Below, in pieces: positions 1-64,000 of a DNA stretch of 64,000 bases (the stretch's first letter is position 1; each line of letters opens with the position of its first letter). A program made the translations under genes and the position numbers. The notes below the pieces were generated by a model. It was not told the DNA's origin and made no database searches. It worked only from the letters and a program-made list of their open reading frames with translations. Origin of the DNA: Gimesia alba (lineage in GTDB: Bacteria; Planctomycetota; Planctomycetia; Planctomycetales; Planctomycetaceae); assembly GCF_007744675.1 (NCBI RefSeq), contig NZ_CP036269.1, forward strand, positions 7,447,917-7,511,916, in the 5' to 3' direction.

Positions 1-578
1 GCACGCTGCGCCTCGTCTCTAGGCGGATCTTTGGCCAGCACGTGAATCGTGAAATTGCGATTCTCATCCAATCGATTTGCCCCAACGCGAAACGGATTGA
101 TCGACCCGGGATCTGGTTCGATATCAGGTCCTCTGAGTGACTCGCCGAAAGCGACGAACGTGTTCCTTTCGAATTTGTAGAGTGCGAATTGAAAAAACCT
201 TGCATACGGAAATTTGCCCCGTAAGGTCATAGTACTTCCAGCCGGCATCGCAAATCGCCCGATGAAGTAGGTCGACCTCATATCGGGCCAAAGGTTAGAA
301 TTTTGAATCGGCCTAGGGTTCTCCAGGTAATTCCAATAACACCAACCACGTGGCCCTTGAAACAAACCATCGTGACCGTATCGCTCATCCGTGCGAACGG
401 TGCTTTCCAAGGATTTGTCGCCGAACCGAATTGGATACTCCGGTACAATCCGAGGTTGCTTCTCCACGAGTGAAGTCTGTGCCAGAGACTTGGATTGCAT
501 AAGGACGACGATCATAAATAGCGTTGCTCCGATAACCGAATGTACCGCCTGGCGTCGGGTGTCGTGATGCAGATTCAT
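1..578 (-). CDS. Secreted protein of DUF1214-like type, truncated by the window edge
   Basis: An open frame runs leftwards off the window from an ATG at 578, preceded by GAGG about 9 nt upstream. The visible 192 residues begin with a signal peptide (hydrophobic ATLFMIVVLM, likely cleavage after SLA near residue 34). The mature part resembles the exported proteins that accompany DUF1254 proteins, with a motif like YFIGRFAMPAGSTMTLRG. Function is unknown. The convergent orientation with nothing between it and the next minus-strand DUF1254 gene suggests a related pair. The C-terminus lies outside the window, so family assignment is tentative. Confidence 0.6.
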   Translation of the reverse strand, partial: MNLHHDTRRQAVHSVIGATLFMIVVLMQSKSLAQTSLVEKQPRIVPEYPIRFGDKSLESTVRTDERYGHDGLFQGPRGWCYWNYLENPRPIQNSNLWPDMRSTYFIGRFAMPAGSTMTLRGKFPYARFFQFALYKFERNTFVAFGESLRGPDIEPDPGSINPFRVGANRLDENRNFTIHVLAKDPPRDEAQR

Positions 579-1062
579 GTTGAATTTCCTCAGTGAAACG
601 GGGGCTTAGTGTTTTCGCTATTTGGTATGTCGAATCGATGGCGGGTTCCAACGTCCATCGAGCACTGCGCGAGTAGAGACGCAAGGCCGGGCTTATCTCG
701 CAGGTCAGAAGCCTGAAGCCAAGTTTGTACCGTTAGAGTGAGTTAGTAAAAGTGTACACAGTGCATTGTGTGGATTTCTATAGTGTGCTTGACCGCGTCA
801 TGTGATGTACTATTGATTCAATATATCTGACATGTGAAGAGGTTTATAGGAAAAATTAGATTTTTTAAGGGTCGATTACGGAAAACGGTTCTAAACAAAC
901 AGGTGCAGCAACCAAGGACCACAGAAAAAAGAAGTGAACCGTCTGCCTGAAATCCATTTTAAAACTGATCGTGGTGACTTGCAAACGAAAGCGGTCGATG
1001 TGACATTAGAAATTCTCAGAGAACGCTACCAACTTCCCTTAACCTCAGTCTGCGTTCGACCA
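579..1062. other. Intergenic, 484 bases without a convincing gene
   Basis: This stretch holds the leader of the left-edge gene. It includes a small dyad, ACACA-GTGCAT-TGTGT (around 755-771), that could be an operator. A 63-codon frame starting with GTG at 934 runs into the antisense of the next gene and is not supported. I see no RNA gene or clear promoter. Confidence 0.4.
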
Positions 1063-2073
1063 TCATTCGATAGGCTGCGGAGCAGGTGGCGTCCAGTTAC
1101 CCTCCACAATTTGCCAGCCGGGTAAGTAGCAACGGACGATGTAGTTCCAGCCGTCAGTGATTGGTAGATAATTGTTCGCCTTGGAGTCGCCACCGAGATG
1201 GATCGTCACCGTGCCATCCTGGTTACGTTTAGCAGTGATGCTGTTGAACGAGTAAGCATTGAGGTCGTTGGGCGTGAAGAAGCCTTCTTTGTTGTAAACA
1301 GTGACCGACCAGAAGGCCTCAACGGGCACATGTTTGGGCATCGTGAGAGTGTAAGCGATCTTTCCGTCGTTCTTCTTCGGCGTAACGTTAAAATACATCG
1401 CACCGCGCTGTGGGTTGCCCCCCCATCCGAACGCGGCACCGAGCAAGTGCTGGGTTGGATCGACCTCACCCCTTTGCCCGAAGGCGTTTGGAAGACCGTC
1501 GAGCTTCGAAACCAACTGGTTGAGAATTTGACGGGTCGCCACAAGCGAATCCATGTCCCAGTCTGGCAGTTCGAGTTTACCAGCCGCCGCCTGCTGGACC
1601 TTGATCGCGTCCTGAAGTGCGTGCGCCTTTTTCATGTCTTCCAGGCTGTCAGGATCGCAGAATGTGCGGAATACCACCATCACATAGCGTGTGCCAACGT
1701 TGTCGATGGTCAGCGTTACCTTACCCGCACCATTCTTGAGCACGGGGTTGTATTCGTCCTGGTCGATTACAAGCAGAGACTGAAATCGGTCTGGAGATTC
1801 CGGCTTGATGATCGTCACGGGGCTTGCCAAGTCGTACACGCCGAACGAGTACAACGTGTCCCGGTTGCCACGGATTGTCGTTTGGTTCTTGACCGAGTAA
1901 ACTTCACGAAAATTCATGAGCTTGCCAACGCCACCAGCCTTGTCGGCGTAGCCCTTGAACTGCATGTCGCTCTCGGCGCGGACATAGTTCAGAATGTTGA
2001 CCCTCTCACTACCTTCAACGGCGGTCGACATGATGCAGAGAAAGAGGACGGTTGCGAATCGAGTGAAAATCAT
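1063..2073 (-). CDS. Secreted DUF1254/DUF1214 family protein
   Basis: 336 residues. The start is the ATG at 2073 because AAGGAG lies 6 nt upstream; a 12-residue upstream extension has no ribosome site. An N-terminal signal peptide ([19 protein letters not shown]) is followed by a DUF1254-like region ([13 protein letters not shown], then [14 protein letters not shown]) and a C-terminal DUF1214-like region ([18 protein letters not shown], then [10 protein letters not shown]). Family members are exported proteins of unknown biochemical role, often annotated only by domain. It is shorter than typical DUF1254-DUF1214 proteins of about 450 residues, mainly in the middle. The domain call is confident; the function is unknown. 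Confidence 0.8.
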
Positions 2074-2141
2074 GACACACTCCTTAGAAAAACAGGTTCT
2101 AGCCAGCAAACCAATATAACAAAATCCAATCTAACATCTCA

Positions 2142-2749
2142 GTGAAGTACAAAGAAGTCTCGACATGTCAGAATCTAGAGCGTTCGGCAACCTTTAACGC
2201 TTTTCGTAATCCTACCTGCAGCTGGAATTCGATGCTGGCCTGGTTAACTTTAGTCAATTCGAAACCGAACCATTATGATTATGGAAATACTGTGCAATAC
2301 CAGAATAACAGTATATACGTCAATAATCAGGATGTGGGAACTGCCGAACAAGCCAGCTAACTGGCTGCCAGCGGTGCAACGGCCAGTTCCAGCGATCAGC
2401 AAAACTGGATGCCGTTGGGGGTCTTTGCGCTATCACAAACCGGTCAAACTACACAAACGAATTCTGATTTAGTGATGCAACTGGCCGTAGACCCTCAGGG
2501 AATCATCCGAGGAAATCTGAGTAATACGAAAACAAACAAATCACAACAAATTCATGGCGCCGTTGACAAGAAAACGCAACGTGCGCCTGGAGTGTGGGTG
2601 ATGATCAAAGCAAGGTCTACGATACCGGGATATATAACCTGACCAAAGATGAAGCGCCTCTACTGTTGCATATTGGAAAAGATAAGGCACAACAATGGTT
2701 GATGGTGAGGTTGAAGCAAAAAGGCGACGATACGACCGGGAAGAACTAA
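2142..2749 (+). pseudogene. Decayed planctomycete surface-protein-family gene
   Basis: A single reading line is broken by lesions. One frame gives YDYGNTVQYQNNSIYVNNQ then VGTAEQAS, an in-frame TAA at 2358-2360, and continues in the same frame as LAASGATASSSDQQN and MPLGVFALSQTGQTT. Near 2596 a frameshift is needed to reach VGDDQSKVYDTGIYNLTKD and the terminal TAA at 2747-2749. The pattern matches the C-terminal part of a long planctomycete family of secreted Tyr/Asn-rich proteins with a GVFALxQTGQ motif. The N-terminal signal region is missing. One nonsense codon plus one frameshift and a missing 5' part make it a remnant. Confidence 0.7.
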
Positions 2750-2821
2750 TCTCAGCTGGGAGACGAATGTCTGTAATCCAATCAGGAATCTCTGCCTGGC
2801 AAACGTGTTTCGAAGTGAACC

Positions 2822-4273
2822 TTAGAACCGCAGGTTAGCCCGCAGGCCGGGCAGGACCGAAGTATCATCGGCAGCGTTAGCGTCTTCGAGTACTTGCAGA
2901 TCGGCCGTCAGATAGAACCAGGGTGTCAGGGCGGCATTGTAGTAGAATTCCACTCCCTGAATATCGCGGGCCGCTACAATGGGGCTGACCAGCGATTTGT
3001 AATTCCCGCTCAGTGCATCATAGAAATACCCGATTCCCATCGAGTCCTGTTTGCGACAGCGGAATAAACCGCGAGCCTGAAGTGCAATATTACCGCTCCA
3101 GCTGTAAGGGTTGGGATTTCCGTCGGCAAGCATCCACTGACTCATCAGACGCACGTTACGTTTGTCATTAAAGCAGTCGGCCCAAAGGACCTGATCCAGG
3201 ATGTAACTCAGCGTCCAGGAGCCGGTCTTCTGTCCTGCAGCGACCACCCCTTGCCCGGGAATGACGGTCCAACTGGTCGGATCGACCGAGGTGTAAGTCC
3301 GGCTGCTCCAGTTCCCCAGGAGTGCATGCGAACCGGGATGACCGCGCCACTCGGTAAAGATCCGCCCATATCCCAGCACAACGGCGCCTTCGTCAAACAG
3401 ATCATCCAGGCCGACGGTGGTCGAAGAATTGGTCGTATCGTATACCAGCAGAGCACTCTGAACCTGACCTTCGTGCAAGCCCAGTGCCCCCGCTCCGTTG
3501 ATCGACAGGTTCGTGGTACGCACAATCGGCGTCGGAGCGATCAGTGACACATTCATAAACCCGTTGATCCCCCGTCCCGTATTGGGATAAATCATGTTCC
3601 ACAGGTCGAGCAAATTATATTTTCCCGCCGTCAGCGCGAAGTTCTCACTCAAAGCCTGAATGAACATCAGATTTGTAATCGCCGTCTGATGCTGACCAGG
3701 CAACGGAAAGAGCATACTGGCATTGGGCAGGCTCAAAGCGCCCGCCGAGGTGTTGATGTCATCACCAAACCGGGTTTCGGCATGCAGAATGGCCGAGAAC
3801 CCTTTATTCAGTCCCAGCTTCTCACCCTGGAACGTAAAGATGTAGTCGCCTTTGCCACCGTACAGAAACCTCCGCCTGCGACCGCCGCTGGCAACGCCTT
3901 GATAGAACTGAGTTAACTGGATATCCGCAATAACCCCATGCTCTGCCAGCCTCGAGCGGGCACCGAACAGATCGCCCGTCAGATACTCACGTGAAAACAG
4001 TGACTCGGAGCACGCATAACCACAATCGGCAGCGGCCACACATTCGTCACCCAGGCAACAGTCATCTGGAGAGTCACAGCAGGTCTCCTGACTCTCTGAA
4101 TAACTGATCGGAGCCAGCCCTGCATCGTCGAACGGTTCGTTGCTCTTCACCGTTGTTTCGAAAAAGGGAATTGACGATTCCGAAACTGAGAATTCAACCT
4201 GCTCTCCAGCCAATACAGGAGGACAACTCAGACTCATAGACAGTAGAGCAAAACTGATGGCAGCAGATTTCAT
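2822..4273 (-). CDS. Carbohydrate-selective porin, OprB family
   Basis: 483 residues from the ATG at 4273; an in-frame TTG five codons earlier is possible but neither start has a strong ribosome site. A signal peptide (KSAAISFALLSMSLSCPPVLA) is followed by an acidic Cys-rich segment (residues about 45-85, with paired Cys) and an OprB-like beta-barrel. Recognisable parts are SREYLTGDLFGARSRLAEHG, then LTAGKYNLLDLWN and a C-terminal Phe (LPGLRANLRF) typical of outer-membrane proteins. OprB proteins form sugar-permeable outer-membrane channels. The Cys-rich insert before the barrel is unusual and could carry disulfides in the periplasm. Confidence 0.85.
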   Translation of the reverse strand: MKSAAISFALLSMSLSCPPVLAGEQVEFSVSESSIPFFETTVKSNEPFDDAGLAPISYSESQETCCDSPDDCCLGDECVAAADCGYACSESLFSREYLTGDLFGARSRLAEHGVIADIQLTQFYQGVASGGRRRRFLYGGKGDYIFTFQGEKLGLNKGFSAILHAETRFGDDINTSAGALSLPNASMLFPLPGQHQTAITNLMFIQALSENFALTAGKYNLLDLWNMIYPNTGRGINGFMNVSLIAPTPIVRTTNLSINGAGALGLHEGQVQSALLVYDTTNSSTTVGLDDLFDEGAVVLGYGRIFTEWRGHPGSHALLGNWSSRTYTSVDPTSWTVIPGQGVVAAGQKTGSWTLSYILDQVLWADCFNDKRNVRLMSQWMLADGNPNPYSWSGNIALQARGLFRCRKQDSMGIGYFYDALSGNYKSLVSPIVAARDIQGVEFYYNAALTPWFYLTADLQVLEDANAADDTSVLPGLRANLRF

Positions 4274-4681
4274 GAGACAGCTTTTCAATCCGGGACAGAG
4301 TGATAATTACGCCGTTCTGACATTGATTGAGGATCAATAACCAGCATACTGACAAAAACTCCTAACTTGAGTTTAATCGTCAAAATAAGATCTCAACCAG
4401 CTTGTGCGAACTGGATTTCACGCAGCATTCACAGTCTGTAGTCTGGTTGTACCGGTTGTGACGGTTACCTGCTGGCAATGGCAAACTCCGAAATATACAT
4501 GCGGCCACACACCCCTGCCGCGATACCAATCTAGAACCGGTTGTACTTTGAATCTGCTTATGTCATCTTGGTCGAAAAGAAAGACTGTAATTTTCAACCT
4601 GCAGGGTTACCTGGATCAGCAACCACCGTCCCGGTAGCGAAGTTGAAGAACAGCACTGGCTGAATACAGGAAAAAATCACA
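4274..4681. other. Intergenic, about 400 bases, no gene seen
   Basis: It lies between the divergent porin and the corA remnant. A 77-codon frame (4404-4637) has no ribosome site and no recognisable composition. AGGAAAAAA just before 4682 is the relic ribosome site of the corA remnant. No RNA or repeat was recognised. Confidence 0.3.
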
Positions 4682-5269
4682 ATGAACGTACGCGTCTTTG
4701 GAATCAGCGATAATTCAACACTGATCCCCTTACCCGAAACCGTACTCTCTGCTTCCTGTGAACTGGAGAAACTGCTTACCCCGTTCCATTTGCGACCGGA
4801 AGTGCTGGCAGCCTGTCTCACACCAGAACGCAGCGAACACATGATGTCGCAAAAAAACGCGCTGTACATGGAAGTGCCCACGCACCTGGGCTGGGATCAG
4901 TCGGAAAAACCTTACGTCTCTTTCCTCTGCCTGAAGTCGACAGTGATCACAATTCATCGCGACAAACTGCACACGATTGAAGATGTGATTCGGAATCTGG
5001 ATGGCGACGTCCCCCTGTATGCCAACAATTCCTCAGCACTTCTCTACTTTCTGCTGGTTGAAATCGGGAAACAGACTGTGAATGTGGCCCTGCGGGTACG
5101 CGAAGAAGCAGAACAGCTGGATCAGGCTTGCCATGAGAACCCAGATGCTCTCGATCCTCAGAAATTTTCCATTCTACACAGAAAAATCAGTCACTACGCA
5201 GCAGTCTAAGATGATCACTCTTATTGCGCGGGAGTACTGCAAACCGTGGTATTACAGGGTGTTCGCTAA
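4682..5269 (+). pseudogene. corA: Truncated CorA-type Mg2+/Co2+ transporter, N-terminal cytoplasmic part only
   Basis: The 175-codon frame starts [20 protein letters not shown] with AGGA upstream and reads like the CorA soluble N-terminal domain, including [19 protein letters not shown] and [16 protein letters not shown]. It stops at 5207-5209, but the same frame continues as DDHSYCAGVLQTVVLQGVR before a second stop at 5267-5269. In CorA that segment is the helix leading to the membrane part. Both transmembrane helices and the GMN motif are absent, so it cannot transport ions. It may have been cut by arrival of the neighbouring element; this is inference. Confidence 0.7.
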
Positions 5270-5369
5270 AACGCATGAGTAGATATGTGGCAATCCTAGT
5301 TATTAAAGCACTTCAAGACGACGTTGATTTCACAACACGCGCTGCCACCCGCTCGCGTGCAACGCTTGA

Positions 5370-6674
5370 TTAGTTTGCTTTAAACGGGTTCGCCGGATCA
5401 TTTCCAATTTCTTCGAGCATTTGACGCACAATGAAGTCGGCGAACTCGTCTGGAATTGGCCCAGTTGGTGTACCGTAACGAGTAATGACATTGGAATGAA
5501 TTGGAACTATTGATTCGCGAGAAAATGCTTCTTTCCAGAGCTGGGCAATGCCATAGGCTTGGTCCTCGTGGATCAGATGATATGCCAAGCTAGAGTTCTT
5601 GAGCGTTTCCACCTTGGAAGGTGGAAGTTCGCAATCTTTCGCGAATAGGGTCTCAGGAGATTCCTTTTGGGGGATTTGATCTATGAGATGAGCAATACTG
5701 CGAACACTATACCGAAAGTGTGCTGCGGCAATGAACCGGAGGAGACCAGAGGATACGTACTTTAGCTGGCGACCAAATCTGTGCCTCAGAAGTTGCATAG
5801 CAATACAGAGCTTGTCAGGCCTTCGATCTACACCTTCTGAGCGATCGTAAAACGTCGGGATGTTGAGAACACCGCCATTTATTCTTGAAAACAGATCAAC
5901 CAGTTTTGGACTCTGGCCATCCATCAAAGGAATCTCGGCGCGCATGCTCCTTGCGTGTTGCATGGTGGCGGGAATCGAAGGATCACTTCCTGCCATAACA
6001 ATTACAACCTTTCCAAGTTTAAGTTCCCTTTGCCCAATGTTTAGGGCACCATCCCACAACAACGGCAATAACAGCGGAAAGTTTGTGGGTGAACTGTCAA
6101 ATTCATCGAGAAACAGCAAGGGGATGTGGTCCTCGACTTTTAGGTTTCGAGCAAACTCCAGCGGTGGTATCAGGTCTTCGTTTCTCTGTAGACTTGCCAT
6201 GTTGAAAACAATAGGCCGAATACCAGTATATGCCAGAGAGCTGGCAAGACAGTTTATGAAGTGGGATTTTCCACTTCCTGGAGAAGCGAGCATTACGAAA
6301 TTGAGCGGACGCTGCTGCGATGAATCATCAATATAGGTCGTGATTTGCTCTGCCGCCCGGTCGATCTGGAAAAGGTGATCAAAGTCGAGTGTAGCGTAGC
6401 CAGGAAGTCCCTGAACACTCAGGCGAATGCTCGCCAGTAGTAGGACACGCTCGAGAAGTGTTGCTGATGAATGCGAATTTGATAGAAGTGCAGCCGCTAC
6501 GTTTTCTTTGGCCTGTTTGTAGGCATTCTCATCACGAACTGCCCAAGCGCGGATGATTGGCGTTGCGCGAGCAATTGTGTTTGCAATTGCAGTTTCTTTT
6601 GAGCTTGGCGAGGCGACCGACGAAGCAGACTTTGATTGCGAACGACGTCGTCGAGTTGCCTTTTTCTTTGCCAT
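5370..6674 (-). CDS. AAA+ family ATPase
   Basis: 434 residues starting MAKKKATRRRRSQSKS, with AAGGA upstream. The very basic Ser-rich N-terminus (1-30) could bind nucleic acid. Walker A is residues 132-137 (PGSGKS) and Walker B is 188-193 (FLDEFD); a sensor-like segment VIVMAGSDPSIP follows. This is an AAA+ fold with a C-terminal helical region. No family-specific domain is recognised, so the role (DNA loading, replication or remodelling in the element) is unknown. It is the leftmost gene of the element and is co-directional with the primase-like gene upstream across a 410-base gap. Confidence 0.75.
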   Translation of the reverse strand: MAKKKATRRRRSQSKSASSVASPSSKETAIANTIARATPIIRAWAVRDENAYKQAKENVAAALLSNSHSSATLLERVLLLASIRLSVQGLPGYATLDFDHLFQIDRAAEQITTYIDDSSQQRPLNFVMLASPGSGKSHFINCLASSLAYTGIRPIVFNMASLQRNEDLIPPLEFARNLKVEDHIPLLFLDEFDSSPTNFPLLLPLLWDGALNIGQRELKLGKVVIVMAGSDPSIPATMQHARSMRAEIPLMDGQSPKLVDLFSRINGGVLNIPTFYDRSEGVDRRPDKLCIAMQLLRHRFGRQLKYVSSGLLRFIAAAHFRYSVRSIAHLIDQIPQKESPETLFAKDCELPPSKVETLKNSSLAYHLIHEDQAYGIAQLWKEAFSRESIVPIHSNVITRYGTPTGPIPDEFADFIVRQMLEEIGNDPANPFKAN

Positions 6675-7084
6675 GAACCGATCCTTGGGAATCTAACTTG
6701 AATTAGACTGAAATTGTTTCAGCATAACCCATTTAAAGGGATGTCTAGTGAAATTTTGTTTAACGAGAGAGGAGCTGTCAAGAGACAATTGAGGAAGTTG
6801 CGATGAACAAAGAAATTAGGTTGAATGACTCGAATCAAGAAAAGCGGGATTCTGAACGACGACCCAAACTCATTGAACAGATACGGCAGCAGTTGAGGAC
6901 GTCGATTTGAAAAGAATGTCAACACGCATCGGTGAAATTGACCGCTGTAGGAAAAGCGTCCCCTCAACCCTTCGTTATTGCATATTTCTCGGCGTAACAT
7001 CTTTTCGCGGCATAAGTTGCTTACACCTAGTATTGAATTGCCATCAGCGAAAACAAAATACGGGATTGCCGTGCGAGTGGAAGT
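6675..7084. other. Intergenic, 410 bases, no gene seen
   Basis: It separates the primase-like gene from the ATPase gene on the same strand. Short frames occur on both strands, but none has a ribosome site or protein-like composition. It may hold the ATPase promoter; no consensus is clear. Confidence 0.3.
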
Positions 7085-8305
7085 TTACGATACATGCATT
7101 AGGGTTGGGAGAATCGCCGTATCCCAATTTTCAGCGGTCACGGATTCCGGTTGTCGACCTTTGAATTTTCCCTCTGCAAAACCGCTTGTCCACGCGAGAC
7201 GTACACAGCATCGTTTTGCCAGCTCCAACGCTGTCTGTTTCGCACCATTTTCACCTGCATGGTCCAGGTCGAACATGACTGAGACATAACCACCGGAAAT
7301 TTCTTTGACCAAGGTTGCTAACTTGTCAGCTTGGGTTTCGGTAATGGTATTACTGCAGACTGCCAAAGCCGGAATGCCGAGCGTGTGCAGGTTGATCGCA
7401 TCGTTCGGTCCTTCGACGAGTATGATGCCGATTTGCTGGAGTTGTTCCGAGGTGGCGAGTTCGTGGAATTGTGGTTCGCCATAAAGTTCTTGCCCCCGAT
7501 GAAAACCTTTCACAAATTTGAATTTCTGTGGTTCTTTGGAACTGTCACCGGAGCGTTCCCATTTTTTGTGTTGGTCTTCGTAGTTCAGATTGCGACCGAA
7601 CCAGGTCAGAATGTTGCCGTCCGCATCAGGATAGCCATAAACAAAATGGCCGCGTAACAGTCCTTTTGCATTATTGGGAAGGTAACCACAACGAAACTTC
7701 TTCATGATCTCAGGTCTCATAAACGGGCGTTTTCGCACATAGGCGGCTGCTTTGGGTGACATCTCCGCGACATCAGTTATGAACTGTTCATCGAGATTGA
7801 CCAATTCACGTGCCCGTTCATTTTCGGAGTCTTTCAACGGGATGTTGACGAGAGGGGATTCATCCTCCATCGATTCCGTTGCTGGGGATTGGCGTGTTGA
7901 TGGTGTTTCTGCTTTTGGTTTCGGTGTCCGTCCTGTAACGAGTGCTTGCAGGTCAGAGGCGATTTCCTTGAATTCTCGCCCTTTCAGTTTTCCATCTACA
8001 GGTTCTGAATTGTGTTTCATCAGATACATCAGGTTGAGCAGGTTTCCTCGGACCGTGCAGCCGTATTGAAAACAGCGAAACACGGCTCCATCCTGATTTG
8101 TTTTGATGGAAATAGCACGGTCACCGGTTTCCTGTTCTTTGCTGCAGGCGAAGATACAAGCCAGCCGCGTTTCGTTCTGAGTTTTGTGGAGTTCTGGCAA
8201 TGATACGTTGTAGAAATTGGCGATGCGTTCAACGACATCACCCGAGGCGACCAGTTCTTGTTGCAGTGAATCAACATCAATGTAGCCACGATTTCTTTGT
8301 GCCAT
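7085..8305 (-). CDS. DNA primase-like protein with zinc ribbon and Toprim domain
   Basis: 406 residues. Near the N-terminus four cysteines (C50, C54, C78, C83) form a zinc ribbon, as in CHC2-type primases although the spacing differs. The C-terminal half holds a Toprim domain: the Glu motif IILVEGPNDAINL and, downstream, the acidic DxD motif MFDLDHAGENGAK. Toprim domains of primases bind divalent metal during primer synthesis. The linker (about residues 125-165) is polar and poorly structured. It is divergent from the replication-relaxation gene with 55 bases between them. It probably primes replication of the element; this is inferred from domains only. Confidence 0.8.
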   Translation of the reverse strand: MAQRNRGYIDVDSLQQELVASGDVVERIANFYNVSLPELHKTQNETRLACIFACSKEQETGDRAISIKTNQDGAVFRCFQYGCTVRGNLLNLMYLMKHNSEPVDGKLKGREFKEIASDLQALVTGRTPKPKAETPSTRQSPATESMEDESPLVNIPLKDSENERARELVNLDEQFITDVAEMSPKAAAYVRKRPFMRPEIMKKFRCGYLPNNAKGLLRGHFVYGYPDADGNILTWFGRNLNYEDQHKKWERSGDSSKEPQKFKFVKGFHRGQELYGEPQFHELATSEQLQQIGIILVEGPNDAINLHTLGIPALAVCSNTITETQADKLATLVKEISGGYVSVMFDLDHAGENGAKQTALELAKRCCVRLAWTSGFAEGKFKGRQPESVTAENWDTAILPTLMHVS

Positions 8306-8360
8306 GCAAGTGGGAGTGTCAGCAATATGAGAGAGAAAATGTTACGCTTGTCGCCAACAC

Positions 8361-9248
8361 ATGACAATCAAATTATTCACGAAATCACGTTGGCAAAAAA
8401 CAGCGCGCGATGATGACATCCTGGCTGCTTTAGCTCGTTGCCCTTTGACGGCGGAAGAAATTCTCAAACTGAGTCAAACCTGGTCGCAGCCATTTTTGAG
8501 TTTGCGGCGGGTGCAGGAACGCATGAAAGACCTGACCACCGCAGGCCAGTTGCATTCGTGGCGCTATGCCACGACTGGCCCAGGTGGTGCCCGCCTGTAT
8601 TACAAACTGACGTTAGCCGGTTATCGCACGGTGATGCAAGACGATCAGGTTGAGCCGCCCACGAAACGGTTTTTTCATGAGATCAGTCCCGGAAGGCATC
8701 GACATCAACGGGCTCTCTCACAGTTTATCGTGCAGACCTATGTCGCCGCCCATTATCGGGGGATCAAGGTCACTGATTTTCATCCAGAAAACACGTTTCG
8801 AATTGATTGCGGAGAACGCCCACTGTGGCCGGATGCCCGTTTTACTTTAGCATTGCCGAATGGAACGCAGTTCCCTTATTGTGTGGAACTGGATAACAGT
8901 ACCGAATCAGTGCTGTCGTACAAAAGTGCAGACAGTATTTCGAGTAAAATGGGACGCTATCTGGTCGATATGGTCGTTATGCCTCAGCCGTACCGTGTGA
9001 TCTTTGCGATTACCGGTTCGCCAGATCGGTTGCGGCATATTGTTGATGTTGCCGGGCAATACAAAATATCTGAACAATCCTTAGCGCCGTTTTATGTGGT
9101 ATTGCTGGACGACTATCTGTCACATTTCGATGCCTTTTTTCGGCCCTGTTTTCATTCGCCCCAGAATGCGAACATCCCATTGTTGCGATCACAGTCACGG
9201 CAGTTTCAGATTGCCTCAGCCCTTCTGGAAAGACCGGCAGCAGTGTGA
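8361..9248 (+). CDS. Replication-relaxation family protein (copy 1)
   Basis: 295 residues. The N-terminus is a winged-helix-like region (DILAALARCPLTAEEILKLS and LRRVQERMKDLTTAGQL) followed by a nuclease-like alpha/beta part with FCVELDNSTE-type acidic residues (the sequence reads YCVELDNSTE), as in the replication-relaxation family found on mobile elements. Such proteins are thought to act in plasmid or element DNA processing. It is followed after 293 bases by a coupling-protein-like ATPase; the same pairing recurs at 25580-28427. The ATG has no obvious Shine-Dalgarno sequence. Confidence 0.65.
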   Translation: MTIKLFTKSRWQKTARDDDILAALARCPLTAEEILKLSQTWSQPFLSLRRVQERMKDLTTAGQLHSWRYATTGPGGARLYYKLTLAGYRTVMQDDQVEPPTKRFFHEISPGRHRHQRALSQFIVQTYVAAHYRGIKVTDFHPENTFRIDCGERPLWPDARFTLALPNGTQFPYCVELDNSTESVLSYKSADSISSKMGRYLVDMVVMPQPYRVIFAITGSPDRLRHIVDVAGQYKISEQSLAPFYVVLLDDYLSHFDAFFRPCFHSPQNANIPLLRSQSRQFQIASALLERPAAV

Positions 9249-9541
9249 TAACTTGTGATTCCTGTTGGCAGGCTCGTTGCTCCGATGGTGCAGAGGGTCG
9301 TTTTTAAACAATCCCCACCACTCCAGTGGGACACGTCCCACTGGACTGGTTAGCCACCCCCGAGCAGATTACAAGCCACAACGAGGCAAAGCCCGCCGAT
9401 GAAACATGCAACTTCAGACGCGGGTCCTTTGTGTGTCGCGAAGCGACTTTGTTCTGAAGTGTTCAAGAAAGATTTACTCTCGAAGAGTCTTGTTTGCTTG
9501 ACACTGACAACCTTGCTCTGCTGATGTAGGCTGTCGTTCTA
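9249..9541. other. Intergenic between relaxation gene and coupling ATPase
   Basis: Besides the palindrome at 9323-9349 there is a short hairpin GTCGC-GAA-GCGAC near 9437. No gene is seen. As the spacer between two transfer-type genes it is a candidate for a transfer origin, but no nick motif was recognised. Confidence 0.3.
9323..9349. repeat. Perfect palindrome with overlapping 15-mer shared with 22513-22527
   Basis: CCAGTGGGAC (9323-9332) and GTCCCACTGG (9335-9344) form 10-bp arms around 2 bases. The 15-mer GTCCCACTGGACTGG at 9335-9349 recurs in inverted orientation at 22513-22527. It lies between the relaxation gene and the coupling ATPase, a plausible place for a processing or binding site. 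Confidence 0.6.
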
Positions 9542-11836
9542 ATGCTGATTTCGATAAGTGACACACCCACCAACGAACGAGGACCACGACACATGCGGTC
9601 GATTTTGGCCGCCATTCATCACGCGTCTTCGAAGAAACGTCCCGTTTCGTTCATCATCGGTCGGCATGCACGGCAAGTCGGCTTGTATTGTCGTTTCCCC
9701 GGTCTGTTACATGAGTTGGTGCAAGGGCAGTTTCACGCGAAGTACCCCGATTGTTCGATTGAATTGTTGGAAGAGGATGCACTTGATTGCCCAGCAGGCT
9801 ATGAAACACATTTGATGAGCCTGCATTTACGCCCGGACCTGTTTCCGATTTTGCGGTATCAACAGTTTGAAGATGTGATTCATGAAGAAGTCGATGATCC
9901 GATTGGAGGGGTGCTACAAACGGTTGCTCCGGATCACAGCGAGATTCAGGCCATGTTCGAATTGACGGTGATTCCTGCCAGTGCTTGTCGCTGTAACCAA
10001 GCACAATCCGCGGTGGAACGCTTGGCTCGTCCTTTTTTTCGTAAACACCGCAGTATTGCCCGAAAATATGCAATGGCAGCCAGTAGCCCCAAACGTTGGC
10101 AACGGGTATTGGCTGCGTTCTTAGTGTGTTTCTTCATTTGGAAGAGGGAAGAGCGATTCGGCTCGGATGAAGAACTTAATAAGACATCCTCTCGTATGCA
10201 CGATAACGAAAAAGACCTGCAAGCTGCTTCCGTGAAGCTGGGACAGCATCTGTTTGAAGTGCAATTGAGACTGGTTGTTAATGCACCAACGGATCAAAAA
10301 CAGACTGCCATTCGTAAATTACACGAGATGGCTGCAGTATTAAACAAATTCACGGAACCACGGCTGGGGTTATTTCAGTCTTCAGGCATTTCCAAGAACG
10401 AGATACGTCCCCATCAACGTGTTTTTTTACTCTCTGATGAAGAACTGGCGACAATCTGGCATCTGCCGACCAGTTCCGTGCGGGATGTTTCATTACAGGC
10501 GACACATTCCCGGCGGCTGGAACCGCCGGTGGAGTTACCCCTCAAAAAAAAGGAATCTTTTGGTTCCAGAATTTGCGAACTGGGAAGAGTTTCCTTTCAG
10601 GATCAACATGAACGATTTGGGATTCGTGCCGAAGATCGGTTTCGGCATCTGTTCATCGTCGGTAAAACCGGGAATGGGAAATCGACAGTCCTGCAGAATG
10701 CCATTCTTTCCGACATGAATTCAGGAGAGGGGCTGGCCGTCGTGGATCCACACGGGGATCTGGCCGAGGCGGTCCTGGCAGCCGTGCCCAGTCAGCGGAC
10801 CAACGATGTCATCCTAATCGATCCGAGTGATCTAGCGTTTCCCGTCAGTATCAATCCGCTGGATGTCCCCCCGTCAATGGTGGATGTTGCCTGCGATGGA
10901 GTGGTCAGCACGTTTCGAAAAGTTTTCGGAACGGGGACGCATACGCCCCGTCTTGAGGATATTCTGTGGAACACCGTTCTGGCTTTGATGCTGGCAGGGG
11001 ACTGTACGATTCTCGATATGCTGCGGATGTTTGCCGTCGATGATACGTTTCGCCGGGAAACACTTGCCAGGGTGACAGACCCGGTGGTCCGGAACTGGTG
11101 GATGACCACGTTTCCCAAACTGCGTTCTCTGAAAGGGGAGGACCCGTTTGCCTCGGTCGAGAATAAGCTGCGGCAATTACTGACGAATTCGGTGATCCGT
11201 AATATGGTCTCGCAGCCAAAGAGCAGAATTGATTTCCGAAAGGCGATGGATGAAGGAAAGATCATCATTATCAATCTTTCCAAGGGCAAACTGGGGGAAC
11301 GAACGTCTTCATTTCTTGGCTCTTTATTCGTGACTCAACTGCAACTGGCGACTATGACGCGTGCTGCGATTCCAGAACAGGATCGCAGGCCGTTTTACCT
11401 GTATTGTGATGAATTTCAGCACATCGCGACATCGAGCTTTTCCGTATTTCTCTCAGAAGCCCGCAAGTACAAACTGGGACTCTGTCTGGCAACCCAGTTC
11501 CTCGATCAGGTTGATCAGCAAACCCTGCAGGCAGTTTTCGGCAACATCGGTAGCTTACTGGTGTTCGCCGTAGGCCCTAATGACGCGGACATCCTGGCAG
11601 AACAACTGACCGGTCCTGTCAACGCAGCCGACTTGATCGCCTTGCCTAAATACCGGGCCTGTATTCGTTTGATGATTGATGGCATGTCCCGCCCTGCATT
11701 TACCATGGAGACCATCAAACCAGAAACGAACAATGTTGACCGTTCCGAATTCGTGAGGGAACAATCACGCCGTCGATATGCTCAATCAGTCAATTCTGTA
11801 CAAGCGGTAATTCAGCGGTCTTTCACTTTGATTTGA
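9542..11836 (+). CDS. Type IV secretion coupling-protein-like ATPase (copy 1)
   Basis: 764 residues. Walker A is residues 374-382 (GKTGNGKST), followed by the DPHGDLAEAVL segment typical of conjugative ATPases. The Walker B-type acidic pair is D623-E624 (YCDEFQHI), followed by a Gln-containing motif (CLATQFLDQ), as in VirD4/TraG/TraD. The N-terminal 330 residues carry a hydrophobic stretch (RVLAAFLVCFFIW, about 195), so membrane attachment is possible. These ATPases drive DNA into a conjugation channel. The 9542 ATG is kept because homologous N-terminal regions extend past the internal ATG at 9593, which has GAGG upstream. No other type IV secretion genes are visible in the window. Confidence 0.75.
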   Translation: MLISISDTPTNERGPRHMRSILAAIHHASSKKRPVSFIIGRHARQVGLYCRFPGLLHELVQGQFHAKYPDCSIELLEEDALDCPAGYETHLMSLHLRPDLFPILRYQQFEDVIHEEVDDPIGGVLQTVAPDHSEIQAMFELTVIPASACRCNQAQSAVERLARPFFRKHRSIARKYAMAASSPKRWQRVLAAFLVCFFIWKREERFGSDEELNKTSSRMHDNEKDLQAASVKLGQHLFEVQLRLVVNAPTDQKQTAIRKLHEMAAVLNKFTEPRLGLFQSSGISKNEIRPHQRVFLLSDEELATIWHLPTSSVRDVSLQATHSRRLEPPVELPLKKKESFGSRICELGRVSFQDQHERFGIRAEDRFRHLFIVGKTGNGKSTVLQNAILSDMNSGEGLAVVDPHGDLAEAVLAAVPSQRTNDVILIDPSDLAFPVSINPLDVPPSMVDVACDGVVSTFRKVFGTGTHTPRLEDILWNTVLALMLAGDCTILDMLRMFAVDDTFRRETLARVTDPVVRNWWMTTFPKLRSLKGEDPFASVENKLRQLLTNSVIRNMVSQPKSRIDFRKAMDEGKIIIINLSKGKLGERTSSFLGSLFVTQLQLATMTRAAIPEQDRRPFYLYCDEFQHIATSSFSVFLSEARKYKLGLCLATQFLDQVDQQTLQAVFGNIGSLLVFAVGPNDADILAEQLTGPVNAADLIALPKYRACIRLMIDGMSRPAFTMETIKPETNNVDRSEFVREQSRRRYAQSVNSVQAVIQRSFTLI

Positions 11837-11864
11837 CAGGTTTTCATTTCGATGGCAGTCTGCA

Positions 11865-12080
11865 ATGCTGATGGCAGCCTCTTTAACCAACGCCGAAATC
11901 GAAGCCCGAAATCAATTGATTCTCGATTTCCTCACCGCCGCCAAGGGAGTAGAGGTGTATTATCTGGACCTTGCCTACTTCTTGAATATGGAACCTTATG
12001 ATACTAACTGCTGGATGCGGAAACATGCCCAGGGACGCTGGAAGAATGGCAGAAATGGACTCTGGTGGCGACTGATTTAG
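11865..12080 (+). CDS. Small protein of unknown function
   Basis: 71 residues (ASLTNAEIEARNQLILDFL, then WMRKHAQGRWKNGRNGLW). It begins 28 bases after the coupling ATPase and could be co-transcribed. Helical N-terminus and a Trp/Arg-rich end; a DNA-binding role is possible but not shown. There is no strong ribosome site, so the gene is only moderately supported. Confidence 0.45.
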   Translation: MLMAASLTNAEIEARNQLILDFLTAAKGVEVYYLDLAYFLNMEPYDTNCWMRKHAQGRWKNGRNGLWWRLI

Positions 12081-12138
12081 TAGTGGTTTTTCGGTAGATC
12101 TCCGAAAGGTGAATCTGAAATGAAGCCTCATTTTCTGG

Positions 12139-12174
12139 ATGACAAGACACCATCCATACTGCTATACTAAGAGC
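12139..12174 (+). promoter_or_regulatory. Promoter of TA pair 1, probably leaderless
   Basis: ATGACA (12139-12144), an 18-base spacer and TATACT (12163-12168) place the expected start of transcription at or beside the ATG at 12175. There is no Shine-Dalgarno sequence. The second TA pair at 36389 has the same geometry, which supports the call. Confidence 0.6.
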
Positions 12175-12423
12175 ATGTTAAAACCACGACTCACCAAAGA
12201 ACAGCGGAATGCCCTCGACGAACACCACGGGCTGGTGGAAGTGGATGAAGAAGGGCGAAAGTACATCCTCATGTCGATTGAGATCTATCGCGACATGCTG
12301 GGGGTTGGTACGGATGAGGAGTTGGCGGCTTCCCTCAAAGCATTAGACGAAGGGCTGGCTGACGTTGATGCAGGGCGAACCCGTCCGTTCCGTGATGTCC
12401 TGTCCGAACTCGACGACGCATGA
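12175..12423 (+). CDS. Type II antitoxin (element copy)
   Basis: 82 residues starting MLKPRLTKEQRNALDEHHG. The ATG is chosen from the promoter geometry and from its paralog at 36389. The GLVEVDEEGRKYILMSIEIY segment resembles Phd/YefM-type addiction antitoxins that bind operator DNA, and the acidic C-terminus (LADVDAGRTRPFRDVLSELD) likely wraps the toxin. It overlaps the toxin start by 4 bases (ATGA), a standard coupled TA layout. It probably represses its own promoter together with the toxin. Confidence 0.8.
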   Translation: MLKPRLTKEQRNALDEHHGLVEVDEEGRKYILMSIEIYRDMLGVGTDEELAASLKALDEGLADVDAGRTRPFRDVLSELDDA

Positions 12424-12737
12424 CATTTCAAGTAGAACTCTCACGTCGGGCAGAGTCGGATATTAAAAGTGCCTACGCTTATATCCGTAAGCATGGACCG
12501 GCAGATCCGAAAGCCTGGAAAGCCGGTCTTGAGCAAAAACTGACTGGCTTCGAAACCTTTCCGGAAGCCTGTGGTTTGGCTCCCGAAAATGAGTTTGTCA
12601 AAGTAGAAATCCGCCAGGCTCTTTACGGCCCGTTTCGGATTGTCTTTACCATTCGGGAGCAAATCGTGTTTGTGCTTACCGTTCGCCATGCAGCCCGTCT
12701 TTCACTTCAGCGTGATGAATTAGACAAAATCAAATAG
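12420..12737 (+). CDS. ParE/RelE-superfamily toxin (element copy)
   Basis: 105 residues with the ParE/RelE pattern: FQVELSRRAESDIKSAYAYI at the start, ALYGPFRIVFTIREQIVFV in the core and VRHAARLSL near the end. ParE members poison gyrase, RelE members cut mRNA; the sequence does not decide which. It is coupled to the antitoxin by a 4-base overlap. The copy at 36634-36951 is a close paralog, so cross-reaction of the two antitoxins is possible. Confidence 0.8.
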   Translation: MTFQVELSRRAESDIKSAYAYIRKHGPADPKAWKAGLEQKLTGFETFPEACGLAPENEFVKVEIRQALYGPFRIVFTIREQIVFVLTVRHAARLSLQRDELDKIK

Positions 12738-12797
12738 CTGCCACTTCGCTGCGAAAGTTCTTGCCTCAGATTTCAGTCTCAGGCAGGCTACGCGGCC

Positions 12798-13736
12798 ATG
12801 GCCAAAGAACAATTCATTTATTCCCACACCCGGCAGCTATTCAATACGGTGGAAAGCGTTTCCCAGAGATCGGGCGTTAGTCGTGGAAAGGCTTTCGAAG
12901 ACTTATTGGAGGCGTGTGTTGCCGCTCTGGCCGCTGAAACAATAGAACCTTCCTATTTTGAGGCAATCAACGACCATTTAGAGGGCTCTCAGGGAAAACG
13001 GGGCGTTGATTTGTTTCCGAAGTTCCTCGCACAGTTGATCGAGGGCATGTCGGAGCAGGGTCAAGATTTACTTGGGGATTTGTTTGAAGGGAGTATTTCA
13101 TATGGGGAGAAGGGGCAGTTTTTGACTCCAGAATCCGTTTCGCAACTTCTGGCAAATTTGACTATTGATGCCGAAGGTGAAACGGATGAGGGGCATGCGA
13201 CTACTTTTAACGATCCCTGTTGCGGGACCGGGCGAATGCTCTTGAAAGCGGGAGAGAACAATCCGAAAGCAGGATTATTTGGGCAGGATATTGATGCGCG
13301 CTGTGTGCGGATCACAGCACTGAATCTCGGCTTACGAGGCAAGTATGGTTATGTTGTTTGTGGGAATTCATTGACACTGGAATCGAAGTTCGCCTACCGG
13401 ATTGGCAGTTTCTACCACGAATCTCCCAATGGCAGACGTCGCGGTGTGATCCGTGAAATTCCACTTGAAGAGGCACCGATACCCTTTGTCTCTGACACGA
13501 CACGACAAGCAGCACAGGATTTATTCGCTCATGAGGCGGTCCCACTGAAAACGAACCAGAAAAAGCAAATACCCTCCAATATCATTGAAGTTCCACAGTG
13601 GTTATTCCTTCTGGAACAGCGTATGGACAATGTGAATTCTGAAAAAGACACAGATCAAATCGAGAAAGAAGAACCGCCAAGCACTCGATCAGTGTCTGAA
13701 CAGGACAACGCCAAAACACAGAGAAAATTGTTTTAA
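12798..13736 (+). CDS. N6-adenine methyltransferase-like protein, atypical
   Basis: 312 residues. An HsdM/N6-MTase-like region has KGQFLTPESVSQLLANL and SAM-binding motif I at D139-G145 (DPCCGTG). GQDIDARCVRITALNLGLRG follows as expected. After CGNSLTLES, where the catalytic (N/D)PP(Y/F) motif should come, there is none, and the C-terminus is polar and short. It may bind SAM without methylating, or serve as an anti-restriction or regulatory homologue. No restriction or specificity subunit is adjacent. The SAM fold is likely; activity is doubtful. Confidence 0.7.
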   Translation: MAKEQFIYSHTRQLFNTVESVSQRSGVSRGKAFEDLLEACVAALAAETIEPSYFEAINDHLEGSQGKRGVDLFPKFLAQLIEGMSEQGQDLLGDLFEGSISYGEKGQFLTPESVSQLLANLTIDAEGETDEGHATTFNDPCCGTGRMLLKAGENNPKAGLFGQDIDARCVRITALNLGLRGKYGYVVCGNSLTLESKFAYRIGSFYHESPNGRRRGVIREIPLEEAPIPFVSDTTRQAAQDLFAHEAVPLKTNQKKQIPSNIIEVPQWLFLLEQRMDNVNSEKDTDQIEKEEPPSTRSVSEQDNAKTQRKLF

Positions 13737-13940
13737 GCTGTCTCCTGTCTAAGGAAATATCAGCATTCTATTATAAATTTCCTTCCCACAGATTGACTTG
13801 TTTTGCCAACCGCCTCGACTGTCTGCTCGCAGTCTATCATCTCAGGACGTTTGGTAGCGAGCAAGTCGTTCACTCGCTCGTAAAAGTCACGAAAATGAAT
13901 TACTTGCGCGATGAGTCAATATCTGGCATGCTGATCCTAA

Positions 13941-14498
13941 ATGCGAGATCCCAACTCCAGTAACTTTGGCATCCTCATTTCCTATATTTTGCCGGGATTT
14001 ATCGCGATGATCGGCATCAGTTTCCTTTCAGAGACCGTTCGTGTTTGGATTTGGGCATCACCTGACCACAATTCGACAGTGGGGGGATTTTTATATGTCA
14101 CTGTATTCTCTTTAGCAGCAGGGCTCACGATTTCGACTTTTCGGTGGATGGTTTTTGACAGAATTCACCATCGAACCGGTATTCCAGAACCGAAGCAGAA
14201 CTTTGGTCGATTTCAGGAAAAGCTTTCTGCCTATCAATATCTGGTTTTGACACATTACAACTATTACAAGTTTCACAGTAACATGATGATCTCGTTTGCC
14301 ATTCTTTTTGTGTCTTATTTATTTTCCCATAGGTCTGTTTCACTTTGGGAAATAATTGGATTCCTTTTTCTGGAATGGTTGTTTTGGCAGGGATCACGAG
14401 ACAATCTCCGCAAATATTATTCACAGGGCAATCTACTGCTCAAAGAAAGTAGTTCAAGTAATTCTGTTACGGATGTCCTGCCGGATACGATTGAATGA
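13941..14498 (+). CDS. Multi-pass membrane protein of unknown function
   Basis: 185 residues with four likely transmembrane segments: FGILISYILPGFIAMIGISF (10-30), GFLYVTVFSLAAGLTIS (48-65), MMISFAILFVSYLF (115-130) and LWEIIGFLFLEWLFW (134-150). The loop between pairs is Tyr/His-rich (YQYLVLTHYNYYKFHSN). No family is recognised. The C-terminus is Ser-rich and probably cytoplasmic. It stands alone on the + strand after a 204-base gap. Confidence 0.7.
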   Translation: MRDPNSSNFGILISYILPGFIAMIGISFLSETVRVWIWASPDHNSTVGGFLYVTVFSLAAGLTISTFRWMVFDRIHHRTGIPEPKQNFGRFQEKLSAYQYLVLTHYNYYKFHSNMMISFAILFVSYLFSHRSVSLWEIIGFLFLEWLFWQGSRDNLRKYYSQGNLLLKESSSSNSVTDVLPDTIE

Positions 14499-14589
14499 AA
14501 CAGAGATTGAATATTGAACTCATTCTGCATACACTAAAACTACAAAGAGAAACAATTTCACATCCGAAGGAGATGATTGATATGACTTA

Positions 14590-14901
14590 GTGGTGAGAAA
14601 CACCACAATTCCAATTTGAATTGACGCGCGAGCGTCAAGAACTGCTTCACGACAAATCGCCAACCTGGGCTATTGCCCTTGAACACGAAAGCAGCACTTG
14701 AAGCCGCGCCCCGTATGGGGCGTCGGCCATGTGTTGTTTCGTGTGCCCTTTGGCGAGGGTGTCGTGAGCGACCGTGGTACGGCGCTCCTTTTTTTGTGCG
14801 TTCCCGTTCCGCGGAATCGCCATCTGTTCTGCCTCGTGTGTCTGGAGAATTCATCGAAAGTGATGGTCACTTTCGAAATTTCTGAGCAGGTTTTCTGCTC
14901 A
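14590..14901. other. Structured intergenic region with at least five hairpins
   Basis: Perfect or near-perfect hairpins follow one another. GTGGTG-AGAAA-CACCAC is at 14590-14606 and TTGACGC-GCGA-GCGTCAA at 14621-14638. GCCGCGCCCC with its near-complement spans 14703-14727. TCGAAAGTGA-TGG-TCACTTTCGA is at 14854-14876 and TGAGCAG-GTTTT-CTGCTCA at 14883-14901. No gene fits here. The last two lie just before the ribosome site of the 47-residue gene, so they could be a structured leader; the group could also be an origin or transfer site. Confidence 0.55.
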
Positions 14902-14925
14902 AAATGTCCAGAAGGAGAAGAGATT

Positions 14926-15069
14926 ATGACAAATGGTAAATCACACGATCACAAGAATTCAGCCAGGACTGATCAGAAGGGCCAGGGACAACAGCAAGAG
15001 TCCACTCAATCATCCTCAGCAACTAAAGAGGGGAGTTCTTCGCAAAAATTGAGTTCTGAAGAAAAGTAA
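14926..15069 (+). CDS. Small, very hydrophilic 47-residue protein
   Basis: It starts MTNGKSHDHKNSARTDQKGQ, with AAGGAG 11 nt upstream. The rest is Gln/Ser/Lys-rich and likely disordered. An excellent ribosome site, two tight hairpins upstream and a strong terminator directly downstream mark it as a genuine monocistronic gene. No family or function is recognised. Confidence 0.65.
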   Translation: MTNGKSHDHKNSARTDQKGQGQQQESTQSSSATKEGSSSQKLSSEEK

Positions 15070-15077
15070 AGAGAGTA

Positions 15078-15112
15078 GGGCGGCAAACTATAATAATTTG
15101 CCGCCCTTTTTT
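15078..15112 (+). terminator. Intrinsic terminator of the 47-residue gene
   Basis: GGGCGGCAAA (15078-15087) pairs with TTTGCCGCCC (15097-15106), followed by TTTTTT. The perfect 10-bp stem with a U tract is a strong intrinsic terminator. Confidence 0.9.
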
Positions 15113-15213
15113 AAAAACCGTAGATAGGGTTCATGGAGAGACTGGTTGCACCAATCAATTTGCCAGCATCCTACCTTGCATTCGTGATTGGGCTATATCC
15201 TCTTCCTACGAGA

Positions 15214-15870
15214 TTACATTATCTCGATACTGCTGGAAGCAATGTGAAAAATGAAGTTCACACCATTGTCCTTGGCGAATGCGATTGCGGCACCGCGGTC
15301 TTTGAAATACAACGGAAAATCAACGCACCAGCGATTGGCTTGTTTCTCTTTCCAGCAAGCGACATAGGGTACGAAATTGGTTGCATCCAGGTCGGCCGCT
15401 AATTCAAGCAGTCGTCGTTGCTGTTTAAGAAGCCGGAGGAGTTGTTCCCGACCAGGACGTTTCCGCATGGAATGATGGTATTGTGTGGTGACGAAATAAC
15501 CATCGTGTTCCCAGTTGATAGTTTTAGCAGACTGCATGGAAAGCAGGCAGGCACCATATTTATCAAGCCACTCTCCTATCAGAGTAACTAAGAAATACAC
15601 GCGCAATAATCGCATTGCCATCGGGATCGTTCTGTGTACGGTTGACGGAGATTTATCGATAATTTCGGCGATCTCACGTTCAGTGTAATCGCCTGCATAA
15701 TGCAGACCAATGCCGAGTCGATTGTTCAAATCTTCCCTCACGGCCTGTTTAAGTTCTTCGCTGAGACGCGCAGCGCGATCCGGATCGAGCGGATCATGAT
15801 TCCATCGGCTTCCATCATGATTGGCCCAGATTAACTGCTCAATATGTTGTGTATGATTAAATTTTACCAT
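15214..15870 (-). CDS. HTH-containing DNA-binding protein of unknown family
   Basis: 218 residues, with AAGGA before the ATG. A helix-turn-helix sits at about residues 60-90 (YTEREIAEIIDKSPSTVHRT), resembling sigma region 4 or recombinase-type HTH. The C-terminal half (about 130-218) has a Lys/Arg/Leu-rich helix and an alpha/beta end without recognisable motifs. A regulator of the element is likely, but targets are unknown. It is convergent with the 47-residue gene, which has its own terminator. Confidence 0.65.
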   Translation of the reverse strand: MVKFNHTQHIEQLIWANHDGSRWNHDPLDPDRAARLSEELKQAVREDLNNRLGIGLHYAGDYTEREIAEIIDKSPSTVHRTIPMAMRLLRVYFLVTLIGEWLDKYGACLLSMQSAKTINWEHDGYFVTTQYHHSMRKRPGREQLLRLLKQQRRLLELAADLDATNFVPYVACWKEKQANRWCVDFPLYFKDRGAAIAFAKDNGVNFIFHIASSSIEIM

Positions 15871-15998
15871 TGTGATTATTCCTTATGAGGATTTTATGTG
15901 ATTTACGTGGTTCTAAAGCAGAGCATTATTGTGATGCTGCCATACAAAGAAAGACGGGGTCGCTTCAAACTCGAAGCGCCCCGTCGTATCGGGCAATT

Positions 15999-16250
15999 TT
16001 AACGTGACCAGTGCATGAGTTCCGAATCTTTGTCAGAAAATCCTCCGTATGCACTGTCGGCTAACGAATCCCGAAGGCTGCGCAAATATCCTTCGATAAA
16101 TTTGCGATCAAACATTCCGCCTTCTCCCGCTACGTTGACAGGTGGACGGGGGGGCTTTTGATCGCCATTTTCGCTTGTCGATGGCAAAGGTTGGGGTTCT
16201 TTTACAGTGCGATCGCGTTGTACTCTCAGGTTCTTACTTTTGATACTCAT
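15999..16250 (-). CDS. Small protein of unknown function
   Basis: 83 residues from the ATG at 16250, chosen because GGAG lies about 10 nt upstream; the longer frame has no ribosome site. The N-terminus is basic (IKSKNLRVQRDRTVKEPQ) and the middle Pro-rich; the C-terminus could form a helix (FIEGYLRSLRDSLADSAYGG). It lies 128 bases upstream of the HTH gene on the same strand and may share its operon. Confidence 0.5.
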   Translation of the reverse strand: MSIKSKNLRVQRDRTVKEPQPLPSTSENGDQKPPRPPVNVAGEGGMFDRKFIEGYLRSLRDSLADSAYGGFSDKDSELMHWSR

Positions 16251-16732
16251 TTGAGTGTCTCCAAAAAACAGAAGTTTCGGTGACACCCACCACGAACGAA
16301 AACTGCTCGAAAAGATTGACAAACTAACGAAGCCGTATCAGTCTTTTTCAGCATTCAGCATTCCGTTCGCTCTTGTGGGCGGTCGCTTCCAGAACGCTGG
16401 GTGAAGGGCCGGAGCAACTGCTAATTGCTCCGGTCCGCCTTCAGAAGAGAAATTCTTAACCGAGGAGGACCGGTAACCGACGAATCGAACAGCGTTCAAC
16501 GACTCCACAAGACTTTCCTCTATAATTCTGGTGGTTTGTGTTCCTGCGTGTTCCCAGAATTTTGTGTCGGAGTTTATGTGTGTTCCGCTCTGTTCCAGCC
16601 TTGTTCCACCAAAATAATTGCTCCATAATGGGGAAATTGCACCATCACAGAACACTGTAAGAACATGATTAATTTAGGTGATCAACGTTCCAGAACAGGG
16701 CGAACTGGACACCTTTGGATTGGAAACCGTCA
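16251..16732. other. DGR upstream region with phased GTTCC repeats, no gene
   Basis: GTTCC occurs at 16540, 16550, 16582, 16592, 16603 and 16687 on the + strand, with exactly 10-base spacing within two pairs and 11 in the next. This one-turn phasing upstream of the DGR target suggests a protein-binding array. Frames here lack ribosome sites and protein character. Confidence 0.4.
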
Positions 16733-19700
16733 ATGGGTAAGCTGACGTTATGTTTTAATAAGATCGTAGATGAGCAATACGAGTGGGTTGATGCAAAGTT
16801 CACACACTCGGGTGTGCTTGAGGCGGTCAAGTCAGAAAGTAGACTGAAATTCGAACCCCGCATCGATGACACCATTGACTTCTCCCCAAAAGCCAGAACA
16901 GAGAAGGTTGGAAAGCTCTCCACGGGATTCGCTGCTCTATTGATTTTTTTCCTGGAAGCCAAGATTTGGTCGCTCCAACCGGCCGACAAAATCCAAGGCA
17001 ACGCTAATGAAGAACAAAAATTCTCGCTGACTGCCAAGTATCTGAAGAAACTCAAGAAGACTTCTAAAAAAACACTTAGTGCAAAATTTGGTGCTGGATT
17101 GTGGCAGCCTCGCTTTTTGGGCTGCATAAAGAATGCAGAAACGAATGATGTACGAACCATTGTCAGTCAGATTACTGAATTTGACAGCAATAACGAGAAG
17201 CGAGCTTCATTGAATCAAAATCTCCTCAATCCACGAAATTTGACAATTCAGATAGATGGAAAAACAACAAACAAGAAGAGTGACATTCAATCCATTATTA
17301 ACTGGATCAAAAAGTCCAGCAATTTGAACAAAGAAGATTTAGAAGAGACGAATGAAATCGATGCGATTCTCAATCGCTATTGCAAAAGAATATGCGACCT
17401 GTGGGACGAAGCATACGACTCAAAAAATGACGATGACCGGATCGATCGTTTCATCGAACCGCATTATGGTCTGTCACCCGATCGTCCGTTCAACAAAGTT
17501 ATAGGGCCTGATGCAAACCGAGATGACCGTCACCAAAGCATATACGAGCATGTCGATGGTACAGGGGAAGAGCCACTCTTCAGACTGCTCGAAGCTCCTC
17601 TACTCTGTATCACTGAGGACGCTGGTTGTGGGAAGACAGTACTTTCGCGCCATTTAGAAATGAAATATTCAACCACCGAATGGCAACAGCAATTCTTCGA
17701 AGGTCGCCCCTGTCTGGCCGTTCTATGGAGCCAGCATTGGCCAGGGACCTCAAAGAAATATGGGCTCACTGTTCGGAAAGCTCTTATTCGCAGGCTAAAA
17801 GAATTACTTCCTGATGACAAACACCAAGCCAAAACTGTAGTCGATGTAGCTCTTCGTGAAGGACGTGTCGTCCTTATTCTCGATAGTCTGGATCAAGCTA
17901 CTACCAAAAGTCGTCGGTTGCTTGATCAGTTCCTTAACGGTGGTAAAGAAGTTCCCAATTGTCGTGTAATCGTGACGAGTCGCTATTATGCGGTCTTTCC
18001 ACAATCAGAAAAAATCTTTCGTGATCAAAGGTGGCGTTTTGCACGTATTGAACCATTTACGAGGCAACAGCAAGATGAATATTTTAGTGATTTTGAGGAA
18101 GAGCAGCGCACGATTCTCAATGAAATGGTTCCAGATTGGGAAATGTTAGCCGACCAACTGCAAGTACCGGAAGTCCTGCGACTCGTCCGCGAACAGGTAG
18201 AGAGGCATATTCTGGGTAAACCCGTTGAACCCTTTCGCCGTCGGGGGGACCTTTATTGGACAGCCGCCAAACGCATGCTGCAGCGAGCGTTAAAAAAAAG
18301 TAATAAAGAATGGACGGGTGATTTTAGAGCAGAGCATATTGACGATTTAAAACGAATCATTTGCACCACAGCATATGTAATGCTTCAAAAGAAATGTTTG
18401 CGTTACGCAGTTCCGGATGAGGAAACGGGCGTCGATGTCGCAGATATTAGAATCGAGGTCCTAAATCGATGTTCTAAGGTCATTAATGATGCTAGCTGGA
18501 GCAACTACTGGGAAGTCCTGGAAGATACAGAACTCACTGACCGAGGGCTATTGGAAGCCAGAGGAGAACAAATCCTGGGGTTTCGAAGCTTGAAGTCGAT
18601 GGAATTCTATGTGGGACTTTATTTGGCTCGTTATCTTCCTCTTGAAGACATAGACGAATTGAAACAGACAATCAGCAAAGAACATTGGAACTGGGCGTGG
18701 CGATTTGCTTTGGAAATGAAGAAAGAAGTAGGAGCCCAAAAGGATTCAGTCTTATATCATGCAGTAAAACTTCTTTTTGCACGGCCTGAGTCTGCTACAC
18801 GCCCCACAGAGTTAATGTACCACGCTTGGCCACTGCTGGGTGAAGCTTGGGGCGGTCCAGAACCAGAGCCTGGTTGGAATGTTGATGAAAGTCGCCCACC
18901 ATTGAAATCTGGTAAAGAAATTCTGGAAGAATTTCGTGACGGCGCAGATCGAGCATTAGAATTAATGGCCTTTCAAAAGTGTCCACCTGAGGGCTGGGAA
19001 CATCCTCATGACCGCGATTCGCACGAGTTTTTTATGGGCTCGGCTCCCGATATTGGACACGAAAGTGAAAGGCCTCGGCATCGCGTGCGAATGCCCACAT
19101 TTGAAATGCAAACGACGACGGTGACTCGCGAACAATACAGATTGTTCGATCCTCAGTTGGAAGTCAAAGAATCCGATTGTTTTGAGAAATATGCCAAGGA
19201 AGACCATTGCCCGGTAATTTGTGCTTCATGGTATGATGCCATACTTTTTGCATGTTGGCTGGGAATAGAATACGCATTGCCGACGGAGACACAGTGGGAA
19301 TTTTCCTGCCGGGCGGGACATGATGGTGAACGGGATCTGTTTTCCCTCGCTAATAAAACCAACGTTGAAAAAATTTCGACGCAGCAAGTCAACTTCAATC
19401 CGACCTGGGATGCTGAGGATTCCCGTGACGATGCTGCCGACAATAAATATCGTCAGTGCACGGTTCCAGTTTCCGGAAACGGTGATTCTGTAACGGACGA
19501 TTTTGTTCCAAATGCGTTTGGGTTTTGGCATATGCACGGCAACGTTTGGGAATGGTGCCAGGACGGGTATTCAAGCGACTTCTACCTCGACAGAATCATT
19601 AGACAGCTCCCGCAACAAGAGATTCACGTTGCCAAGTCAGCGACGCGAGTACAAAAACTCGAAATGATTGAGACACAAGCTGACAAGATGACTTTTACCG

Positions 19701-19876
19701 CCGATTTGAATGATTCCGTGGGTTCGTTGCGCGTGTTGCGTGGCGGGTCGTGGTGCTACCTTGCCGGCAACTGTCGGTCCGCGTACCGCTACAGGATCTC
19801 ACCCGACATCAGGTTCAACACAATTGGTTTTCGATTGTGCCGTATGATTGTTTCCCCCGAGTCGTCCTCATCTTAA
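16733..19876 (+). CDS. DGR target: NACHT-like STAND ATPase with C-terminal FGE/C-type-lectin domain
   Basis: 1047 residues from the ATG at 16733; a TTG six codons earlier is an alternative and neither has a strong ribosome site. Residues 1-285 match no family I know. Walker A is E295-T302 (EDAGCGKT) and the NACHT-like Walker B is V379-D387 (VVLILDSLD), followed by VIVTSRYY. Helical segments run to about 740. From about 751 to the end is an FGE-sulfatase fold (a C-type-lectin-like fold): MGSAPDIGHESERPRHRV, LPTETQWEFSCRAG, FGFWHMHGNVWEWCQDG, and the terminal RGGSW to GFRLCR segment, which is the variable repeat. Diversified positions are C1008, Y1009, L1010, G1012, Y1020, I1022, S1023, I1026 and F1028. 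It likely senses a ligand through the variable lectin face and signals via NTP-driven assembly; the output domain is unknown. Confidence 0.85.
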   Translation: MGKLTLCFNKIVDEQYEWVDAKFTHSGVLEAVKSESRLKFEPRIDDTIDFSPKARTEKVGKLSTGFAALLIFFLEAKIWSLQPADKIQGNANEEQKFSLTAKYLKKLKKTSKKTLSAKFGAGLWQPRFLGCIKNAETNDVRTIVSQITEFDSNNEKRASLNQNLLNPRNLTIQIDGKTTNKKSDIQSIINWIKKSSNLNKEDLEETNEIDAILNRYCKRICDLWDEAYDSKNDDDRIDRFIEPHYGLSPDRPFNKVIGPDANRDDRHQSIYEHVDGTGEEPLFRLLEAPLLCITEDAGCGKTVLSRHLEMKYSTTEWQQQFFEGRPCLAVLWSQHWPGTSKKYGLTVRKALIRRLKELLPDDKHQAKTVVDVALREGRVVLILDSLDQATTKSRRLLDQFLNGGKEVPNCRVIVTSRYYAVFPQSEKIFRDQRWRFARIEPFTRQQQDEYFSDFEEEQRTILNEMVPDWEMLADQLQVPEVLRLVREQVERHILGKPVEPFRRRGDLYWTAAKRMLQRALKKSNKEWTGDFRAEHIDDLKRIICTTAYVMLQKKCLRYAVPDEETGVDVADIRIEVLNRCSKVINDASWSNYWEVLEDTELTDRGLLEARGEQILGFRSLKSMEFYVGLYLARYLPLEDIDELKQTISKEHWNWAWRFALEMKKEVGAQKDSVLYHAVKLLFARPESATRPTELMYHAWPLLGEAWGGPEPEPGWNVDESRPPLKSGKEILEEFRDGADRALELMAFQKCPPEGWEHPHDRDSHEFFMGSAPDIGHESERPRHRVRMPTFEMQTTTVTREQYRLFDPQLEVKESDCFEKYAKEDHCPVICASWYDAILFACWLGIEYALPTETQWEFSCRAGHDGERDLFSLANKTNVEKISTQQVNFNPTWDAEDSRDDAADNKYRQCTVPVSGNGDSVTDDFVPNAFGFWHMHGNVWEWCQDGYSSDFYLDRIIRQLPQQEIHVAKSATRVQKLEMIETQADKMTFTADLNDSVGSLRVLRGGSWCYLAGNCRSAYRYRISPDIRFNTIGFRLCRMIVSPESSSS
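19716..19864 (+). repeat. DGR variable repeat (VR)
   Basis: It aligns without gaps to the template at 20295-20443 (offset 579). From W1007 to the ACA codon, 12 template adenines are replaced in VR, plus one C-to-T. The last part (from about 19841) shows non-A differences as expected where the homing-initiation sequence differs between copies. VR encodes the ligand face of the FGE domain. Confidence 0.92.
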
Positions 19877-19914
19877 TGAACTCTGTATCTCTGTACTCTG
19901 AACTCTATGGGGGT

Positions 19915-19933
19915 CTGGGGGCAAAGCCCCCAG
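19915..19933 (+). other. Perfect hairpin downstream of VR, possible homing cruciform
   Basis: CTGGGGGC-AAA-GCCCCCAG: 8-bp stem and 3-base loop, 50 bases after the VR-matching segment and before avd. In phage BPP-1 a hairpin of similar size downstream of VR aids target recognition. No equivalent follows the template. The lack of a U tract makes it a poor terminator. Confidence 0.6.
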
Positions 19934-19946
19934 TCACAATGCGGCC

Positions 19947-20294
19947 ATGAATGTTCCCAAGACACCACTCTTTGTCAAAACACACGACTTTGTTGTCTGG
20001 CTGTTGAAACACACCCAACGATTTCCCAAGTATCTACGGCATAGCTACACGAATCGCCTGGAAGGTGTGGCGTTCGAGTTTGAAGAACTGATCCTGATGG
20101 CGAACACGTTACGTGGTAAACAGCGTCAAGAATTTCTCTCACTCGCCGACGGCAAACTACTCTGCCTACGTGGCCTGCTCCGTTATACAATAGATTTGAC
20201 ATTATTAGGTAGTAATCAATTTCGATTTGCGGCAGAATGTGTTGATGAGCTAGGCCGACTTCTGGGGGCCTGGCAAAAGGGGGCAGACCGCTAA
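19947..20294 (+). CDS. avd: Accessory variability determinant (Avd), four-helix-bundle protein
   Basis: 115 residues, basic and almost entirely helical (FVVWLLKHTQRFPKYLRHSY; LEGVAFEFEELILMANTL; CVDELGRLLGAWQKG), matching the Avd family that forms a ring and binds the reverse transcriptase and template RNA. Length and position between target and template are typical. Its stop codon at 20292-20294 is immediately followed by the template repeat. Together with the RT it is needed for adenine-mutagenic cDNA synthesis. No Shine-Dalgarno is obvious. Confidence 0.85.
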   Translation: MNVPKTPLFVKTHDFVVWLLKHTQRFPKYLRHSYTNRLEGVAFEFEELILMANTLRGKQRQEFLSLADGKLLCLRGLLRYTIDLTLLGSNQFRFAAECVDELGRLLGAWQKGADR

Positions 20295-20443
20295 CCGTGG
20301 GTTCGTTGCGCGTGTTGCGTGGCGGGTCGTGGAACAACAACGCCGACAACTGTCGGTCCGCGTACCGCAACAGGAACACACCCGACAACAGGAACAACAC
20401 AATTGGTTTTCGATTGTGCCGAGTGATTGTTCTCCCCGAATCG
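20295..20443 (+). repeat. DGR template repeat (TR)
   Basis: The non-coding template begins at the base after the avd stop. It contains nine AAC codons in the VR reading phase, the codon that gives the widest amino acid range on A mutagenesis without making stops. The flanking sequence GTGGGTTCGTTGCGCGTGTT is identical in VR. A frame that starts here is an artefact of its kinship to VR. Confidence 0.92.
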
Positions 20444-20595
20444 TTCGTTATGCCAGATGTCGGGTCTGCTGCACCTTGGTGTGTTCTGCACGTCCGGCCT
20501 GTGCCAAGAGGACGACAGGTCTGTTTCCTGTGTACCCATCCCAAAAGAGGGTATGAGAGTGTTTCTTTTTTGAGCGACGGGGCCGAAGCCGCAGC

Positions 20596-20642
20596 GACGG
20601 GCGGGGGCTGGTAGCGTCAGCGAACGTCCCCACCCGTCTTTT
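20596..20642 (+). terminator. Terminator-like hairpin between TR and RT
   Basis: GACGGG-C-GGGG (20596-20606) pairs with CCCC-A-CCCGTC (20628-20638), with opposed single-base mismatch, then TTTT GTTT. It lies just before the RT ribosome site, so it could end or attenuate the TR transcript. Confidence 0.5.
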
Positions 20643-20665
20643 GTTTCTATTGAAAGGTGGACACG

Positions 20666-21742
20666 GTGGCAAAATCCTACGGCAATCTCTGGCCCCAGTT
20701 CGCATCATGGGACAACTTGACACTTGCCTATTGTCGTTGCCGCCGTCGCAAGAGATTCAAACGTGGAGCCATCGCCTTTGATTTCGCATGGGAATCGAAC
20801 TTGCTCACACTTCAGCGCGAACTTGATGATGGAACGTATGAACCCGGACCTTATCGGCACTTCTTCATCTGTGATCCCAAACCTCGTAAAATCAGTGCCG
20901 CCCCCTTCCGCGATCGGATCCTCCACCATGCGATTGTGAATATCCTCGAACCGCTCTATGAGCGGCGGTTCCTTCATGACAGTTATGCCTGCCGCCAGGG
21001 AAAGGGAACGCATCGAGCTCTCGACCGGGCACAGCATTTTCTCCGCCGTCATTCATTTGTCCTGCAAACCGACATTCAGCGGTTCTTTCCGAACGTTGAC
21101 CATGAGATACTGCTTGATTTGCTGAAGCGTACAATCGTCGGTCATCGGCTACTGGACTTGGTTTCGAAAATCGTGGTTTCAGGTGAGGGCATATTCGATG
21201 ATGAGACGCCTCGAACCTGGTTCCCCGGTGATAACCTATTAGATATCCTGCGTCCGACCGGACTGCCGATTGGCAATCTCACCAGTCAGTTTTTTGCCAA
21301 TGTGCTGCTCGATCCGGTTGACCACTTCATCAAGGAGCAACTCCGCATTCCGGGATATGTGCGCTACGCCGATGACCTCTTACTGTTTGCTGACGAGAAA
21401 AAAATCCTGTGGTCGGCGGCTGAAAAGGTTGTCCGTTTTCTGGCTACGTTTCGCCTTCGGTTGCATCCTCAAAAAACAGTCGTACACGCTTCAAGACATG
21501 GCGTGAAATTCCTCGGATTTCGACTGAAACCCAAAGAAAGACGTCTGGCTCAGCAAAGTGTCCGCCGCATGCGGTCTCGACTCCGTCAGCAACAGCGGCT
21601 TTTTTCTGCGGGGGAAATCGATTGTTGCGATGTCAGCCGTTCGCTGCAGGCATGGTTAGCACATTGCCACACCGCCAATACGACTGGTCTGATAAATGAC
21701 CTGCTGCGTGGTGTTCGTTTTCATCGCGGCCCTGGCAACTGA
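20666..21742 (+). CDS. DGR reverse transcriptase
   Basis: 358 residues from GTG at 20666, chosen because GAAAGG lies about 8 nt upstream; the GTG at 20657 would overlap that site. The N-terminus (AKSYGNLWPQFASWDNLTLA) is typical of DGR RTs. G203-Q208 (GNLTSQ) carries the DGR-type motif, and the catalytic Y234-D237 is YADD. Thumb residues follow (LHPQKTVVH, VKFLGFRLKP). It copies TR RNA with frequent errors at adenines and delivers the product to VR. The order target-avd-TR-RT is the standard DGR layout. The frame is intact, so the system looks functional. Confidence 0.93.
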   Translation: MAKSYGNLWPQFASWDNLTLAYCRCRRRKRFKRGAIAFDFAWESNLLTLQRELDDGTYEPGPYRHFFICDPKPRKISAAPFRDRILHHAIVNILEPLYERRFLHDSYACRQGKGTHRALDRAQHFLRRHSFVLQTDIQRFFPNVDHEILLDLLKRTIVGHRLLDLVSKIVVSGEGIFDDETPRTWFPGDNLLDILRPTGLPIGNLTSQFFANVLLDPVDHFIKEQLRIPGYVRYADDLLLFADEKKILWSAAEKVVRFLATFRLRLHPQKTVVHASRHGVKFLGFRLKPKERRLAQQSVRRMRSRLRQQQRLFSAGEIDCCDVSRSLQAWLAHCHTANTTGLINDLLRGVRFHRGPGN

Positions 21743-22013
21743 CTTCATTCCGCTATCGTGCTCTTACGAAATCGCGGAAACTGCAGCGCCTGCGCCTAAG
21801 GGTAGAGACCCCTGGGAAAACGACGTCATTACAAAGGCATCGTACTCCTGGAGCAGTCTCGTCTCCAATGTCTCGTCCAGACATTTATTTAGCAACTGTA
21901 TGCTGAATTTACATCTTGAGCAGATCGCAGGTTTTTCTAAGCGTCCCACAAGGATGTCCGGATAGGACCGGAGGCTTTTTTATTATTTGGCCAATCATTC
22001 AAGGGAGTCAAAT
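21743..22013. other. Intergenic after RT, possible terminator
   Basis: TCCGG-ATAGGA-CCGGA near 21957 is followed by GGCTTTTTTATT, a weak terminator-like element for the DGR. No gene is seen. Confidence 0.35.
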
Positions 22014-22211
22014 ATGTCAATGAATATTTTGGAAAAGGTCAGTTTATGGCTAACGCTGTTCTCAATTTCATTCTGCATTGTTTTTTTATTCAATAACAAC
22101 GTGGAAGGGGCCATTGCCTCGGGGATGACAACAGCCTCGGTTAAAACACCTTTTATGTTGGTTCACCAATGTGTTTGGTCAAAGCTCAAACGAAGTACAA
22201 CAGATCAATAG
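22014..22211 (+). CDS. Small membrane protein
   Basis: 65 residues from the ATG at 22014 with GGGAG 6 nt upstream. One transmembrane helix (WLTLFSISFCIVFLF, about residues 11-26) is followed by a Thr/Ala segment and a basic tail (WSKLKRSTTDQ). No family is recognised. It begins a run of small genes leading to the E1/E2/JAMM cassette. Confidence 0.55.
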   Translation: MSMNILEKVSLWLTLFSISFCIVFLFNNNVEGAIASGMTTASVKTPFMLVHQCVWSKLKRSTTDQ

Positions 22212-22251
22212 CTTCACGTCCCCACGTTGAAAATGAAAGGTTTTATGAATC

Positions 22252-22467
22252 ATGTATACCATCCACGGTTACCACAAAAAAGCGAATTGTGAATATGCGG
22301 GACGCGAAGGGGAAGCGGTCGAAATTTCGTCCGCAGATGGTTCGATTGATCATGCCATTCTCTGTTTTCCCGAATTACAAAAACTTCTTCGATTTCGTCA
22401 ATCGCAGTTGGAAAAGAAAAACGGCTCTTCGCAAAATGTGAACTCTCCAGAATCTAAGAAATCGTAA
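22252..22467 (+). CDS. Small protein of unknown function
   Basis: 71 residues (MYTIHGYHKKANCEYAG, then HAILCFPELQKLLRFRQSQ). Start follows GAAAGG with long spacing. It may be a short beta-strand plus helix fold; two cysteines (in NCEY and LCF). The C-terminus is Ser-rich. Role unknown; position suggests it is in the same unit as the E2-like gene. Confidence 0.5.
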   Translation: MYTIHGYHKKANCEYAGREGEAVEISSADGSIDHAILCFPELQKLLRFRQSQLEKKNGSSQNVNSPESKKS

Positions 22468-22512
22468 CGACCAGCACTCTGAACACCAGAAAACACTCAT
22501 TCCATTTTGACA

Positions 22513-22530
22513 CCAGTCCAGTGGGACTGG
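22513..22530. repeat. Palindrome sharing a 15-mer with 9335-9349
   Basis: CCAGTCC-AGTG-GGACTGG. The 15-mer CCAGTCCAGTGGGAC is the exact reverse complement of 9335-9349. It lies directly upstream of the E2-like gene. Confidence 0.6.
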
Positions 22531-22571
22531 CTTAATCCCAACTACTTTTCCTTACTAACGGAGAACGAATT

Positions 22572-22868
22572 ATGGCTGCTGTGACGAAAAACTATCGTGT
22601 TGACGGGCGTGACGACTACACCCTCACTTACCAAAAGAAATGGAACGGGACGTATGAGATTCATTGTTCCCGTCATCCGCACAACCCACAGAGCCGCAGT
22701 ATGAATGACTGCCACTTGGGTTCCGATGGAAAAGTTTGTGTGGCCAGTGGCAAGGAACCCAGATCTCTCGACAAGGCGAAAGCAATTGGCATGGCATTCG
22801 CCGAAGGCTACAGCCACTACGTCCGCACAGGAATTTTCCCCAATGGTGCCAAACGGGTGAATGTTTAA
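22572..22868 (+). CDS. Small E2-like protein (tentative)
   Basis: 98 residues, with GGAG about 8 nt before the ATG. Residues 30-50 carry HCSRHPHNPQ and NDCHLGSDGKVCVAS, followed by AFAEGYSHYVRTGIFPNG. This order (HPH, then DGxxC, then a helix ending YxxTGxxP) resembles short prokaryotic E2 conjugating enzymes, where the Cys of DGKVC would take the thioester. Its neighbours, a JAMM protease and E1-like enzyme, fit. The match is from memory of motif order only; an unrelated small protein is possible. Confidence 0.45.
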   Translation: MAAVTKNYRVDGRDDYTLTYQKKWNGTYEIHCSRHPHNPQSRSMNDCHLGSDGKVCVASGKEPRSLDKAKAIGMAFAEGYSHYVRTGIFPNGAKRVNV

Positions 22869-22894
22869 TCAAAATCACTTTTCTCGGGTCGTTG

Positions 22895-22923
22895 TTGCAT
22901 CGGGCTAGGTTCCGGCGATGCAA
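22895..22923 (+). promoter_or_regulatory. Hairpin in the leader of the 29-residue peptide gene
   Basis: TTGCATCG (22895-22902) pairs with CGATGCAA (22916-22923). It lies about 45 bases before the peptide start and could stabilise or regulate its mRNA. Confidence 0.4.
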
Positions 22924-22969
22924 TCACGACGGGTCACAACGCGGAACGACATTTAAGAGGGAGATCGCT

Positions 22970-23059
22970 ATGAAATTCGTACTCAATGGGATCGAAGAAC
23001 TTGATTCTGGCACTTTGCACGGTATCGAAGAACTTGACAGCGGCACACTTCACGCGTGA
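22970..23059 (+). CDS. 29-residue peptide with two identical 11-residue units
   Basis: MKFVLN, then GIEELDSGTLH twice, then Ala and stop. GGGAG lies 6 nt upstream. The two unit sequences differ at eight bases in five codons, all synonymous (GGG/GGT, GAT/GAC, TCT/AGC, ACT/ACA, TTG/CTT), so selection has held the peptide constant. A terminator follows directly and the JAMM and E1 genes come next. It may be the substrate of these enzymes, either as a minimal ubiquitin-like tag or as a ribosomally made modified peptide; it has no double Gly tail. It is not long enough for a standard ubiquitin fold. Confidence 0.65.
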   Translation: MKFVLNGIEELDSGTLHGIEELDSGTLHA

Positions 23060-23075
23060 TGCCTAACCTCTGTCT

Positions 23076-23116
23076 ACCGGGGGTCGGCACATTGTGATCG
23101 ATCCCCCGGTTTTTTT
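23076..23116 (+). terminator. Intrinsic terminator after the peptide gene
   Basis: ACCGGGGGTCG pairs with CGATCCCCCGGT (one bulged base), followed by seven T. It would yield a short abundant peptide mRNA with partial read-through into the enzyme genes. Confidence 0.85.
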
Positions 23117-23165
23117 ATCCCAACCAGTCAAGACAAAACAATATTTTATTGGAGAACCTCCCATT

Positions 23166-23822
23166 ATGTTTTATCCCTCACCTCTTTTTCTCCATGATCT
23201 GCCTCAACTTCAGAGAAGCAATCTTCACCTGTTTGCCGAGTCGTCCCCCGTTCATGCACCAAACGAATCTGATGATGATCATGTTGAAGCAGATGATTCG
23301 GAAACCCTAATCCGTCATCGAGAACGGGCGAGTCAAAAAGAAGACCACTCATTCATCATTAACAACAATAATGCAGGTCTCGGTCCCCTTCTGAAGATGA
23401 CACCGTCGGTCTATCAAGAAATTCTGGATGACCTGGTAGAACAGCCGTTTCGCAAAGAGAAAGCGGGAATGTTATTGGGGCCGACTACGGAAGACGATCT
23501 GGTCACTCACTATCTACCAGACAATAACGGTCGATCCACACCTTCTTCATTCACTCTGGACGCAGAAGGCCTCAATAAAAAGTTGCGGAAGCACAAGTCT
23601 GTAGGACTGAATTGCAAAGGCGTTGTTCACGTTCATCCGCCTGGTGTTCTGAGACCCTCCTTCGGGGATCTGACCTATGTCGCCAAGCTGTTCGCCAATC
23701 CGAAGAACAAGGAAGCTACACAAGTCCTGCTGCCAATTGTCTGTAACGGTCGGCTCTATCCCTATCTGATTGACGCTGAACATCCGCAGGAAATAGTGGT
23801 TGCCAGTCTGATTCTAATCTGA
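23166..23822 (+). CDS. JAMM/MPN-domain metalloprotease
   Basis: 218 residues from the ATG at 23166, chosen for GGAG upstream; the longer frame from 23094 would run through the terminator. Residues 155-168 give the full zinc motif H-x-H-x7-S-x2-D (H155, H157, S165, D168), and a Glu in KEKAGMLLGP supplies the usual acid. The first 65 residues are acidic and probably unstructured. JAMM proteins remove ubiquitin-like tags or process such proteins; here it sits just before an E1-like gene. All catalytic residues are present. Confidence 0.85.
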   Translation: MFYPSPLFLHDLPQLQRSNLHLFAESSPVHAPNESDDDHVEADDSETLIRHRERASQKEDHSFIINNNNAGLGPLLKMTPSVYQEILDDLVEQPFRKEKAGMLLGPTTEDDLVTHYLPDNNGRSTPSSFTLDAEGLNKKLRKHKSVGLNCKGVVHVHPPGVLRPSFGDLTYVAKLFANPKNKEATQVLLPIVCNGRLYPYLIDAEHPQEIVVASLILI

Positions 23823-23895
23823 CAGCAACTCGGCGGATTTACTGAACTTCAATTTAAGCACTATCACTATCCTTATTTATTGAAAGTATGAACCA

Positions 23896-24822
23896 ATGCA
23901 ATTTGATCGAATAGAAAACGTCGTTAATATTCCGACTATCCAACTTAAAGAAGTCACCATCGTCGGTGCGGGTGGTTCCGCTCCTCTGATTGAAAATCTG
24001 ACCCGATCTGGTGTGCAACATTGGAAACTGGTCGACCCGGACATTATTGAAAATGTCAATATTTCCCGACAAGGGCATGCTCCCGATGATATCGGGATGT
24101 CGAAAGTCGAAGCGGTTGCCAATAAAATTCGGGCCATCAATCCCGAAACGACTATCGAGTGTTTCCCAATAGATTTTACCATGTTATGCGATGACGAAAT
24201 TCGTGAGTCGTTTGGCGATACCGACCTGTTCATCCTCGCGACCGACAGCTTTGCAGCCCAATCGCGCGGCAATGAAGTTGCCTTGTTACTCAACACTTCA
24301 GCCATCTGGATTGGGCTGTATGCGGGTGGTTTGGGCGGTGAAGTCGTTTTCTGGCACCCTGAATTGGATTGCTGTTTTCGATGTCTCTGTAGTGGTCGTT
24401 ACAAAGCCCAATCGAAAGCGAACGAAGAAGGGCGTTCGCTTGATCCACCGAGTGACGGAGCGACCATATTTGATATCCAACTGCTCGATTCCATCGCCGG
24501 TCATCTCTGTTTAGGGCTCCTCACGCGAGGGAACGACAATCGTTTCGGAAAACTGATCGACCAATTAGGCAACCGTCAATTCATTCAGGTCGGCATTAGT
24601 CCCGGTTTTCGGATCAACGGTAATGATGTCATTCGAAAACATCTGGGAGTCGATGAGAACTGCCAGTCGTGCTTTGCCTGGAACTCCATCGCCTTGAGCG
24701 ATCCTGCCCAAGGCAATGATTATTGTCCCGACTGCGAAAAGTATCGCGGAACACTGTTTCCATCTCTTTCCCATGGTGTCGGATCAATGCGTGTCAGAAC
24801 GGATCAAACCCAGTCTCAATAG
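23896..24822 (+). CDS. E1/ThiF-like adenylyltransferase
   Basis: 308 residues. A Rossmann nucleotide loop GAGGSAP (residues 24-30) is followed by VDPDIIENVNISRQ, MSKVEAVANKI and LATDSFAAQSRGNE, the usual ATP- and Mg-binding elements of E1/ThiF enzymes. Cysteines DCCFRCLCS and later CPDC/CQSC are likely zinc ligands. Such enzymes adenylate a C-terminal carboxylate of a ubiquitin-like protein or of a short peptide (as MccB does in microcin C7). It follows the JAMM gene by 73 bases. Which substrate it uses is not shown; the 29-residue peptide is the nearest candidate. Confidence 0.85.
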   Translation: MQFDRIENVVNIPTIQLKEVTIVGAGGSAPLIENLTRSGVQHWKLVDPDIIENVNISRQGHAPDDIGMSKVEAVANKIRAINPETTIECFPIDFTMLCDDEIRESFGDTDLFILATDSFAAQSRGNEVALLLNTSAIWIGLYAGGLGGEVVFWHPELDCCFRCLCSGRYKAQSKANEEGRSLDPPSDGATIFDIQLLDSIAGHLCLGLLTRGNDNRFGKLIDQLGNRQFIQVGISPGFRINGNDVIRKHLGVDENCQSCFAWNSIALSDPAQGNDYCPDCEKYRGTLFPSLSHGVGSMRVRTDQTQSQ

Positions 24823-24884
24823 ACTTGTTGAACCGATAGGAGCAACTGATCTCCCCCCCCAATGTTCTAAAAGAGGTATTTCTC

Positions 24885-25583
24885 ATGGAATCCATTCTTG
24901 TACTAGGTGCGTTGACCGGTGGAGCCTGGTGGGTTGGAAAACAACTCTATCAGGCAGGCCGATCAGCGAATTCACGCAGAGCACGGCGAAGAGAATCAGC
25001 AGTAGCGGCATCCGAGTATCAGCACCGAGAACGATTGAGTCGCCAGCGTCAAATCAGGGAACACCAACAAAAGCAAGCAGTGAGACAAAGAGGACTTAAC
25101 CGAAAGTACCGAGCACTCCAGGTTGCGTTGTTGCAGATCAATCAAGCCCCCGATTTTCAACGGGCGGCCTCACTTGCGGAAGCGGCTCGTGACATTCCGC
25201 TCGCTTCCCGACAACGGCAGTACCGTCGATTCAGACCGCAGCTGGTCAGGCATTATATACGACGACTCCGCTCGGGGGCCGAAGCTCAACTTTTATTGGA
25301 CTCGCTGACAACTCTTGTTGAAGCACTGGGTATCGCCGGTTTTGAAGCGAGCTATATCCAGCAAGAAGCATCAAGACAGGTGCAGAACCGAAACCGGCAA
25401 CCTGCGGAGAATTATTCTGCCACTCTGGAACGGATGCAGCAGGAGCATACTGACCGAACAGCGGCTCTTAATCAGACTTCGCTTGACCCGGATACCAAAC
25501 AGCAATTATTAGAGGCCCAGAACCAACGGTTGGTGGAATCGCTCATGGAAATGACACTCGGCCAGCAGGGAGAGACAACGTGA
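24885..25583 (+). CDS. Basic coiled-coil protein with N-terminal membrane segment
   Basis: 232 residues with AAGAGG before the ATG. A short hydrophobic N-terminus (SILVLGALTGGAWWVG) is followed by a very Arg/Gln-rich stretch (residues 25-75) and mainly helical remainder. Its stop overlaps the next start (GTGA), so it is coupled to the second coupling ATPase and probably works with it, perhaps as a membrane adaptor. No family is recognised. Confidence 0.7.
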   Translation: MESILVLGALTGGAWWVGKQLYQAGRSANSRRARRRESAVAASEYQHRERLSRQRQIREHQQKQAVRQRGLNRKYRALQVALLQINQAPDFQRAASLAEAARDIPLASRQRQYRRFRPQLVRHYIRRLRSGAEAQLLLDSLTTLVEALGIAGFEASYIQQEASRQVQNRNRQPAENYSATLERMQQEHTDRTAALNQTSLDPDTKQQLLEAQNQRLVESLMEMTLGQQGETT

Positions 25584-27481
25584 ACCAGATCTCGCGAATC
25601 CCGATCAGAAAACAGCCATTGTCATTCGGACAACCACTAGCTTCATCGTCCACACAGCTATTCGAGAAGAGTCAGGCAGGAATCTTTATCAGTGGAGATT
25701 CTGGGTTCGGCAAAAGTAATGCCATGAAAGTGCTGATGCAGTCTTTGGCCCTTGAGGGTTTTGGATGGATGTTTATTAGTCCCCACGGTGAAGATCCTGA
25801 AGCTATGCGTGATTGGTGTCTGGCACAAAAAGAATCGATCCGTAATCGGGTTGTGTACATCGATCCGGCAGATACGAGACGGACGACGTGCATCAATCCC
25901 CTCGCGGTCGAACCGACGAATGACCCGATTCAATATCGTGCCAGGTTGACCAATAAAATCGGACACGTCAGCCGCATCCTCTTGGCAGCCTGGGGAGAAG
26001 AAGATTTCAACAGTCGCCCTCGATTGTTCACCTGGACCATGCGAATCCTGACCACCTTGGCAGAACTCGGTTTGCCGTTGGCCGATGCCAAGCAATTTCT
26101 CGATGTTGGTTCTGACATTTACAATGCCCTTGTGCAGGCGGTCCCCGATGTCATGGCAAGACACTTTTTTGAGAATCTGGCTGCCGGTCGTCCACAGGAT
26201 ATTCGGGAAGAGATCGAATCAACCCGCAATCGAATCCTTGGTTTCTTCAGTAACCCGATTACCGAAGCGATGCTCTCTCGTACAACGGGCGTACTCGATT
26301 TCGGACAATTGCGACGCAAAAACGCTATCGTGATTGTCAATCTGAGGCGGGGCGGTGTGCTGCGTGAAGAAGACCAACAGATTCTCGCGAATCTGTTCAT
26401 CGCGGAGTTGTTACACGATGTCTTCAACTGTGACAAACCAGTCCCCTACTTCGCCTTTTTGGATGAATTGCCGGTCTTCGCCAAGGGATCGGGACCGGAA
26501 TTGACCTCGGCAGCGGGACAAATTCGCAAGTTCTTGTTGCGATTGGTCTGTGCCACGCAGGGAGCCAATCCCTTCCCGGATCGGGCGGATGATCGTCTGC
26601 TCAATGCGCTGATCGGTCAGTGCGGGTTGCATTTTTTATTTCGACACAAGCACCCCTACGATGCAAAGTTTTTCGGGGAGATCATCGGACTACCAACTTA
26701 TGATCCCCAACGGATCAAACATGAAATGGTACAAACACAGCAATACCAAGCGGGGCATGATTTGGTCACTTTGACCGATACCAGCGAAAGTGAGTCAGAA
26801 ACAGAGGGAACGGGTGGTTCGGAATCGGACGGTACAACCGACACCGAATCATGGAGTGATACTGACAGTCAATCAACAGGGTCAGCCACCAACAGGTCTG
26901 AATCAAACTCTCGAACAACGGGAACCAGCCAGAACCCGTATGACTCACAGTTAAAACAAATTCGGCAGGCGGTCAGTGATGCCCGTTCCTCCACGACAGG
27001 CAGATCAGACAACGTCTCCCATGGTCACTCTGCAACTCAAGGAGGCTCGCGGGGTAGCTCTCATCAAACCTCCAGCAGTTGGTCCAAATCGGTTGGCAAA
27101 ACGGTTGGCAGGACATTCAAACAATCGCTGGTTCCCCGACTGCGGTGGCGGTCGGTGGTGACCGGGATTACCTATTTTACTCCCCAAGAACATCAGATGA
27201 TGAATGCCACGCTGCTTGCGTCGCTCCAGATTGGAGAAGCGATTGCCCACGGATCAGGGAACCCGATGAAGATTCAGTTCCCTCTCGCACAAGACCCCGC
27301 AAGATGGTCGCCCAAATTTGTGGCGCAACATGTCGAACAATACTTACAAATTCTGGCCCAGATTTCTCCTTCGCCGCGAGAAGTATTACAAGCACACCAA
27401 ACGGAACTGGAAACCATGATCAAAAATCTGGGGCTGGCATTGCCGGAAAAAGATGTCGGTGATGACCCTTTTCCCAATTGA
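25580..27481 (+). CDS. Type IV secretion coupling-protein-like ATPase (copy 2)
   Basis: 633 residues from GTG at 25580, with GGGAG upstream and a 4-base overlap with the gene before. Walker A is S38-S46 (SGDSGFGKS); the acidic pair D295-E296 lies in FAFLDELPVF, then CATQGANPF, as in VirD4-like ATPases. Residues about 398-510 form an unusual Ser/Thr/Glu-rich low-complexity linker, and a short C-terminal domain follows. It lacks a clear N-terminal membrane domain; the upstream small protein could supply one. It differs strongly from copy 1, so the pair arose from separate acquisitions rather than recent duplication (inference). Confidence 0.75.
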   Translation: MNQISRIPIRKQPLSFGQPLASSSTQLFEKSQAGIFISGDSGFGKSNAMKVLMQSLALEGFGWMFISPHGEDPEAMRDWCLAQKESIRNRVVYIDPADTRRTTCINPLAVEPTNDPIQYRARLTNKIGHVSRILLAAWGEEDFNSRPRLFTWTMRILTTLAELGLPLADAKQFLDVGSDIYNALVQAVPDVMARHFFENLAAGRPQDIREEIESTRNRILGFFSNPITEAMLSRTTGVLDFGQLRRKNAIVIVNLRRGGVLREEDQQILANLFIAELLHDVFNCDKPVPYFAFLDELPVFAKGSGPELTSAAGQIRKFLLRLVCATQGANPFPDRADDRLLNALIGQCGLHFLFRHKHPYDAKFFGEIIGLPTYDPQRIKHEMVQTQQYQAGHDLVTLTDTSESESETEGTGGSESDGTTDTESWSDTDSQSTGSATNRSESNSRTTGTSQNPYDSQLKQIRQAVSDARSSTTGRSDNVSHGHSATQGGSRGSSHQTSSSWSKSVGKTVGRTFKQSLVPRLRWRSVVTGITYFTPQEHQMMNATLLASLQIGEAIAHGSGNPMKIQFPLAQDPARWSPKFVAQHVEQYLQILAQISPSPREVLQAHQTELETMIKNLGLALPEKDVGDDPFPN

Positions 27482-27491
27482 AGGTGAATCC

Positions 27492-28427
27492 ATGATAACC
27501 ACACGCGACATCCCTGTACTTGCTGCTTTGGGACGGTATTTTCTGATGAACCGTCGCATGATCCAGCAAGAGTGCTATCCGACCGACGTGGATGGTCGGC
27601 TTTCGCGGCGTCGTCTCTCGGCGCTGGTCCGGGATGGTTATATCAGCAAACAAAGAATGCTGGTTGTCAACCCGCGCGATGAAACTCCCGCTCCCGTCTA
27701 TCATCTGGCGAAGCAAGGTTGCCAGTTTTTGGCGGAGCATTTTGAAGATGATCGATATTTAGTAAAACCGACCAGCATTGCGCAGCCGATGCACCTGTAT
27801 CATTATCTGGCAGTCGCCAACACGCATATGCTGCTCGACAAAGCGATTGTCCAAAGTTCTGTCAAATTGGTGACCTGGTGCAATGAGCAGGAATTTCTCA
27901 ATCCGGAGAACCCTGATCCCAAACAACGAATTCGATTGTATGCCGAACTGAAGACGGCCCCTAAAAAAATCATCTGTGCTCCGGACTCCGGTTTTCTGCT
28001 GGAAGTAGACGGACATCGTGGTGTCTTTTACTTGGAGCAGGATCGAGACCGTGATAACTACTCTCATAAACGGGTGGCTGCGTTGAAGTCACCGGGCTAT
28101 ACGGAACTTCATCGTCAACAACGGCACCGGAAACAATTTCCAGCTACGACCCTGAACCGGTTCACCGTGGTAATGGTTGCGCCGAGCGAAAAACGGCGCG
28201 ATGCATTGCGGCGTGCTTTTCATAAAAAAACAGGCGCGGATTTCTGGCGGTTCGCCTCACTGACGGAATTAACACCCAAAACATTCCTGCATGAACGGGT
28301 CTGGTATCGTACCGATTCTGACGACCCTCAACCGTTGGTTAAGACAACGGTACCATCAACCGTAGCATCAGAATTAACTCGAAGTAGCGAGGAGACAGAC
28401 AATGCGTTGGCAGTCTCAAAACATTGA
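27492..28427 (+). CDS. Replication-relaxation family protein (copy 2)
   Basis: 311 residues from the ATG at 27492 with GAAGGTG upstream, ten bases after the ATPase stop; the longer frame starts inside the ATPase gene. A winged-helix-like N-terminus (RRRLSALVRDGYISKQRML, VYHLAKQGCQFLAEHF) is followed by an alpha/beta domain with acidic residues (SGFLLEVDGHRGVFYLEQD). The arrangement parallels the 8361 gene. It probably works with the adjacent ATPase in DNA transfer or replication of the element. Confidence 0.65.
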   Translation: MITTRDIPVLAALGRYFLMNRRMIQQECYPTDVDGRLSRRRLSALVRDGYISKQRMLVVNPRDETPAPVYHLAKQGCQFLAEHFEDDRYLVKPTSIAQPMHLYHYLAVANTHMLLDKAIVQSSVKLVTWCNEQEFLNPENPDPKQRIRLYAELKTAPKKIICAPDSGFLLEVDGHRGVFYLEQDRDRDNYSHKRVAALKSPGYTELHRQQRHRKQFPATTLNRFTVVMVAPSEKRRDALRRAFHKKTGADFWRFASLTELTPKTFLHERVWYRTDSDDPQPLVKTTVPSTVASELTRSSEETDNALAVSKH

Positions 28428-28743
28428 TCGATTCGCCTGTTGCCGGGTCTCCGGGCAGGGCTCCGCCCCGACATACGCTGGCGGTTTTGTGGGTTGTATG
28501 TGTATTTGTTTGCCCACCAACGACTTAAGGGTGTCGGCTCAGTCATTCGGCAAGCTCAATCCATCCCCGACCTCACAGCTTTCCAGGGGGGTAACGAGTC
28601 AACCTGTGAGGTCGGGGCTAGATCGCCCCCGACACCCCCGGAAAACCATCCGTCAGCACCCGGCCATATGCCTGCCGCTGTCGGACAATTTTCCACTCTT
28701 CTTCCTCTGGTCAGAAGAGCATAAGTCGTACTCCCTCCCATGT
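28428..28743. other. Intergenic with a 14-bp inverted repeat
   Basis: CCCCGACCTCACAG (28565-28578) and CTGTGAGGTCGGGG (28604-28617) form a perfect 14-bp stem around 25 bases. Long read-through frames here are GC-rich and not protein-like. The stem could be a recombination, regulatory or origin site. Confidence 0.5.
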
Positions 28744-29355
28744 ATGTTGTTTTGTGTGCTGTTTTTGTTTGGCCGACAGCACGCAAAGTTGCATAGCAAA
28801 GCATTGCGCTCATCCCCCGAGAATAAATTCCGGCATGACCGGATTGAATACATCCAGGAAGTTCGAGATCTCTTGTACACGCTGACACGGCAGCGTTTTA
28901 CGGGAGCGAACTTTTTCGATGTCCGCCCACGGGCGGTTTTTGTACCCCATTTCACCCCTGATTGTATGGAACACGTACCAACCACAGTGCGACACGATGT
29001 CGATTCCAAAATGATGGCACCGATTGTCATTGCGAAACCACATTGGTTTCAATTTTGGAAACAGCCAATTCTTGTCAATATGCAACTGCTCGCCCGACAG
29101 GTCGATCTTGCTGATGACTGGAATCGGTTGACAGAACAGAGGCGAAAACTTCTCGAAGACCTAAGCAGTTTTCAGAAGCAAACAACTCAGTTCAAAAAAC
29201 AGGAAGGAAAGTGGCGAAACCTGTTTCAAACCATCGAGTGGGCTTCAAAGCCAACTCGAAAATCCAACAAGCCCCGTGTCCTCCCGGGCATGGGACTTGA
29301 ATTGAGCCTCCTGGCTCTGCATTTGGTGGTAGGAGTCGCATTTATGATGGTCTAA
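28744..29355 (+). CDS. Protein of unknown function with coiled coil and C-terminal membrane segment
   Basis: 203 residues from the ATG at 28744; the open frame extends upstream through the inverted repeat, which argues against a longer protein. Hydrophobic start (LFCVLFLFG), then mixed alpha/beta, a helix LADDWNRLTEQRRKLLEDLS (about 138-160) and a terminal hydrophobic segment (LLALHLVVGVAFMMV). No family is recognised and the ribosome site is weak; composition is plausible for a real tail-anchored protein. Confidence 0.4.
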   Translation: MLFCVLFLFGRQHAKLHSKALRSSPENKFRHDRIEYIQEVRDLLYTLTRQRFTGANFFDVRPRAVFVPHFTPDCMEHVPTTVRHDVDSKMMAPIVIAKPHWFQFWKQPILVNMQLLARQVDLADDWNRLTEQRRKLLEDLSSFQKQTTQFKKQEGKWRNLFQTIEWASKPTRKSNKPRVLPGMGLELSLLALHLVVGVAFMMV

Positions 29356-29449
29356 CCATCATGACGGAAGCGGCTCCTAAGGAGTGAGAACAGTGTGTCA
29401 TACGGAAGTTGCCGTTGTCAACTTCTGTATGCAGGCTTGCGGATGTGTT

Positions 29450-29547
29450 GAGTGTCGTTTTCGAACGTACCAGACGCTTTCTAAAGCTGACTTTGATTCC
29501 CATCAGGAATCCAACTCGATGAGCAGGTTATTCATCCTCGCTCATCA
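29450..29547 (+). ncRNA. Duplicated structured leader, copy 1
   Basis: Aligned without gaps to 30150-30247 (offset exactly 700). Shared elements: GAGTGTC, GTACCAGAC, a first hairpin GATTCC-CATCA-GGAATC (29495-29511) and a second, GATGAGC (29518-29524) with GCTCATC (29540-29546). In copy 2 the inner pair of the first stem is A-T instead of C-G, a compensatory change. It lies 130 bases before the next gene and is likely a cis-acting RNA. Confidence 0.6.
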
Positions 29548-29676
29548 ACTTTTATTGGATGTAACGACAGTTTCAACCTTGCGCCGATCAGAGAGGGTTG
29601 GTTTGGTATTTGGTTGAGACAGGTCTTTCGTCCCGTCAATTTGACGGATTTTAATTTCTTTCCTCCCAAGATCATT

Positions 29677-29997
29677 ATGGAAAATGACAAGAAAACAACA
29701 CCGGTAAAATTTTCTGACACCACTAACAAGGTCAAGGAAACAAAACAGCCACCCATTTGTCGTGTGGAATTCAGTGGTATTAGTGCTGCTGTCTGGCCCA
29801 AGCAGATTCCTTCTGCAGACGGTAAACCACGCGAAACGTGGATGGTCAGTCTCACCCGTTCCTACCGGGATGGTAATGAGGCGAAGCGAACGCATGTACT
29901 TTTTCCAGAACATTTACTGCCTGCTTCAATGGCTCTCATCAAAGCATGGGAATTTATTGAGAACGGTGGCAAACCCGAAGAGAAGAACAATGTGTAA
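29677..29997 (+). CDS. Small protein, paralog of the 30455 gene
   Basis: 106 residues from the ATG at 29677; upstream in-frame extension lacks a ribosome site. Core ICRVEFSGISAAVWPKQI, SYRDGNEAKRTHVLF and a terminal helix (PASMALIKAWEFIENG). The order and length match the 30455 product (FISASVFGHEI, YKDGDDVKYTSSF, VLQMAQAYVE). A short beta-sheet followed by a helix would suit a small nucleic-acid-binding protein, but this is inference. Both genes follow copies of the same structured leader. Confidence 0.65.
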   Translation: MENDKKTTPVKFSDTTNKVKETKQPPICRVEFSGISAAVWPKQIPSADGKPRETWMVSLTRSYRDGNEAKRTHVLFPEHLLPASMALIKAWEFIENGGKPEEKNNV

Positions 29998-30109
29998 GGA
30001 TGCAATTGCTACGGTGAAGGTTCTTGCTGGTATGAGCTTGCTCAAACCAGCAAAATTGGAGTGGAAACAAAGAATTTTGGAACGGTTGCTCTCTCAATCG
30101 TTCCGATAA
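29990..30109 (+). CDS. Possible 39-residue protein overlapping the previous gene
   Basis: The ATG at 29990 overlaps the end of the previous gene by 8 bases, suggesting translational coupling. The product is basic and helical (MCKDAIATVKVLAGMSLLKP, then WKQRILERLLSQS). It may be genuine, but it is short and has no independent ribosome site. Confidence 0.3.
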   Translation: MCKDAIATVKVLAGMSLLKPAKLEWKQRILERLLSQSFR

Positions 30110-30149
30110 ACAACCTTCCCCCTGTGGTAGGAGGCTGGACAACTTCGTC

Positions 30150-30247
30150 GAGTGTCATCTGTGGATGTACCAGACATTTTGGCTGGCTGAAATCGATTCA
30201 CTTGTTGAATCTTATTCGATGAGCGGAACATCCTCTCTCGCTCATCA
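30150..30247 (+). ncRNA. Duplicated structured leader, copy 2
   Basis: The counterpart of 29450-29547: GAGTGTC, GTACCAGAC, GATTCA-CTTGT-TGAATC (30195-30211) and GATGAGC/GCTCATC (30218-30224, 30240-30246). Loop and flanking bases differ more than stem bases. It lies about 208 bases before the 30455 gene. Confidence 0.6.
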
Positions 30248-30454
30248 CCCTTTTTTTCAATTTCAAACGACCGCCAAACCCTCGTTGAAAATGTTCACAA
30301 TCTCCTTGCGCACTTTGCAAACTCGTGTCATGGTCGCGGTCTGTCTGCTCGATTCGATGTTTATTCAATGCAGACAGGTAAGCGAATCTCACGGGTTGCT
30401 GATTAACTATGAGAAGCAATTCAGAACTGTTCCTTCCACAGAAAGGTTGAGCCA

Positions 30455-30730
30455 ATGGCTAAGAAAAGTGCAAAACGAAACAGTAATAATCCTCCGGAAA
30501 AAGTGTACCGGATCGGTTTCATCTCGGCTTCCGTTTTCGGACATGAAATTGAAACGGACGAAGGCCCCATCACAGTCCGCAGCGTCAATGTGCAGAAACG
30601 GTATAAGGATGGGGATGATGTTAAATATACCTCATCCTTTAACCTGGCGGAATTGCCTCAGGCCGTCCGCGTTCTGCAAATGGCACAGGCATATGTTGAA
30701 CGGGCTGAGGCCGAAATCATTCTGGACTGA
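30455..30730 (+). CDS. Small protein, paralog of the 29677 gene
   Basis: 91 residues with AGAAAGG about 8 nt before the ATG. The basic N-terminus (AKKSAKRNSNNPPEK) is followed by the shared core (RIGFISASVFGHEI, VRSVNVQKRYKDGDDVKY) and a helix (PQAVRVLQMAQAYVERAEAE). See the paralog for the suggested fold. It ends 22 bases before a strong hairpin and then the excisionase-like gene. Confidence 0.7.
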   Translation: MAKKSAKRNSNNPPEKVYRIGFISASVFGHEIETDEGPITVRSVNVQKRYKDGDDVKYTSSFNLAELPQAVRVLQMAQAYVERAEAEIILD

Positions 30731-30751
30731 CGCACCGGCAGATTCGTTTCC

Positions 30752-30781
30752 GGACGGTGATCAAAACTTCGATCACCGTCC
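30752..30781 (+). terminator. Hairpin, probable terminator
   Basis: GGACGGTGATC (30752-30762) and GATCACCGTCC (30771-30781) give a perfect 11-bp stem with an 8-base loop, followed by CCCTCTTTCT. The U tract is imperfect, so partial termination before xis-int is possible. Confidence 0.5.
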
Positions 30782-30811
30782 CCTCTTTCTCTAAACTTGA
30801 AAGGTATAAAG

Positions 30812-31084
30812 ATGAACGTTCCAGAAATTGAGAATCGGCTCGAAAAGATCGAAACGCTTCTCTCTGAACTAATCCAACATAAGTCACAGAAGGAATGGTA
30901 TAGCACGGCGGATCTCGCTGAACTCACAGGCCGGGCCGAATTTACTGTCCGCGAGTGGTGCCGCCTTGGTCGTATTACAGCGGAAAAGGAAGCTAATGGG
31001 CGGAAACATGAATGGCGAGTCAGTCATGCAGAAGTCCAACGCATACTGAACCATGGTCCAAGACCACTCGTCCTTCGGAATTAA
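30812..31084 (+). CDS. Excisionase-like helix-turn-helix protein
   Basis: 90 residues from the ATG at 30812 (AAAGG about 7 nt upstream). A coiled N-terminus (PEIENRLEKIETLLSELI) is followed by a MerR/excisionase-type winged helix: WYSTADLAELTGRAEFTV, then REWCRLGRITAEKE. It immediately precedes the recombinase gene, as excisionases usually do, and probably directs excision by bending att DNA. Confidence 0.75.
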   Translation: MNVPEIENRLEKIETLLSELIQHKSQKEWYSTADLAELTGRAEFTVREWCRLGRITAEKEANGRKHEWRVSHAEVQRILNHGPRPLVLRN

Positions 31085-31152
31085 AAGCTGCGCCCTTAAA
31101 AGGGCTGATCTGGACTTCACAATGTTTTTCCTGCAAGGTGCTATCGTCTCTC

Positions 31153-32406
31153 ATGGCCTCACTTGAGAACCGCACTGGCTATTTCAACGTCGTGTTTCGG
31201 TTCGGCGGCAAGAAATATACTCGGTCGCTGCATACCGATGACGAGTCAGAAGCCAATCGATTACTGGCAAATCTTGAACAGACGGTTCGAGACGTTAAGA
31301 GTGGTCGAATTTCTCTACCACCTGATGCCGATATTCCGACGTTTTTGCTGTCTGATGGGAAACTGACAACTCCACACATCAATAACAACGATTCCATTTC
31401 TGAAATTCAACTTTCTCTCCGCGATCTTTTCGAATCATTTTTTGCTTCATTACCAGACAAGGCGCTGGATGAATCTACCGTTTCGTTAATGAAAACGCAT
31501 CGGAATAATTTACTTCGCATACTTGGGGATAAGGTCGTTATCGAAGAGATTGATTTGAACGCGCTTGATGTCTACAGCAAGAAACGCCAGAAAGAGAATG
31601 GACGCCGGAAAGGACAAATTAGTGCGAATACAATTAAAAAGGAAATTGTTACATTGCGACGCGTACTTCTATGGGGTAAGAAGCGAGGCAAATTATCATT
31701 TGAGATTCCTGAAATCAGAGATATACAACTCCCAAAATCAACTGAACGCCCTTCGTTTCAAACATTCGATGAAATCACAGTTCAGATTGAACAGGACGAT
31801 CTGACTCAGGAACAGCAAAGCGAACTCTGGGAGTGCCTGTATCTGAGAACAGATGAGATTAGTCAATTGATTCAACATGTGCGCAAGAAAGCATCGCACA
31901 CATTTCTTTATCCGATGATTGTCACGGCAGCTCATACAGGAGCCCGCCGTAGTGAACTCATACGATCACAGTTGACTGACATTCGGGATGATGTACTCGT
32001 AATTCGTGAGAAAAAACGTCGCCGTGGACAGGAATCGACACGCAGGGTTCCGATGTCCGCACTGTTGAAAGAAACGCTGCATGAATGGAAAGTTGAGCAT
32101 CCCGGTGGAAAATACACGTTTGCTGTAAAAGATACATCAAATCGAAAGCAGACTGAAACTGCCCGAGCAATTACACGTGACGAGGCACACAGGAGCTTCA
32201 AGAGAGTGATGAAAAACAGTAAATGGGGGGTCATTCCAGGGTGGCATTGCCTGCGTCATTCCTTCATCAGTAATCTTGCATCCCATTCGATCGACCAGAG
32301 GCTAATCGATGAATTCGTGGGACACACGACTGAAGAAATGCGACGTCGTTATCGTCATCTCTTTCCCGAAGTGAAGCAAGCCGCCATTAGTTCAGTATTT
32401 GACTGA
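31153..32406 (+). CDS. Tyrosine recombinase (integrase)
   Basis: 417 residues from the ATG at 31153; the frame opens earlier but within the excisionase-like gene. An Arm/SAM-like N-terminal region (about 90-190) is followed by the catalytic domain with R265 (TGARRSEL), H365-x-x-R368 (HCLRHSF), H391 (VGHTTEE) and nucleophile Y400. All key residues are intact. It lies 131 bases from the 3' end of tRNA-Leu, the likely attachment site. It integrates and, with the excisionase-like protein, removes the element. Confidence 0.92.
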   Translation: MASLENRTGYFNVVFRFGGKKYTRSLHTDDESEANRLLANLEQTVRDVKSGRISLPPDADIPTFLLSDGKLTTPHINNNDSISEIQLSLRDLFESFFASLPDKALDESTVSLMKTHRNNLLRILGDKVVIEEIDLNALDVYSKKRQKENGRRKGQISANTIKKEIVTLRRVLLWGKKRGKLSFEIPEIRDIQLPKSTERPSFQTFDEITVQIEQDDLTQEQQSELWECLYLRTDEISQLIQHVRKKASHTFLYPMIVTAAHTGARRSELIRSQLTDIRDDVLVIREKKRRRGQESTRRVPMSALLKETLHEWKVEHPGGKYTFAVKDTSNRKQTETARAITRDEAHRSFKRVMKNSKWGVIPGWHCLRHSFISNLASHSIDQRLIDEFVGHTTEEMRRRYRHLFPEVKQAAISSVFD

Positions 32407-32488
32407 AGGCTTCCCAGTTATGGTTTCCAATGTTATCCCAATCTCATTGAAATTCTGTCCGCGATTTGTCCGCGGTAATTCCATTCAC

Positions 32489-32527
32489 AAAAAAAAGGAC
32501 TCAGAGCTGAATTGCCCTAAGTCCTTT
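32489..32527 (-). terminator. Terminator of tRNA-Leu
   Basis: On the minus strand AAAGGACT and AGTCCTTT form an 8-bp stem followed by a T run. It directly follows the tRNA and could also stop integrase read-through from the other side. Confidence 0.75.
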
Positions 32528-32537
32528 AATACCAAAG

Positions 32538-32622
32538 TGCCCAAGAGAGGATTCGAACCTCCACGTCCTTTACGGACACTAGAACCTGAATCTAGCGCGT
32601 CTGCCAATTCCGCCACTTGGGC
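32538..32622 (-). tRNA. tRNA-Leu (anticodon CAG)
   Basis: An 85-base cloverleaf. The acceptor stem begins GCCCAAG and ends with TTGGGC plus discriminator A; the D-arm is TGGCGGAATTGGCAGACG; anticodon stem CTAGA with loop TTCAGGT and TCTAG; a long variable arm (TGTCCGTAAAGGACG) and T-arm GAGGTTCGAATCCTC. Loop and variable arm identify Leu(CAG). CCA is not encoded (the next bases are CTT). The 3' half is the presumed integration site. Confidence 0.95.
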
Positions 32623-32627
32623 CTGGC

Positions 32628-32902
32628 CATTGATCGTATCCCTTTTTAAGACAAACCCTTATAGCATATTCACTTAACGAAACTCAAGGGTTGTCAAGCT
32701 GGGTCGCGTCATGGGGAAGCAGGTATAGTAAAGACTTTCCCCCCCTTTTTCCAGTCACAGATACGCGAAATTTCGTAGATCTGAGGTGAGTCGTTCGGGC
32801 CTGTCTGTGCCTCGAAATTGAGGTTTTCCGTATTAGTGGGCTCTGATAAACTGTGCACTCCTCTCTTATCTCTCATCAGAATCCTCGTCGCCGAATCATT
32901 CC
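32628..32902. other. Intergenic between tRNA-Leu and porin
   Basis: Holds the tRNA promoter (minus strand) and the porin promoter. No additional gene is seen. Confidence 0.3.
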
Positions 32903-34330
32903 ATGCGGTCGAATCCAGGACTTTTTACGTTCCTCGTCATTATGCTGGCACCCGTTTGGGGGTGGGCACAGGACAGCTTGTATCCAGCCTCTGCGTCGTC
33001 TGCTGCGCGTGTGAAACTGAGCGATTCGCAGGAAACCCTCTTTCCTATCGACACTGATCAACCCCAAACGGAAACAGCCCCACGCCTCGTCACCTATGAT
33101 GAAAACACGCTCCCGTTTGTCCCCCCGGCACCGGGAACAGAGACCCCCGATTCGATCATCCAGCCACTTCCAGAATACACAGAGCTGGCGAATGGTGATG
33201 AAGCACGCTTCGCCAGCCAGTTTTCCACTGACTCCAGTCAATTTGATATCGGATTGAACCTCTACTCGGCCCCTCCCTTCACAGGAGGACTGATTGTGTT
33301 CGGCCCGAATGTCGCCATGAAGCTGGGCGGTTTTGTCAAAGCCGATTTCATTTACGATTTTAATCCCATTGATTCGACGGATTCGTTTGTCACTACGAGC
33401 ATCCCCGTCGATGCACCGCCGCGCACAAACGCCCGTTTCCATGCCCGGCAGTCGCGGTTAAGCTTTGATACGCGCTGGTTATCCGACGATCGAATTATCC
33501 GCATCTATGTCGAAGGCGATTTTTTCAGTGAAGGAGATCGCTTTCGTCTCCGGCATGCTTTCGGCGAAAGCGGGCGTTTGCTAGTGGGGCGAACCTGGAC
33601 GACCTTCACTGATGTCGCAGCAGCGCCCGCGACTCTGGACTTTGAAGGGTCGGTCTCGAACGTCAATCGCCGGCAGGCACAAGCCCGCTGGACTCAAACG
33701 ATTTTCCATGACGACTTGAAACTAGCACTCGCTGTGGAAGACACCGATTTTATTATTGAAACGCCTTTTGGCGTCACCGGAGAGCCGCGCAAACCCTCAC
33801 CCGACTTTGTGGGACACCTGCGGCTCGACCGGGAACGTGCCCAGTTTCAGGTCGCCAGTCTGTTTCGCGTGGTCGGTTTTCAGCCTACGGGAAAAAGTGT
33901 GATCACCAAATCGGCCTGGGGGCTCAATTTTACAGGAGTCATCCTCGCTACAGATAAGACCAAGGTCTATTCTCAAATCGTCTTTGGTGAAGGGATCGGC
34001 AGCTATCGCGATCTTCCCGATGCCGCTCCAACCGCAGCCAACCAGAGCGGTCTCATGCCGCTCTTCGGCTGGATGGTCGGCGTGACTCATGACTGGAATG
34101 ATTCTCTCAGTTCGAACTTTACCTACGCCGAGAACCGCCTAGGCACCACCGCCTTTCAAAACCCGAACGACGTTGAAGCAACCACTTACCTGGCCGCCAA
34201 CTTGATCTGGAGTCCGTTGGACCGAGTCAAGGTGGGAGTCGAGTATCTCTATGGAACCCGGGAGAACGTCAACGGCGCCATGGGAGACGCCCATCGGCTC
34301 CAAGCCTCGTTCATTTTTGATCTGCCTTGA
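32903..34330 (+). CDS. DcaP-like trimeric outer-membrane porin
   Basis: 475 residues. Signal peptide (GLFTFLVIMLAPVWGWA) then a Pro/Thr-rich periplasmic segment (about 35-120) and a barrel with VAMKLGGFVKADFIYDFNPI, a typical start of DcaP/porin_O barrels, and RLSFDTRWLS. Terminal beta-strand FIFDLP lacks the usual terminal Phe but ends in a barrel strand. DcaP-type channels pass small organic acids or peptides. It stands alone on the chromosomal side of tRNA-Leu. Confidence 0.8.
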   Translation: MRSNPGLFTFLVIMLAPVWGWAQDSLYPASASSAARVKLSDSQETLFPIDTDQPQTETAPRLVTYDENTLPFVPPAPGTETPDSIIQPLPEYTELANGDEARFASQFSTDSSQFDIGLNLYSAPPFTGGLIVFGPNVAMKLGGFVKADFIYDFNPIDSTDSFVTTSIPVDAPPRTNARFHARQSRLSFDTRWLSDDRIIRIYVEGDFFSEGDRFRLRHAFGESGRLLVGRTWTTFTDVAAAPATLDFEGSVSNVNRRQAQARWTQTIFHDDLKLALAVEDTDFIIETPFGVTGEPRKPSPDFVGHLRLDRERAQFQVASLFRVVGFQPTGKSVITKSAWGLNFTGVILATDKTKVYSQIVFGEGIGSYRDLPDAAPTAANQSGLMPLFGWMVGVTHDWNDSLSSNFTYAENRLGTTAFQNPNDVEATTYLAANLIWSPLDRVKVGVEYLYGTRENVNGAMGDAHRLQASFIFDLP

Positions 34331-34602
34331 GAGAGGACAGAAAGTTACATCATGATGGTGAGCGGGTCGGCGCCAGGTAGTGTTTATTTAATAGTTCTGA
34401 GCGTGATTTTGAGGTCTACAGCATTAGATAAGTAGCAATTAACTGTGGCCGACGGTGTTCTGTTACCCTTGTTTTCAGGACTTCGACAACTGAAAAGCCA
34501 AATTAGCCGCAGGGCGTTAGCCCCGGTTTCATACCGAATACCAACAAGGAAGCGTACCCGATAGAACGCCCCGGATCCTGATTTCCATCGGACAGCCTCA
34601 TC
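34331..34602. repeat. Intergenic with a planctomycete-type repeat
   Basis: About 34505-34535 the sequence AGCCGCAGGGCGTTAGCCCC followed by GGTTT resembles a common planctomycete intergenic repeat that folds into a hairpin. Otherwise no gene is seen. Confidence 0.4.
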
Positions 34603-34629
34603 AAAAACGAGGTCGCTACTCTCGTTTTT
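34603..34629 (-). terminator. Terminator overlapping the end of the small membrane protein gene
   Basis: CTCGTTTTT (34621-34629) and AAAAACGAG (34603-34611) form a 9-bp stem around 9 bases; on the minus strand it ends in a T run. The last codons of the gene lie in the stem. Confidence 0.7.
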
Positions 34630-34873
34630 TCGAAAACAGATATTGCAGAAACGAAATAATGCCGGCGAAGCGGTAACCGGGATCGACGTAGTTTTCGATC
34701 ACATAAAACAGAAAATAATAGAACCGGGCCGAGGACCAGACCACCAATAACAGCAGAACCATAATCTGCCAGGATCGCGTCTCATTGATAATCAGCCCCA
34801 GCGCAAACAACAGGATGACCAGAAACAGAAACCCTTTGAGATAAATCAATCGTTTACTTTTGAGATCGGCCAT
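34616..34873 (-). CDS. Small membrane protein
   Basis: 85 residues with two transmembrane helices (YLKGFLFLVILLFALGLII, 11-29; IMVLLLLVVWSSARFYYFLF, 37-56) and a basic C-terminus (QYLFSKKRE). Monocistronic with its own terminator. Function unknown; no family recognised. Confidence 0.6.
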   Translation of the reverse strand: MADLKSKRLIYLKGFLFLVILLFALGLIINETRSWQIMVLLLLVVWSSARFYYFLFYVIENYVDPGYRFAGIISFLQYLFSKKRE

Positions 34874-35063
34874 GAGTTTGATTAAGCGAGACGCCTTGTA
34901 ACGGAAAAGAAATCAGCCAGGACAGATCGCCCCGGTAACTTTGATACTTGTTCGATCGTGAGAGCACAAACCCAGATGAAAATAAGAGTGACAAAATTGT
35001 GTGATTCTCTTATACTAACTGTTAGTCCATCTCGTTCCAAACTCAATTCGGAATATTCATCGG

Positions 35064-36302
35064 ATGCTAATACATCGTGTTTTGCTGATTTCGCTCCTGT
35101 GCACACTGGGATGCAGTTCTCAATCCCAGCCAACGGGAACAGAGCAGGAGCGTGCTGAATCAGCGGCTGTTCCGGCTGTTTCTCAGAAAATCCCTTCCGA
35201 ATCTTATGAGGAAATCCTGTACGAACTCGGGGCGTTTCCAGTCAGCAAACTGACGAAACGCTATTGGAATAACGGACATCCGGGGGAGGTTTTCAGTAAA
35301 GGGAAACGGGAAGACGTACATGGCTGGCTGCCTCCCTTTTGGGTTCGGACGGACAGTTACCTGACCCAATCAGAAAAAACACATTTTGGTATTCCCAAAG
35401 CACCGCTCAGCTATGAACGCTACATCTCTTTTCTTGATGTGGAAACGTACCAGCAAACAGAAGACCCGCTGCTGTTTGCCATCATTCAGTTTACGCTGGA
35501 TGAACTACACAGGCGAAAAATCAAAATTAAAAATCCCGAGGACCTTCTCAAGGTCTATCATGCCAAAATGGGGCTGGATAATAAGGTTCTTTGGCTACTC
35601 AAAAGAAGGGAATTAATTGACGGCCCCATGATCGCCGTCCTATATCGGCAATACCAGGATCCGCTGTTGTTTCGTTTTCTGGTTCCACCAGAGCAGGGAC
35701 AGGATGATTACAAGGCATTTCTTGAAGAACTCCTTGTTAACCCAAAGCTCGACACCATGCAGAGTTTTGCTGTGTTTACCCAACTATATCAGGTAGATAA
35801 ACCCACGCATCTGGCAGGCTATAAAAATTTTATCTTCAAGAATGTCGCTCAAGTCCCCGATTGGCTTGATCGCAGTCAAATGTATGCAGCACTCATCGGC
35901 ATCGGAGACCGTGAATCCGTCAACGCAGTTAATCATGCGTTACTGAATGATCCCACTGCACAGGTCAGAGAGTTTCTCTTACGTGAGCTTAAGCGGCAAG
36001 ATCAAGTCGTCAAATACATAGACACCATTCATCTCCTGTCGCAGAGAAAAGGCCAGAAATGCGTGAGAGAGATCGTTCCCAATGGACCAGGGTTTCACCC
36101 TGACGAGAATATTCTGGCAGATTCTTTGAAGACCTATCTCAACTGGGCCAAAGAAAAGCAAAACTTAAGCCCAAAAGCGAAACAAAAAATCCTGGCGTCG
36201 TTACAGGCGATCTCGAATGATGCCTCAAATTCGTTCGAGCCACGTTCATACAAACCAGGAGAAGATCGGTTTGAAGCAAACAAACCGTCACAAGGCCAAT
36301 AA
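35064..36302 (+). CDS. Lipoprotein of unknown family, paralog of the 37115 product
   Basis: 412 residues. A lipobox LGCSS near residue 17 (after LISLLCTLGC) indicates a lipoprotein. The body resembles the 37115 product: YELGAFPVSKLTKRYWNN, then DVHGWLPPFWVR, FGIPKAPLSYERY and FTLDELHRRK. No domain is recognised. The two paralogs flank a TA pair. A repeat-like helical architecture (HEAT-type) is possible for the C-terminal half (NALLNDPTAQVREFLL-like units). Confidence 0.7.
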   Translation: MLIHRVLLISLLCTLGCSSQSQPTGTEQERAESAAVPAVSQKIPSESYEEILYELGAFPVSKLTKRYWNNGHPGEVFSKGKREDVHGWLPPFWVRTDSYLTQSEKTHFGIPKAPLSYERYISFLDVETYQQTEDPLLFAIIQFTLDELHRRKIKIKNPEDLLKVYHAKMGLDNKVLWLLKRRELIDGPMIAVLYRQYQDPLLFRFLVPPEQGQDDYKAFLEELLVNPKLDTMQSFAVFTQLYQVDKPTHLAGYKNFIFKNVAQVPDWLDRSQMYAALIGIGDRESVNAVNHALLNDPTAQVREFLLRELKRQDQVVKYIDTIHLLSQRKGQKCVREIVPNGPGFHPDENILADSLKTYLNWAKEKQNLSPKAKQKILASLQAISNDASNSFEPRSYKPGEDRFEANKPSQGQ

Positions 36303-36352
36303 CCATCCTCGAGGATCTTTAAAAGATAACCTGTTTCCTGCTGATTCTTTTC

Positions 36353-36388
36353 GTGACAAATCCATCAGAATGCTGGTATAATTCAACC
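36353..36388 (+). promoter_or_regulatory. Promoter of TA pair 2, probably leaderless
   Basis: GTGACA (36353-36358), 18-base spacer, TATAAT (36377-36382), ATG at 36389, six bases after the -10. The geometry is identical to that of the element copy at 12139, and no Shine-Dalgarno is present. Confidence 0.7.
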
Positions 36389-36637
36389 ATGATAAAACCA
36401 CGACTCACTGAAGAACAACGCCAGGCCCTTGATCAACACCATGGACTAGTGGAAGTTGATGAAGAGGGGAGGAAGTACGTCCTGATGTCCCAAGAGGTGT
36501 ATCGTGAGATCATGGGAATCGGGACAGAAGAGGAATTAGCAGCCTCTCTCAGTGCATTACAAGAAGGTCTTGCGGATATTGATGCAGGCCGCACGCGTCC
36601 CTTCCGTGATGTACTGGCAGAACTCGAAGACGCATGA
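36389..36637 (+). CDS. Type II antitoxin (chromosomal copy)
   Basis: 82 residues starting MIKPRLTEEQRQALDQHHG. Very similar to the element antitoxin at 12175, including GLVEVDEEGRKYVLMSQEVY and DIDAGRTRPFRDVLAELED. The N-terminal domain likely binds its own promoter and the acidic tail the toxin. It overlaps the toxin start by 4 bases. Confidence 0.8.
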   Translation: MIKPRLTEEQRQALDQHHGLVEVDEEGRKYVLMSQEVYREIMGIGTEEELAASLSALQEGLADIDAGRTRPFRDVLAELEDA

Positions 36638-36951
36638 CGTTTCGAGTCGAACTGTCACGGCGGGCAGAAACGGATATTAAGGGCATCTATAGTTATATCC
36701 GCAAACATGGTCCCGCTGATCCGAATGCGTGGAAAAACGGGTTGGAGCAGAAGCTTGCCAACCTTGAACAGTTTCCCGAAGCCTGCAGTCTTGCTCCCGA
36801 AAATGACTACACACGGGAGGAAATCCGTCAGGCGCTTTATGGTCCCTTTCGGATCGTTTTTACCATTAGAGAGCAAAGAGTCTTTGTCATCAGCATTCGT
36901 CATGCAGCCCGTCGGTTTCTGCAGAACGATGAAATTGACAAAATCAAATAA
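36634..36951 (+). CDS. ParE/RelE-superfamily toxin (chromosomal copy)
   Basis: 105 residues paralogous to 12420-12737 (FRVELSRRAETDIKGIYSYI; LYGPFRIVFTIREQRVFVIS; HAARRFLQNDEIDKI). ParE poisons gyrase and RelE cuts mRNA; the type is not decided by sequence. The two operons in one window may cross-regulate. Position between two paralogous lipoprotein genes suggests insertion into a former tandem pair. Confidence 0.8.
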   Translation: MTFRVELSRRAETDIKGIYSYIRKHGPADPNAWKNGLEQKLANLEQFPEACSLAPENDYTREEIRQALYGPFRIVFTIREQRVFVISIRHAARRFLQNDEIDKIK

Positions 36952-37114
36952 CCTGTGCAGCGTCGTCAAATCACTTTTACATTCATATCAATGAATCTCT
37001 CACCGTAAAGCTCCAGCAAACAATCCTGGGTTCTCTGCCTGACATCCGATTGATATACTCCGCTCACCTACCAAGTGTTTTTTTGGCCACATTGAGCGTG
37101 AAAAGAGAATTCGA

Positions 37115-38305
37115 ATGCCGAAACGTGCCTGCTGTTATCTATTTCTGGTTTTGTGTTATGTCAGTTTACAGTTGGAGACTGTTTCTGCGGAAGAAGCGAA
37201 ACAGAAACCTGCCGTTGACCAGAAAACAAACACGCAAACTTATGAAGCGATGTTGTACGAACTAGGCGCCTTTCCAGTCAACAAGCTGACTCGCCCCTAC
37301 TTTAACCAGGGGCGTCCGGGGGAAGTTTATGCGAATAAAGGAAGACGGGGCGACGTGCATGGCTGGCTGCCACCGGAGAGAGTTCGCAAGGGAGGTTATC
37401 TGACCGCGTCGGAAAAAAAGCGTTATGGAATTCCGAAAGCGTCGCTCCCTTATCAACGCTATCTTTCCCTGATTGATATTGGAACGTACCAGAAGACCAA
37501 AGATCCGCTGCTGCACAGCATCATTCAATTTGTTTTTGACGAGTTACATGAACGAAAAGTGAAGAGCCCCACTCCGGGTGCGATTCTGAGTGTTTACCAA
37601 CCCAGCAAGGAATGGGATCATAAATTTCTGTGGCAACTTAAAAGCGAAGCATTGTCCGGCCCCGACGTGGCTCGTCTTTATCAACGCTATCGGGTTCCTC
37701 TGCTGCTACGTTGCCTGTCGCTGCCTGAGAAGGAACCGGAGAATTACGTCCGGTTTCTGGAGCAGATCTCATCAGACAAAGGGCTGCACGGTGGCTACCG
37801 TTTCGAGGCTTACAAGCAGCTATATGCGTGGGACCAGGAACAGTATCGCAGTGGCTACAAAGCGTTTCTGATTAAACAGACCGAGCAGACGCCTGACGTG
37901 TTAGACCGTTGTTTCATGAACGAGGCCCTGCTGAAGCTGGGGGACGAAGACTGCTTTGCAGTGGTGCGGCGCAGCCTGGTCACGGATCCGATTTATGATG
38001 TGCGCATATCGATCCTCAGGAATTTGAAAAAACTTGATCTTCAGCACCTGTTCCTGGATCCGATTCAGGTGCTGGCCGAGGAGAAGGCCAAAGAGTGCCG
38101 TCATTACTGGCATTTTGGAAACGGTCCGGGCATGGATGTGGGAGAGACCGAAATGTATCACCTCTTGAAAGGACTGTTGTTTGTATCGAGTAAGCGGGAT
38201 CTTTCCGAAGAGACTGTGCAGAAAATTCAGCACGCCCGCGCGACCCTGGAGGTGAAGAAACAGGAGCGGCGGGATGCGTCGGGGCTCAGGGGATTGAACA
38301 GGTAG
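37115..38305 (+). CDS. Secreted protein, paralog of the 35064 lipoprotein
   Basis: 396 residues with a signal peptide (YLFLVLCYVSLQLETVSA). It shares most blocks with the 35064 product (LYELGAFPVNKLTRPYFNQG, GDVHGWLPPERVR, KRYGIPKASLPYQRY, FVFDELHERK). Whether a lipobox exists is uncertain: Cys sits at residue 14, without a clear consensus. Function unknown; tandem duplication split by the TA operon. Confidence 0.7.
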   Translation: MPKRACCYLFLVLCYVSLQLETVSAEEAKQKPAVDQKTNTQTYEAMLYELGAFPVNKLTRPYFNQGRPGEVYANKGRRGDVHGWLPPERVRKGGYLTASEKKRYGIPKASLPYQRYLSLIDIGTYQKTKDPLLHSIIQFVFDELHERKVKSPTPGAILSVYQPSKEWDHKFLWQLKSEALSGPDVARLYQRYRVPLLLRCLSLPEKEPENYVRFLEQISSDKGLHGGYRFEAYKQLYAWDQEQYRSGYKAFLIKQTEQTPDVLDRCFMNEALLKLGDEDCFAVVRRSLVTDPIYDVRISILRNLKKLDLQHLFLDPIQVLAEEKAKECRHYWHFGNGPGMDVGETEMYHLLKGLLFVSSKRDLSEETVQKIQHARATLEVKKQERRDASGLRGLNR

Positions 38306-39445
38306 GGGACTGAGGGATTGGCATGGATCACATTGTTTTCGTGGTGGTCCTGATTAAGTCAGATCTGGTTTGGGTCTCGCCTGGCGGTGCTGTTTCGGGT
38401 TGTTTTTTCACGTGCGAATGTTTTTTATGTTCCATTTGTATGGCGATATCTGGTTGTATCTCGCCAGGCGGGGCGACACATAGGTCGCCCCCGACATTTT
38501 TATAGCTGGGTTTGCGTGAAATGCTTTGCACGGCCGGGCAAGCCGGGCCATGGCACACGATGTGTGTGATTGAACTGGCCCCATCAGTCGAGTCATCAAA
38601 AATCACGCGCCGCAAGGCGGGCGGGAACATAGGCACCGCCCCTACGTTGGGGGAGTTGGTTTTATATAACAGTTCGTGCGACTTTCCTGAAACCTCCTGC
38701 TCGCTGCGCTCGGCCCGAATTGCATTCGGGCTTACCCTGATAAATGGGCATTGATTTTATCTGAGTGATTCGAATGAAATCTTGGATCGCTCATGTTTCT
38801 GATGCTGCTCAAAGTGAACCATTACTACTTTCAGTTCATCTCCAGGCTTACGTATCTATCCAGTACGATGGGACCGGTTGATGGGATTCTGGACCTTGCC
38901 TCTCGCGGGAGGTATAGCGTTCGTACCTGCATTTGACAGTTGGGTCAGCGTGAATGGATTTGCACCGTCGGACAAGCCGACGGTGGCACACTCCAGAGTG
39001 ATCAAGTGAGGTAAGCACAAAAGCAGACAAGCCCCACCGTGTGCCATGGCCCGGCTTGTCCGGCCGTGCTGGTTTGCTTTGATCCTTTTCTTGTGTCTCA
39101 GGGAGTCACGAAATGAGAATTTGTTTGATGCGTAATCGTCTTGCGAAACTCTTAAAATGCTCCTGCATACACTTGGGAACTTCTATGAATGTCATTCGAA
39201 GCGTCATGATAAATGGTGGGGGTGTGAGCAGGCTTTTTGAAAATCGTGCTGAAACCAGTGGGTTTGATAGTGCTTTTCTGGAAGCAGTTCGCGCTGTTCC
39301 AGTGCTCACTCGCGCGCCCGACGTTATCTCCGCATCATCGCGATCGGCGGGGTTGTCGTCCAGTCCTGTTTCTTCAGGTGAGAGTGTGCGCAGCATCGAA
39401 TCACAACGTCAGCAGCCGCTGAAACTTAAGACCGTTTTTCAAAAT
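38306..39445. repeat. Long intergenic with dispersed palindromic repeats
   Basis: Three copies of a repeat resembling TTTGCACsGksCGgcAAGCC with TGGCACAC: 38514-38559 (+), 38948-38991 (+), and 39037-39070 (-). Copies 1 and 3 are near-identical inverted repeats. Each arm is itself an imperfect palindrome. Other GC-rich hairpins (for example CCCGAATTGCATTCGGG) lie between. The frames here are mostly unsupported. Comparable repeats are common in planctomycete intergenic regions. Confidence 0.55.
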
Positions 39446-41341
39446 CTAGTTCGAGCCACCTGCAGCACTGGGGGCGACGGCAGGTCGCACTGTCGAGAGA
39501 GCGGGCAGTTGCTCTTCGAGGTGCCCTTTGGATTTGGACCAGACGAGCAGCCCTTCGACCATCATCCAGACCTGGAGTCCAATCACGGCGATACCAAACA
39601 GGAACAGATGCTGCTTCTCCGGATTGAAGAACCAGCCAGTTTCGCTGTTGAACATGTTCCAGAGCATCGCCCAGGCAGGCATGATGAGCATGACAATCAT
39701 CGGTACCAAAGCAAAGATGATCGGCTTGTTACGACGGCGGAGATAAAAGACAATCACCATGAACGCCAGACCGGCAAGCAACTGGTTGGTGGCACCGAAC
39801 AGAGGCCAGAGAATGAGGCCGCCACTCCCGGGTCCTGCTGTGGCATTCGCAGGCATCATCGCCACCATGCCACCCAGGAAAACGGCGAGGCCTGTGGCCA
39901 CGTATTTGTTGGTGAGCGGCTTGATATGAATCGTCGCTGCCAGTTCCTGGATGACGTACCTCTGGAGCCGGGTTGCGGTGTCAAGGGTGGTGGCGGCAAA
40001 ACTGGCGACCAGTACAGCGATGATGCTGATGCCCAGTTTCATGGGAATGCCGATGGAACCCAGAAAGTTGGCTCCGCCGTGAATGAAGGCGCCGATCTTG
40101 TCTTTCAAGCCAAATGCCCCCCAGCCTTTGCTGGCGTCATAACGGGTTTCCCAGGCAGCCAAGCCAGCGAGTTGAGTATCGGTTCCAGCTTCCATTGTGG
40201 GCTGATAAGTATAGGCGGCTCCTTCACCGACGCGGGTAAAGTCTCCCATACCGACGCCGGCACAGCAGGCGAGAATCACGATGACGGCCAGGCCCCCTTC
40301 GAGGAGCATGGCACCGTAACCCACGTACTGGGCATCGAGTTCGGATTCCACCTGTTTACTGCTGGTGCCGCTACTGACGAGGCAGTGAAACCCGCTACAG
40401 GCACCGCAGGCGATGGTGATAAACAGGAACGGCCAGATCGGCGGTGCGTCGGCTGGAATGTTGGTGGCGATGGCGGGGGCAGCGCCGACGAGGTCGGCCT
40501 GACCGGTGGCGCCGGCAACGAGGGCACCGATGAGCAGGAGTCCCAATGCGAGGACCAGCTGATGACTGTTGATGAAATCGCGTGGCTGAAGCAGGAGCCA
40601 GACCGGCATCACGGAAGCGACGGCGCAGTAGGCCAGCAGGACGAAAGTCCAGAGAATCACTGCGTTAGGAAACGGTCCCGTGTTGGGGATGTTAAACAGC
40701 GTGGCAATATCGATGGGCCAGTAATAGGCACCCAGGTAGATCGAAGCGTAAACAATTGCGAGTGCCACCAGCGAGGGAACAAGCAGCGTGGCATTTTCTT
40801 TATAGACCATGATGCCGATGACCAGTGCGATGGGCATCGTGATCCAGACGGGGATCACGGTTTCCGGATAAAGGGAGAAGATGATGGCAATCACCAAGCC
40901 AAAAATCGCCAGCACGACTGTCAATGCGAGCAGAAGAATCAAGAGAAACAGAATACGCGTGCGTGGGGCGATGAGTCTGCCGGCGACTTCGCCGACGGTT
41001 TGCCCGCGATTACGCAGCGAAACAACAAGAGCGCCAAAGTCATGGACCGCTCCGATGAAAATCGAGCCGAACAAAACCCAGAGCAATGCCGGCAGCCAAC
41101 CCCAGAAAACGGCAATCGCCGGTCCGACGATGGGACCGGTGCCTGCGATACTGGTGAAGTGATGTCCGAAGATGACACTTTTTTTCGTTGGAACAAAGTC
41201 AACATCGTCGCGGAGTTGTTTACTGGGAACTTCAGCGTCACCATCGACATTAAAGATTTTATTTGAAAGCCACTTTCCATAAGTGTGGTAGGCAATGATG
41301 TAACCTACAAAAGCTCCCGCAGCGATTAACAGTGTGGCCAT
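39446..41341 (-). CDS. cstA: CstA/BtsT family carbon-starvation (pyruvate/peptide) permease
   Basis: 631 residues, about 16 transmembrane segments. Hallmarks of the CstA family: HFTSIAGTGPIVGPAIAVFW near residues 60-80, then WGWLPALLWVLFGSIF and ACGACSGFHCLVSSGTSSKQ (about 325-345). CstA members import peptides or pyruvate during starvation. The C-terminal Pro/Ala/Gly tail is not conserved in the family as I know it. A long + strand frame over it is a shadow. No regulatory element is obvious upstream. Confidence 0.9.
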   Translation of the reverse strand: MATLLIAAGAFVGYIIAYHTYGKWLSNKIFNVDGDAEVPSKQLRDDVDFVPTKKSVIFGHHFTSIAGTGPIVGPAIAVFWGWLPALLWVLFGSIFIGAVHDFGALVVSLRNRGQTVGEVAGRLIAPRTRILFLLILLLALTVVLAIFGLVIAIIFSLYPETVIPVWITMPIALVIGIMVYKENATLLVPSLVALAIVYASIYLGAYYWPIDIATLFNIPNTGPFPNAVILWTFVLLAYCAVASVMPVWLLLQPRDFINSHQLVLALGLLLIGALVAGATGQADLVGAAPAIATNIPADAPPIWPFLFITIACGACSGFHCLVSSGTSSKQVESELDAQYVGYGAMLLEGGLAVIVILACCAGVGMGDFTRVGEGAAYTYQPTMEAGTDTQLAGLAAWETRYDASKGWGAFGLKDKIGAFIHGGANFLGSIGIPMKLGISIIAVLVASFAATTLDTATRLQRYVIQELAATIHIKPLTNKYVATGLAVFLGGMVAMMPANATAGPGSGGLILWPLFGATNQLLAGLAFMVIVFYLRRRNKPIIFALVPMIVMLIMPAWAMLWNMFNSETGWFFNPEKQHLFLFGIAVIGLQVWMMVEGLLVWSKSKGHLEEQLPALSTVRPAVAPSAAGGSN

Positions 41342-42001
41342 TCGTTTTCTACTCCAGCATTTTACTTTGAACCAGTTTGACTGGCTGAGTTTTGATCATC
41401 ATCAATAACGGACCGACTTCGATTCGTATCGCAGCGACTGACCTGGCCTTAACACCGACAATCACATCACACGTAAGTACAATGCAGAAAACCAGAGCGC
41501 TACTTACAGATTATACATCTACCCATTAATTGGCAATTAAGTTGCCCGGATCTACCTGCTCACAACACGAAAAACTATACATCAGAACCGGTTGCATTGC
41601 CCAGAATCGCCTCCCGCCGGCATAATCGGCACACCCGACACATCCCACAAAGCAGCACGCATCTTCTCTCAATGTCGCTATTTAACCCATCTTAATGATC
41701 ATATTACGGTAAAAAACGTCGATGTAGGTAGTACCCACGAGGAACTCATTAAAACGATGCAGGGATGTGGGTCATTGCCGGTAAGAGAATCTTTGCAAGC
41801 TGTCGCAGTTGATCTCTGGTATCGCTGAAAACCAGAGCCGCCTCGGATCAAAGTCTCTCTTCTTCGGACTGATTTGTTTTACTTACATTCGAAAAGACAA
41901 CAGGTGACAAAACTTTAATTCAAATCGATAAGAGGTTTGTCGCCTCTTCAGATATCACCTCATTGGCCCAGAACATAAGATCTACGGAAGGAGTTATTAC
42001 G
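41342..42001. other. Intergenic, 660 bases; csrA ribosome site at its end
   Basis: A frame at 41592-41828 lacks a ribosome site and recognisable composition and is not listed. AAGGAG lies 9 bases before the csrA ATG. No RNA or repeat was recognised. Confidence 0.4.
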
Positions 42002-42232
42002 ATGCTTGTATTGTCGAGACAACGCGACGAGAGCATCATCATCGGTGACAATATTGTCATTACTATTGTCGATATCCGGGGTGATAAAGTACGGTTAGGA
42101 ATTCAGGCACCAACAGAAATTCCAGTGCACCGTCAAGAAGTATACGATGCGATTCAACGTGAAAACGCGATGAAAGAATCGGAAGCGCGTCGACCTTCAT
42201 CTCAATCGCCGTCCAAAAATGCCAGCGAGTGA
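42002..42232 (+). CDS. csrA: Carbon storage regulator CsrA
   Basis: 76 residues from the ATG at 42002 after AAGGAG; the longer frame is not used. It matches Csr[52 protein letters not shown]. CsrA binds GGA motifs in mRNA leaders to control translation, and in many bacteria coordinates motility and metabolism. The C-terminus is extended by a Ser-rich tail ([15 protein letters not shown]). Ends in a strong terminator. Confidence 0.95.
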
Positions 42233-42303
42233 TCTTCAATCACGAAGTCGTTCGATATACAGGACAAGGCCAGGTTTCAATTAACGAATAATTGAATGAG
42301 TCG

Positions 42304-42345
42304 CAGGGGGAAGTCTGATACGATGTCAGACTTCCCCCTGTTTTT
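42304..42345 (+). terminator. csrA terminator
   Basis: CAGGGGGAAGTCTGA and TCAGACTTCCCCCTG form a 15-bp stem with a 7-base loop, then TTTTT. It also overlaps the stop of the convergent methyltransferase. Confidence 0.95.
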
Positions 42346-43045
42346 ATTCAGCTGGCAGCATCGTCGCGACCGTCCAGTGGCGATCCGAGGTAATCTGCGC
42401 CGTACTCGGTGGCAAGCCACATGCTTTCAATAACGTCTGCACTTCGTCTATCGTCAGCGCTGCGTGCAGTGAATCATGGAACATCTGTCGTTGATGCGAG
42501 TTTGCTTCGCCGGCATATAATTTGACCAGCCGCTCTAATTCTTCAGAAGAGTCCGGCCGCAGCAGGTCGCGCACAAACAGAAAGCCGCCCGGTCTGACGA
42601 CGCGAACGATTTCGCGAAACACGCTCCCCGGTTCGGGCACATGGTGAATCAGACTGTTTGAGATTACGCCGTCAAAACAATGATCGGCACACGGCAGTTG
42701 CTTTGCATCCGCCCGTTCCAAAGTCACGACATCTCTCAGCCCCGCCTGCTGCAAATTCACTTCGGCCACACGCAGCATTTCCGCCGCCAGGTCGGTCGCT
42801 ACGATTTTGAGTCGTTCATTCCGTTGGCATAGTTCAATCGGAATCAATGCGGTGCCGGTTCCCAGATCAAGAACGGTCATGTCATTGTTACCAGCTGCGC
42901 TCCCGCTGATTGCCTGATGTGCGGCGATCAATTCCAGCAGATCCTCGGCAAACAACCGATTGACGTCACCGTGATCCATGGAATTATAGTCGACCGCTTC
43001 TTCGCGTGTATCCATGACTTCGGGTTCAAGTTGACGCGGAATCAT
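42344..43045 (-). CDS. Class I SAM-dependent methyltransferase
   Basis: 233 residues from the ATG at 43045 (GGAAGGA 7 nt upstream). Motif I VLDLGTGTALIPIEL is followed by the acidic loop ATDLAAEMLRVAE, DAKQLPCADHCFDG and the HHVPEPGSVFREIVRVVRPG motif of UbiE-like enzymes. It probably methylates a small molecule, but the substrate cannot be read. It is convergent with csrA. Confidence 0.8.
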   Translation of the reverse strand: MIPRQLEPEVMDTREEAVDYNSMDHGDVNRLFAEDLLELIAAHQAISGSAAGNNDMTVLDLGTGTALIPIELCQRNERLKIVATDLAAEMLRVAEVNLQQAGLRDVVTLERADAKQLPCADHCFDGVISNSLIHHVPEPGSVFREIVRVVRPGGFLFVRDLLRPDSSEELERLVKLYAGEANSHQRQMFHDSLHAALTIDEVQTLLKACGLPPSTAQITSDRHWTVATMLPAE

Positions 43046-43075
43046 GCTTGCTTCCTTCCCCACAAACTTGAATTA

Positions 43076-43113
43076 AAAAAAGAGCCCTCACTTTGGATGA
43101 TGAGGGCTCTTTG
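43076..43113 (-). terminator. clpC terminator
   Basis: AAAGAGCCCTCA and TGAGGGCTCTTT form a 12-bp stem; on the minus strand a T run follows. It separates clpC from the methyltransferase. Confidence 0.9.
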
Positions 43114-43147
43114 TCATTTTAAGAGTTTCAAACTCGTAAGCTGAAGA

Positions 43148-45691
<2,544 letters not shown>

Positions 45692-46298
45692 AATTTGTTT
45701 CTCCTATGGCCCTGTATTATGTCGGGCACTTTTGGATGAACACTACGATTCTGCTTTGAAACCGATTGCATCAAACGCAGGAATCAATTCTCCCAAACTA
45801 TTCTAAAAATGGACTCGTGTTTGATTTGTTTTAATATATTTCAAAAATGCGATTTAAAGACCTGTACATCTTTAAACAACATTACAATTTGAAATGGAAA
45901 TTGCTTCTTTTAGGAAAGGCTTCTACGAATAATACGTTACTCACCAAAAAACGTCGAGGAATTTCCCAAAACTAGTACTAGAACGTCAAAGGAAGTCAAT
46001 AAAACACCACAACTTACCAAAATATTCTACCCATTTTAACACTCCTGAATTCGGAGCGACTCGTTGTTCGGGACAGCACATTCCGATTCATACATGATCA
46101 CACAGGGAATCACCACCCTGCCAAAGCCGCAAAATCGATACAATCCACAAAACCAGTCATTGTAATTCTAGTACTCCCACCCCATTGTAGCAAGATTAGC
46201 CTTGAATCGGTTAACCTGTCTACTGCATTGTGCGTCCCTGAATGCACAATGCATGAGCCCTAATACCAACGATCGTCTCAAGAAATACCCGAACCGTT
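45692..46298. other. Divergent AT-rich intergenic with a hairpin near thiE
   Basis: About 600 bases between clpC and the thiamine gene with no gene. TGCATTGTGC (46224-46233) and GCACAATGCA (46244-46253) form a 10-bp stem with a 10-base loop, 45 bases before the thiE start. No TPP riboswitch (CTGAGA/ACCTGA) pattern was seen. Confidence 0.5.
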
Positions 46299-47861
46299 AT
46301 GCAACATTTACTGACAGCAGGAGCGCAGCGTGCATTGAAGCAAGCCGAGCAAATTGCGCAAAGTTCTGCCGCTCCAGAGCTGGCAGCCATCCACTTGCTG
46401 GCTGCACTTGCTTTTGAAGAATCCCGGGCCGCCGAATTAATGCTGGCCCATCAAATTGAACTGTCGATGATTCTAGACCAGTTTTCGATCCAGCTGCCAG
46501 AGGAACCAGCCGATTCAGACTCGGATTTACCCAATGAACCGCTTGAACTCTCTCAGGCGCTGTCTCAATTTCCAGCACTGCGCGAAATCTTGAATCAGGC
46601 ATTGGAACAGGTCAGCCGAGCAGATGTTCCCACAGAAATTGGAAGTGAGCATCTTTTGTGGGGCTTAGTGACGACTGCAGGCTCACACTCAGAGTGGCTC
46701 CACTCACAGGGAACACTGACAACAGACGCACTCGAACAGGCCTTGAATCTCCAGCAACGTCATTCTGCAGAGCCGATCAATGTGGACTTCGCATTTCGGG
46801 TCGTTCCCACCACGGCCAGCGATCAGACGAATACATTCAGGACCATCGACGCAGCTGCCAACCGTCTGCGGGAAGGCCTGCGCGTGATTGAAGATTATCT
46901 CCGCTTTACCCTCGATGACGCGCATCTGATGGAACTGTTAAAAAACACCCGACACCAGCTGGCAGAGGCCCTCAAATTTATCGGGCCGGATTCACTGATT
47001 ACCAGCCGCGACACGCTCCATGATGTCGGTACCAGCATCAGTACCACGTCTGAATTCGAGCGGCATTCAATGGAACATTTACTGCAGGCAAATTTGAAAC
47101 GCGTGCAGGAAGCGACACGCACTCTGGAAGAGTTTGGCAAGTTGATCTCTGTAGAAGCAGCCGCTCTATTCAAGCAGATGCGTTATTCACTATACACTTT
47201 GGAAAAAAGTATTCTGTCGTGTGTACGTAATCAACGCCGTCTGGAAGACTGTCGCCTGTATCTACTCGTTTCCGAATCTTTATGTCATCATGGCTCAGGC
47301 CCTGCTGTCCGCGAAGCGCTGGCAGCGGGCGTCGGCATCATTCAAATACGTGAAAAAGAAATGACAGATCGTCAGCTGCTGGAGCATGGTAAACATGTCC
47401 GCGAGTGGACCCGCGCTGCAGGAGCGATTCTGATTATGAATGATCGCCCGGATCTTGCGGTCGCGATCGACGCCGACGGCGTGCACGTTGGTCAAGATGA
47501 ATTACCGGTGAGAGAGGTCCGTCAGATTATCGGGCCTCAAAGGATGATTGGTGTCTCAACACATAATATCGAACAGGCCCGCCAGGCAGTACTGGACGGG
47601 GCTGATTACATTGGCGTCGGTCCCACATTTCCAACTACAACGAAGTCATTTGCAGAACACGAGTACGCGGGATTGAACTTTGTGAAACAGGTCGCCGCCG
47701 AAATTACGCTCCCCTGGTTTGCCATTGGAGGCATCAATGCCGACAATCTCAGCCAGGCGATTCAAGCCGGTGCGCAACATGTAGCCGTCAGCAATACGAT
47801 CTGCAGTCATCCACAGCCCGGCCAGATTACCAGCGAGTTACTGTCGCAATTCCCAGGTTGA
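46299..47861 (+). CDS. thiE: Clp-N-like / ThiD2 / ThiE fusion: thiamine-phosphate synthase
   Basis: 520 residues. Residues 1-150 resemble a pair of Clp N-domain repeats (RALKQAEQIAQSSAAPELAA, IHLLAAL; EIGSEHLLWGLV). About 180-305 is ThiD2-like (FRTIDAAANRLREGLRVIEDY, HRQ-free version of the thiamine domain). About 315-520 is ThiE, with DCRLYLLVSE, GIIQIREKEMTDRQLL, MNDRPDLAVAIDADGVHVGQ, VGPTFPTTTKS and FAIGGIN. It condenses HMP-PP and thiazole phosphate to thiamine phosphate. ThiE activity is well supported; the N-terminal domain is unusual. It is divergent from clpC. Confidence 0.85.
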   Translation: MQHLLTAGAQRALKQAEQIAQSSAAPELAAIHLLAALAFEESRAAELMLAHQIELSMILDQFSIQLPEEPADSDSDLPNEPLELSQALSQFPALREILNQALEQVSRADVPTEIGSEHLLWGLVTTAGSHSEWLHSQGTLTTDALEQALNLQQRHSAEPINVDFAFRVVPTTASDQTNTFRTIDAAANRLREGLRVIEDYLRFTLDDAHLMELLKNTRHQLAEALKFIGPDSLITSRDTLHDVGTSISTTSEFERHSMEHLLQANLKRVQEATRTLEEFGKLISVEAAALFKQMRYSLYTLEKSILSCVRNQRRLEDCRLYLLVSESLCHHGSGPAVREALAAGVGIIQIREKEMTDRQLLEHGKHVREWTRAAGAILIMNDRPDLAVAIDADGVHVGQDELPVREVRQIIGPQRMIGVSTHNIEQARQAVLDGADYIGVGPTFPTTTKSFAEHEYAGLNFVKQVAAEITLPWFAIGGINADNLSQAIQAGAQHVAVSNTICSHPQPGQITSELLSQFPG

Positions 47862-47898
47862 GCTTTGGACTAACATTAAGAAAAGCTAATACAAAAGC

Positions 47899-48966
47899 AT
47901 GTCCGTCGATCAAATATCATCTGTTCCTTTAGGCCCCTATCAACTGAAGTCGCCTTTATTCCAGGCTGCCTTGAGCGGTTATAGTGACTACCCCATGCGC
48001 GTGATCGCTGCCAGACTGGGAGCCGCTTATACACTCTGCGAAGTCATGATCGACCGGATGATCGTGCAATCCAAACAGGGCAAACAGCATGCAATGATGT
48101 ACTGCCATCAGGATGAGTTTCCCGTCGGTGGTCAGCTGATGGGTTCAGAACCGGAAGAATTTGGACCTGCTGCACAAAGACTTGTTGAAGCCGGCTTTCA
48201 TGTGATCGATATCAACTTTGGCTGCCCGGTCAAAAAAGTCATGAGTCGCTGCCGGGGCGGCTATCATCTGGGGCAACCTGAAGTGGCACTCGATATTATT
48301 TCCCGTGTACGCGATGTGGTTCCCGATCATATCCCCGTCACGTTAAAAATGAGACGGGGCATCGACGACACCGCAGAATCGGAAGATAATTTTTTTCGCA
48401 TCTTTGACGGTGCTTATGAACGTGGACTGGCCGCGATCACCGTTCATGGACGAACCGTGCATCAGAAGTACGTCGGCCCCAGTAACTGGGAATTTCTCAA
48501 ACAAGTCAAACAGCACGCCGGCTCGAAAACAGTCATTGGAAGTGGCGACCTGTTCTCACCGCAAGCCTGTATTGATATGCTGCGTGTAACGCACGTCGAT
48601 GGCGTTTCCATTGCTCGTGGCGCAATTGGAAATCCCTGGATCTTTCAGCAAACGGCTGACCTGCTCCGCAAGCAACCGATCTCTCTGCCGGATGTCTACG
48701 AACAACGGACTGTGATTGCCGAACACTTTGAACTGGCGCGCACATTTTATGGTGAGAAAAAAGTCTGCAACACCATGCGCAAGTTCGGCATCTTTTATTC
48801 CGAGCTCCATCCCCAACGAAATGAAGTTCGCAATGCGTTTATCGCCGTGAAAACTGCAGAACAGTGGCTGCAAGTTTTAGAACAATGGTATCAAAATAAC
48901 GCACCGGGCATCTTCCCGCCTGTAGAACAACCCAATCCGCTTTCTTTAGAAGCACCGGCATCCTGA
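47899..48966 (+). CDS. dusB: tRNA-dihydrouridine synthase
   Basis: 355 residues. Motifs for FMN and catalysis: INFGCPVKKVMSRCRGGYHL (catalytic Cys in GCP), TVHGRTVHQKYVGPSNWEFL, GDLFSPQACIDMLRVTHVDG and IGNPWIFQ. The family reduces U to dihydrouridine in tRNA. Within the family DusB is a guess by overall similarity. It begins 38 bases after thiE on the same strand and may be co-transcribed. Confidence 0.85.
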   Translation: MSVDQISSVPLGPYQLKSPLFQAALSGYSDYPMRVIAARLGAAYTLCEVMIDRMIVQSKQGKQHAMMYCHQDEFPVGGQLMGSEPEEFGPAAQRLVEAGFHVIDINFGCPVKKVMSRCRGGYHLGQPEVALDIISRVRDVVPDHIPVTLKMRRGIDDTAESEDNFFRIFDGAYERGLAAITVHGRTVHQKYVGPSNWEFLKQVKQHAGSKTVIGSGDLFSPQACIDMLRVTHVDGVSIARGAIGNPWIFQQTADLLRKQPISLPDVYEQRTVIAEHFELARTFYGEKKVCNTMRKFGIFYSELHPQRNEVRNAFIAVKTAEQWLQVLEQWYQNNAPGIFPPVEQPNPLSLEAPAS

Positions 48967-49271
48967 GTCAGCACGGCATAATCGATTCAGAGGTACCACC
49001 AGACAACAAGCTGCCACTCAGGTTTTCCCTATCTCCTCAACAATTTCAGTAAACCTGAGACCCCTGCATCAAATCTAACAGAGATTCCGATTCTTCCAAA
49101 TAGCCTCTTTATGCGAATCAACGCTTGGGGTAAACCGACCAGGCAACAAATGAGGGGTTTCACTCAATTATTTTTTGACAGTTACTAATTCCAACGTAGA
49201 GTTTGAACATTCTGTTTAAATGCGAACGCGCTTTGTAGTTGACTGGTTTTAAATTGAGGGCTCCTCGTTAG
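48967..49271. other. Intergenic before the Amt-kinase gene
   Basis: 305 bases without a gene. No sigma-54 consensus was seen, although nitrogen genes often have one. The ribosome site of the next gene is weak (GAGG about 14 nt upstream). Confidence 0.3.
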
Positions 49272-52256
49272 ATGTCTCATGAGTTAACAACCAATACGAT
49301 TTGGGTGCTGGTCTGTACCAGTCTGGTCTTCTTGATGCAGGCCGGATTTTGCTGTCTGGAATCTGGTCTATCCAGATCCAAAAACAGCATCAACGTAGCT
49401 ACAAAGAATGTGGTTGATTTTTTCATCGGCGCTTTGATTTTCTGGCTGTTTGGCTACGGCCTGATGTTCGGTAGTTCTTACTATGGGTTGATCGGAACTT
49501 CACAATTCGCATTTGATGACAGCAACCCGACTCATTGGCCTACTGTCATATTCTTATTCCAGCTCGTTTTTTGTAGTGCCGCAATGACCATTTCCTCCGG
49601 CGCCGTTGCAGAGAGAATGCGTTTCCGCTCCTATATCATTCTGGCTGTCGGCATTGGTGCCGTCGCTTACCCGCTGTTTGGACACTGGGCCTGGGCAAAA
49701 GATATCTCCGGAGCACCAGCAGGATGGCTCGGGAAACTGGGATTTCTTGACTTTGCCGGATCTAGTGTTGTGCATTCCGTCGGAGCGTGGTCTGCATTAG
49801 CGGCCGTCCTGATACTAGGTCCTCGAACGGGGCGATTTTCTAAAAATTTCAATCAGTCACGATTTTCATCCAGTAATCTTCCCCTGGCGGCGTTAGGATT
49901 TTTAATTCTCTGGTTTGGATGGTTTGGATTTAACGGGGGCAGCACACTAGCCTTAAACGGTGAAGTGCCTTCGATCATTCTGAATACAATCCTGGCCGGA
50001 ATTGCAGGAGGAGTCTGTGCGTTAGTCTGGGAGCTCATCTCGTCCCAGCAAATTTCGGTCGAAAAAATATTTAACGGCTCACTGGCAGGACTCGTTGCCA
50101 TTACGGCATCGTGCAATGCGGTGTCGTTTCCCAGTGCCTTGCTCATCGGTGCCATTGCCGGCGTTGTGATGCTGGCCTCTTTGTCACTTTTAGAAAATCG
50201 GTTCAAAGTTGACGATGTCGTGGGAGCCATACCCGTACACGGCTTTGCTGGCGCCTGGGGAACACTGGCGGTCGCCCTGTTTGCTGATGCCAGCTTATTT
50301 CAAAATGGTATCTCACGTACACAACAGCTGGGAATTCAAGCACTCGGCGTTGCAGTCTGCTTTGTCTGGAGCTTCGGATTCATCTGGATTTTCATGTCGA
50401 TCATGAATCGTCTGATGCCCATTCGTGTCACGGTTGAAGAAGAAAAGATCGGTCTGAATGTAGCGGAACATGGTGCTTCCACTGAATTACACAGCCTTCT
50501 GGAAACGATGATTGCTCACGAAAATGGTGACAATACATCCAGAGCAGAAACGGATAATTTCACTGAAGCTGGTATCGTTGGTCATCAATACAATCGCGTG
50601 CTGGATGCACAGGAAATTCTGTTATCCGATGTCAAAGATCGCGAGCTGCGATATCGCTCTATCATGGATAATGTGATGGATGCGATCATCACCATTAACC
50701 TGGAAGGAAAAATCGAAGAATTCAATCTGGGAGCAGAACATCTATTCGGATATTTGAACCACGAAGTCGTCGGGCAAAATATCAATTTACTCATCCCACC
50801 TCTTCATCAGAAAATTCAACATGAATACGCCGAAGGGGATCTCAACCCCCAACTGGTCCGTGCCATCGGATCCCGGCAGGAGATTGTGGCGCAACGTAAT
50901 GACGGTTCTACTTTTCCGGCAGAACTCGCCGTCAGCTCGGTGGTCCTGGCAGATCGGGAAATTTTTACTGGTATTATTCAGGACATCAGCGAACGCAAAG
51001 AATATGAACGCTCTTTAAATGAAGCCCGCAAACGGGCTGAAGCAGCCAGTGAAGCCAAAAGTGAATTCCTGGCTAATATGAGTCATGAAATCCGAACCCC
51101 CATGACAGCCATTCTGGGTTTTACCGATATCCTGCTTGGGAATTTGCAAAATAAAGAAGACATTGAGGCAGCCAACATTGTGAAACGAAACGGTGAATAT
51201 CTCATCGGCGTGATCAATGATATTCTCGACCTTTCAAAAATCGAAGCCCGCAAAATCGAACTGGAACAGGTTCGCATCAACACTCAGGAGCTCATTTCAG
51301 ACATCGCTTCACTCATGCAGGTCAAAGCCGATTCCAAAGGGCTCAAGATCGTGATCTCTTTTGAAAATCCGATCCCGGAAACAATCATCACCGACCCCAC
51401 TCGCCTGCGCCAGATTCTGATCAATCTGCTTGGTAATGCCATCAAGTTTACTGAAACCGGTCACGTCGAATTGCGAATCAAAACAATCAATACGGAATAT
51501 GGATTCCCCCAACTCCAATTTCAAGTCATTGATACCGGTATCGGAATTTCGGAAACAGCCCTCGCACAAATCTATCAGCCCTTCACACAGGCAGACAGTT
51601 CAACGACCCGAAAATATGGAGGCACCGGACTGGGGCTGGCGATCTCAAAACGACTGGCAGAGATGCTCGGCGGCAAGATTCACGTTACCAGCACCATCGG
51701 TGTAGGCAGCAACTTCACAATCTCGATCAACACAGGATCACTGGAAGGCATCCGCCTGTTGCAACTGAACGAGAATGCCATCAAAAAAGTCGCTACTGAA
51801 ACCAAAGATGAAAATTCACTCAAACCAAACAGTAACATTAACTCCAGCCGGATTCTCATCGTGGAAGACGGGCTTGATAACCAGCGCCTCATCTCATTTC
51901 TATTGAAAAAAGAAGGCATGCAGGTTGAGCTGGCCGATAACGGAAAAATTGGTTATGAGCAAGCAATGGCGGCGTTGGAAGACGAGCATCCCTATGACTT
52001 CATCCTGATGGATATGCAAATGCCTGTGATGGATGGTTATACCGCGACCCGAAAACTACGCGAATCCGGCTATAGTGGGCCAATCATCGCACTCACCGCG
52101 CATGCTATGAAAAACGATATGGAAAAGTGTCTCGATGCCGGCTGCAACGCCTATGCTACCAAACCCGTCGATAAGCAAAAACTGCTGGAGACCATCGCAC
52201 GCCTTGCAGAACCGGAAAATCATACAGAGGAACTGCAGCCAACTGTGAACGGCTAA
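49272..52256 (+). CDS. Ammonium transporter fused to PAS, histidine kinase and receiver domains
   Basis: 994 residues. An Amt/Rh domain (about 1-390, eleven membrane segments) retains both pore histidines ([11 protein letters not shown] and [12 protein letters not shown]). A PAS domain follows (about 455-575: [20 protein letters not shown]). HisKA holds H605 ([12 protein letters not shown]), then HATPase motifs ([25 protein letters not shown]). The receiver has D914 ([13 protein letters not shown]). It is a hybrid sensor for ammonium, in which the transporter likely gates the kinase. No phosphotransfer partner or DNA-binding regulator is next to it. A fusion of this order is uncommon but known for Amt-type sensors. 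Confidence 0.9.
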
Positions 52257-52265
52257 ACTCACGTT

Positions 52266-53801
52266 TCAAGACCAGAACTGACGATCCAGCGTACGGTAAT
52301 TAATGGCTTCACTGATGTGAGACGCAGTAATCTGATCGCTCTGATCCAGGTCGGCAATGGTTCGGCTGATTCGCAAAATCTTATCATGAGCCCGTGCTGA
52401 AAGTCCCATGTCTTCCATTGCCGATTTTAATAATGCCTCTGCATCGCCAGCCAGTTGACAGTATTTTCTTAGCTGCCGCGGCGTCATTCGACCATTGTGT
52501 GAAGTCGATTCCTGCTGAAAACGGCGCGACTGAATTTCCCGCGCTTCCAAAACACGTTCACGCATCGTCGCACTGTCGGTGCCCGCTGATTTTTCTGAAA
52601 GATCCCGAAATGGTACAGGGGGAACCTCTATGTGAATGTCGATCCGATCCAGTAATGGGCCGCTGATCTTGGAAAGATAACGCTCAATTTGCATTGGATT
52701 GCAGGAACACTTTCGTCGTGGATCAGAAAGATAACCACAAGGACAGGGATTCATCGCTGCGATTAACATCACGTTCGCAGGAAATGTCACGCTGCCGATT
52801 GCGCGGGAAATGGTGACTTCACCTCCCTCAAGTGGCTGACGGAGTACTTCCAGAGTACGCCGATTAAATTCAGGCAACTCATCCAGAAATAACAGACCAT
52901 TATGTGCCAGGCTGATCTCTCCCGGTGCCGGCGTAGACCCGCCTCCCACCAATCCCGCTTCACTGATGGTATGATGAGGAGTCCGAAACTGGCGTAGCAT
53001 CACCAGAGATTGATTATTAGATAAACGCCCCATCGCACTGTAAATTCGCGTCGTCTCTAAACTCTCTTCCTGAGAAAGGCGCGGCAAGATTGTACTGAAC
53101 CTCGAAGCCAGCAAAGTCTTTCCAGTACCAGGCGACCCGATCATGAGTAAATGATGCATTCCGGCAGCGGCAACCGTGATCGCCCGTTTCGAATATTCCT
53201 GCCCCTTTACATCGCTATAGTCGATTTCATACTGACCGTGTTCCTCTAGCGCATTCTCCCAGGAAAATTCGACCGCTTCGATGGGCAGGTTCCCCGTATA
53301 AAAACCGACGGCTTCTGCCAGAGTGCCCACGGCAAACACATCCAGCCCCTCCACGACAGCGGCTTCCTCTGCATTCTGAACCGGAACCAGAATTCCCTGC
53401 TTGCCCTGCTCGCGCGCCGCGATGGCCATCGATAACGCGCCCCGCACCGGACGAATCGTGCCATCCAGAGCCAACTCTCCCACAACCGCATACTCCTGAA
53501 ACCGATCCGAGGCAAGCTGTCCACTGGCAGTCAACAATCCCAATGCAATCGGCAGATCAAACGAGGCCGCGTCTTTGGGGAGATCCGCGGGAGACAGGTT
53601 GATCACAATCCGATCGATGGGACGATTGTACCCGCTGTTTACCAGAGCCCGCTCAATCCGATGCGTACTCTCTTTCACAGCTGCTTCTGCCAACCCCACC
53701 AGAATCGTTTTCGGCATCGCCCCGGGAGAGATATCGACTTCCACTTCGACCGGCTTGGCTTCGATGCCAAATAAAGAATAGGTATAGAGCTTGGCCAGCA
53801 T
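52266..53801 (-). CDS. yifB: YifB/ComM family Mg-chelatase-like AAA+ ATPase
   Basis: 511 residues. N-terminal Lon-protease-like fold (about 1-170: PKTILVGLAEAAVKESTHRI), Walker A GSPGTGKTLLASR (about 220-233), and the Mg-chelatase signature FLDELPEFNRRTLEVLRQPL, then CPCGYLSDP. C-terminal HGRMTPRQLRKYCQ and LSARAHDKILRISRTIADL. ComM members are hexameric helicases for branch migration in natural transformation. Convergent with the Amt-kinase. Confidence 0.9.
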   Translation of the reverse strand: MLAKLYTYSLFGIEAKPVEVEVDISPGAMPKTILVGLAEAAVKESTHRIERALVNSGYNRPIDRIVINLSPADLPKDAASFDLPIALGLLTASGQLASDRFQEYAVVGELALDGTIRPVRGALSMAIAAREQGKQGILVPVQNAEEAAVVEGLDVFAVGTLAEAVGFYTGNLPIEAVEFSWENALEEHGQYEIDYSDVKGQEYSKRAITVAAAGMHHLLMIGSPGTGKTLLASRFSTILPRLSQEESLETTRIYSAMGRLSNNQSLVMLRQFRTPHHTISEAGLVGGGSTPAPGEISLAHNGLLFLDELPEFNRRTLEVLRQPLEGGEVTISRAIGSVTFPANVMLIAAMNPCPCGYLSDPRRKCSCNPMQIERYLSKISGPLLDRIDIHIEVPPVPFRDLSEKSAGTDSATMRERVLEAREIQSRRFQQESTSHNGRMTPRQLRKYCQLAGDAEALLKSAMEDMGLSARAHDKILRISRTIADLDQSDQITASHISEAINYRTLDRQFWS

Positions 53802-54105
53802 GAGGATTTTTCTTCAGTTCAGATTAACGCCTATTTTGTCCAGTATTCAAGTGATCCTCATCATGCTACCCGGAATCAGAACAACAGTCCACATACCTCA
53901 AGACGGACAATCTTGTTTTTAGGCCAAAATTTCCTGGAAAACGGAAAGAATTCCGCCCCAAACCAGTGATTTTCAACCGATTGGCTTTTTTTCATGACTG
54001 TGTTCGACTAGAATACCCGGCCCGATACCGATAACATTCTGCAGGCCTCATCAGTCAATATGTGGTCTTGATTTGAAAATTTCGAAGACCATAAAGGATA
54101 AAGTC
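53802..54105. other. Intergenic, 304 bases, no gene seen
   Basis: Lies between yifB and the 32-residue gene. AAGGAT before 54106 is the ribosome site of that gene. No RNA motif recognised. Confidence 0.3.
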
Positions 54106-54204
54106 ATGGCAAAAACACAACGTAAACTGAAAAAAGCAAATCACGGTCGTCGTCCTGCCAGTGCTAAAGCACGCAAGCAAAAACGAAAGCACATCAAATT
54201 CTAA
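54106..54204 (+). CDS. 32-residue very basic protein, ribosome-associated candidate
   Basis: MAKTQRKLKKANHGRRPASA then a Lys/Arg tail ending KRKHIKF; more than 45 % basic. AAGGAT lies 7 nt upstream and a strong terminator 40 bases downstream. Composition is like small ribosomal proteins such as Thx or the mS38 type, but no precise match is claimed. It may be a genuine small ribosomal or nucleoid protein. Confidence 0.65.
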   Translation: MAKTQRKLKKANHGRRPASAKARKQKRKHIKF

Positions 54205-54241
54205 TTTGATGGAGCCGGTCGCGTACGACCCACAAACATAA

Positions 54242-54276
54242 AAACCTCGCCCTGCGATGATCAGGCGAGGTTTTTT
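54242..54276 (+). terminator. Terminator of the 32-residue gene
   Basis: AACCTCGCC and GGCGAGGTT form a 9-bp stem around 12 bases, followed by TTTTTT. Confidence 0.9.
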
Positions 54277-54316
54277 GCTGCGCTGTTCTGAATTTGCGTT
54301 TGAACACCCACTTCTA

Positions 54317-54961
54317 TCAGGATAACCCCAGTCCCTGTAAATCAGCGTCATGAATCTGAGCCATTTTGATCGCGTCTTTCAGTTTCCCGACGACAAAGTG
54401 CTTATGGTTGGCAACCGCCTGTTCTGAAATTTGTAATTGCAATGCTACCTCTTTATTCGCCTTCCCCGAGACAAACAACTGCTCAATACACTGCAGCCGC
54501 TCATACTCTCCATTTTTGATCCAGGATAAAATTAAGTCCTGCAGGCTCTCACAAATGATCTGCTCTTCTTTTGATTTGCGTTCTTTACTCCGCGCCAGAC
54601 TGGAAGCCACTCGCGCATGACCTGCCGGCTCGCGATGGTTTTCCCGTTCGCCCTTCTCGTCCGGAAATAGGGGAATGGTGGGCCGTCTACCCTGCTTGCG
54701 GAGCAAATCTGTCAGCTTATGAGAAGCAATCGCAAACAGAAACGACTCCAAAGGCGTCGCCGGATCATAGTTCGGCAGACTGATCAAAAAACCCAGAAAC
54801 GTTTCCTGAACGACATCTTCGCTGCTCGCCGCATTGCGCAATCGGCTGTTAACAAACGCCAGCAGCCGTCCTTCAAACCGCGCAATCAATTCTGCCCAGG
54901 CGTCAGAGTCGCCAGCTTTGATTTGAGATACTAGAAGTTGATCGGCTTCATCGATTGGCAT
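54317..54961 (-). CDS. ECF-type RNA polymerase sigma factor
   Basis: 214 residues. Region 2 (about 15-85: AWAELIARFEGRLLAFVNSR, VVQETFLGFL, FLFAIASHKLTDLLRKQGR) and region 4 (about 150-205: LFVSGKANKEVALQLQISEQ, HKHFVVGKLKDAI). Between them is a polar insert typical of planctomycete sigma factors. It directs RNA polymerase to its own promoters. It is the last gene of the FHA-kinase operon, 34 bases after its neighbour. Confidence 0.85.
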   Translation of the reverse strand: MPIDEADQLLVSQIKAGDSDAWAELIARFEGRLLAFVNSRLRNAASSEDVVQETFLGFLISLPNYDPATPLESFLFAIASHKLTDLLRKQGRRPTIPLFPDEKGERENHREPAGHARVASSLARSKERKSKEEQIICESLQDLILSWIKNGEYERLQCIEQLFVSGKANKEVALQLQISEQAVANHKHFVVGKLKDAIKMAQIHDADLQGLGLS

Positions 54962-54995
54962 GAGGGAATCACAAACTGCTTTGAGTTAAGAATTT

Positions 54996-55901
54996 TTAAG
55001 CGGACTTCACTGTAGCCTGAGAATGCGTGACTCTCAAATACACGGCGACTCCGGCACACAGTAATGTCATCAAACCAAAGCCCCCCCCCAGCCATGCGAC
55101 CCGTTCATTCCCAATTTTCTGCTTCCATCGTGCAAACAGCGTCTCTCGCACGCGAGGAGAATCTTCGAATTCCAGATAAGCACGATACATATTCTGTTTG
55201 AGTGGTTCCCCATTTTTCAGAACGTCTCCAAAATTATGTTCGACCAGCTGATAGTAACTTCTCCGCAATGCCACCTGACGAACTTCATCCGGGCTGACCT
55301 CCAAATTTGCCAGAGGGTAATGTGGATAGCGCAACTGCAGATTCGCTTTCAATTTCAAGCCTGCCTTAGCCAAAGCATCGTACTGTGCTTCACCAACCGT
55401 CACAAACAAACCAGATTCAACAACCAACCGGCTTGATTCCAACAGGTTCTTCTTGTTTTGATGCGTATGATCCAATCCGGAAACAACCCAGTCTGGTAAC
55501 GGTTTCAGCGGTTCCTTTGCTCTTGCCGTCGCCGGAACAGGGATCTCCGCTTGAGGAGGATCGTGTGGTTTTCGGGCAACGACAGGGAGTTCCCAAAATG
55601 GTTCCGGTATTTTTGGGGGACTGGCAACAGCCGCTTTTGCCGGAATATTCCTGCTGAATGAATCACTGCTGACGGCTTCAGCAGATACAATTTCTGGAGA
55701 TCTCAGGAAGACATAGGGTAGCAAAATTGCCAATAAAACTAAGAGTACTCCCCCCGTTATGAAGACAAATATGGTCGCCAGAAAAGACCCGACCGAAAAA
55801 TTCTGAAATAATTTCATAACAACGAGGATGATCGTAGGCACCAGAATCAGCACCATGAGCAAAATAAAAATCCAGGTAAATTCAAGTGGTGCGGCGTTCA
55901 T
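54996..55901 (-). CDS. Membrane protein of unknown function in the kinase operon
   Basis: 301 residues. Two N-terminal helices (FTWIFILLMVLILVPTIILV, about 8-28; FVFITGGVLLVLLAILLPYV, about 46-66), a Pro-rich periplasmic or cytoplasmic region, and a C-terminal helix (LGGGFGLMTLLCAGVAVYLR). Its ATG overlaps the kinase stop (TAATG), so translation is coupled; it may be the kinase substrate or anchor. No family recognised. Confidence 0.65.
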   Translation of the reverse strand: MNAAPLEFTWIFILLMVLILVPTIILVVMKLFQNFSVGSFLATIFVFITGGVLLVLLAILLPYVFLRSPEIVSAEAVSSDSFSRNIPAKAAVASPPKIPEPFWELPVVARKPHDPPQAEIPVPATARAKEPLKPLPDWVVSGLDHTHQNKKNLLESSRLVVESGLFVTVGEAQYDALAKAGLKLKANLQLRYPHYPLANLEVSPDEVRQVALRRSYYQLVEHNFGDVLKNGEPLKQNMYRAYLEFEDSPRVRETLFARWKQKIGNERVAWLGGGFGLMTLLCAGVAVYLRVTHSQATVKSA

Positions 55902-57901
55902 TATTTCGTCCCCTTAATCTCAACGACGCGTTGATCTTCCGAAATCCACGAGGCAGAAAGCTGAACTACACTCGAAATAATGGCTGCCCAACTCAATGCA
56001 GCAACAACGGGAAATGCCCAGATTGCGGTGACCACATAGGCAACAAATACGGTTGTCAGAACAGAAGTCACTTTGAATTTTCTTGGTCGAAATGAATCAG
56101 CGTGCCACCACCAGCGGCGGAAACAGAAGAGCATTCCAAAGAAAACCACATAGCCAATCAAGCTGGGTTGCCCATTCCCTAGAATTAAAGAATACGGGCC
56201 GATCACGTTGAACCAGGGTCTTAATCCCAAATGCATGTCTCGTGAAGCAGGCATTGAAGTCATTAAGACGTCTGCTTGAATCAAATAGATCAACGATCCT
56301 ACGACAACTCCTGTGATCATCCAGATAATACGACGCGTGCTGTTATCGAACACTTTTCCTTCTGTCAGTTTTGCAACACCCAAAACGCTCCAGGCAGCGA
56401 CGATTGTTCCAAACGTCAGCAGTGCCAGGGGAGCGAAATCATTGCCGCTCCAGAATCCTCTGGAAATTAATCCATCTGTAAAACACAAAATCCCCGCCAT
56501 GATCACCAGCGTACAGACGACCGCTTTCACCATCGAAATGGATAAATCATAGAATCGGCTTTGAAGGGAAATCGATCGCGGCGTACGCGGCGTCAATGCA
56601 CGCCGATAACAGCGTTTATTTCGGTGCTGTTCCCGTACACGACGTTGCTCTGCTTCTGCTTTCTGCCGTTCCTGCTCTCGGAAAATCCGTGTCTCATCCA
56701 ATACTTGAGCGCGGTATTCTTTTGCAGCTGTATCCCTTCGGTGGTTCTTTTCTTTATCCCAGAGATCACTGATGGGAGGCGGCCCTTTTACAATCGCTGC
56801 AATCCCTTTGGTAAAAATCAGCCGCCCGAACATGCCTGTGATGACAATGGCCCCACAGAAAAACATCATGATAAAGAGGCCAAAAAAGAGAGGAATTCCG
56901 ACCCTCAGACCTCCTATTGATATTCCTATCATCCCTACCAAAAAAAACATCAGGATAATTCCGGGGCCCCAAAGCCTGGTATACTCCCAACCAGAGTGAT
57001 TGTTCGAAACACGAGAGGTTTGATTCACTCCGTCCGCATGTTGCATCGGGGCAGCGACAGCCGCGAAGGTTTCAAATGATGTATCAGGAATTTCTGTAAC
57101 CGTCTCGCGCTGAAACAGAGCGCGTTCAAATTCCTGCTTGAAGACTTTGACGTCGGCAATTCGTTTTTGTGGGTCTTTTTCTAAGGCACGTCCCATAACG
57201 GCACGCAGATGAACGGGCAAACGGCTCAGGTCCGGTTTTTCGGAAAGATGTTTCATCAGAATCTCCGCCGTCGATTCCCCGTCGAAGGGGACCACGCCGG
57301 TAATCATCTCGTAGACCATCACACCTACCGCATAGACGTCGACTTCTTTTCCATAACGTCCCCGCGCTACTTCGGGTGCCATGTAATACACGGTGCCCAC
57401 ACTCTGCGTATTCGCACTGCGGCGACTATGGGTAATAAATTTCGACAAACCCACATCGCCAATTTTGATGGTCTCGCCATCGCGGAATACATTCGAAGGT
57501 TTCAAATCCCGGTGTACCAGGCCGCGACTATGCAGATAAGACAAGCCTTCTGAAATCCCCGACAGCCAATACCGTACCTGCTCCATCGGCATCCCGTTGG
57601 GACACTGATGCAAGGCTTTATCCAGCCCCTGGCCGGACACATATTCCATCACCACCCAGTGGTCGCCGTCGCGGTCCGTTTTGACATCAAAGATCGTGAC
57701 CAGATTCGGATGTTTTAGATTCAGACATTGCGTCACGCCGCGCAATTCAATATCCATGTTCTGTTGCAGCAATTTGAGCGCCACCTCTTTGCCCGAATCA
57801 CTCAGTGCATAATACACCTCTCCAAATCCACCCCGGTCGATGGCGCGCTTAATCGTAAATCCTGCTAAAGGTTTCGATTCTGGTGCAAAGGTGAATTTCA
57901 T
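55901..57901 (-). CDS. Ser/Thr protein kinase with C-terminal membrane domain
   Basis: 666 residues. Kinase domain 1-265: Gly loop DRGGFGEVYYAL, VALKLLQ, HRDLKPSNVF, APEVARGRYGKEVDVYAVGV. The DFG motif reads DVG (KIGDVGLSKF) but keeps the metal-binding Asp. From about 305 there are about seven membrane segments in two groups separated by a basic helix. Bacterial kinases of this type sense the envelope through the membrane part. It is flanked by small membrane genes, an FHA protein and a sigma factor that may be targets. Confidence 0.88.
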   Translation of the reverse strand: MKFTFAPESKPLAGFTIKRAIDRGGFGEVYYALSDSGKEVALKLLQQNMDIELRGVTQCLNLKHPNLVTIFDVKTDRDGDHWVVMEYVSGQGLDKALHQCPNGMPMEQVRYWLSGISEGLSYLHSRGLVHRDLKPSNVFRDGETIKIGDVGLSKFITHSRRSANTQSVGTVYYMAPEVARGRYGKEVDVYAVGVMVYEMITGVVPFDGESTAEILMKHLSEKPDLSRLPVHLRAVMGRALEKDPQKRIADVKVFKQEFERALFQRETVTEIPDTSFETFAAVAAPMQHADGVNQTSRVSNNHSGWEYTRLWGPGIILMFFLVGMIGISIGGLRVGIPLFFGLFIMMFFCGAIVITGMFGRLIFTKGIAAIVKGPPPISDLWDKEKNHRRDTAAKEYRAQVLDETRIFREQERQKAEAEQRRVREQHRNKRCYRRALTPRTPRSISLQSRFYDLSISMVKAVVCTLVIMAGILCFTDGLISRGFWSGNDFAPLALLTFGTIVAAWSVLGVAKLTEGKVFDNSTRRIIWMITGVVVGSLIYLIQADVLMTSMPASRDMHLGLRPWFNVIGPYSLILGNGQPSLIGYVVFFGMLFCFRRWWWHADSFRPRKFKVTSVLTTVFVAYVVTAIWAFPVVAALSWAAIISSVVQLSASWISEDQRVVEIKGTK

Positions 57902-58054
57902 GGCTCATTCCATCCGTTAAACAACGTATTTGTTGTACGGCAAACTATTTATAACTGTGATTGATCGCGTGTACTTCCACACACTCTAATGCAACTTATT
58001 GACTGTAATAATAACGTTCATAAAAGTGTTATGGATCATTTTATTTCTCTGAAT

Positions 58055-58294
58055 CTACTGTCCCGTCTGTTTAATCCGCTCAGGCCGTCGGACCAGGTAA
58101 TATAAAATCGCGCCGAGATAACTGAGGAACACAATCACGAGCGCCCAGATAATTTTATCATTTCCAACTGAAGGTTCATTTTTCAGACAATCGATCAGCA
58201 TCCAGATCCAGAAAATGGTCGCCAAAATACCAATGACAACAGAGAGTAACCCAAATATTAAACTAAAGATTGAGAACATAATTCCAATTTCCAT
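58055..58294 (-). CDS. Small membrane protein, PLDc_N-like (copy A)
   Basis: 79 residues; an internal ATG five codons in is a possible start. Two helices around WIWMLIDCLKNEP, followed by NDKIIWALVIVFLSYLGAIL and YYLVRRPER: the PLDc_N (phospholipase D nuclease N-terminal) small membrane domain, of unknown biochemical role. A tandem paralog lies next to it. Confidence 0.7.
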   Translation of the reverse strand: MEIGIMFSIFSLIFGLLSVVIGILATIFWIWMLIDCLKNEPSVGNDKIIWALVIVFLSYLGAILYYLVRRPERIKQTGQ

Positions 58295-58372
58295 AATAAA
58301 ATCTTTATATCAGCGCGAGTAAAACACCAAATCAATTCTTCAGCCACCTCCCATTAAATACTTCAGGCATTT

Positions 58373-58606
58373 CTATTGTCCAAATCGTTCAATTCGCTGG
58401 GGACGACGTATGAAGTAATAGAGTAAAGATCCGATAATCCCGAGAAACACCATCAAGAGCACCCAGATCACTTTATCATTCCCTTCCGCTGGTTCATTTT
58501 TCAGACAATCAACAAGCATCCAGATCCACATCACCAACTGCAAGATAATGAAAGCAGCAACTCCCATTATAATTAGTCCCACTATTATTGAATCCATGAA
58601 CTTCAC
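58373..58606 (-). CDS. Small membrane protein, PLDc_N-like (copy B)
   Basis: 77 residues, paralog of copy A with WIWMLVDCLKNEPAEGNDKV and LYYFIRRPQRIERFGQ. The two arose by tandem duplication and lie between the kinase and the FHA gene, all co-directional. Confidence 0.7.
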   Translation of the reverse strand: MKFMDSIIVGLIIMGVAAFIILQLVMWIWMLVDCLKNEPAEGNDKVIWVLLMVFLGIIGSLLYYFIRRPQRIERFGQ

Positions 58607-58653
58607 TTTCTTAATAACACAAATAGATTAGCGCGAGTAAAACCCCAAATCGT

Positions 58654-59325
58654 TTAACTGACGACCTCCCAACGAAAACGTAATTCAGGGCCACTGACCA
58701 GAGAACCCGGGGTTAACACGGCTCCCTCAGACGCTGGCTCCCCATTGTTAAATATTTCCAGCTTCGAACGACACAAAATCTGATCCCCCTGACGATATAA
58801 AATGACAGTTCCCGACCAATTGTGACAAACAACATGATTCTCACCGGAGGAACCAAGCAGACATGTCTCTGCCATCAAAATAATGCCATCCAGTCGCTGC
58901 TGAGGCTGATGATAACTGGTCAATTCCAGACACGCAGTCGCGCTCAGTACGGTCGGCTGACGAAAGGTGATTACAGTATCTGTATTCAGTCTAATCGCTG
59001 CCTGATCGGTCAGCAAGACGCGATCATTCACAGCACGCTGGTCACAAAACACAGGGGCCTTCGCTTCCAGGTAATAGCTCTCGCCGGAACGCACGATTGA
59101 AGCATGGTGTCGAGACAGGTTCGCCAGCAATGACAAATCAGCCCAAGCCGATCTCAGGCCACCAATGGTTCCCGGCTCACCTGGGCCACCAATGCGCATT
59201 GTTTCTGATAAATACACCAGATAGGTTCCGACGCCGTCAATCCACAACAGATAGCTCGAACCTGCAGCGGAATTCGCTGCGGGAGCCTGCTGAGAATTTT
59301 TTGAAGACGAAGTGAAGAAGCCCAA
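58654..59325 (-). CDS. FHA-domain-like protein
   Basis: 223 residues from TTG at 59325, selected because AGGAG lies 7 nt upstream; a longer frame would begin at 59361. The FHA pattern (TMRIGGPG, then LSRHHASIVRSGESYYLEA, with NGEPASEGAVLTPG) binds phosphothreonine peptides. It likely reads phosphorylation by the kinase downstream. The N-terminus is Ser/Gln/Ala-rich and flexible. Confidence 0.7.
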   Translation of the reverse strand: MGFFTSSSKNSQQAPAANSAAGSSYLLWIDGVGTYLVYLSETMRIGGPGEPGTIGGLRSAWADLSLLANLSRHHASIVRSGESYYLEAKAPVFCDQRAVNDRVLLTDQAAIRLNTDTVITFRQPTVLSATACLELTSYHQPQQRLDGIILMAETCLLGSSGENHVVCHNWSGTVILYRQGDQILCRSKLEIFNNGEPASEGAVLTPGSLVSGPELRFRWEVVS

Positions 59326-59550
59326 GGTTGTTCTCCTGAGAACAGATCTGATTTGAGACAAGGTGACAGATAGTATGACTCTTTATCTTAACGTATGATT
59401 CCCCAAATTGGTCTACTGGAATCGATTTTTTCACTAATCATCATACTGATCCATGACTTACGTTAAACTGGTACGGGGCAGGCAGCCTCGTCCAGAGACG
59501 AAAACTACCTGCCACCACTCGCGCCAATGCTTCATCTCCCAGTCAGATAA

Positions 59551-60357
59551 TTACTGAGCAGCGACTTTATCGCCAGCCTTCAGCTTGAAGTACTCATCCA
59601 TCTGCTTAACCACATCCCGTTTCTCTTTTACTTTCGTATCGACGGGAATCAGGCCGGTGAACTTTCCTTCGGCATCCAACAGCTTTTCTTTCACATCAAG
59701 CTGCTTGTTCAAGTCTTTGATCAACCCCTTGGCTCGTGTGAGCTGCGAGTTATCAATTTCCAGGTTACTGACTGTCTCAGCTGCCTGGACCGATTTCAAA
59801 CGTGCTTCCAGTTGCTCGATCTGTACTTCCATATCCATCTTGGCAGACAACATGTTTTCGAGCTTCTCACGGTTGGCGTCTAATGCTTTTTCACGTGCTT
59901 TTAAAATCTGCGTATTACGCTTTAATGTGTCTGTCGCGACTTTGAAACGGTCAAATCGCTGTGCCAGATCGTTACGAATCTCATCTTTAGAATAGGTTCG
60001 ACTCGCATACACAAACTGGGTGTCACTCGATTCCAGATCAGAACGCAGCGTAAACATCGCCTCTTTCTGCTGCTTCATCGCCAGTTCTGATTCATGAATT
60101 TCGTTCTGCAGCGTTTCCACATCAACCTGCTGCTCGGCGATCACATGCATGCAGCGGCGGATATCCGGAACCAGATCCTCTACCATCTTGCGAGCACGTT
60201 CTACTTCAAAATCAACGGGAACTTCGGCTTTGACCGCATCCCTGACGGAATTGCCCGCCGTCTTCACATAGCTCACCACATCACGGCCAAATACGAAGGT
60301 TCCCAGCGTGGCCAGCACTGCAGCACCTATCACAAATTTCTTACACATAAATACCAT
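59551..60357 (-). CDS. Membrane-anchored coiled-coil protein
   Basis: 268 residues with GGGAG about 9 nt before the ATG. An N-terminal hydrophobic anchor (FVIGAAVLATLGTFVFG) is followed by heptad coiled coils at about 50-130 and 140-215. No family is recognised; length and layout recall PspA-like or periplasmic scaffold proteins without specific motifs. Monocistronic between the FHA operon and the peptidase gene. Confidence 0.6.
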   Translation of the reverse strand: MVFMCKKFVIGAAVLATLGTFVFGRDVVSYVKTAGNSVRDAVKAEVPVDFEVERARKMVEDLVPDIRRCMHVIAEQQVDVETLQNEIHESELAMKQQKEAMFTLRSDLESSDTQFVYASRTYSKDEIRNDLAQRFDRFKVATDTLKRNTQILKAREKALDANREKLENMLSAKMDMEVQIEQLEARLKSVQAAETVSNLEIDNSQLTRAKGLIKDLNKQLDVKEKLLDAEGKFTGLIPVDTKVKEKRDVVKQMDEYFKLKAGDKVAAQ

Positions 60358-60559
60358 TGTCCAGACTCCCTCTCAGTACAACAAATGTTCGATTCGGAAC
60401 AGTAGGCCAAACCGATCGGCCACGTCACTCTCAGTTATTCGCCAGCCGTTCTCCAATCTTGAAACATTTTCAAAAAGATTTCCCATATAAACAAAAAAAC
60501 GCCGTATCCCATTGAAATTCAATAAGATACAGCGTGTATGTTCTGAAAATCAGTCCGTG

Positions 60560-61648
60560 TCAGACAGATGCTTGAGGCAACGCTTTCAGAAAGAAGTCGA
60601 TGAAGTTTTGAGACATAATGCCCTTAATATCTTCCGTACTGTAGCCACGCCTCTCCAGAATCTCGGCGTACATTTCCAGATCAGCGATGGTATCCAAATC
60701 ATGTGGCGTCTGCTCTTTGCCGAAACCACCGTCCAGGTCCGTCCCCAAACCGCAATGTTTCGCATTTCCCGCCAGCTGACAAATGTGATCGGTATGGTTG
60801 GCAATGTCCTCTACCGAAGTCGTCGCAGGGTCGGAAACACCAATTGTCCAACCTGGTTTGATCATCCAGTTATCGAAAGCACAGCCGATCACGGCGCCCC
60901 GTTCAATCAACGCCTCGATTTGCTCATCCGTCAATTGCCGGTCTGCATCTACCAACGAACGGCAGTTATGATGGCTGGCAAGCACTGGTCCCTGATAAAT
61001 CTCAAGTGCTTCCCAGAACGATTGATCTGCCAGATGAGTCACGTCCAGCAGCATCCCCACCCGATCCATCTCTTTGAGTAAAGCGGGCCCTTCCTCTTTG
61101 AGCCCCCCTGTACTGCCTGTTCCAAAACAGTAAGGTCCTGGCCCATAGTGTGCGGGTCCTAAAATCCGTAAACCCGCATCAAACCAGTCACCAATCTGTT
61201 GCGGAGACAGAATTGGCGGTGCGCCCTCCATGCTCAGGATAAAACCAATCGGAATAGAACTCCCGTCTGCTCGTGCAGCGTCTTCGTTGGCCTCCCACTC
61301 CGCCACATGGCTCTGTAAAGTGGCGCTGTCTGGAATCTCTCGCAACACTCCTTTGGCGACCATCGCCCGGTAATAGGCCAACTGCCCCATCGCCACGCCA
61401 TAAGCGGCTTCGTGAGACTGATAATGCGTCATCGCGGCATCTTTGCGATGCAGTCGTGGCAACAAGGTGGAAATCGTCATCCCTACGCCCCCTTTGCGTA
61501 ATGCATGCCAGGAAACGGTGGCTTCCCCGGGAGTAATGTTTTCGAACTGTCTTTCGAATTTCCGAATTTCCGTAACCGGTAATTCCAGATCACGGTTCCA
61601 TTCGCAGGCGTTCCAGGCCATATCAAGGTGGGCATCAAAAATCAGCAT
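60560..61648 (-). CDS. Membrane dipeptidase (peptidase M19)
   Basis: 362 residues. Metal-binding motifs of M19: FDAHLDMAWN at the N-terminus, FILSMEGAPPIL with the bridging Glu, DVTHLADQSFWEA, SHHNCRSLVDADRQ and LGTDLDGGFG. The family cleaves dipeptides with zinc. It precedes the DUF423 gene with a 75-base gap. Confidence 0.9.
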   Translation of the reverse strand: MLIFDAHLDMAWNACEWNRDLELPVTEIRKFERQFENITPGEATVSWHALRKGGVGMTISTLLPRLHRKDAAMTHYQSHEAAYGVAMGQLAYYRAMVAKGVLREIPDSATLQSHVAEWEANEDAARADGSSIPIGFILSMEGAPPILSPQQIGDWFDAGLRILGPAHYGPGPYCFGTGSTGGLKEEGPALLKEMDRVGMLLDVTHLADQSFWEALEIYQGPVLASHHNCRSLVDADRQLTDEQIEALIERGAVIGCAFDNWMIKPGWTIGVSDPATTSVEDIANHTDHICQLAGNAKHCGLGTDLDGGFGKEQTPHDLDTIADLEMYAEILERRGYSTEDIKGIMSQNFIDFFLKALPQASV

Positions 61649-61723
61649 GAGTTCTACAATCCTGAAAGAAGGTGGGAATGATCGGTTCCAATCATTATTA
61701 AATTAAGCCACGCGTCGGTGGCA

Positions 61724-62209
61724 TCATGTTGAGGAAGGAGTTTCGGGGCCAGTCACGACATCGGAAGCAGAACCGCCACAGCAACAGACTCCTGCAGCCA
61801 GGGAAAACCAGCCCACGATAAGCAATGTGCCCCCAATTGGCGCAATCGCTCCCCAAAAAGTCTGACCGCTCAGAGTCAAAACGTAAAGACTACCGGAGAA
61901 AAAAATGATCCCCAGCAGAAAACACCAACCCGCAATGTTCAACAGTTTCTTCTTCTGTGAAGTCAGGCCAGCAAAACCGACCATCAGCAGGGCCAGTGAA
62001 TGATACATCTGATATTGCGCGCCGGTTTTGAAATCATTTAGATATTTCTGCGACGCCGGTACTTCCACGCCAGCGACCGTTTTGACCTGCCCTGCATATT
62101 TCTCCGTGAAATATCCATCAATTCCGTGCGCAGCGAATGCCCCTATAATCACAGCCAGACCACCTAAAGTTGCACCAATCGTAGACCAGTTGAGAGAACA
62201 ACAAGACAT
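61724..62209 (-). CDS. DUF423 family membrane protein
   Basis: 161 residues from the ATG at 62209 (GGAG upstream). Four helices with the DUF423 pattern: WSTIGATLGGLAVIIGAFAA-type start, KTVAGVEVPASQKYLNDFKT (insert), MYHSLALLMVGFAG, GIIFFSGSLYVLTLSGQTFW. A CCCGG-like Cys-rich stretch near the end is unusual. Unknown role; inner membrane. Confidence 0.8.
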   Translation of the reverse strand: MSCCSLNWSTIGATLGGLAVIIGAFAAHGIDGYFTEKYAGQVKTVAGVEVPASQKYLNDFKTGAQYQMYHSLALLMVGFAGLTSQKKKLLNIAGWCFLLGIIFFSGSLYVLTLSGQTFWGAIAPIGGTLLIVGWFSLAAGVCCCGGSASDVVTGPETPSST

Positions 62210-62258
62210 CAGCGTTTCTCCAGATTCAGCAAGACTCAGAGTCAATGACTCGTCAAAA

Positions 62259-62840
62259 TTACAACTCGATTTTCGTTCCCAGCACTTTCAGAAAGGCCGC
62301 CAGCCACTGAGGATGTGCGGGCCAGGCGGGCGCGGAAACCAGATTCTCATCCACGTGCACGCCATCAATGGGTGTCTCTGCATAAGTGCCTCCCGACAGA
62401 TTCACCTCAGGCGCACAGGCAGGATAGGCCGTGCAGCTCTTGCCTTTGAGCACTCCGGCCGCTGCCAGTAATTGTAAGCCATGACAGATAGCGGCAATTG
62501 GTTTCTTCGCTTCGGCAAAATCGCGTGTTATCTCCAACACGCGCTCATTCAGCCGAATGTATTCTGGTGCTCGTCCGCCGGGAATCAACAGCCCGGTATA
62601 ATCAGCGGGATTCACATCCGCAAAGGTCGCATTCAGCGTAAAATTGTGGCCCCGCTTTTCGGAATAGGTCTGATCTCCTTCGAAATCATGGATCGACGTC
62701 CGAATTATGTCGCCCGCTTTTTTATCAGGACAGACCACATCGACCTGATAGCCGACCATCTGCAGTGCCTGAAACGGAACCATGATCTCATAGTCCTCGA
62801 CATAATCGCCCGTTAAAAACAGGATGGATTTGTTTGCCAT
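62259..62840 (-). CDS. DJ-1/PfpI family protein
   Basis: 193 residues from the ATG at 62840 with GAGGAG upstream. Nucleophile elbow [14 protein letters not shown] with the reactive Cys, and [14 protein letters not shown] as in PfpI/YhbO. Members are glyoxalase-like or chaperone-like stress proteins. The reading frame is intact. Confidence 0.85.
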
Positions 62841-62865
62841 TGGATTCTCTCCTCTTGTGCTATTT

Positions 62866-63744
62866 TTATCCGGCCAGCAAAAATACCAGACGCACTCCAA
62901 TCATAAGTGCCACCGACAGTAATAACCAGCCAAACTGTTGTCTTAACTGCAGACCTTTGAGCCGAGCATTCAGATCAGAACCCAGGCGGGCTCCCACAGT
63001 CCCTCCCAAAAGCAACGCAATCACAATCATGATGCTCACATTTCCATGCCAGGCATGCGCCACCGTCGACTGAAACGCCACAATCCAGACAATCACCAGA
63101 CTACAAGAGATGGCCCGATGCGTGGGAATCCCCAGGCCAAAAATCAGCATCGGCAATAAGAGAATTCCTCCACTGATGCCCAACAGACCAGAGATTAAAC
63201 CCAACCCCAGTCCAAACCAGGCAATCACGGGAATCGAAAGAGATCCTTCAAATAAGTCTGGAAATCGGGCCAGAGGCGGAATCTGCAATCGATCTTTCAG
63301 AAGTGCGCTGCTGAGTTCCGCATCAGAACGACGGGCACTTTTCAAGGAAAGAATGCCCAGTCCCAGCAGCATCAGAAAATAGATCACCAACACCACGAAC
63401 TCCGCGACGATGATCTTCTTTCCATTGAGACTGAATTCGGCCAAATCTTTGGCATGTTCCAAAATACTCGTTCCCGCAATGACACCCAGTAACAGTCCAC
63501 CAGTAATCACTAACGGAAAAAATAAATCTCGCACTTTAATTTTTCGCGCTAATAAGGAAGTCGTTGCCGGCCCCAAAACCTGACAGGCACTCGCTCCAAC
63601 GGCCAGCTCCATTGGGATTCCCAGCACAATATTCAGAATGGGCACCAGGAGAAAGCCGCCCCCGACACCGAACATCCCCGCCAGAAAACCAATCAGCCCC
63701 CCGGCTGATGAAATCAGTAAAAAATCGATCAATCCAAAGCCCAT
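62866..63744 (-). CDS. TauE/SafE family sulfite or sulfonate exporter
   Basis: 292 residues, eight helices. Family signatures: [20 protein letters not shown] and, in the second half, [19 protein letters not shown]. It exports small anions such as sulfite; substrate not readable. AAGGCGG before the ATG overlaps the stop of the small upstream gene, so the two are coupled. Confidence 0.85.
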
Positions 63745-63756
63745 CTTGATGCCGCC

Positions 63757-63903
63757 TTAGATTTGATAGTCGGGGAAAATATAGTCATCGTCAGAATTGT
63801 TATTTGAGCGATCCTGCCACTGGTTGAAGATCCAATTCACAATCACTCCCCATAAAACCGGAATGATGATGCAGGCAAAAATGAAAAATAACTTGTCCAG
63901 CAT
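63757..63903 (-). CDS. 48-residue membrane protein upstream of TauE
   Basis: MLDKLFFIFACIIIPVLWGV then a helix-end and an acidic Asn/Asp tail (NNNSDDDYIFPDYQI). AAAGG lies 9 nt before the ATG. Its stop overlaps the ribosome site of the TauE gene, indicating a small operon. Confidence 0.6.
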   Translation of the reverse strand: MLDKLFFIFACIIIPVLWGVIVNWIFNQWQDRSNNNSDDDYIFPDYQI

Positions 63904-64000
63904 AAGCTTGACCTTTGACTGAGTTTACTTTCGTGTGTCTCGTGTTTAGAGGCAAACCGCGGTCTCTGTCAAGCGTCAGCAGCAGCTTCCCCAAGATTGC

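Follow-up and report, generated by a model that had tools for sequence, protein, structure and literature searches.

The systems closest to the one described here are STAND NTPase–FGS proteins associated with DGRs. In the part of PMC8195603 that deals with them, these conflict systems combine a STAND NTPase (NACHT, MNS or nSTAND1) with an FGS/FGE domain and a linked DGR, often occur at least twice in a genome with NTPases and N-termini that differ between the copies, and carry an EAD or a named effector at the N-terminus. The sections of PMC10907252 on Thiohalocapsa PB-PSB1 DGR 3 and the clade 5D DGRs describe targets that join NACHT to a VR-bearing CLec domain, with N-terminal extensions lacking known domains, and duplicated loci whose N-termini differ; transposons are implicated there, and two targets per locus are common. 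A counter-invader sensor role is proposed for this same class in passages of both papers, and DGRs are tied to FGS effectors in ternary systems in the available text of PMC7159879. Avs and bacterial NACHT proteins share the N-terminal effector place, the STAND ATPase and the C-terminal sensor; according to PMC10907252 they have been shown to protect against phage, and the available text does not describe them as DGR-diversified.

A 64,000-nucleotide stretch of the Gimesia alba chromosome (the whole of which is called the window) contains a clear further example of the NTPase–FGE–DGR systems already in print (in the accessible sections of PMC8195603 and PMC10907252), and the genome has a sister copy of it. 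It shares the STAND NTPase, FGE domain, linked DGR and multiple copies with the NTPase–FGS group, and the NACHT, the VR-bearing lectin domain, the domainless N-terminal extension and the duplicated loci with the Thiohalocapsa and clade 5D group. It differs from the former in its unrecognised N-terminus, from the latter in having one target per locus and lying in tRNA-Leu islands, and from the Avs and bacterial NACHT proteins in being known from sequence alone. A literature search on DGRs and Gimesia found one paper, which concerns RT classification, and one on DGRs and ICEs or genomic islands gave no relevant title among the matches listed.

An earlier note on this DNA had proposed a complete DGR in standard order with intact frames, whose target joins an unrecognised N-terminus, a NACHT-like ATPase and an FGE/C-type-lectin domain ending in VR. 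This was borne out in both respects: positions 16733-21742 hold target, Avd, TR and RT in that order, every frame is intact, and the target has the proposed composition. The features are as follows.

16733..19876, + strand: DGR target, 1047 aa (ORF list, Pfam)
16733..17347, + strand: N-terminal module of the target, unrecognised fold in the effector place of relatives (no Pfam match above cut-off)
17606..18097, + strand: NACHT STAND ATPase (Pfam span aa 292-455; EDAGCGKT, LILDSLDQ, TSR)
19028..19840, + strand: FGE-sulfatase (C-type lectin) domain (PF03781, Pfam, 3.4e-35, aa 766-1036)
19716..19856, + strand: variable repeat VR, final part of the FGE domain (direct repeat with TR)
19915..19933, + strand: GC-rich hairpin downstream of VR, 8-bp stem and 3-nt loop (candidate homing hairpin only)
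19947..20294, + strand: Avd accessory protein, 115 aa (PF22296 bAvd)
about 20295..20435, + strand: template repeat TR (direct repeat with VR)
20657..21742, + strand: DGR reverse transcriptase, 361 aa, IGNLTSQ, YADD (RVT_1, Pfam, 1e-25)

The target divides into the N-terminal module (aa 1-205), a linker (206-287), NACHT (288-455), a stretch with no assigned domain (456-765) and the FGE/C-type lectin domain (766-1036); an alternative in-frame TTG lies at 16715. The NACHT domain is recognised by PF05729 (E 4.7e-9, 36.7 bits against a cut-off of 26.7, aa 292-455), and its P-loop is followed by LILDSLDQ and then TSR. A Walker A motif had been placed at aa 295-302; the GK[ST] core is indeed present there in EDAGCGKT, although its first position has E (Q in the copy 2 target) where G or A is usual. 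The Walker B motif ends in DQ, where DE is usual. Together these departures suggest that ATP hydrolysis by this NACHT may be weak. A PDB profile search with the stretch 17579-18950, which includes NACHT, gave no match at E 0.1, and PADLOC gave none to the target at the same threshold. The FGE domain matches formylglycine-generating enzymes and a Treponema denticola variable protein (variable protein 1, 2y3c), with VR residues aligned to residues 250-292 of the latter; the whole match has E 1.8e-7 and the VR stretch alone is not significant. A C-type-lectin/FGE fold around VR is thus supported in sequence by PF03781 and the 2y3c match. An AF2 model of this domain from a 3-row alignment had a mean pLDDT of 34 and was not used.

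Avd is recognised by PF22296 (2e-12, 48 bits against a cut-off of 40) and phrog_3206 (1.2e-14), with an NCBIfam DivGenRetAVD match (6.4e-19, 68.2 bits) below its cut-off of 80. The TR–VR pair is a direct repeat of 150 bases in which 19716-19865 pairs with 20295-20444 at 88%. Roughly 43 residues at the end of the FGE domain are encoded by VR. In TR, 20 codons contain an adenine, nine of them AAC, which by codon counting allows at most about 5.7e15 protein variants. The best PHROG match of the RT is reverse transcriptase (4.5e-115); its best NCBIfam match is a group II maturase model at 149.8 bits, far under the cut-off of 300, and in PADLOC a generic RT model ranks first, followed by many DRT models. 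Folded as RNA, the Avd–RT spacer has a z of -2.8, with 0/100 shuffles folding as well. An Rfam scan of 16000-22600 gave two chance matches only, both below cut-off.

The Bordetella phage BPP-1 DGR (AY029185.2) has the same target-Avd-TR-RT order, a DGR RT and a GC-rich hairpin after VR; its target is a phage tail protein and its hairpin has a 4-nt GRNA loop, whereas the RT in the window is 32.8% identical to that of BPP-1 and the hairpin loop has 3 nt. According to the available text of PMC3240598, BPP-1 requires a hairpin with the 4-nt GRNA loop, and phage DGRs place the hairpin 4-34 bp from VR. The window hairpin lies about 58 bases past VR, and 10/200 shuffles fold as well. It is also found in copy 2 (L003:12933-12951), but its loop length and distance from VR leave it a candidate only.

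The class of the RT had been named beforehand as a check on the earlier reading. DGR-type RTs follow the motif rule IGxxxSQ, and the RT in the window has IGNLTSQ. In a tree of 45 rows (the window, the second copy, 30 stretches from genomes of the phylum, the planctomycete L021 and L022, two Bacilli, one viral contig and eight plasmid/phage references), it groups with 42 other rows, including BPP-1, and is split at 100/99 from the two references that are group II intron RTs; retrons, DRTs and other RT classes are absent from this tree. The L097 RT forms a long branch and is without the motif. The closest RTs are that of the second copy (95%) and then those of L021, L070, L022 and L064. At E<=1e-60, RT matches occur in 8/119 relatives and 28/392 phylum genomes, own genome counted in each; the 16 further genomes from the genus (two under 80% complete) have none. 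Viral contigs contain two distant RTs, 29 and 30% identical, and no plasmid match (best 5000 records) or phage match (169 records) reaches 60% identity.

The genome, a single contig of 7.77 Mb with 99.97% completeness, contains two RT matches (100% and 94%), the second belonging to a locus (L003) with its own 1146-aa NACHT–FGE target, Avd, TR and RT. The two TRs are identical over the 240 bases compared. Over the 141-base core, in which TR has 31 adenines, VR1 (window) differs from TR at 17 positions, 13/17 at adenines (Fisher p 3.5e-7), and VR2 at 14 positions, all 14 at adenines (p 3.7e-11). In the accessible text of PMC8144416, adenines account for at least 75% of the mismatches in the overwhelming majority of DGRs, the figure with which the 13/17 of VR1 is to be compared. 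VR1 and VR2 differ from one another at 24/141 sites, 20 at TR adenines and four others. Between these two copies in one genome VR is thus not constant; a VR identical in many related strains would have counted against the earlier reading. Identical templates with VRs that differ mostly at TR adenines are the footprint of adenine-directed mutagenesis, and suggest that the variable part changes while the template stays fixed; we infer that mutagenic retrohoming probably continues at the present day. The four VR1 mismatches outside adenines (19762, 19844, 19853 and 19854) had escaped the earlier note. Homing is thought to start near the 3' end of VR, where three of the four lie, and the DGR of copy 1 may therefore have been silent for some time. 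The DNA of the two copies is 93.9% identical in RT and 96.0% in Avd, as against 99.7% in the Avd–RT spacer (one differing site in 362 bases), which points to constraint on this spacer or its recent exchange.

The similarity between the copies is unevenly distributed. Their DNA is 90.6% identical over 15212-16199, gives no blastn match from there to 19217, and is 89.1% identical over 19218-22428, the match restarting inside the FGE domain. At the protein level, identity is 23% for aa 1-205, 27% for the linker, 36% for NACHT and 28% for 456-765, rising to 76% for the constant part of FGE (791-994) and 70% for VR. With about 89% DNA identity in the FGE-Avd-TR-RT block and 23-36% protein identity ahead of it, the part of the target before FGE looks exchanged or fast-diverging. 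The genome contains a third related place. Where readable, its flanks match the island in the window at 97.6% identity on one side of the DGR and 90.7% on the other. The part of its target N-terminus that can be read is 75% identical to the N-terminus of copy 2, with no significant match to that in the window. Closely similar islands with unlike receptor N-termini fit module exchange among the island copies.

The N-terminal module itself has no Pfam or NCBIfam match above cut-off, libraries whose coverage of EADs is uncertain. A match to PF21111 (CDI toxin restriction-endonuclease-like) at aa 111-193, with E 0.037, was below cut-off and was rejected as evidence; PDB profile searches with the N-termini of both copies gave chance matches only (best E 0.54), and a single-sequence AF2 model (mean pLDDT 36) was not used. 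Homology between the first 205 residues of the two copies was not established (BLASTP E 0.16; observed score reached by 1/500 shuffles in global and 10/500 in local alignment). A profile built from both N-termini, run against 392 phylum genomes, found the third related place in the own genome and had no match in the remaining 391. Among 198 relatives, the window N-terminus matched one further genome (G062), at aa 206-306 only; this genome has a NACHT–FGE protein 31% identical over aa 206-1037 and is not among the 8/119 with an RT match.

Related DGR targets indicate what occupies this N-terminal place elsewhere. TR/VR pairs were sought by script in 33 loci and found in 25, adenine bias being a filter here, as pairs were kept if at least 65% of mismatches fell at A (or T on the other strand). 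For L067, L070 and L076 no pair was found, and the ORF was picked by FGE similarity near the RT. From 26 candidate target ORFs, 18 were scanned; the eight omitted have at most 482 aa, some in doubtful frames. FGE is present in all 18 of these other DGR-linked targets, and NACHT or nSTAND1 in 9/18 at E<=0.001, with L087 having NACHT just below cut-off behind an NNH5 domain. Six of the nine STAND targets carry TIR (L065, L066), protein kinase (L067, L069, L089) or SIR2 (L090) before STAND. Targets without STAND include caspase–FGE (L083) and kinase–FGE (L068, L085) proteins.

The suggestion that the system is carried on a mobile element is supported by the geometry of a tRNA-Leu island, a tyrosine recombinase beside the tRNA and one congener in which the site is empty. 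The following features mark the island's right end.

31012..32406, + strand: tyrosine recombinase/integrase of the island (Pfam Phage_integrase, 1.9e-18)
32478..32490, no strand: interval containing the right end of the island (island copy 1/copy 2 homology to 32477; chromosomal homology with congener G016 from 32491)
32537..32622, - strand: intact tRNA-Leu(CAG) at the right end (beside the tyrosine recombinase)

In G016, the one congener checked on both flanks, the flanks are contiguous; the match to its left flank is at G000:C1:7404441-7409103, some 71 kb away from the right flank. Upstream of the window, the same chromosome has tRNA-Leu 3' fragments at 7409087-7409189 (83%) and 7433915-7434008 (85%). 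The two fragments suggest that two islands of about 25 and 46 kb lie in tandem and that the second contains the DGR. The copy 2 locus has a tRNA fragment at 462627-462719 (80%) on one side and an intact tRNA-Leu(GAG) on the other. Both loci are accordingly in islands with an intact tRNA-Leu at one end and a 3' fragment of tRNA-Leu at the other. The far-end tRNA fragments are outside the 64-kb window, and a search within it for a 13-base repeat of the tRNA end gave none. Other genes nearby include a coupling-protein-like ATPase gene (9542-11836, above cut-off), another ATPase gene (25580-27481, below cut-off), a JAB-type gene near the DGR and a divergent HTH/sigma-region-4-like gene (15214-15870) within the block that is 90.6% identical in copy 2; seven neighbouring genes scanned contained no trypsin or caspase.

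The reading that we consider likely is that this DGR drives hypermutation at the sensor tip of an NLR-like STAND receptor, probably anti-phage, that is cargo of a tRNA-Leu island. In such a mechanism, as DGR biology would have it, RT and Avd would copy TR RNA, placing random bases opposite its adenines, and VR would then be replaced by the cDNA, with changes in up to 20 codons of the FGE/C-type-lectin domain. Ligand binding by this domain would cause the NACHT ATPase to oligomerise, by analogy with STAND proteins, and so activate the N-terminal module, a putative effector taking the place of the TIR, SIR2, kinase or caspase of other planctomycete DGR-linked targets. Phages or rival mobile elements would probably be countered by abortive infection or growth arrest; a sensor role in biological conflict or defence is suggested by domain logic and the papers cited above. 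The receptor half before FGE would be exchanged between island copies while the FGE–DGR block is kept. More tentatively, as a possibility that we would not yet favour, the islands may hold a two-tier mobile NLR-like repertoire, in which the DGR rewrites the sensor tip, recombination among the three related island copies swaps the effector–ATPase half before the conserved FGE–DGR block, and the N-terminal module represents a family of effector domains that is new and, among the genomes searched, confined to these islands.

Other readings accept parts of this account. That the DGR has decayed, its outline complete but its activity lost and the VR differences old, is very unlikely: the four non-adenine mismatches of VR1 to TR would fit, but all frames are intact, the VR2 core has no such mismatch, and the spacer is better conserved between the copies than the RT DNA. 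Around a real DGR, the target might instead serve in signalling or recognition, responding to kin, surface or developmental cues, with NACHT relaying the ligand signal to a non-lethal output. Such a function is consistent with the kinase–FGE relatives without STAND, with the HTH/sigma-region-4-like gene in the block that copy 2 shares at 90.6% identity and with an N-terminal module in which Pfam and PDB profile searches identified no toxic domain; the TIR, SIR2 or caspase at this place in relatives, and island carriage with unlike receptor halves, which fits conflict systems better, make it unlikely. It is also conceivable, though we doubt it, that the receptor serves the island itself, through stabilisation or exclusion of competing elements, and not host defence. 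Both fully read copies are indeed carried by islands, close to an integrase gene and one for a coupling-protein-like ATPase, but by sequence this role is indistinguishable from host defence.

STAND receptors diversified by DGRs have been proposed as analogues of immune receptors that vary somatically, and the role of NACHT–CLec DGR targets is, in the available text of PMC10907252, still to be tested. The likely receptor described here belongs to a compact, single-target system whose paired copies with one TR form a built-in readout of mutagenesis, which makes the antigen-sensor idea testable, and its island setting shows one way for such receptors to spread.

Pfam search points to several further genes in the island that carries the DGR:

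9542-11836, coupling-protein-like ATPase gene (above cut-off)
25580-27481, HerA-like ATPase gene (below cut-off)
22572-24822, a small gene followed by JAB-like (PF14464, below cut-off) and ThiF/E1-like (PF00899) genes

The presence of the coupling-protein-like and HerA-like genes hints that the island may be transfer-capable or mobilisable. The JAB-like and ThiF/E1-like genes adjoin the DGR and, together with the small gene that precedes them, look like a ubiquitin-like conjugation module; the DNA of this region is about 72% identical to that of the second island in the same genome. Within it, a 33-base unit occurs twice in tandem at 22988-23053; the two versions are 76% alike and code for a repeat of GIEELDSGTLH.

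Upstream of the DGR target lies a divergent HTH/sigma-region-4-like gene (15214-15870), and the block that holds it displays 90.6% identity with the second island. An overlapping gene pair at 12139-12737 is toxin-antitoxin-like in shape, and its version on the second island is 89% identical. A further stretch, past the tRNA (36373-36945), shares 74% identity with the second island's version. An NCBIfam search of 12139-12737 and 36373-36945 gave no match at 0.001.

The same genome holds a third related island, L130. In its readable part, the start of the target shows 75% likeness to that of copy 2, on the second island, and the flanks are like the window's island (97.6% and 90.7%).

Among relatives' targets, a DGR-linked planctomycete protein of 1731 residues (L090:1816-7008) combines TPR, SIR2, NACHT and FGE domains in a single chain. 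A NACHT-FGE homologue (L133, 31% identical over residues 206-1037) was found in genome G062, which is without a matching DGR RT, and this homologue is possibly a fixed-sensor version.
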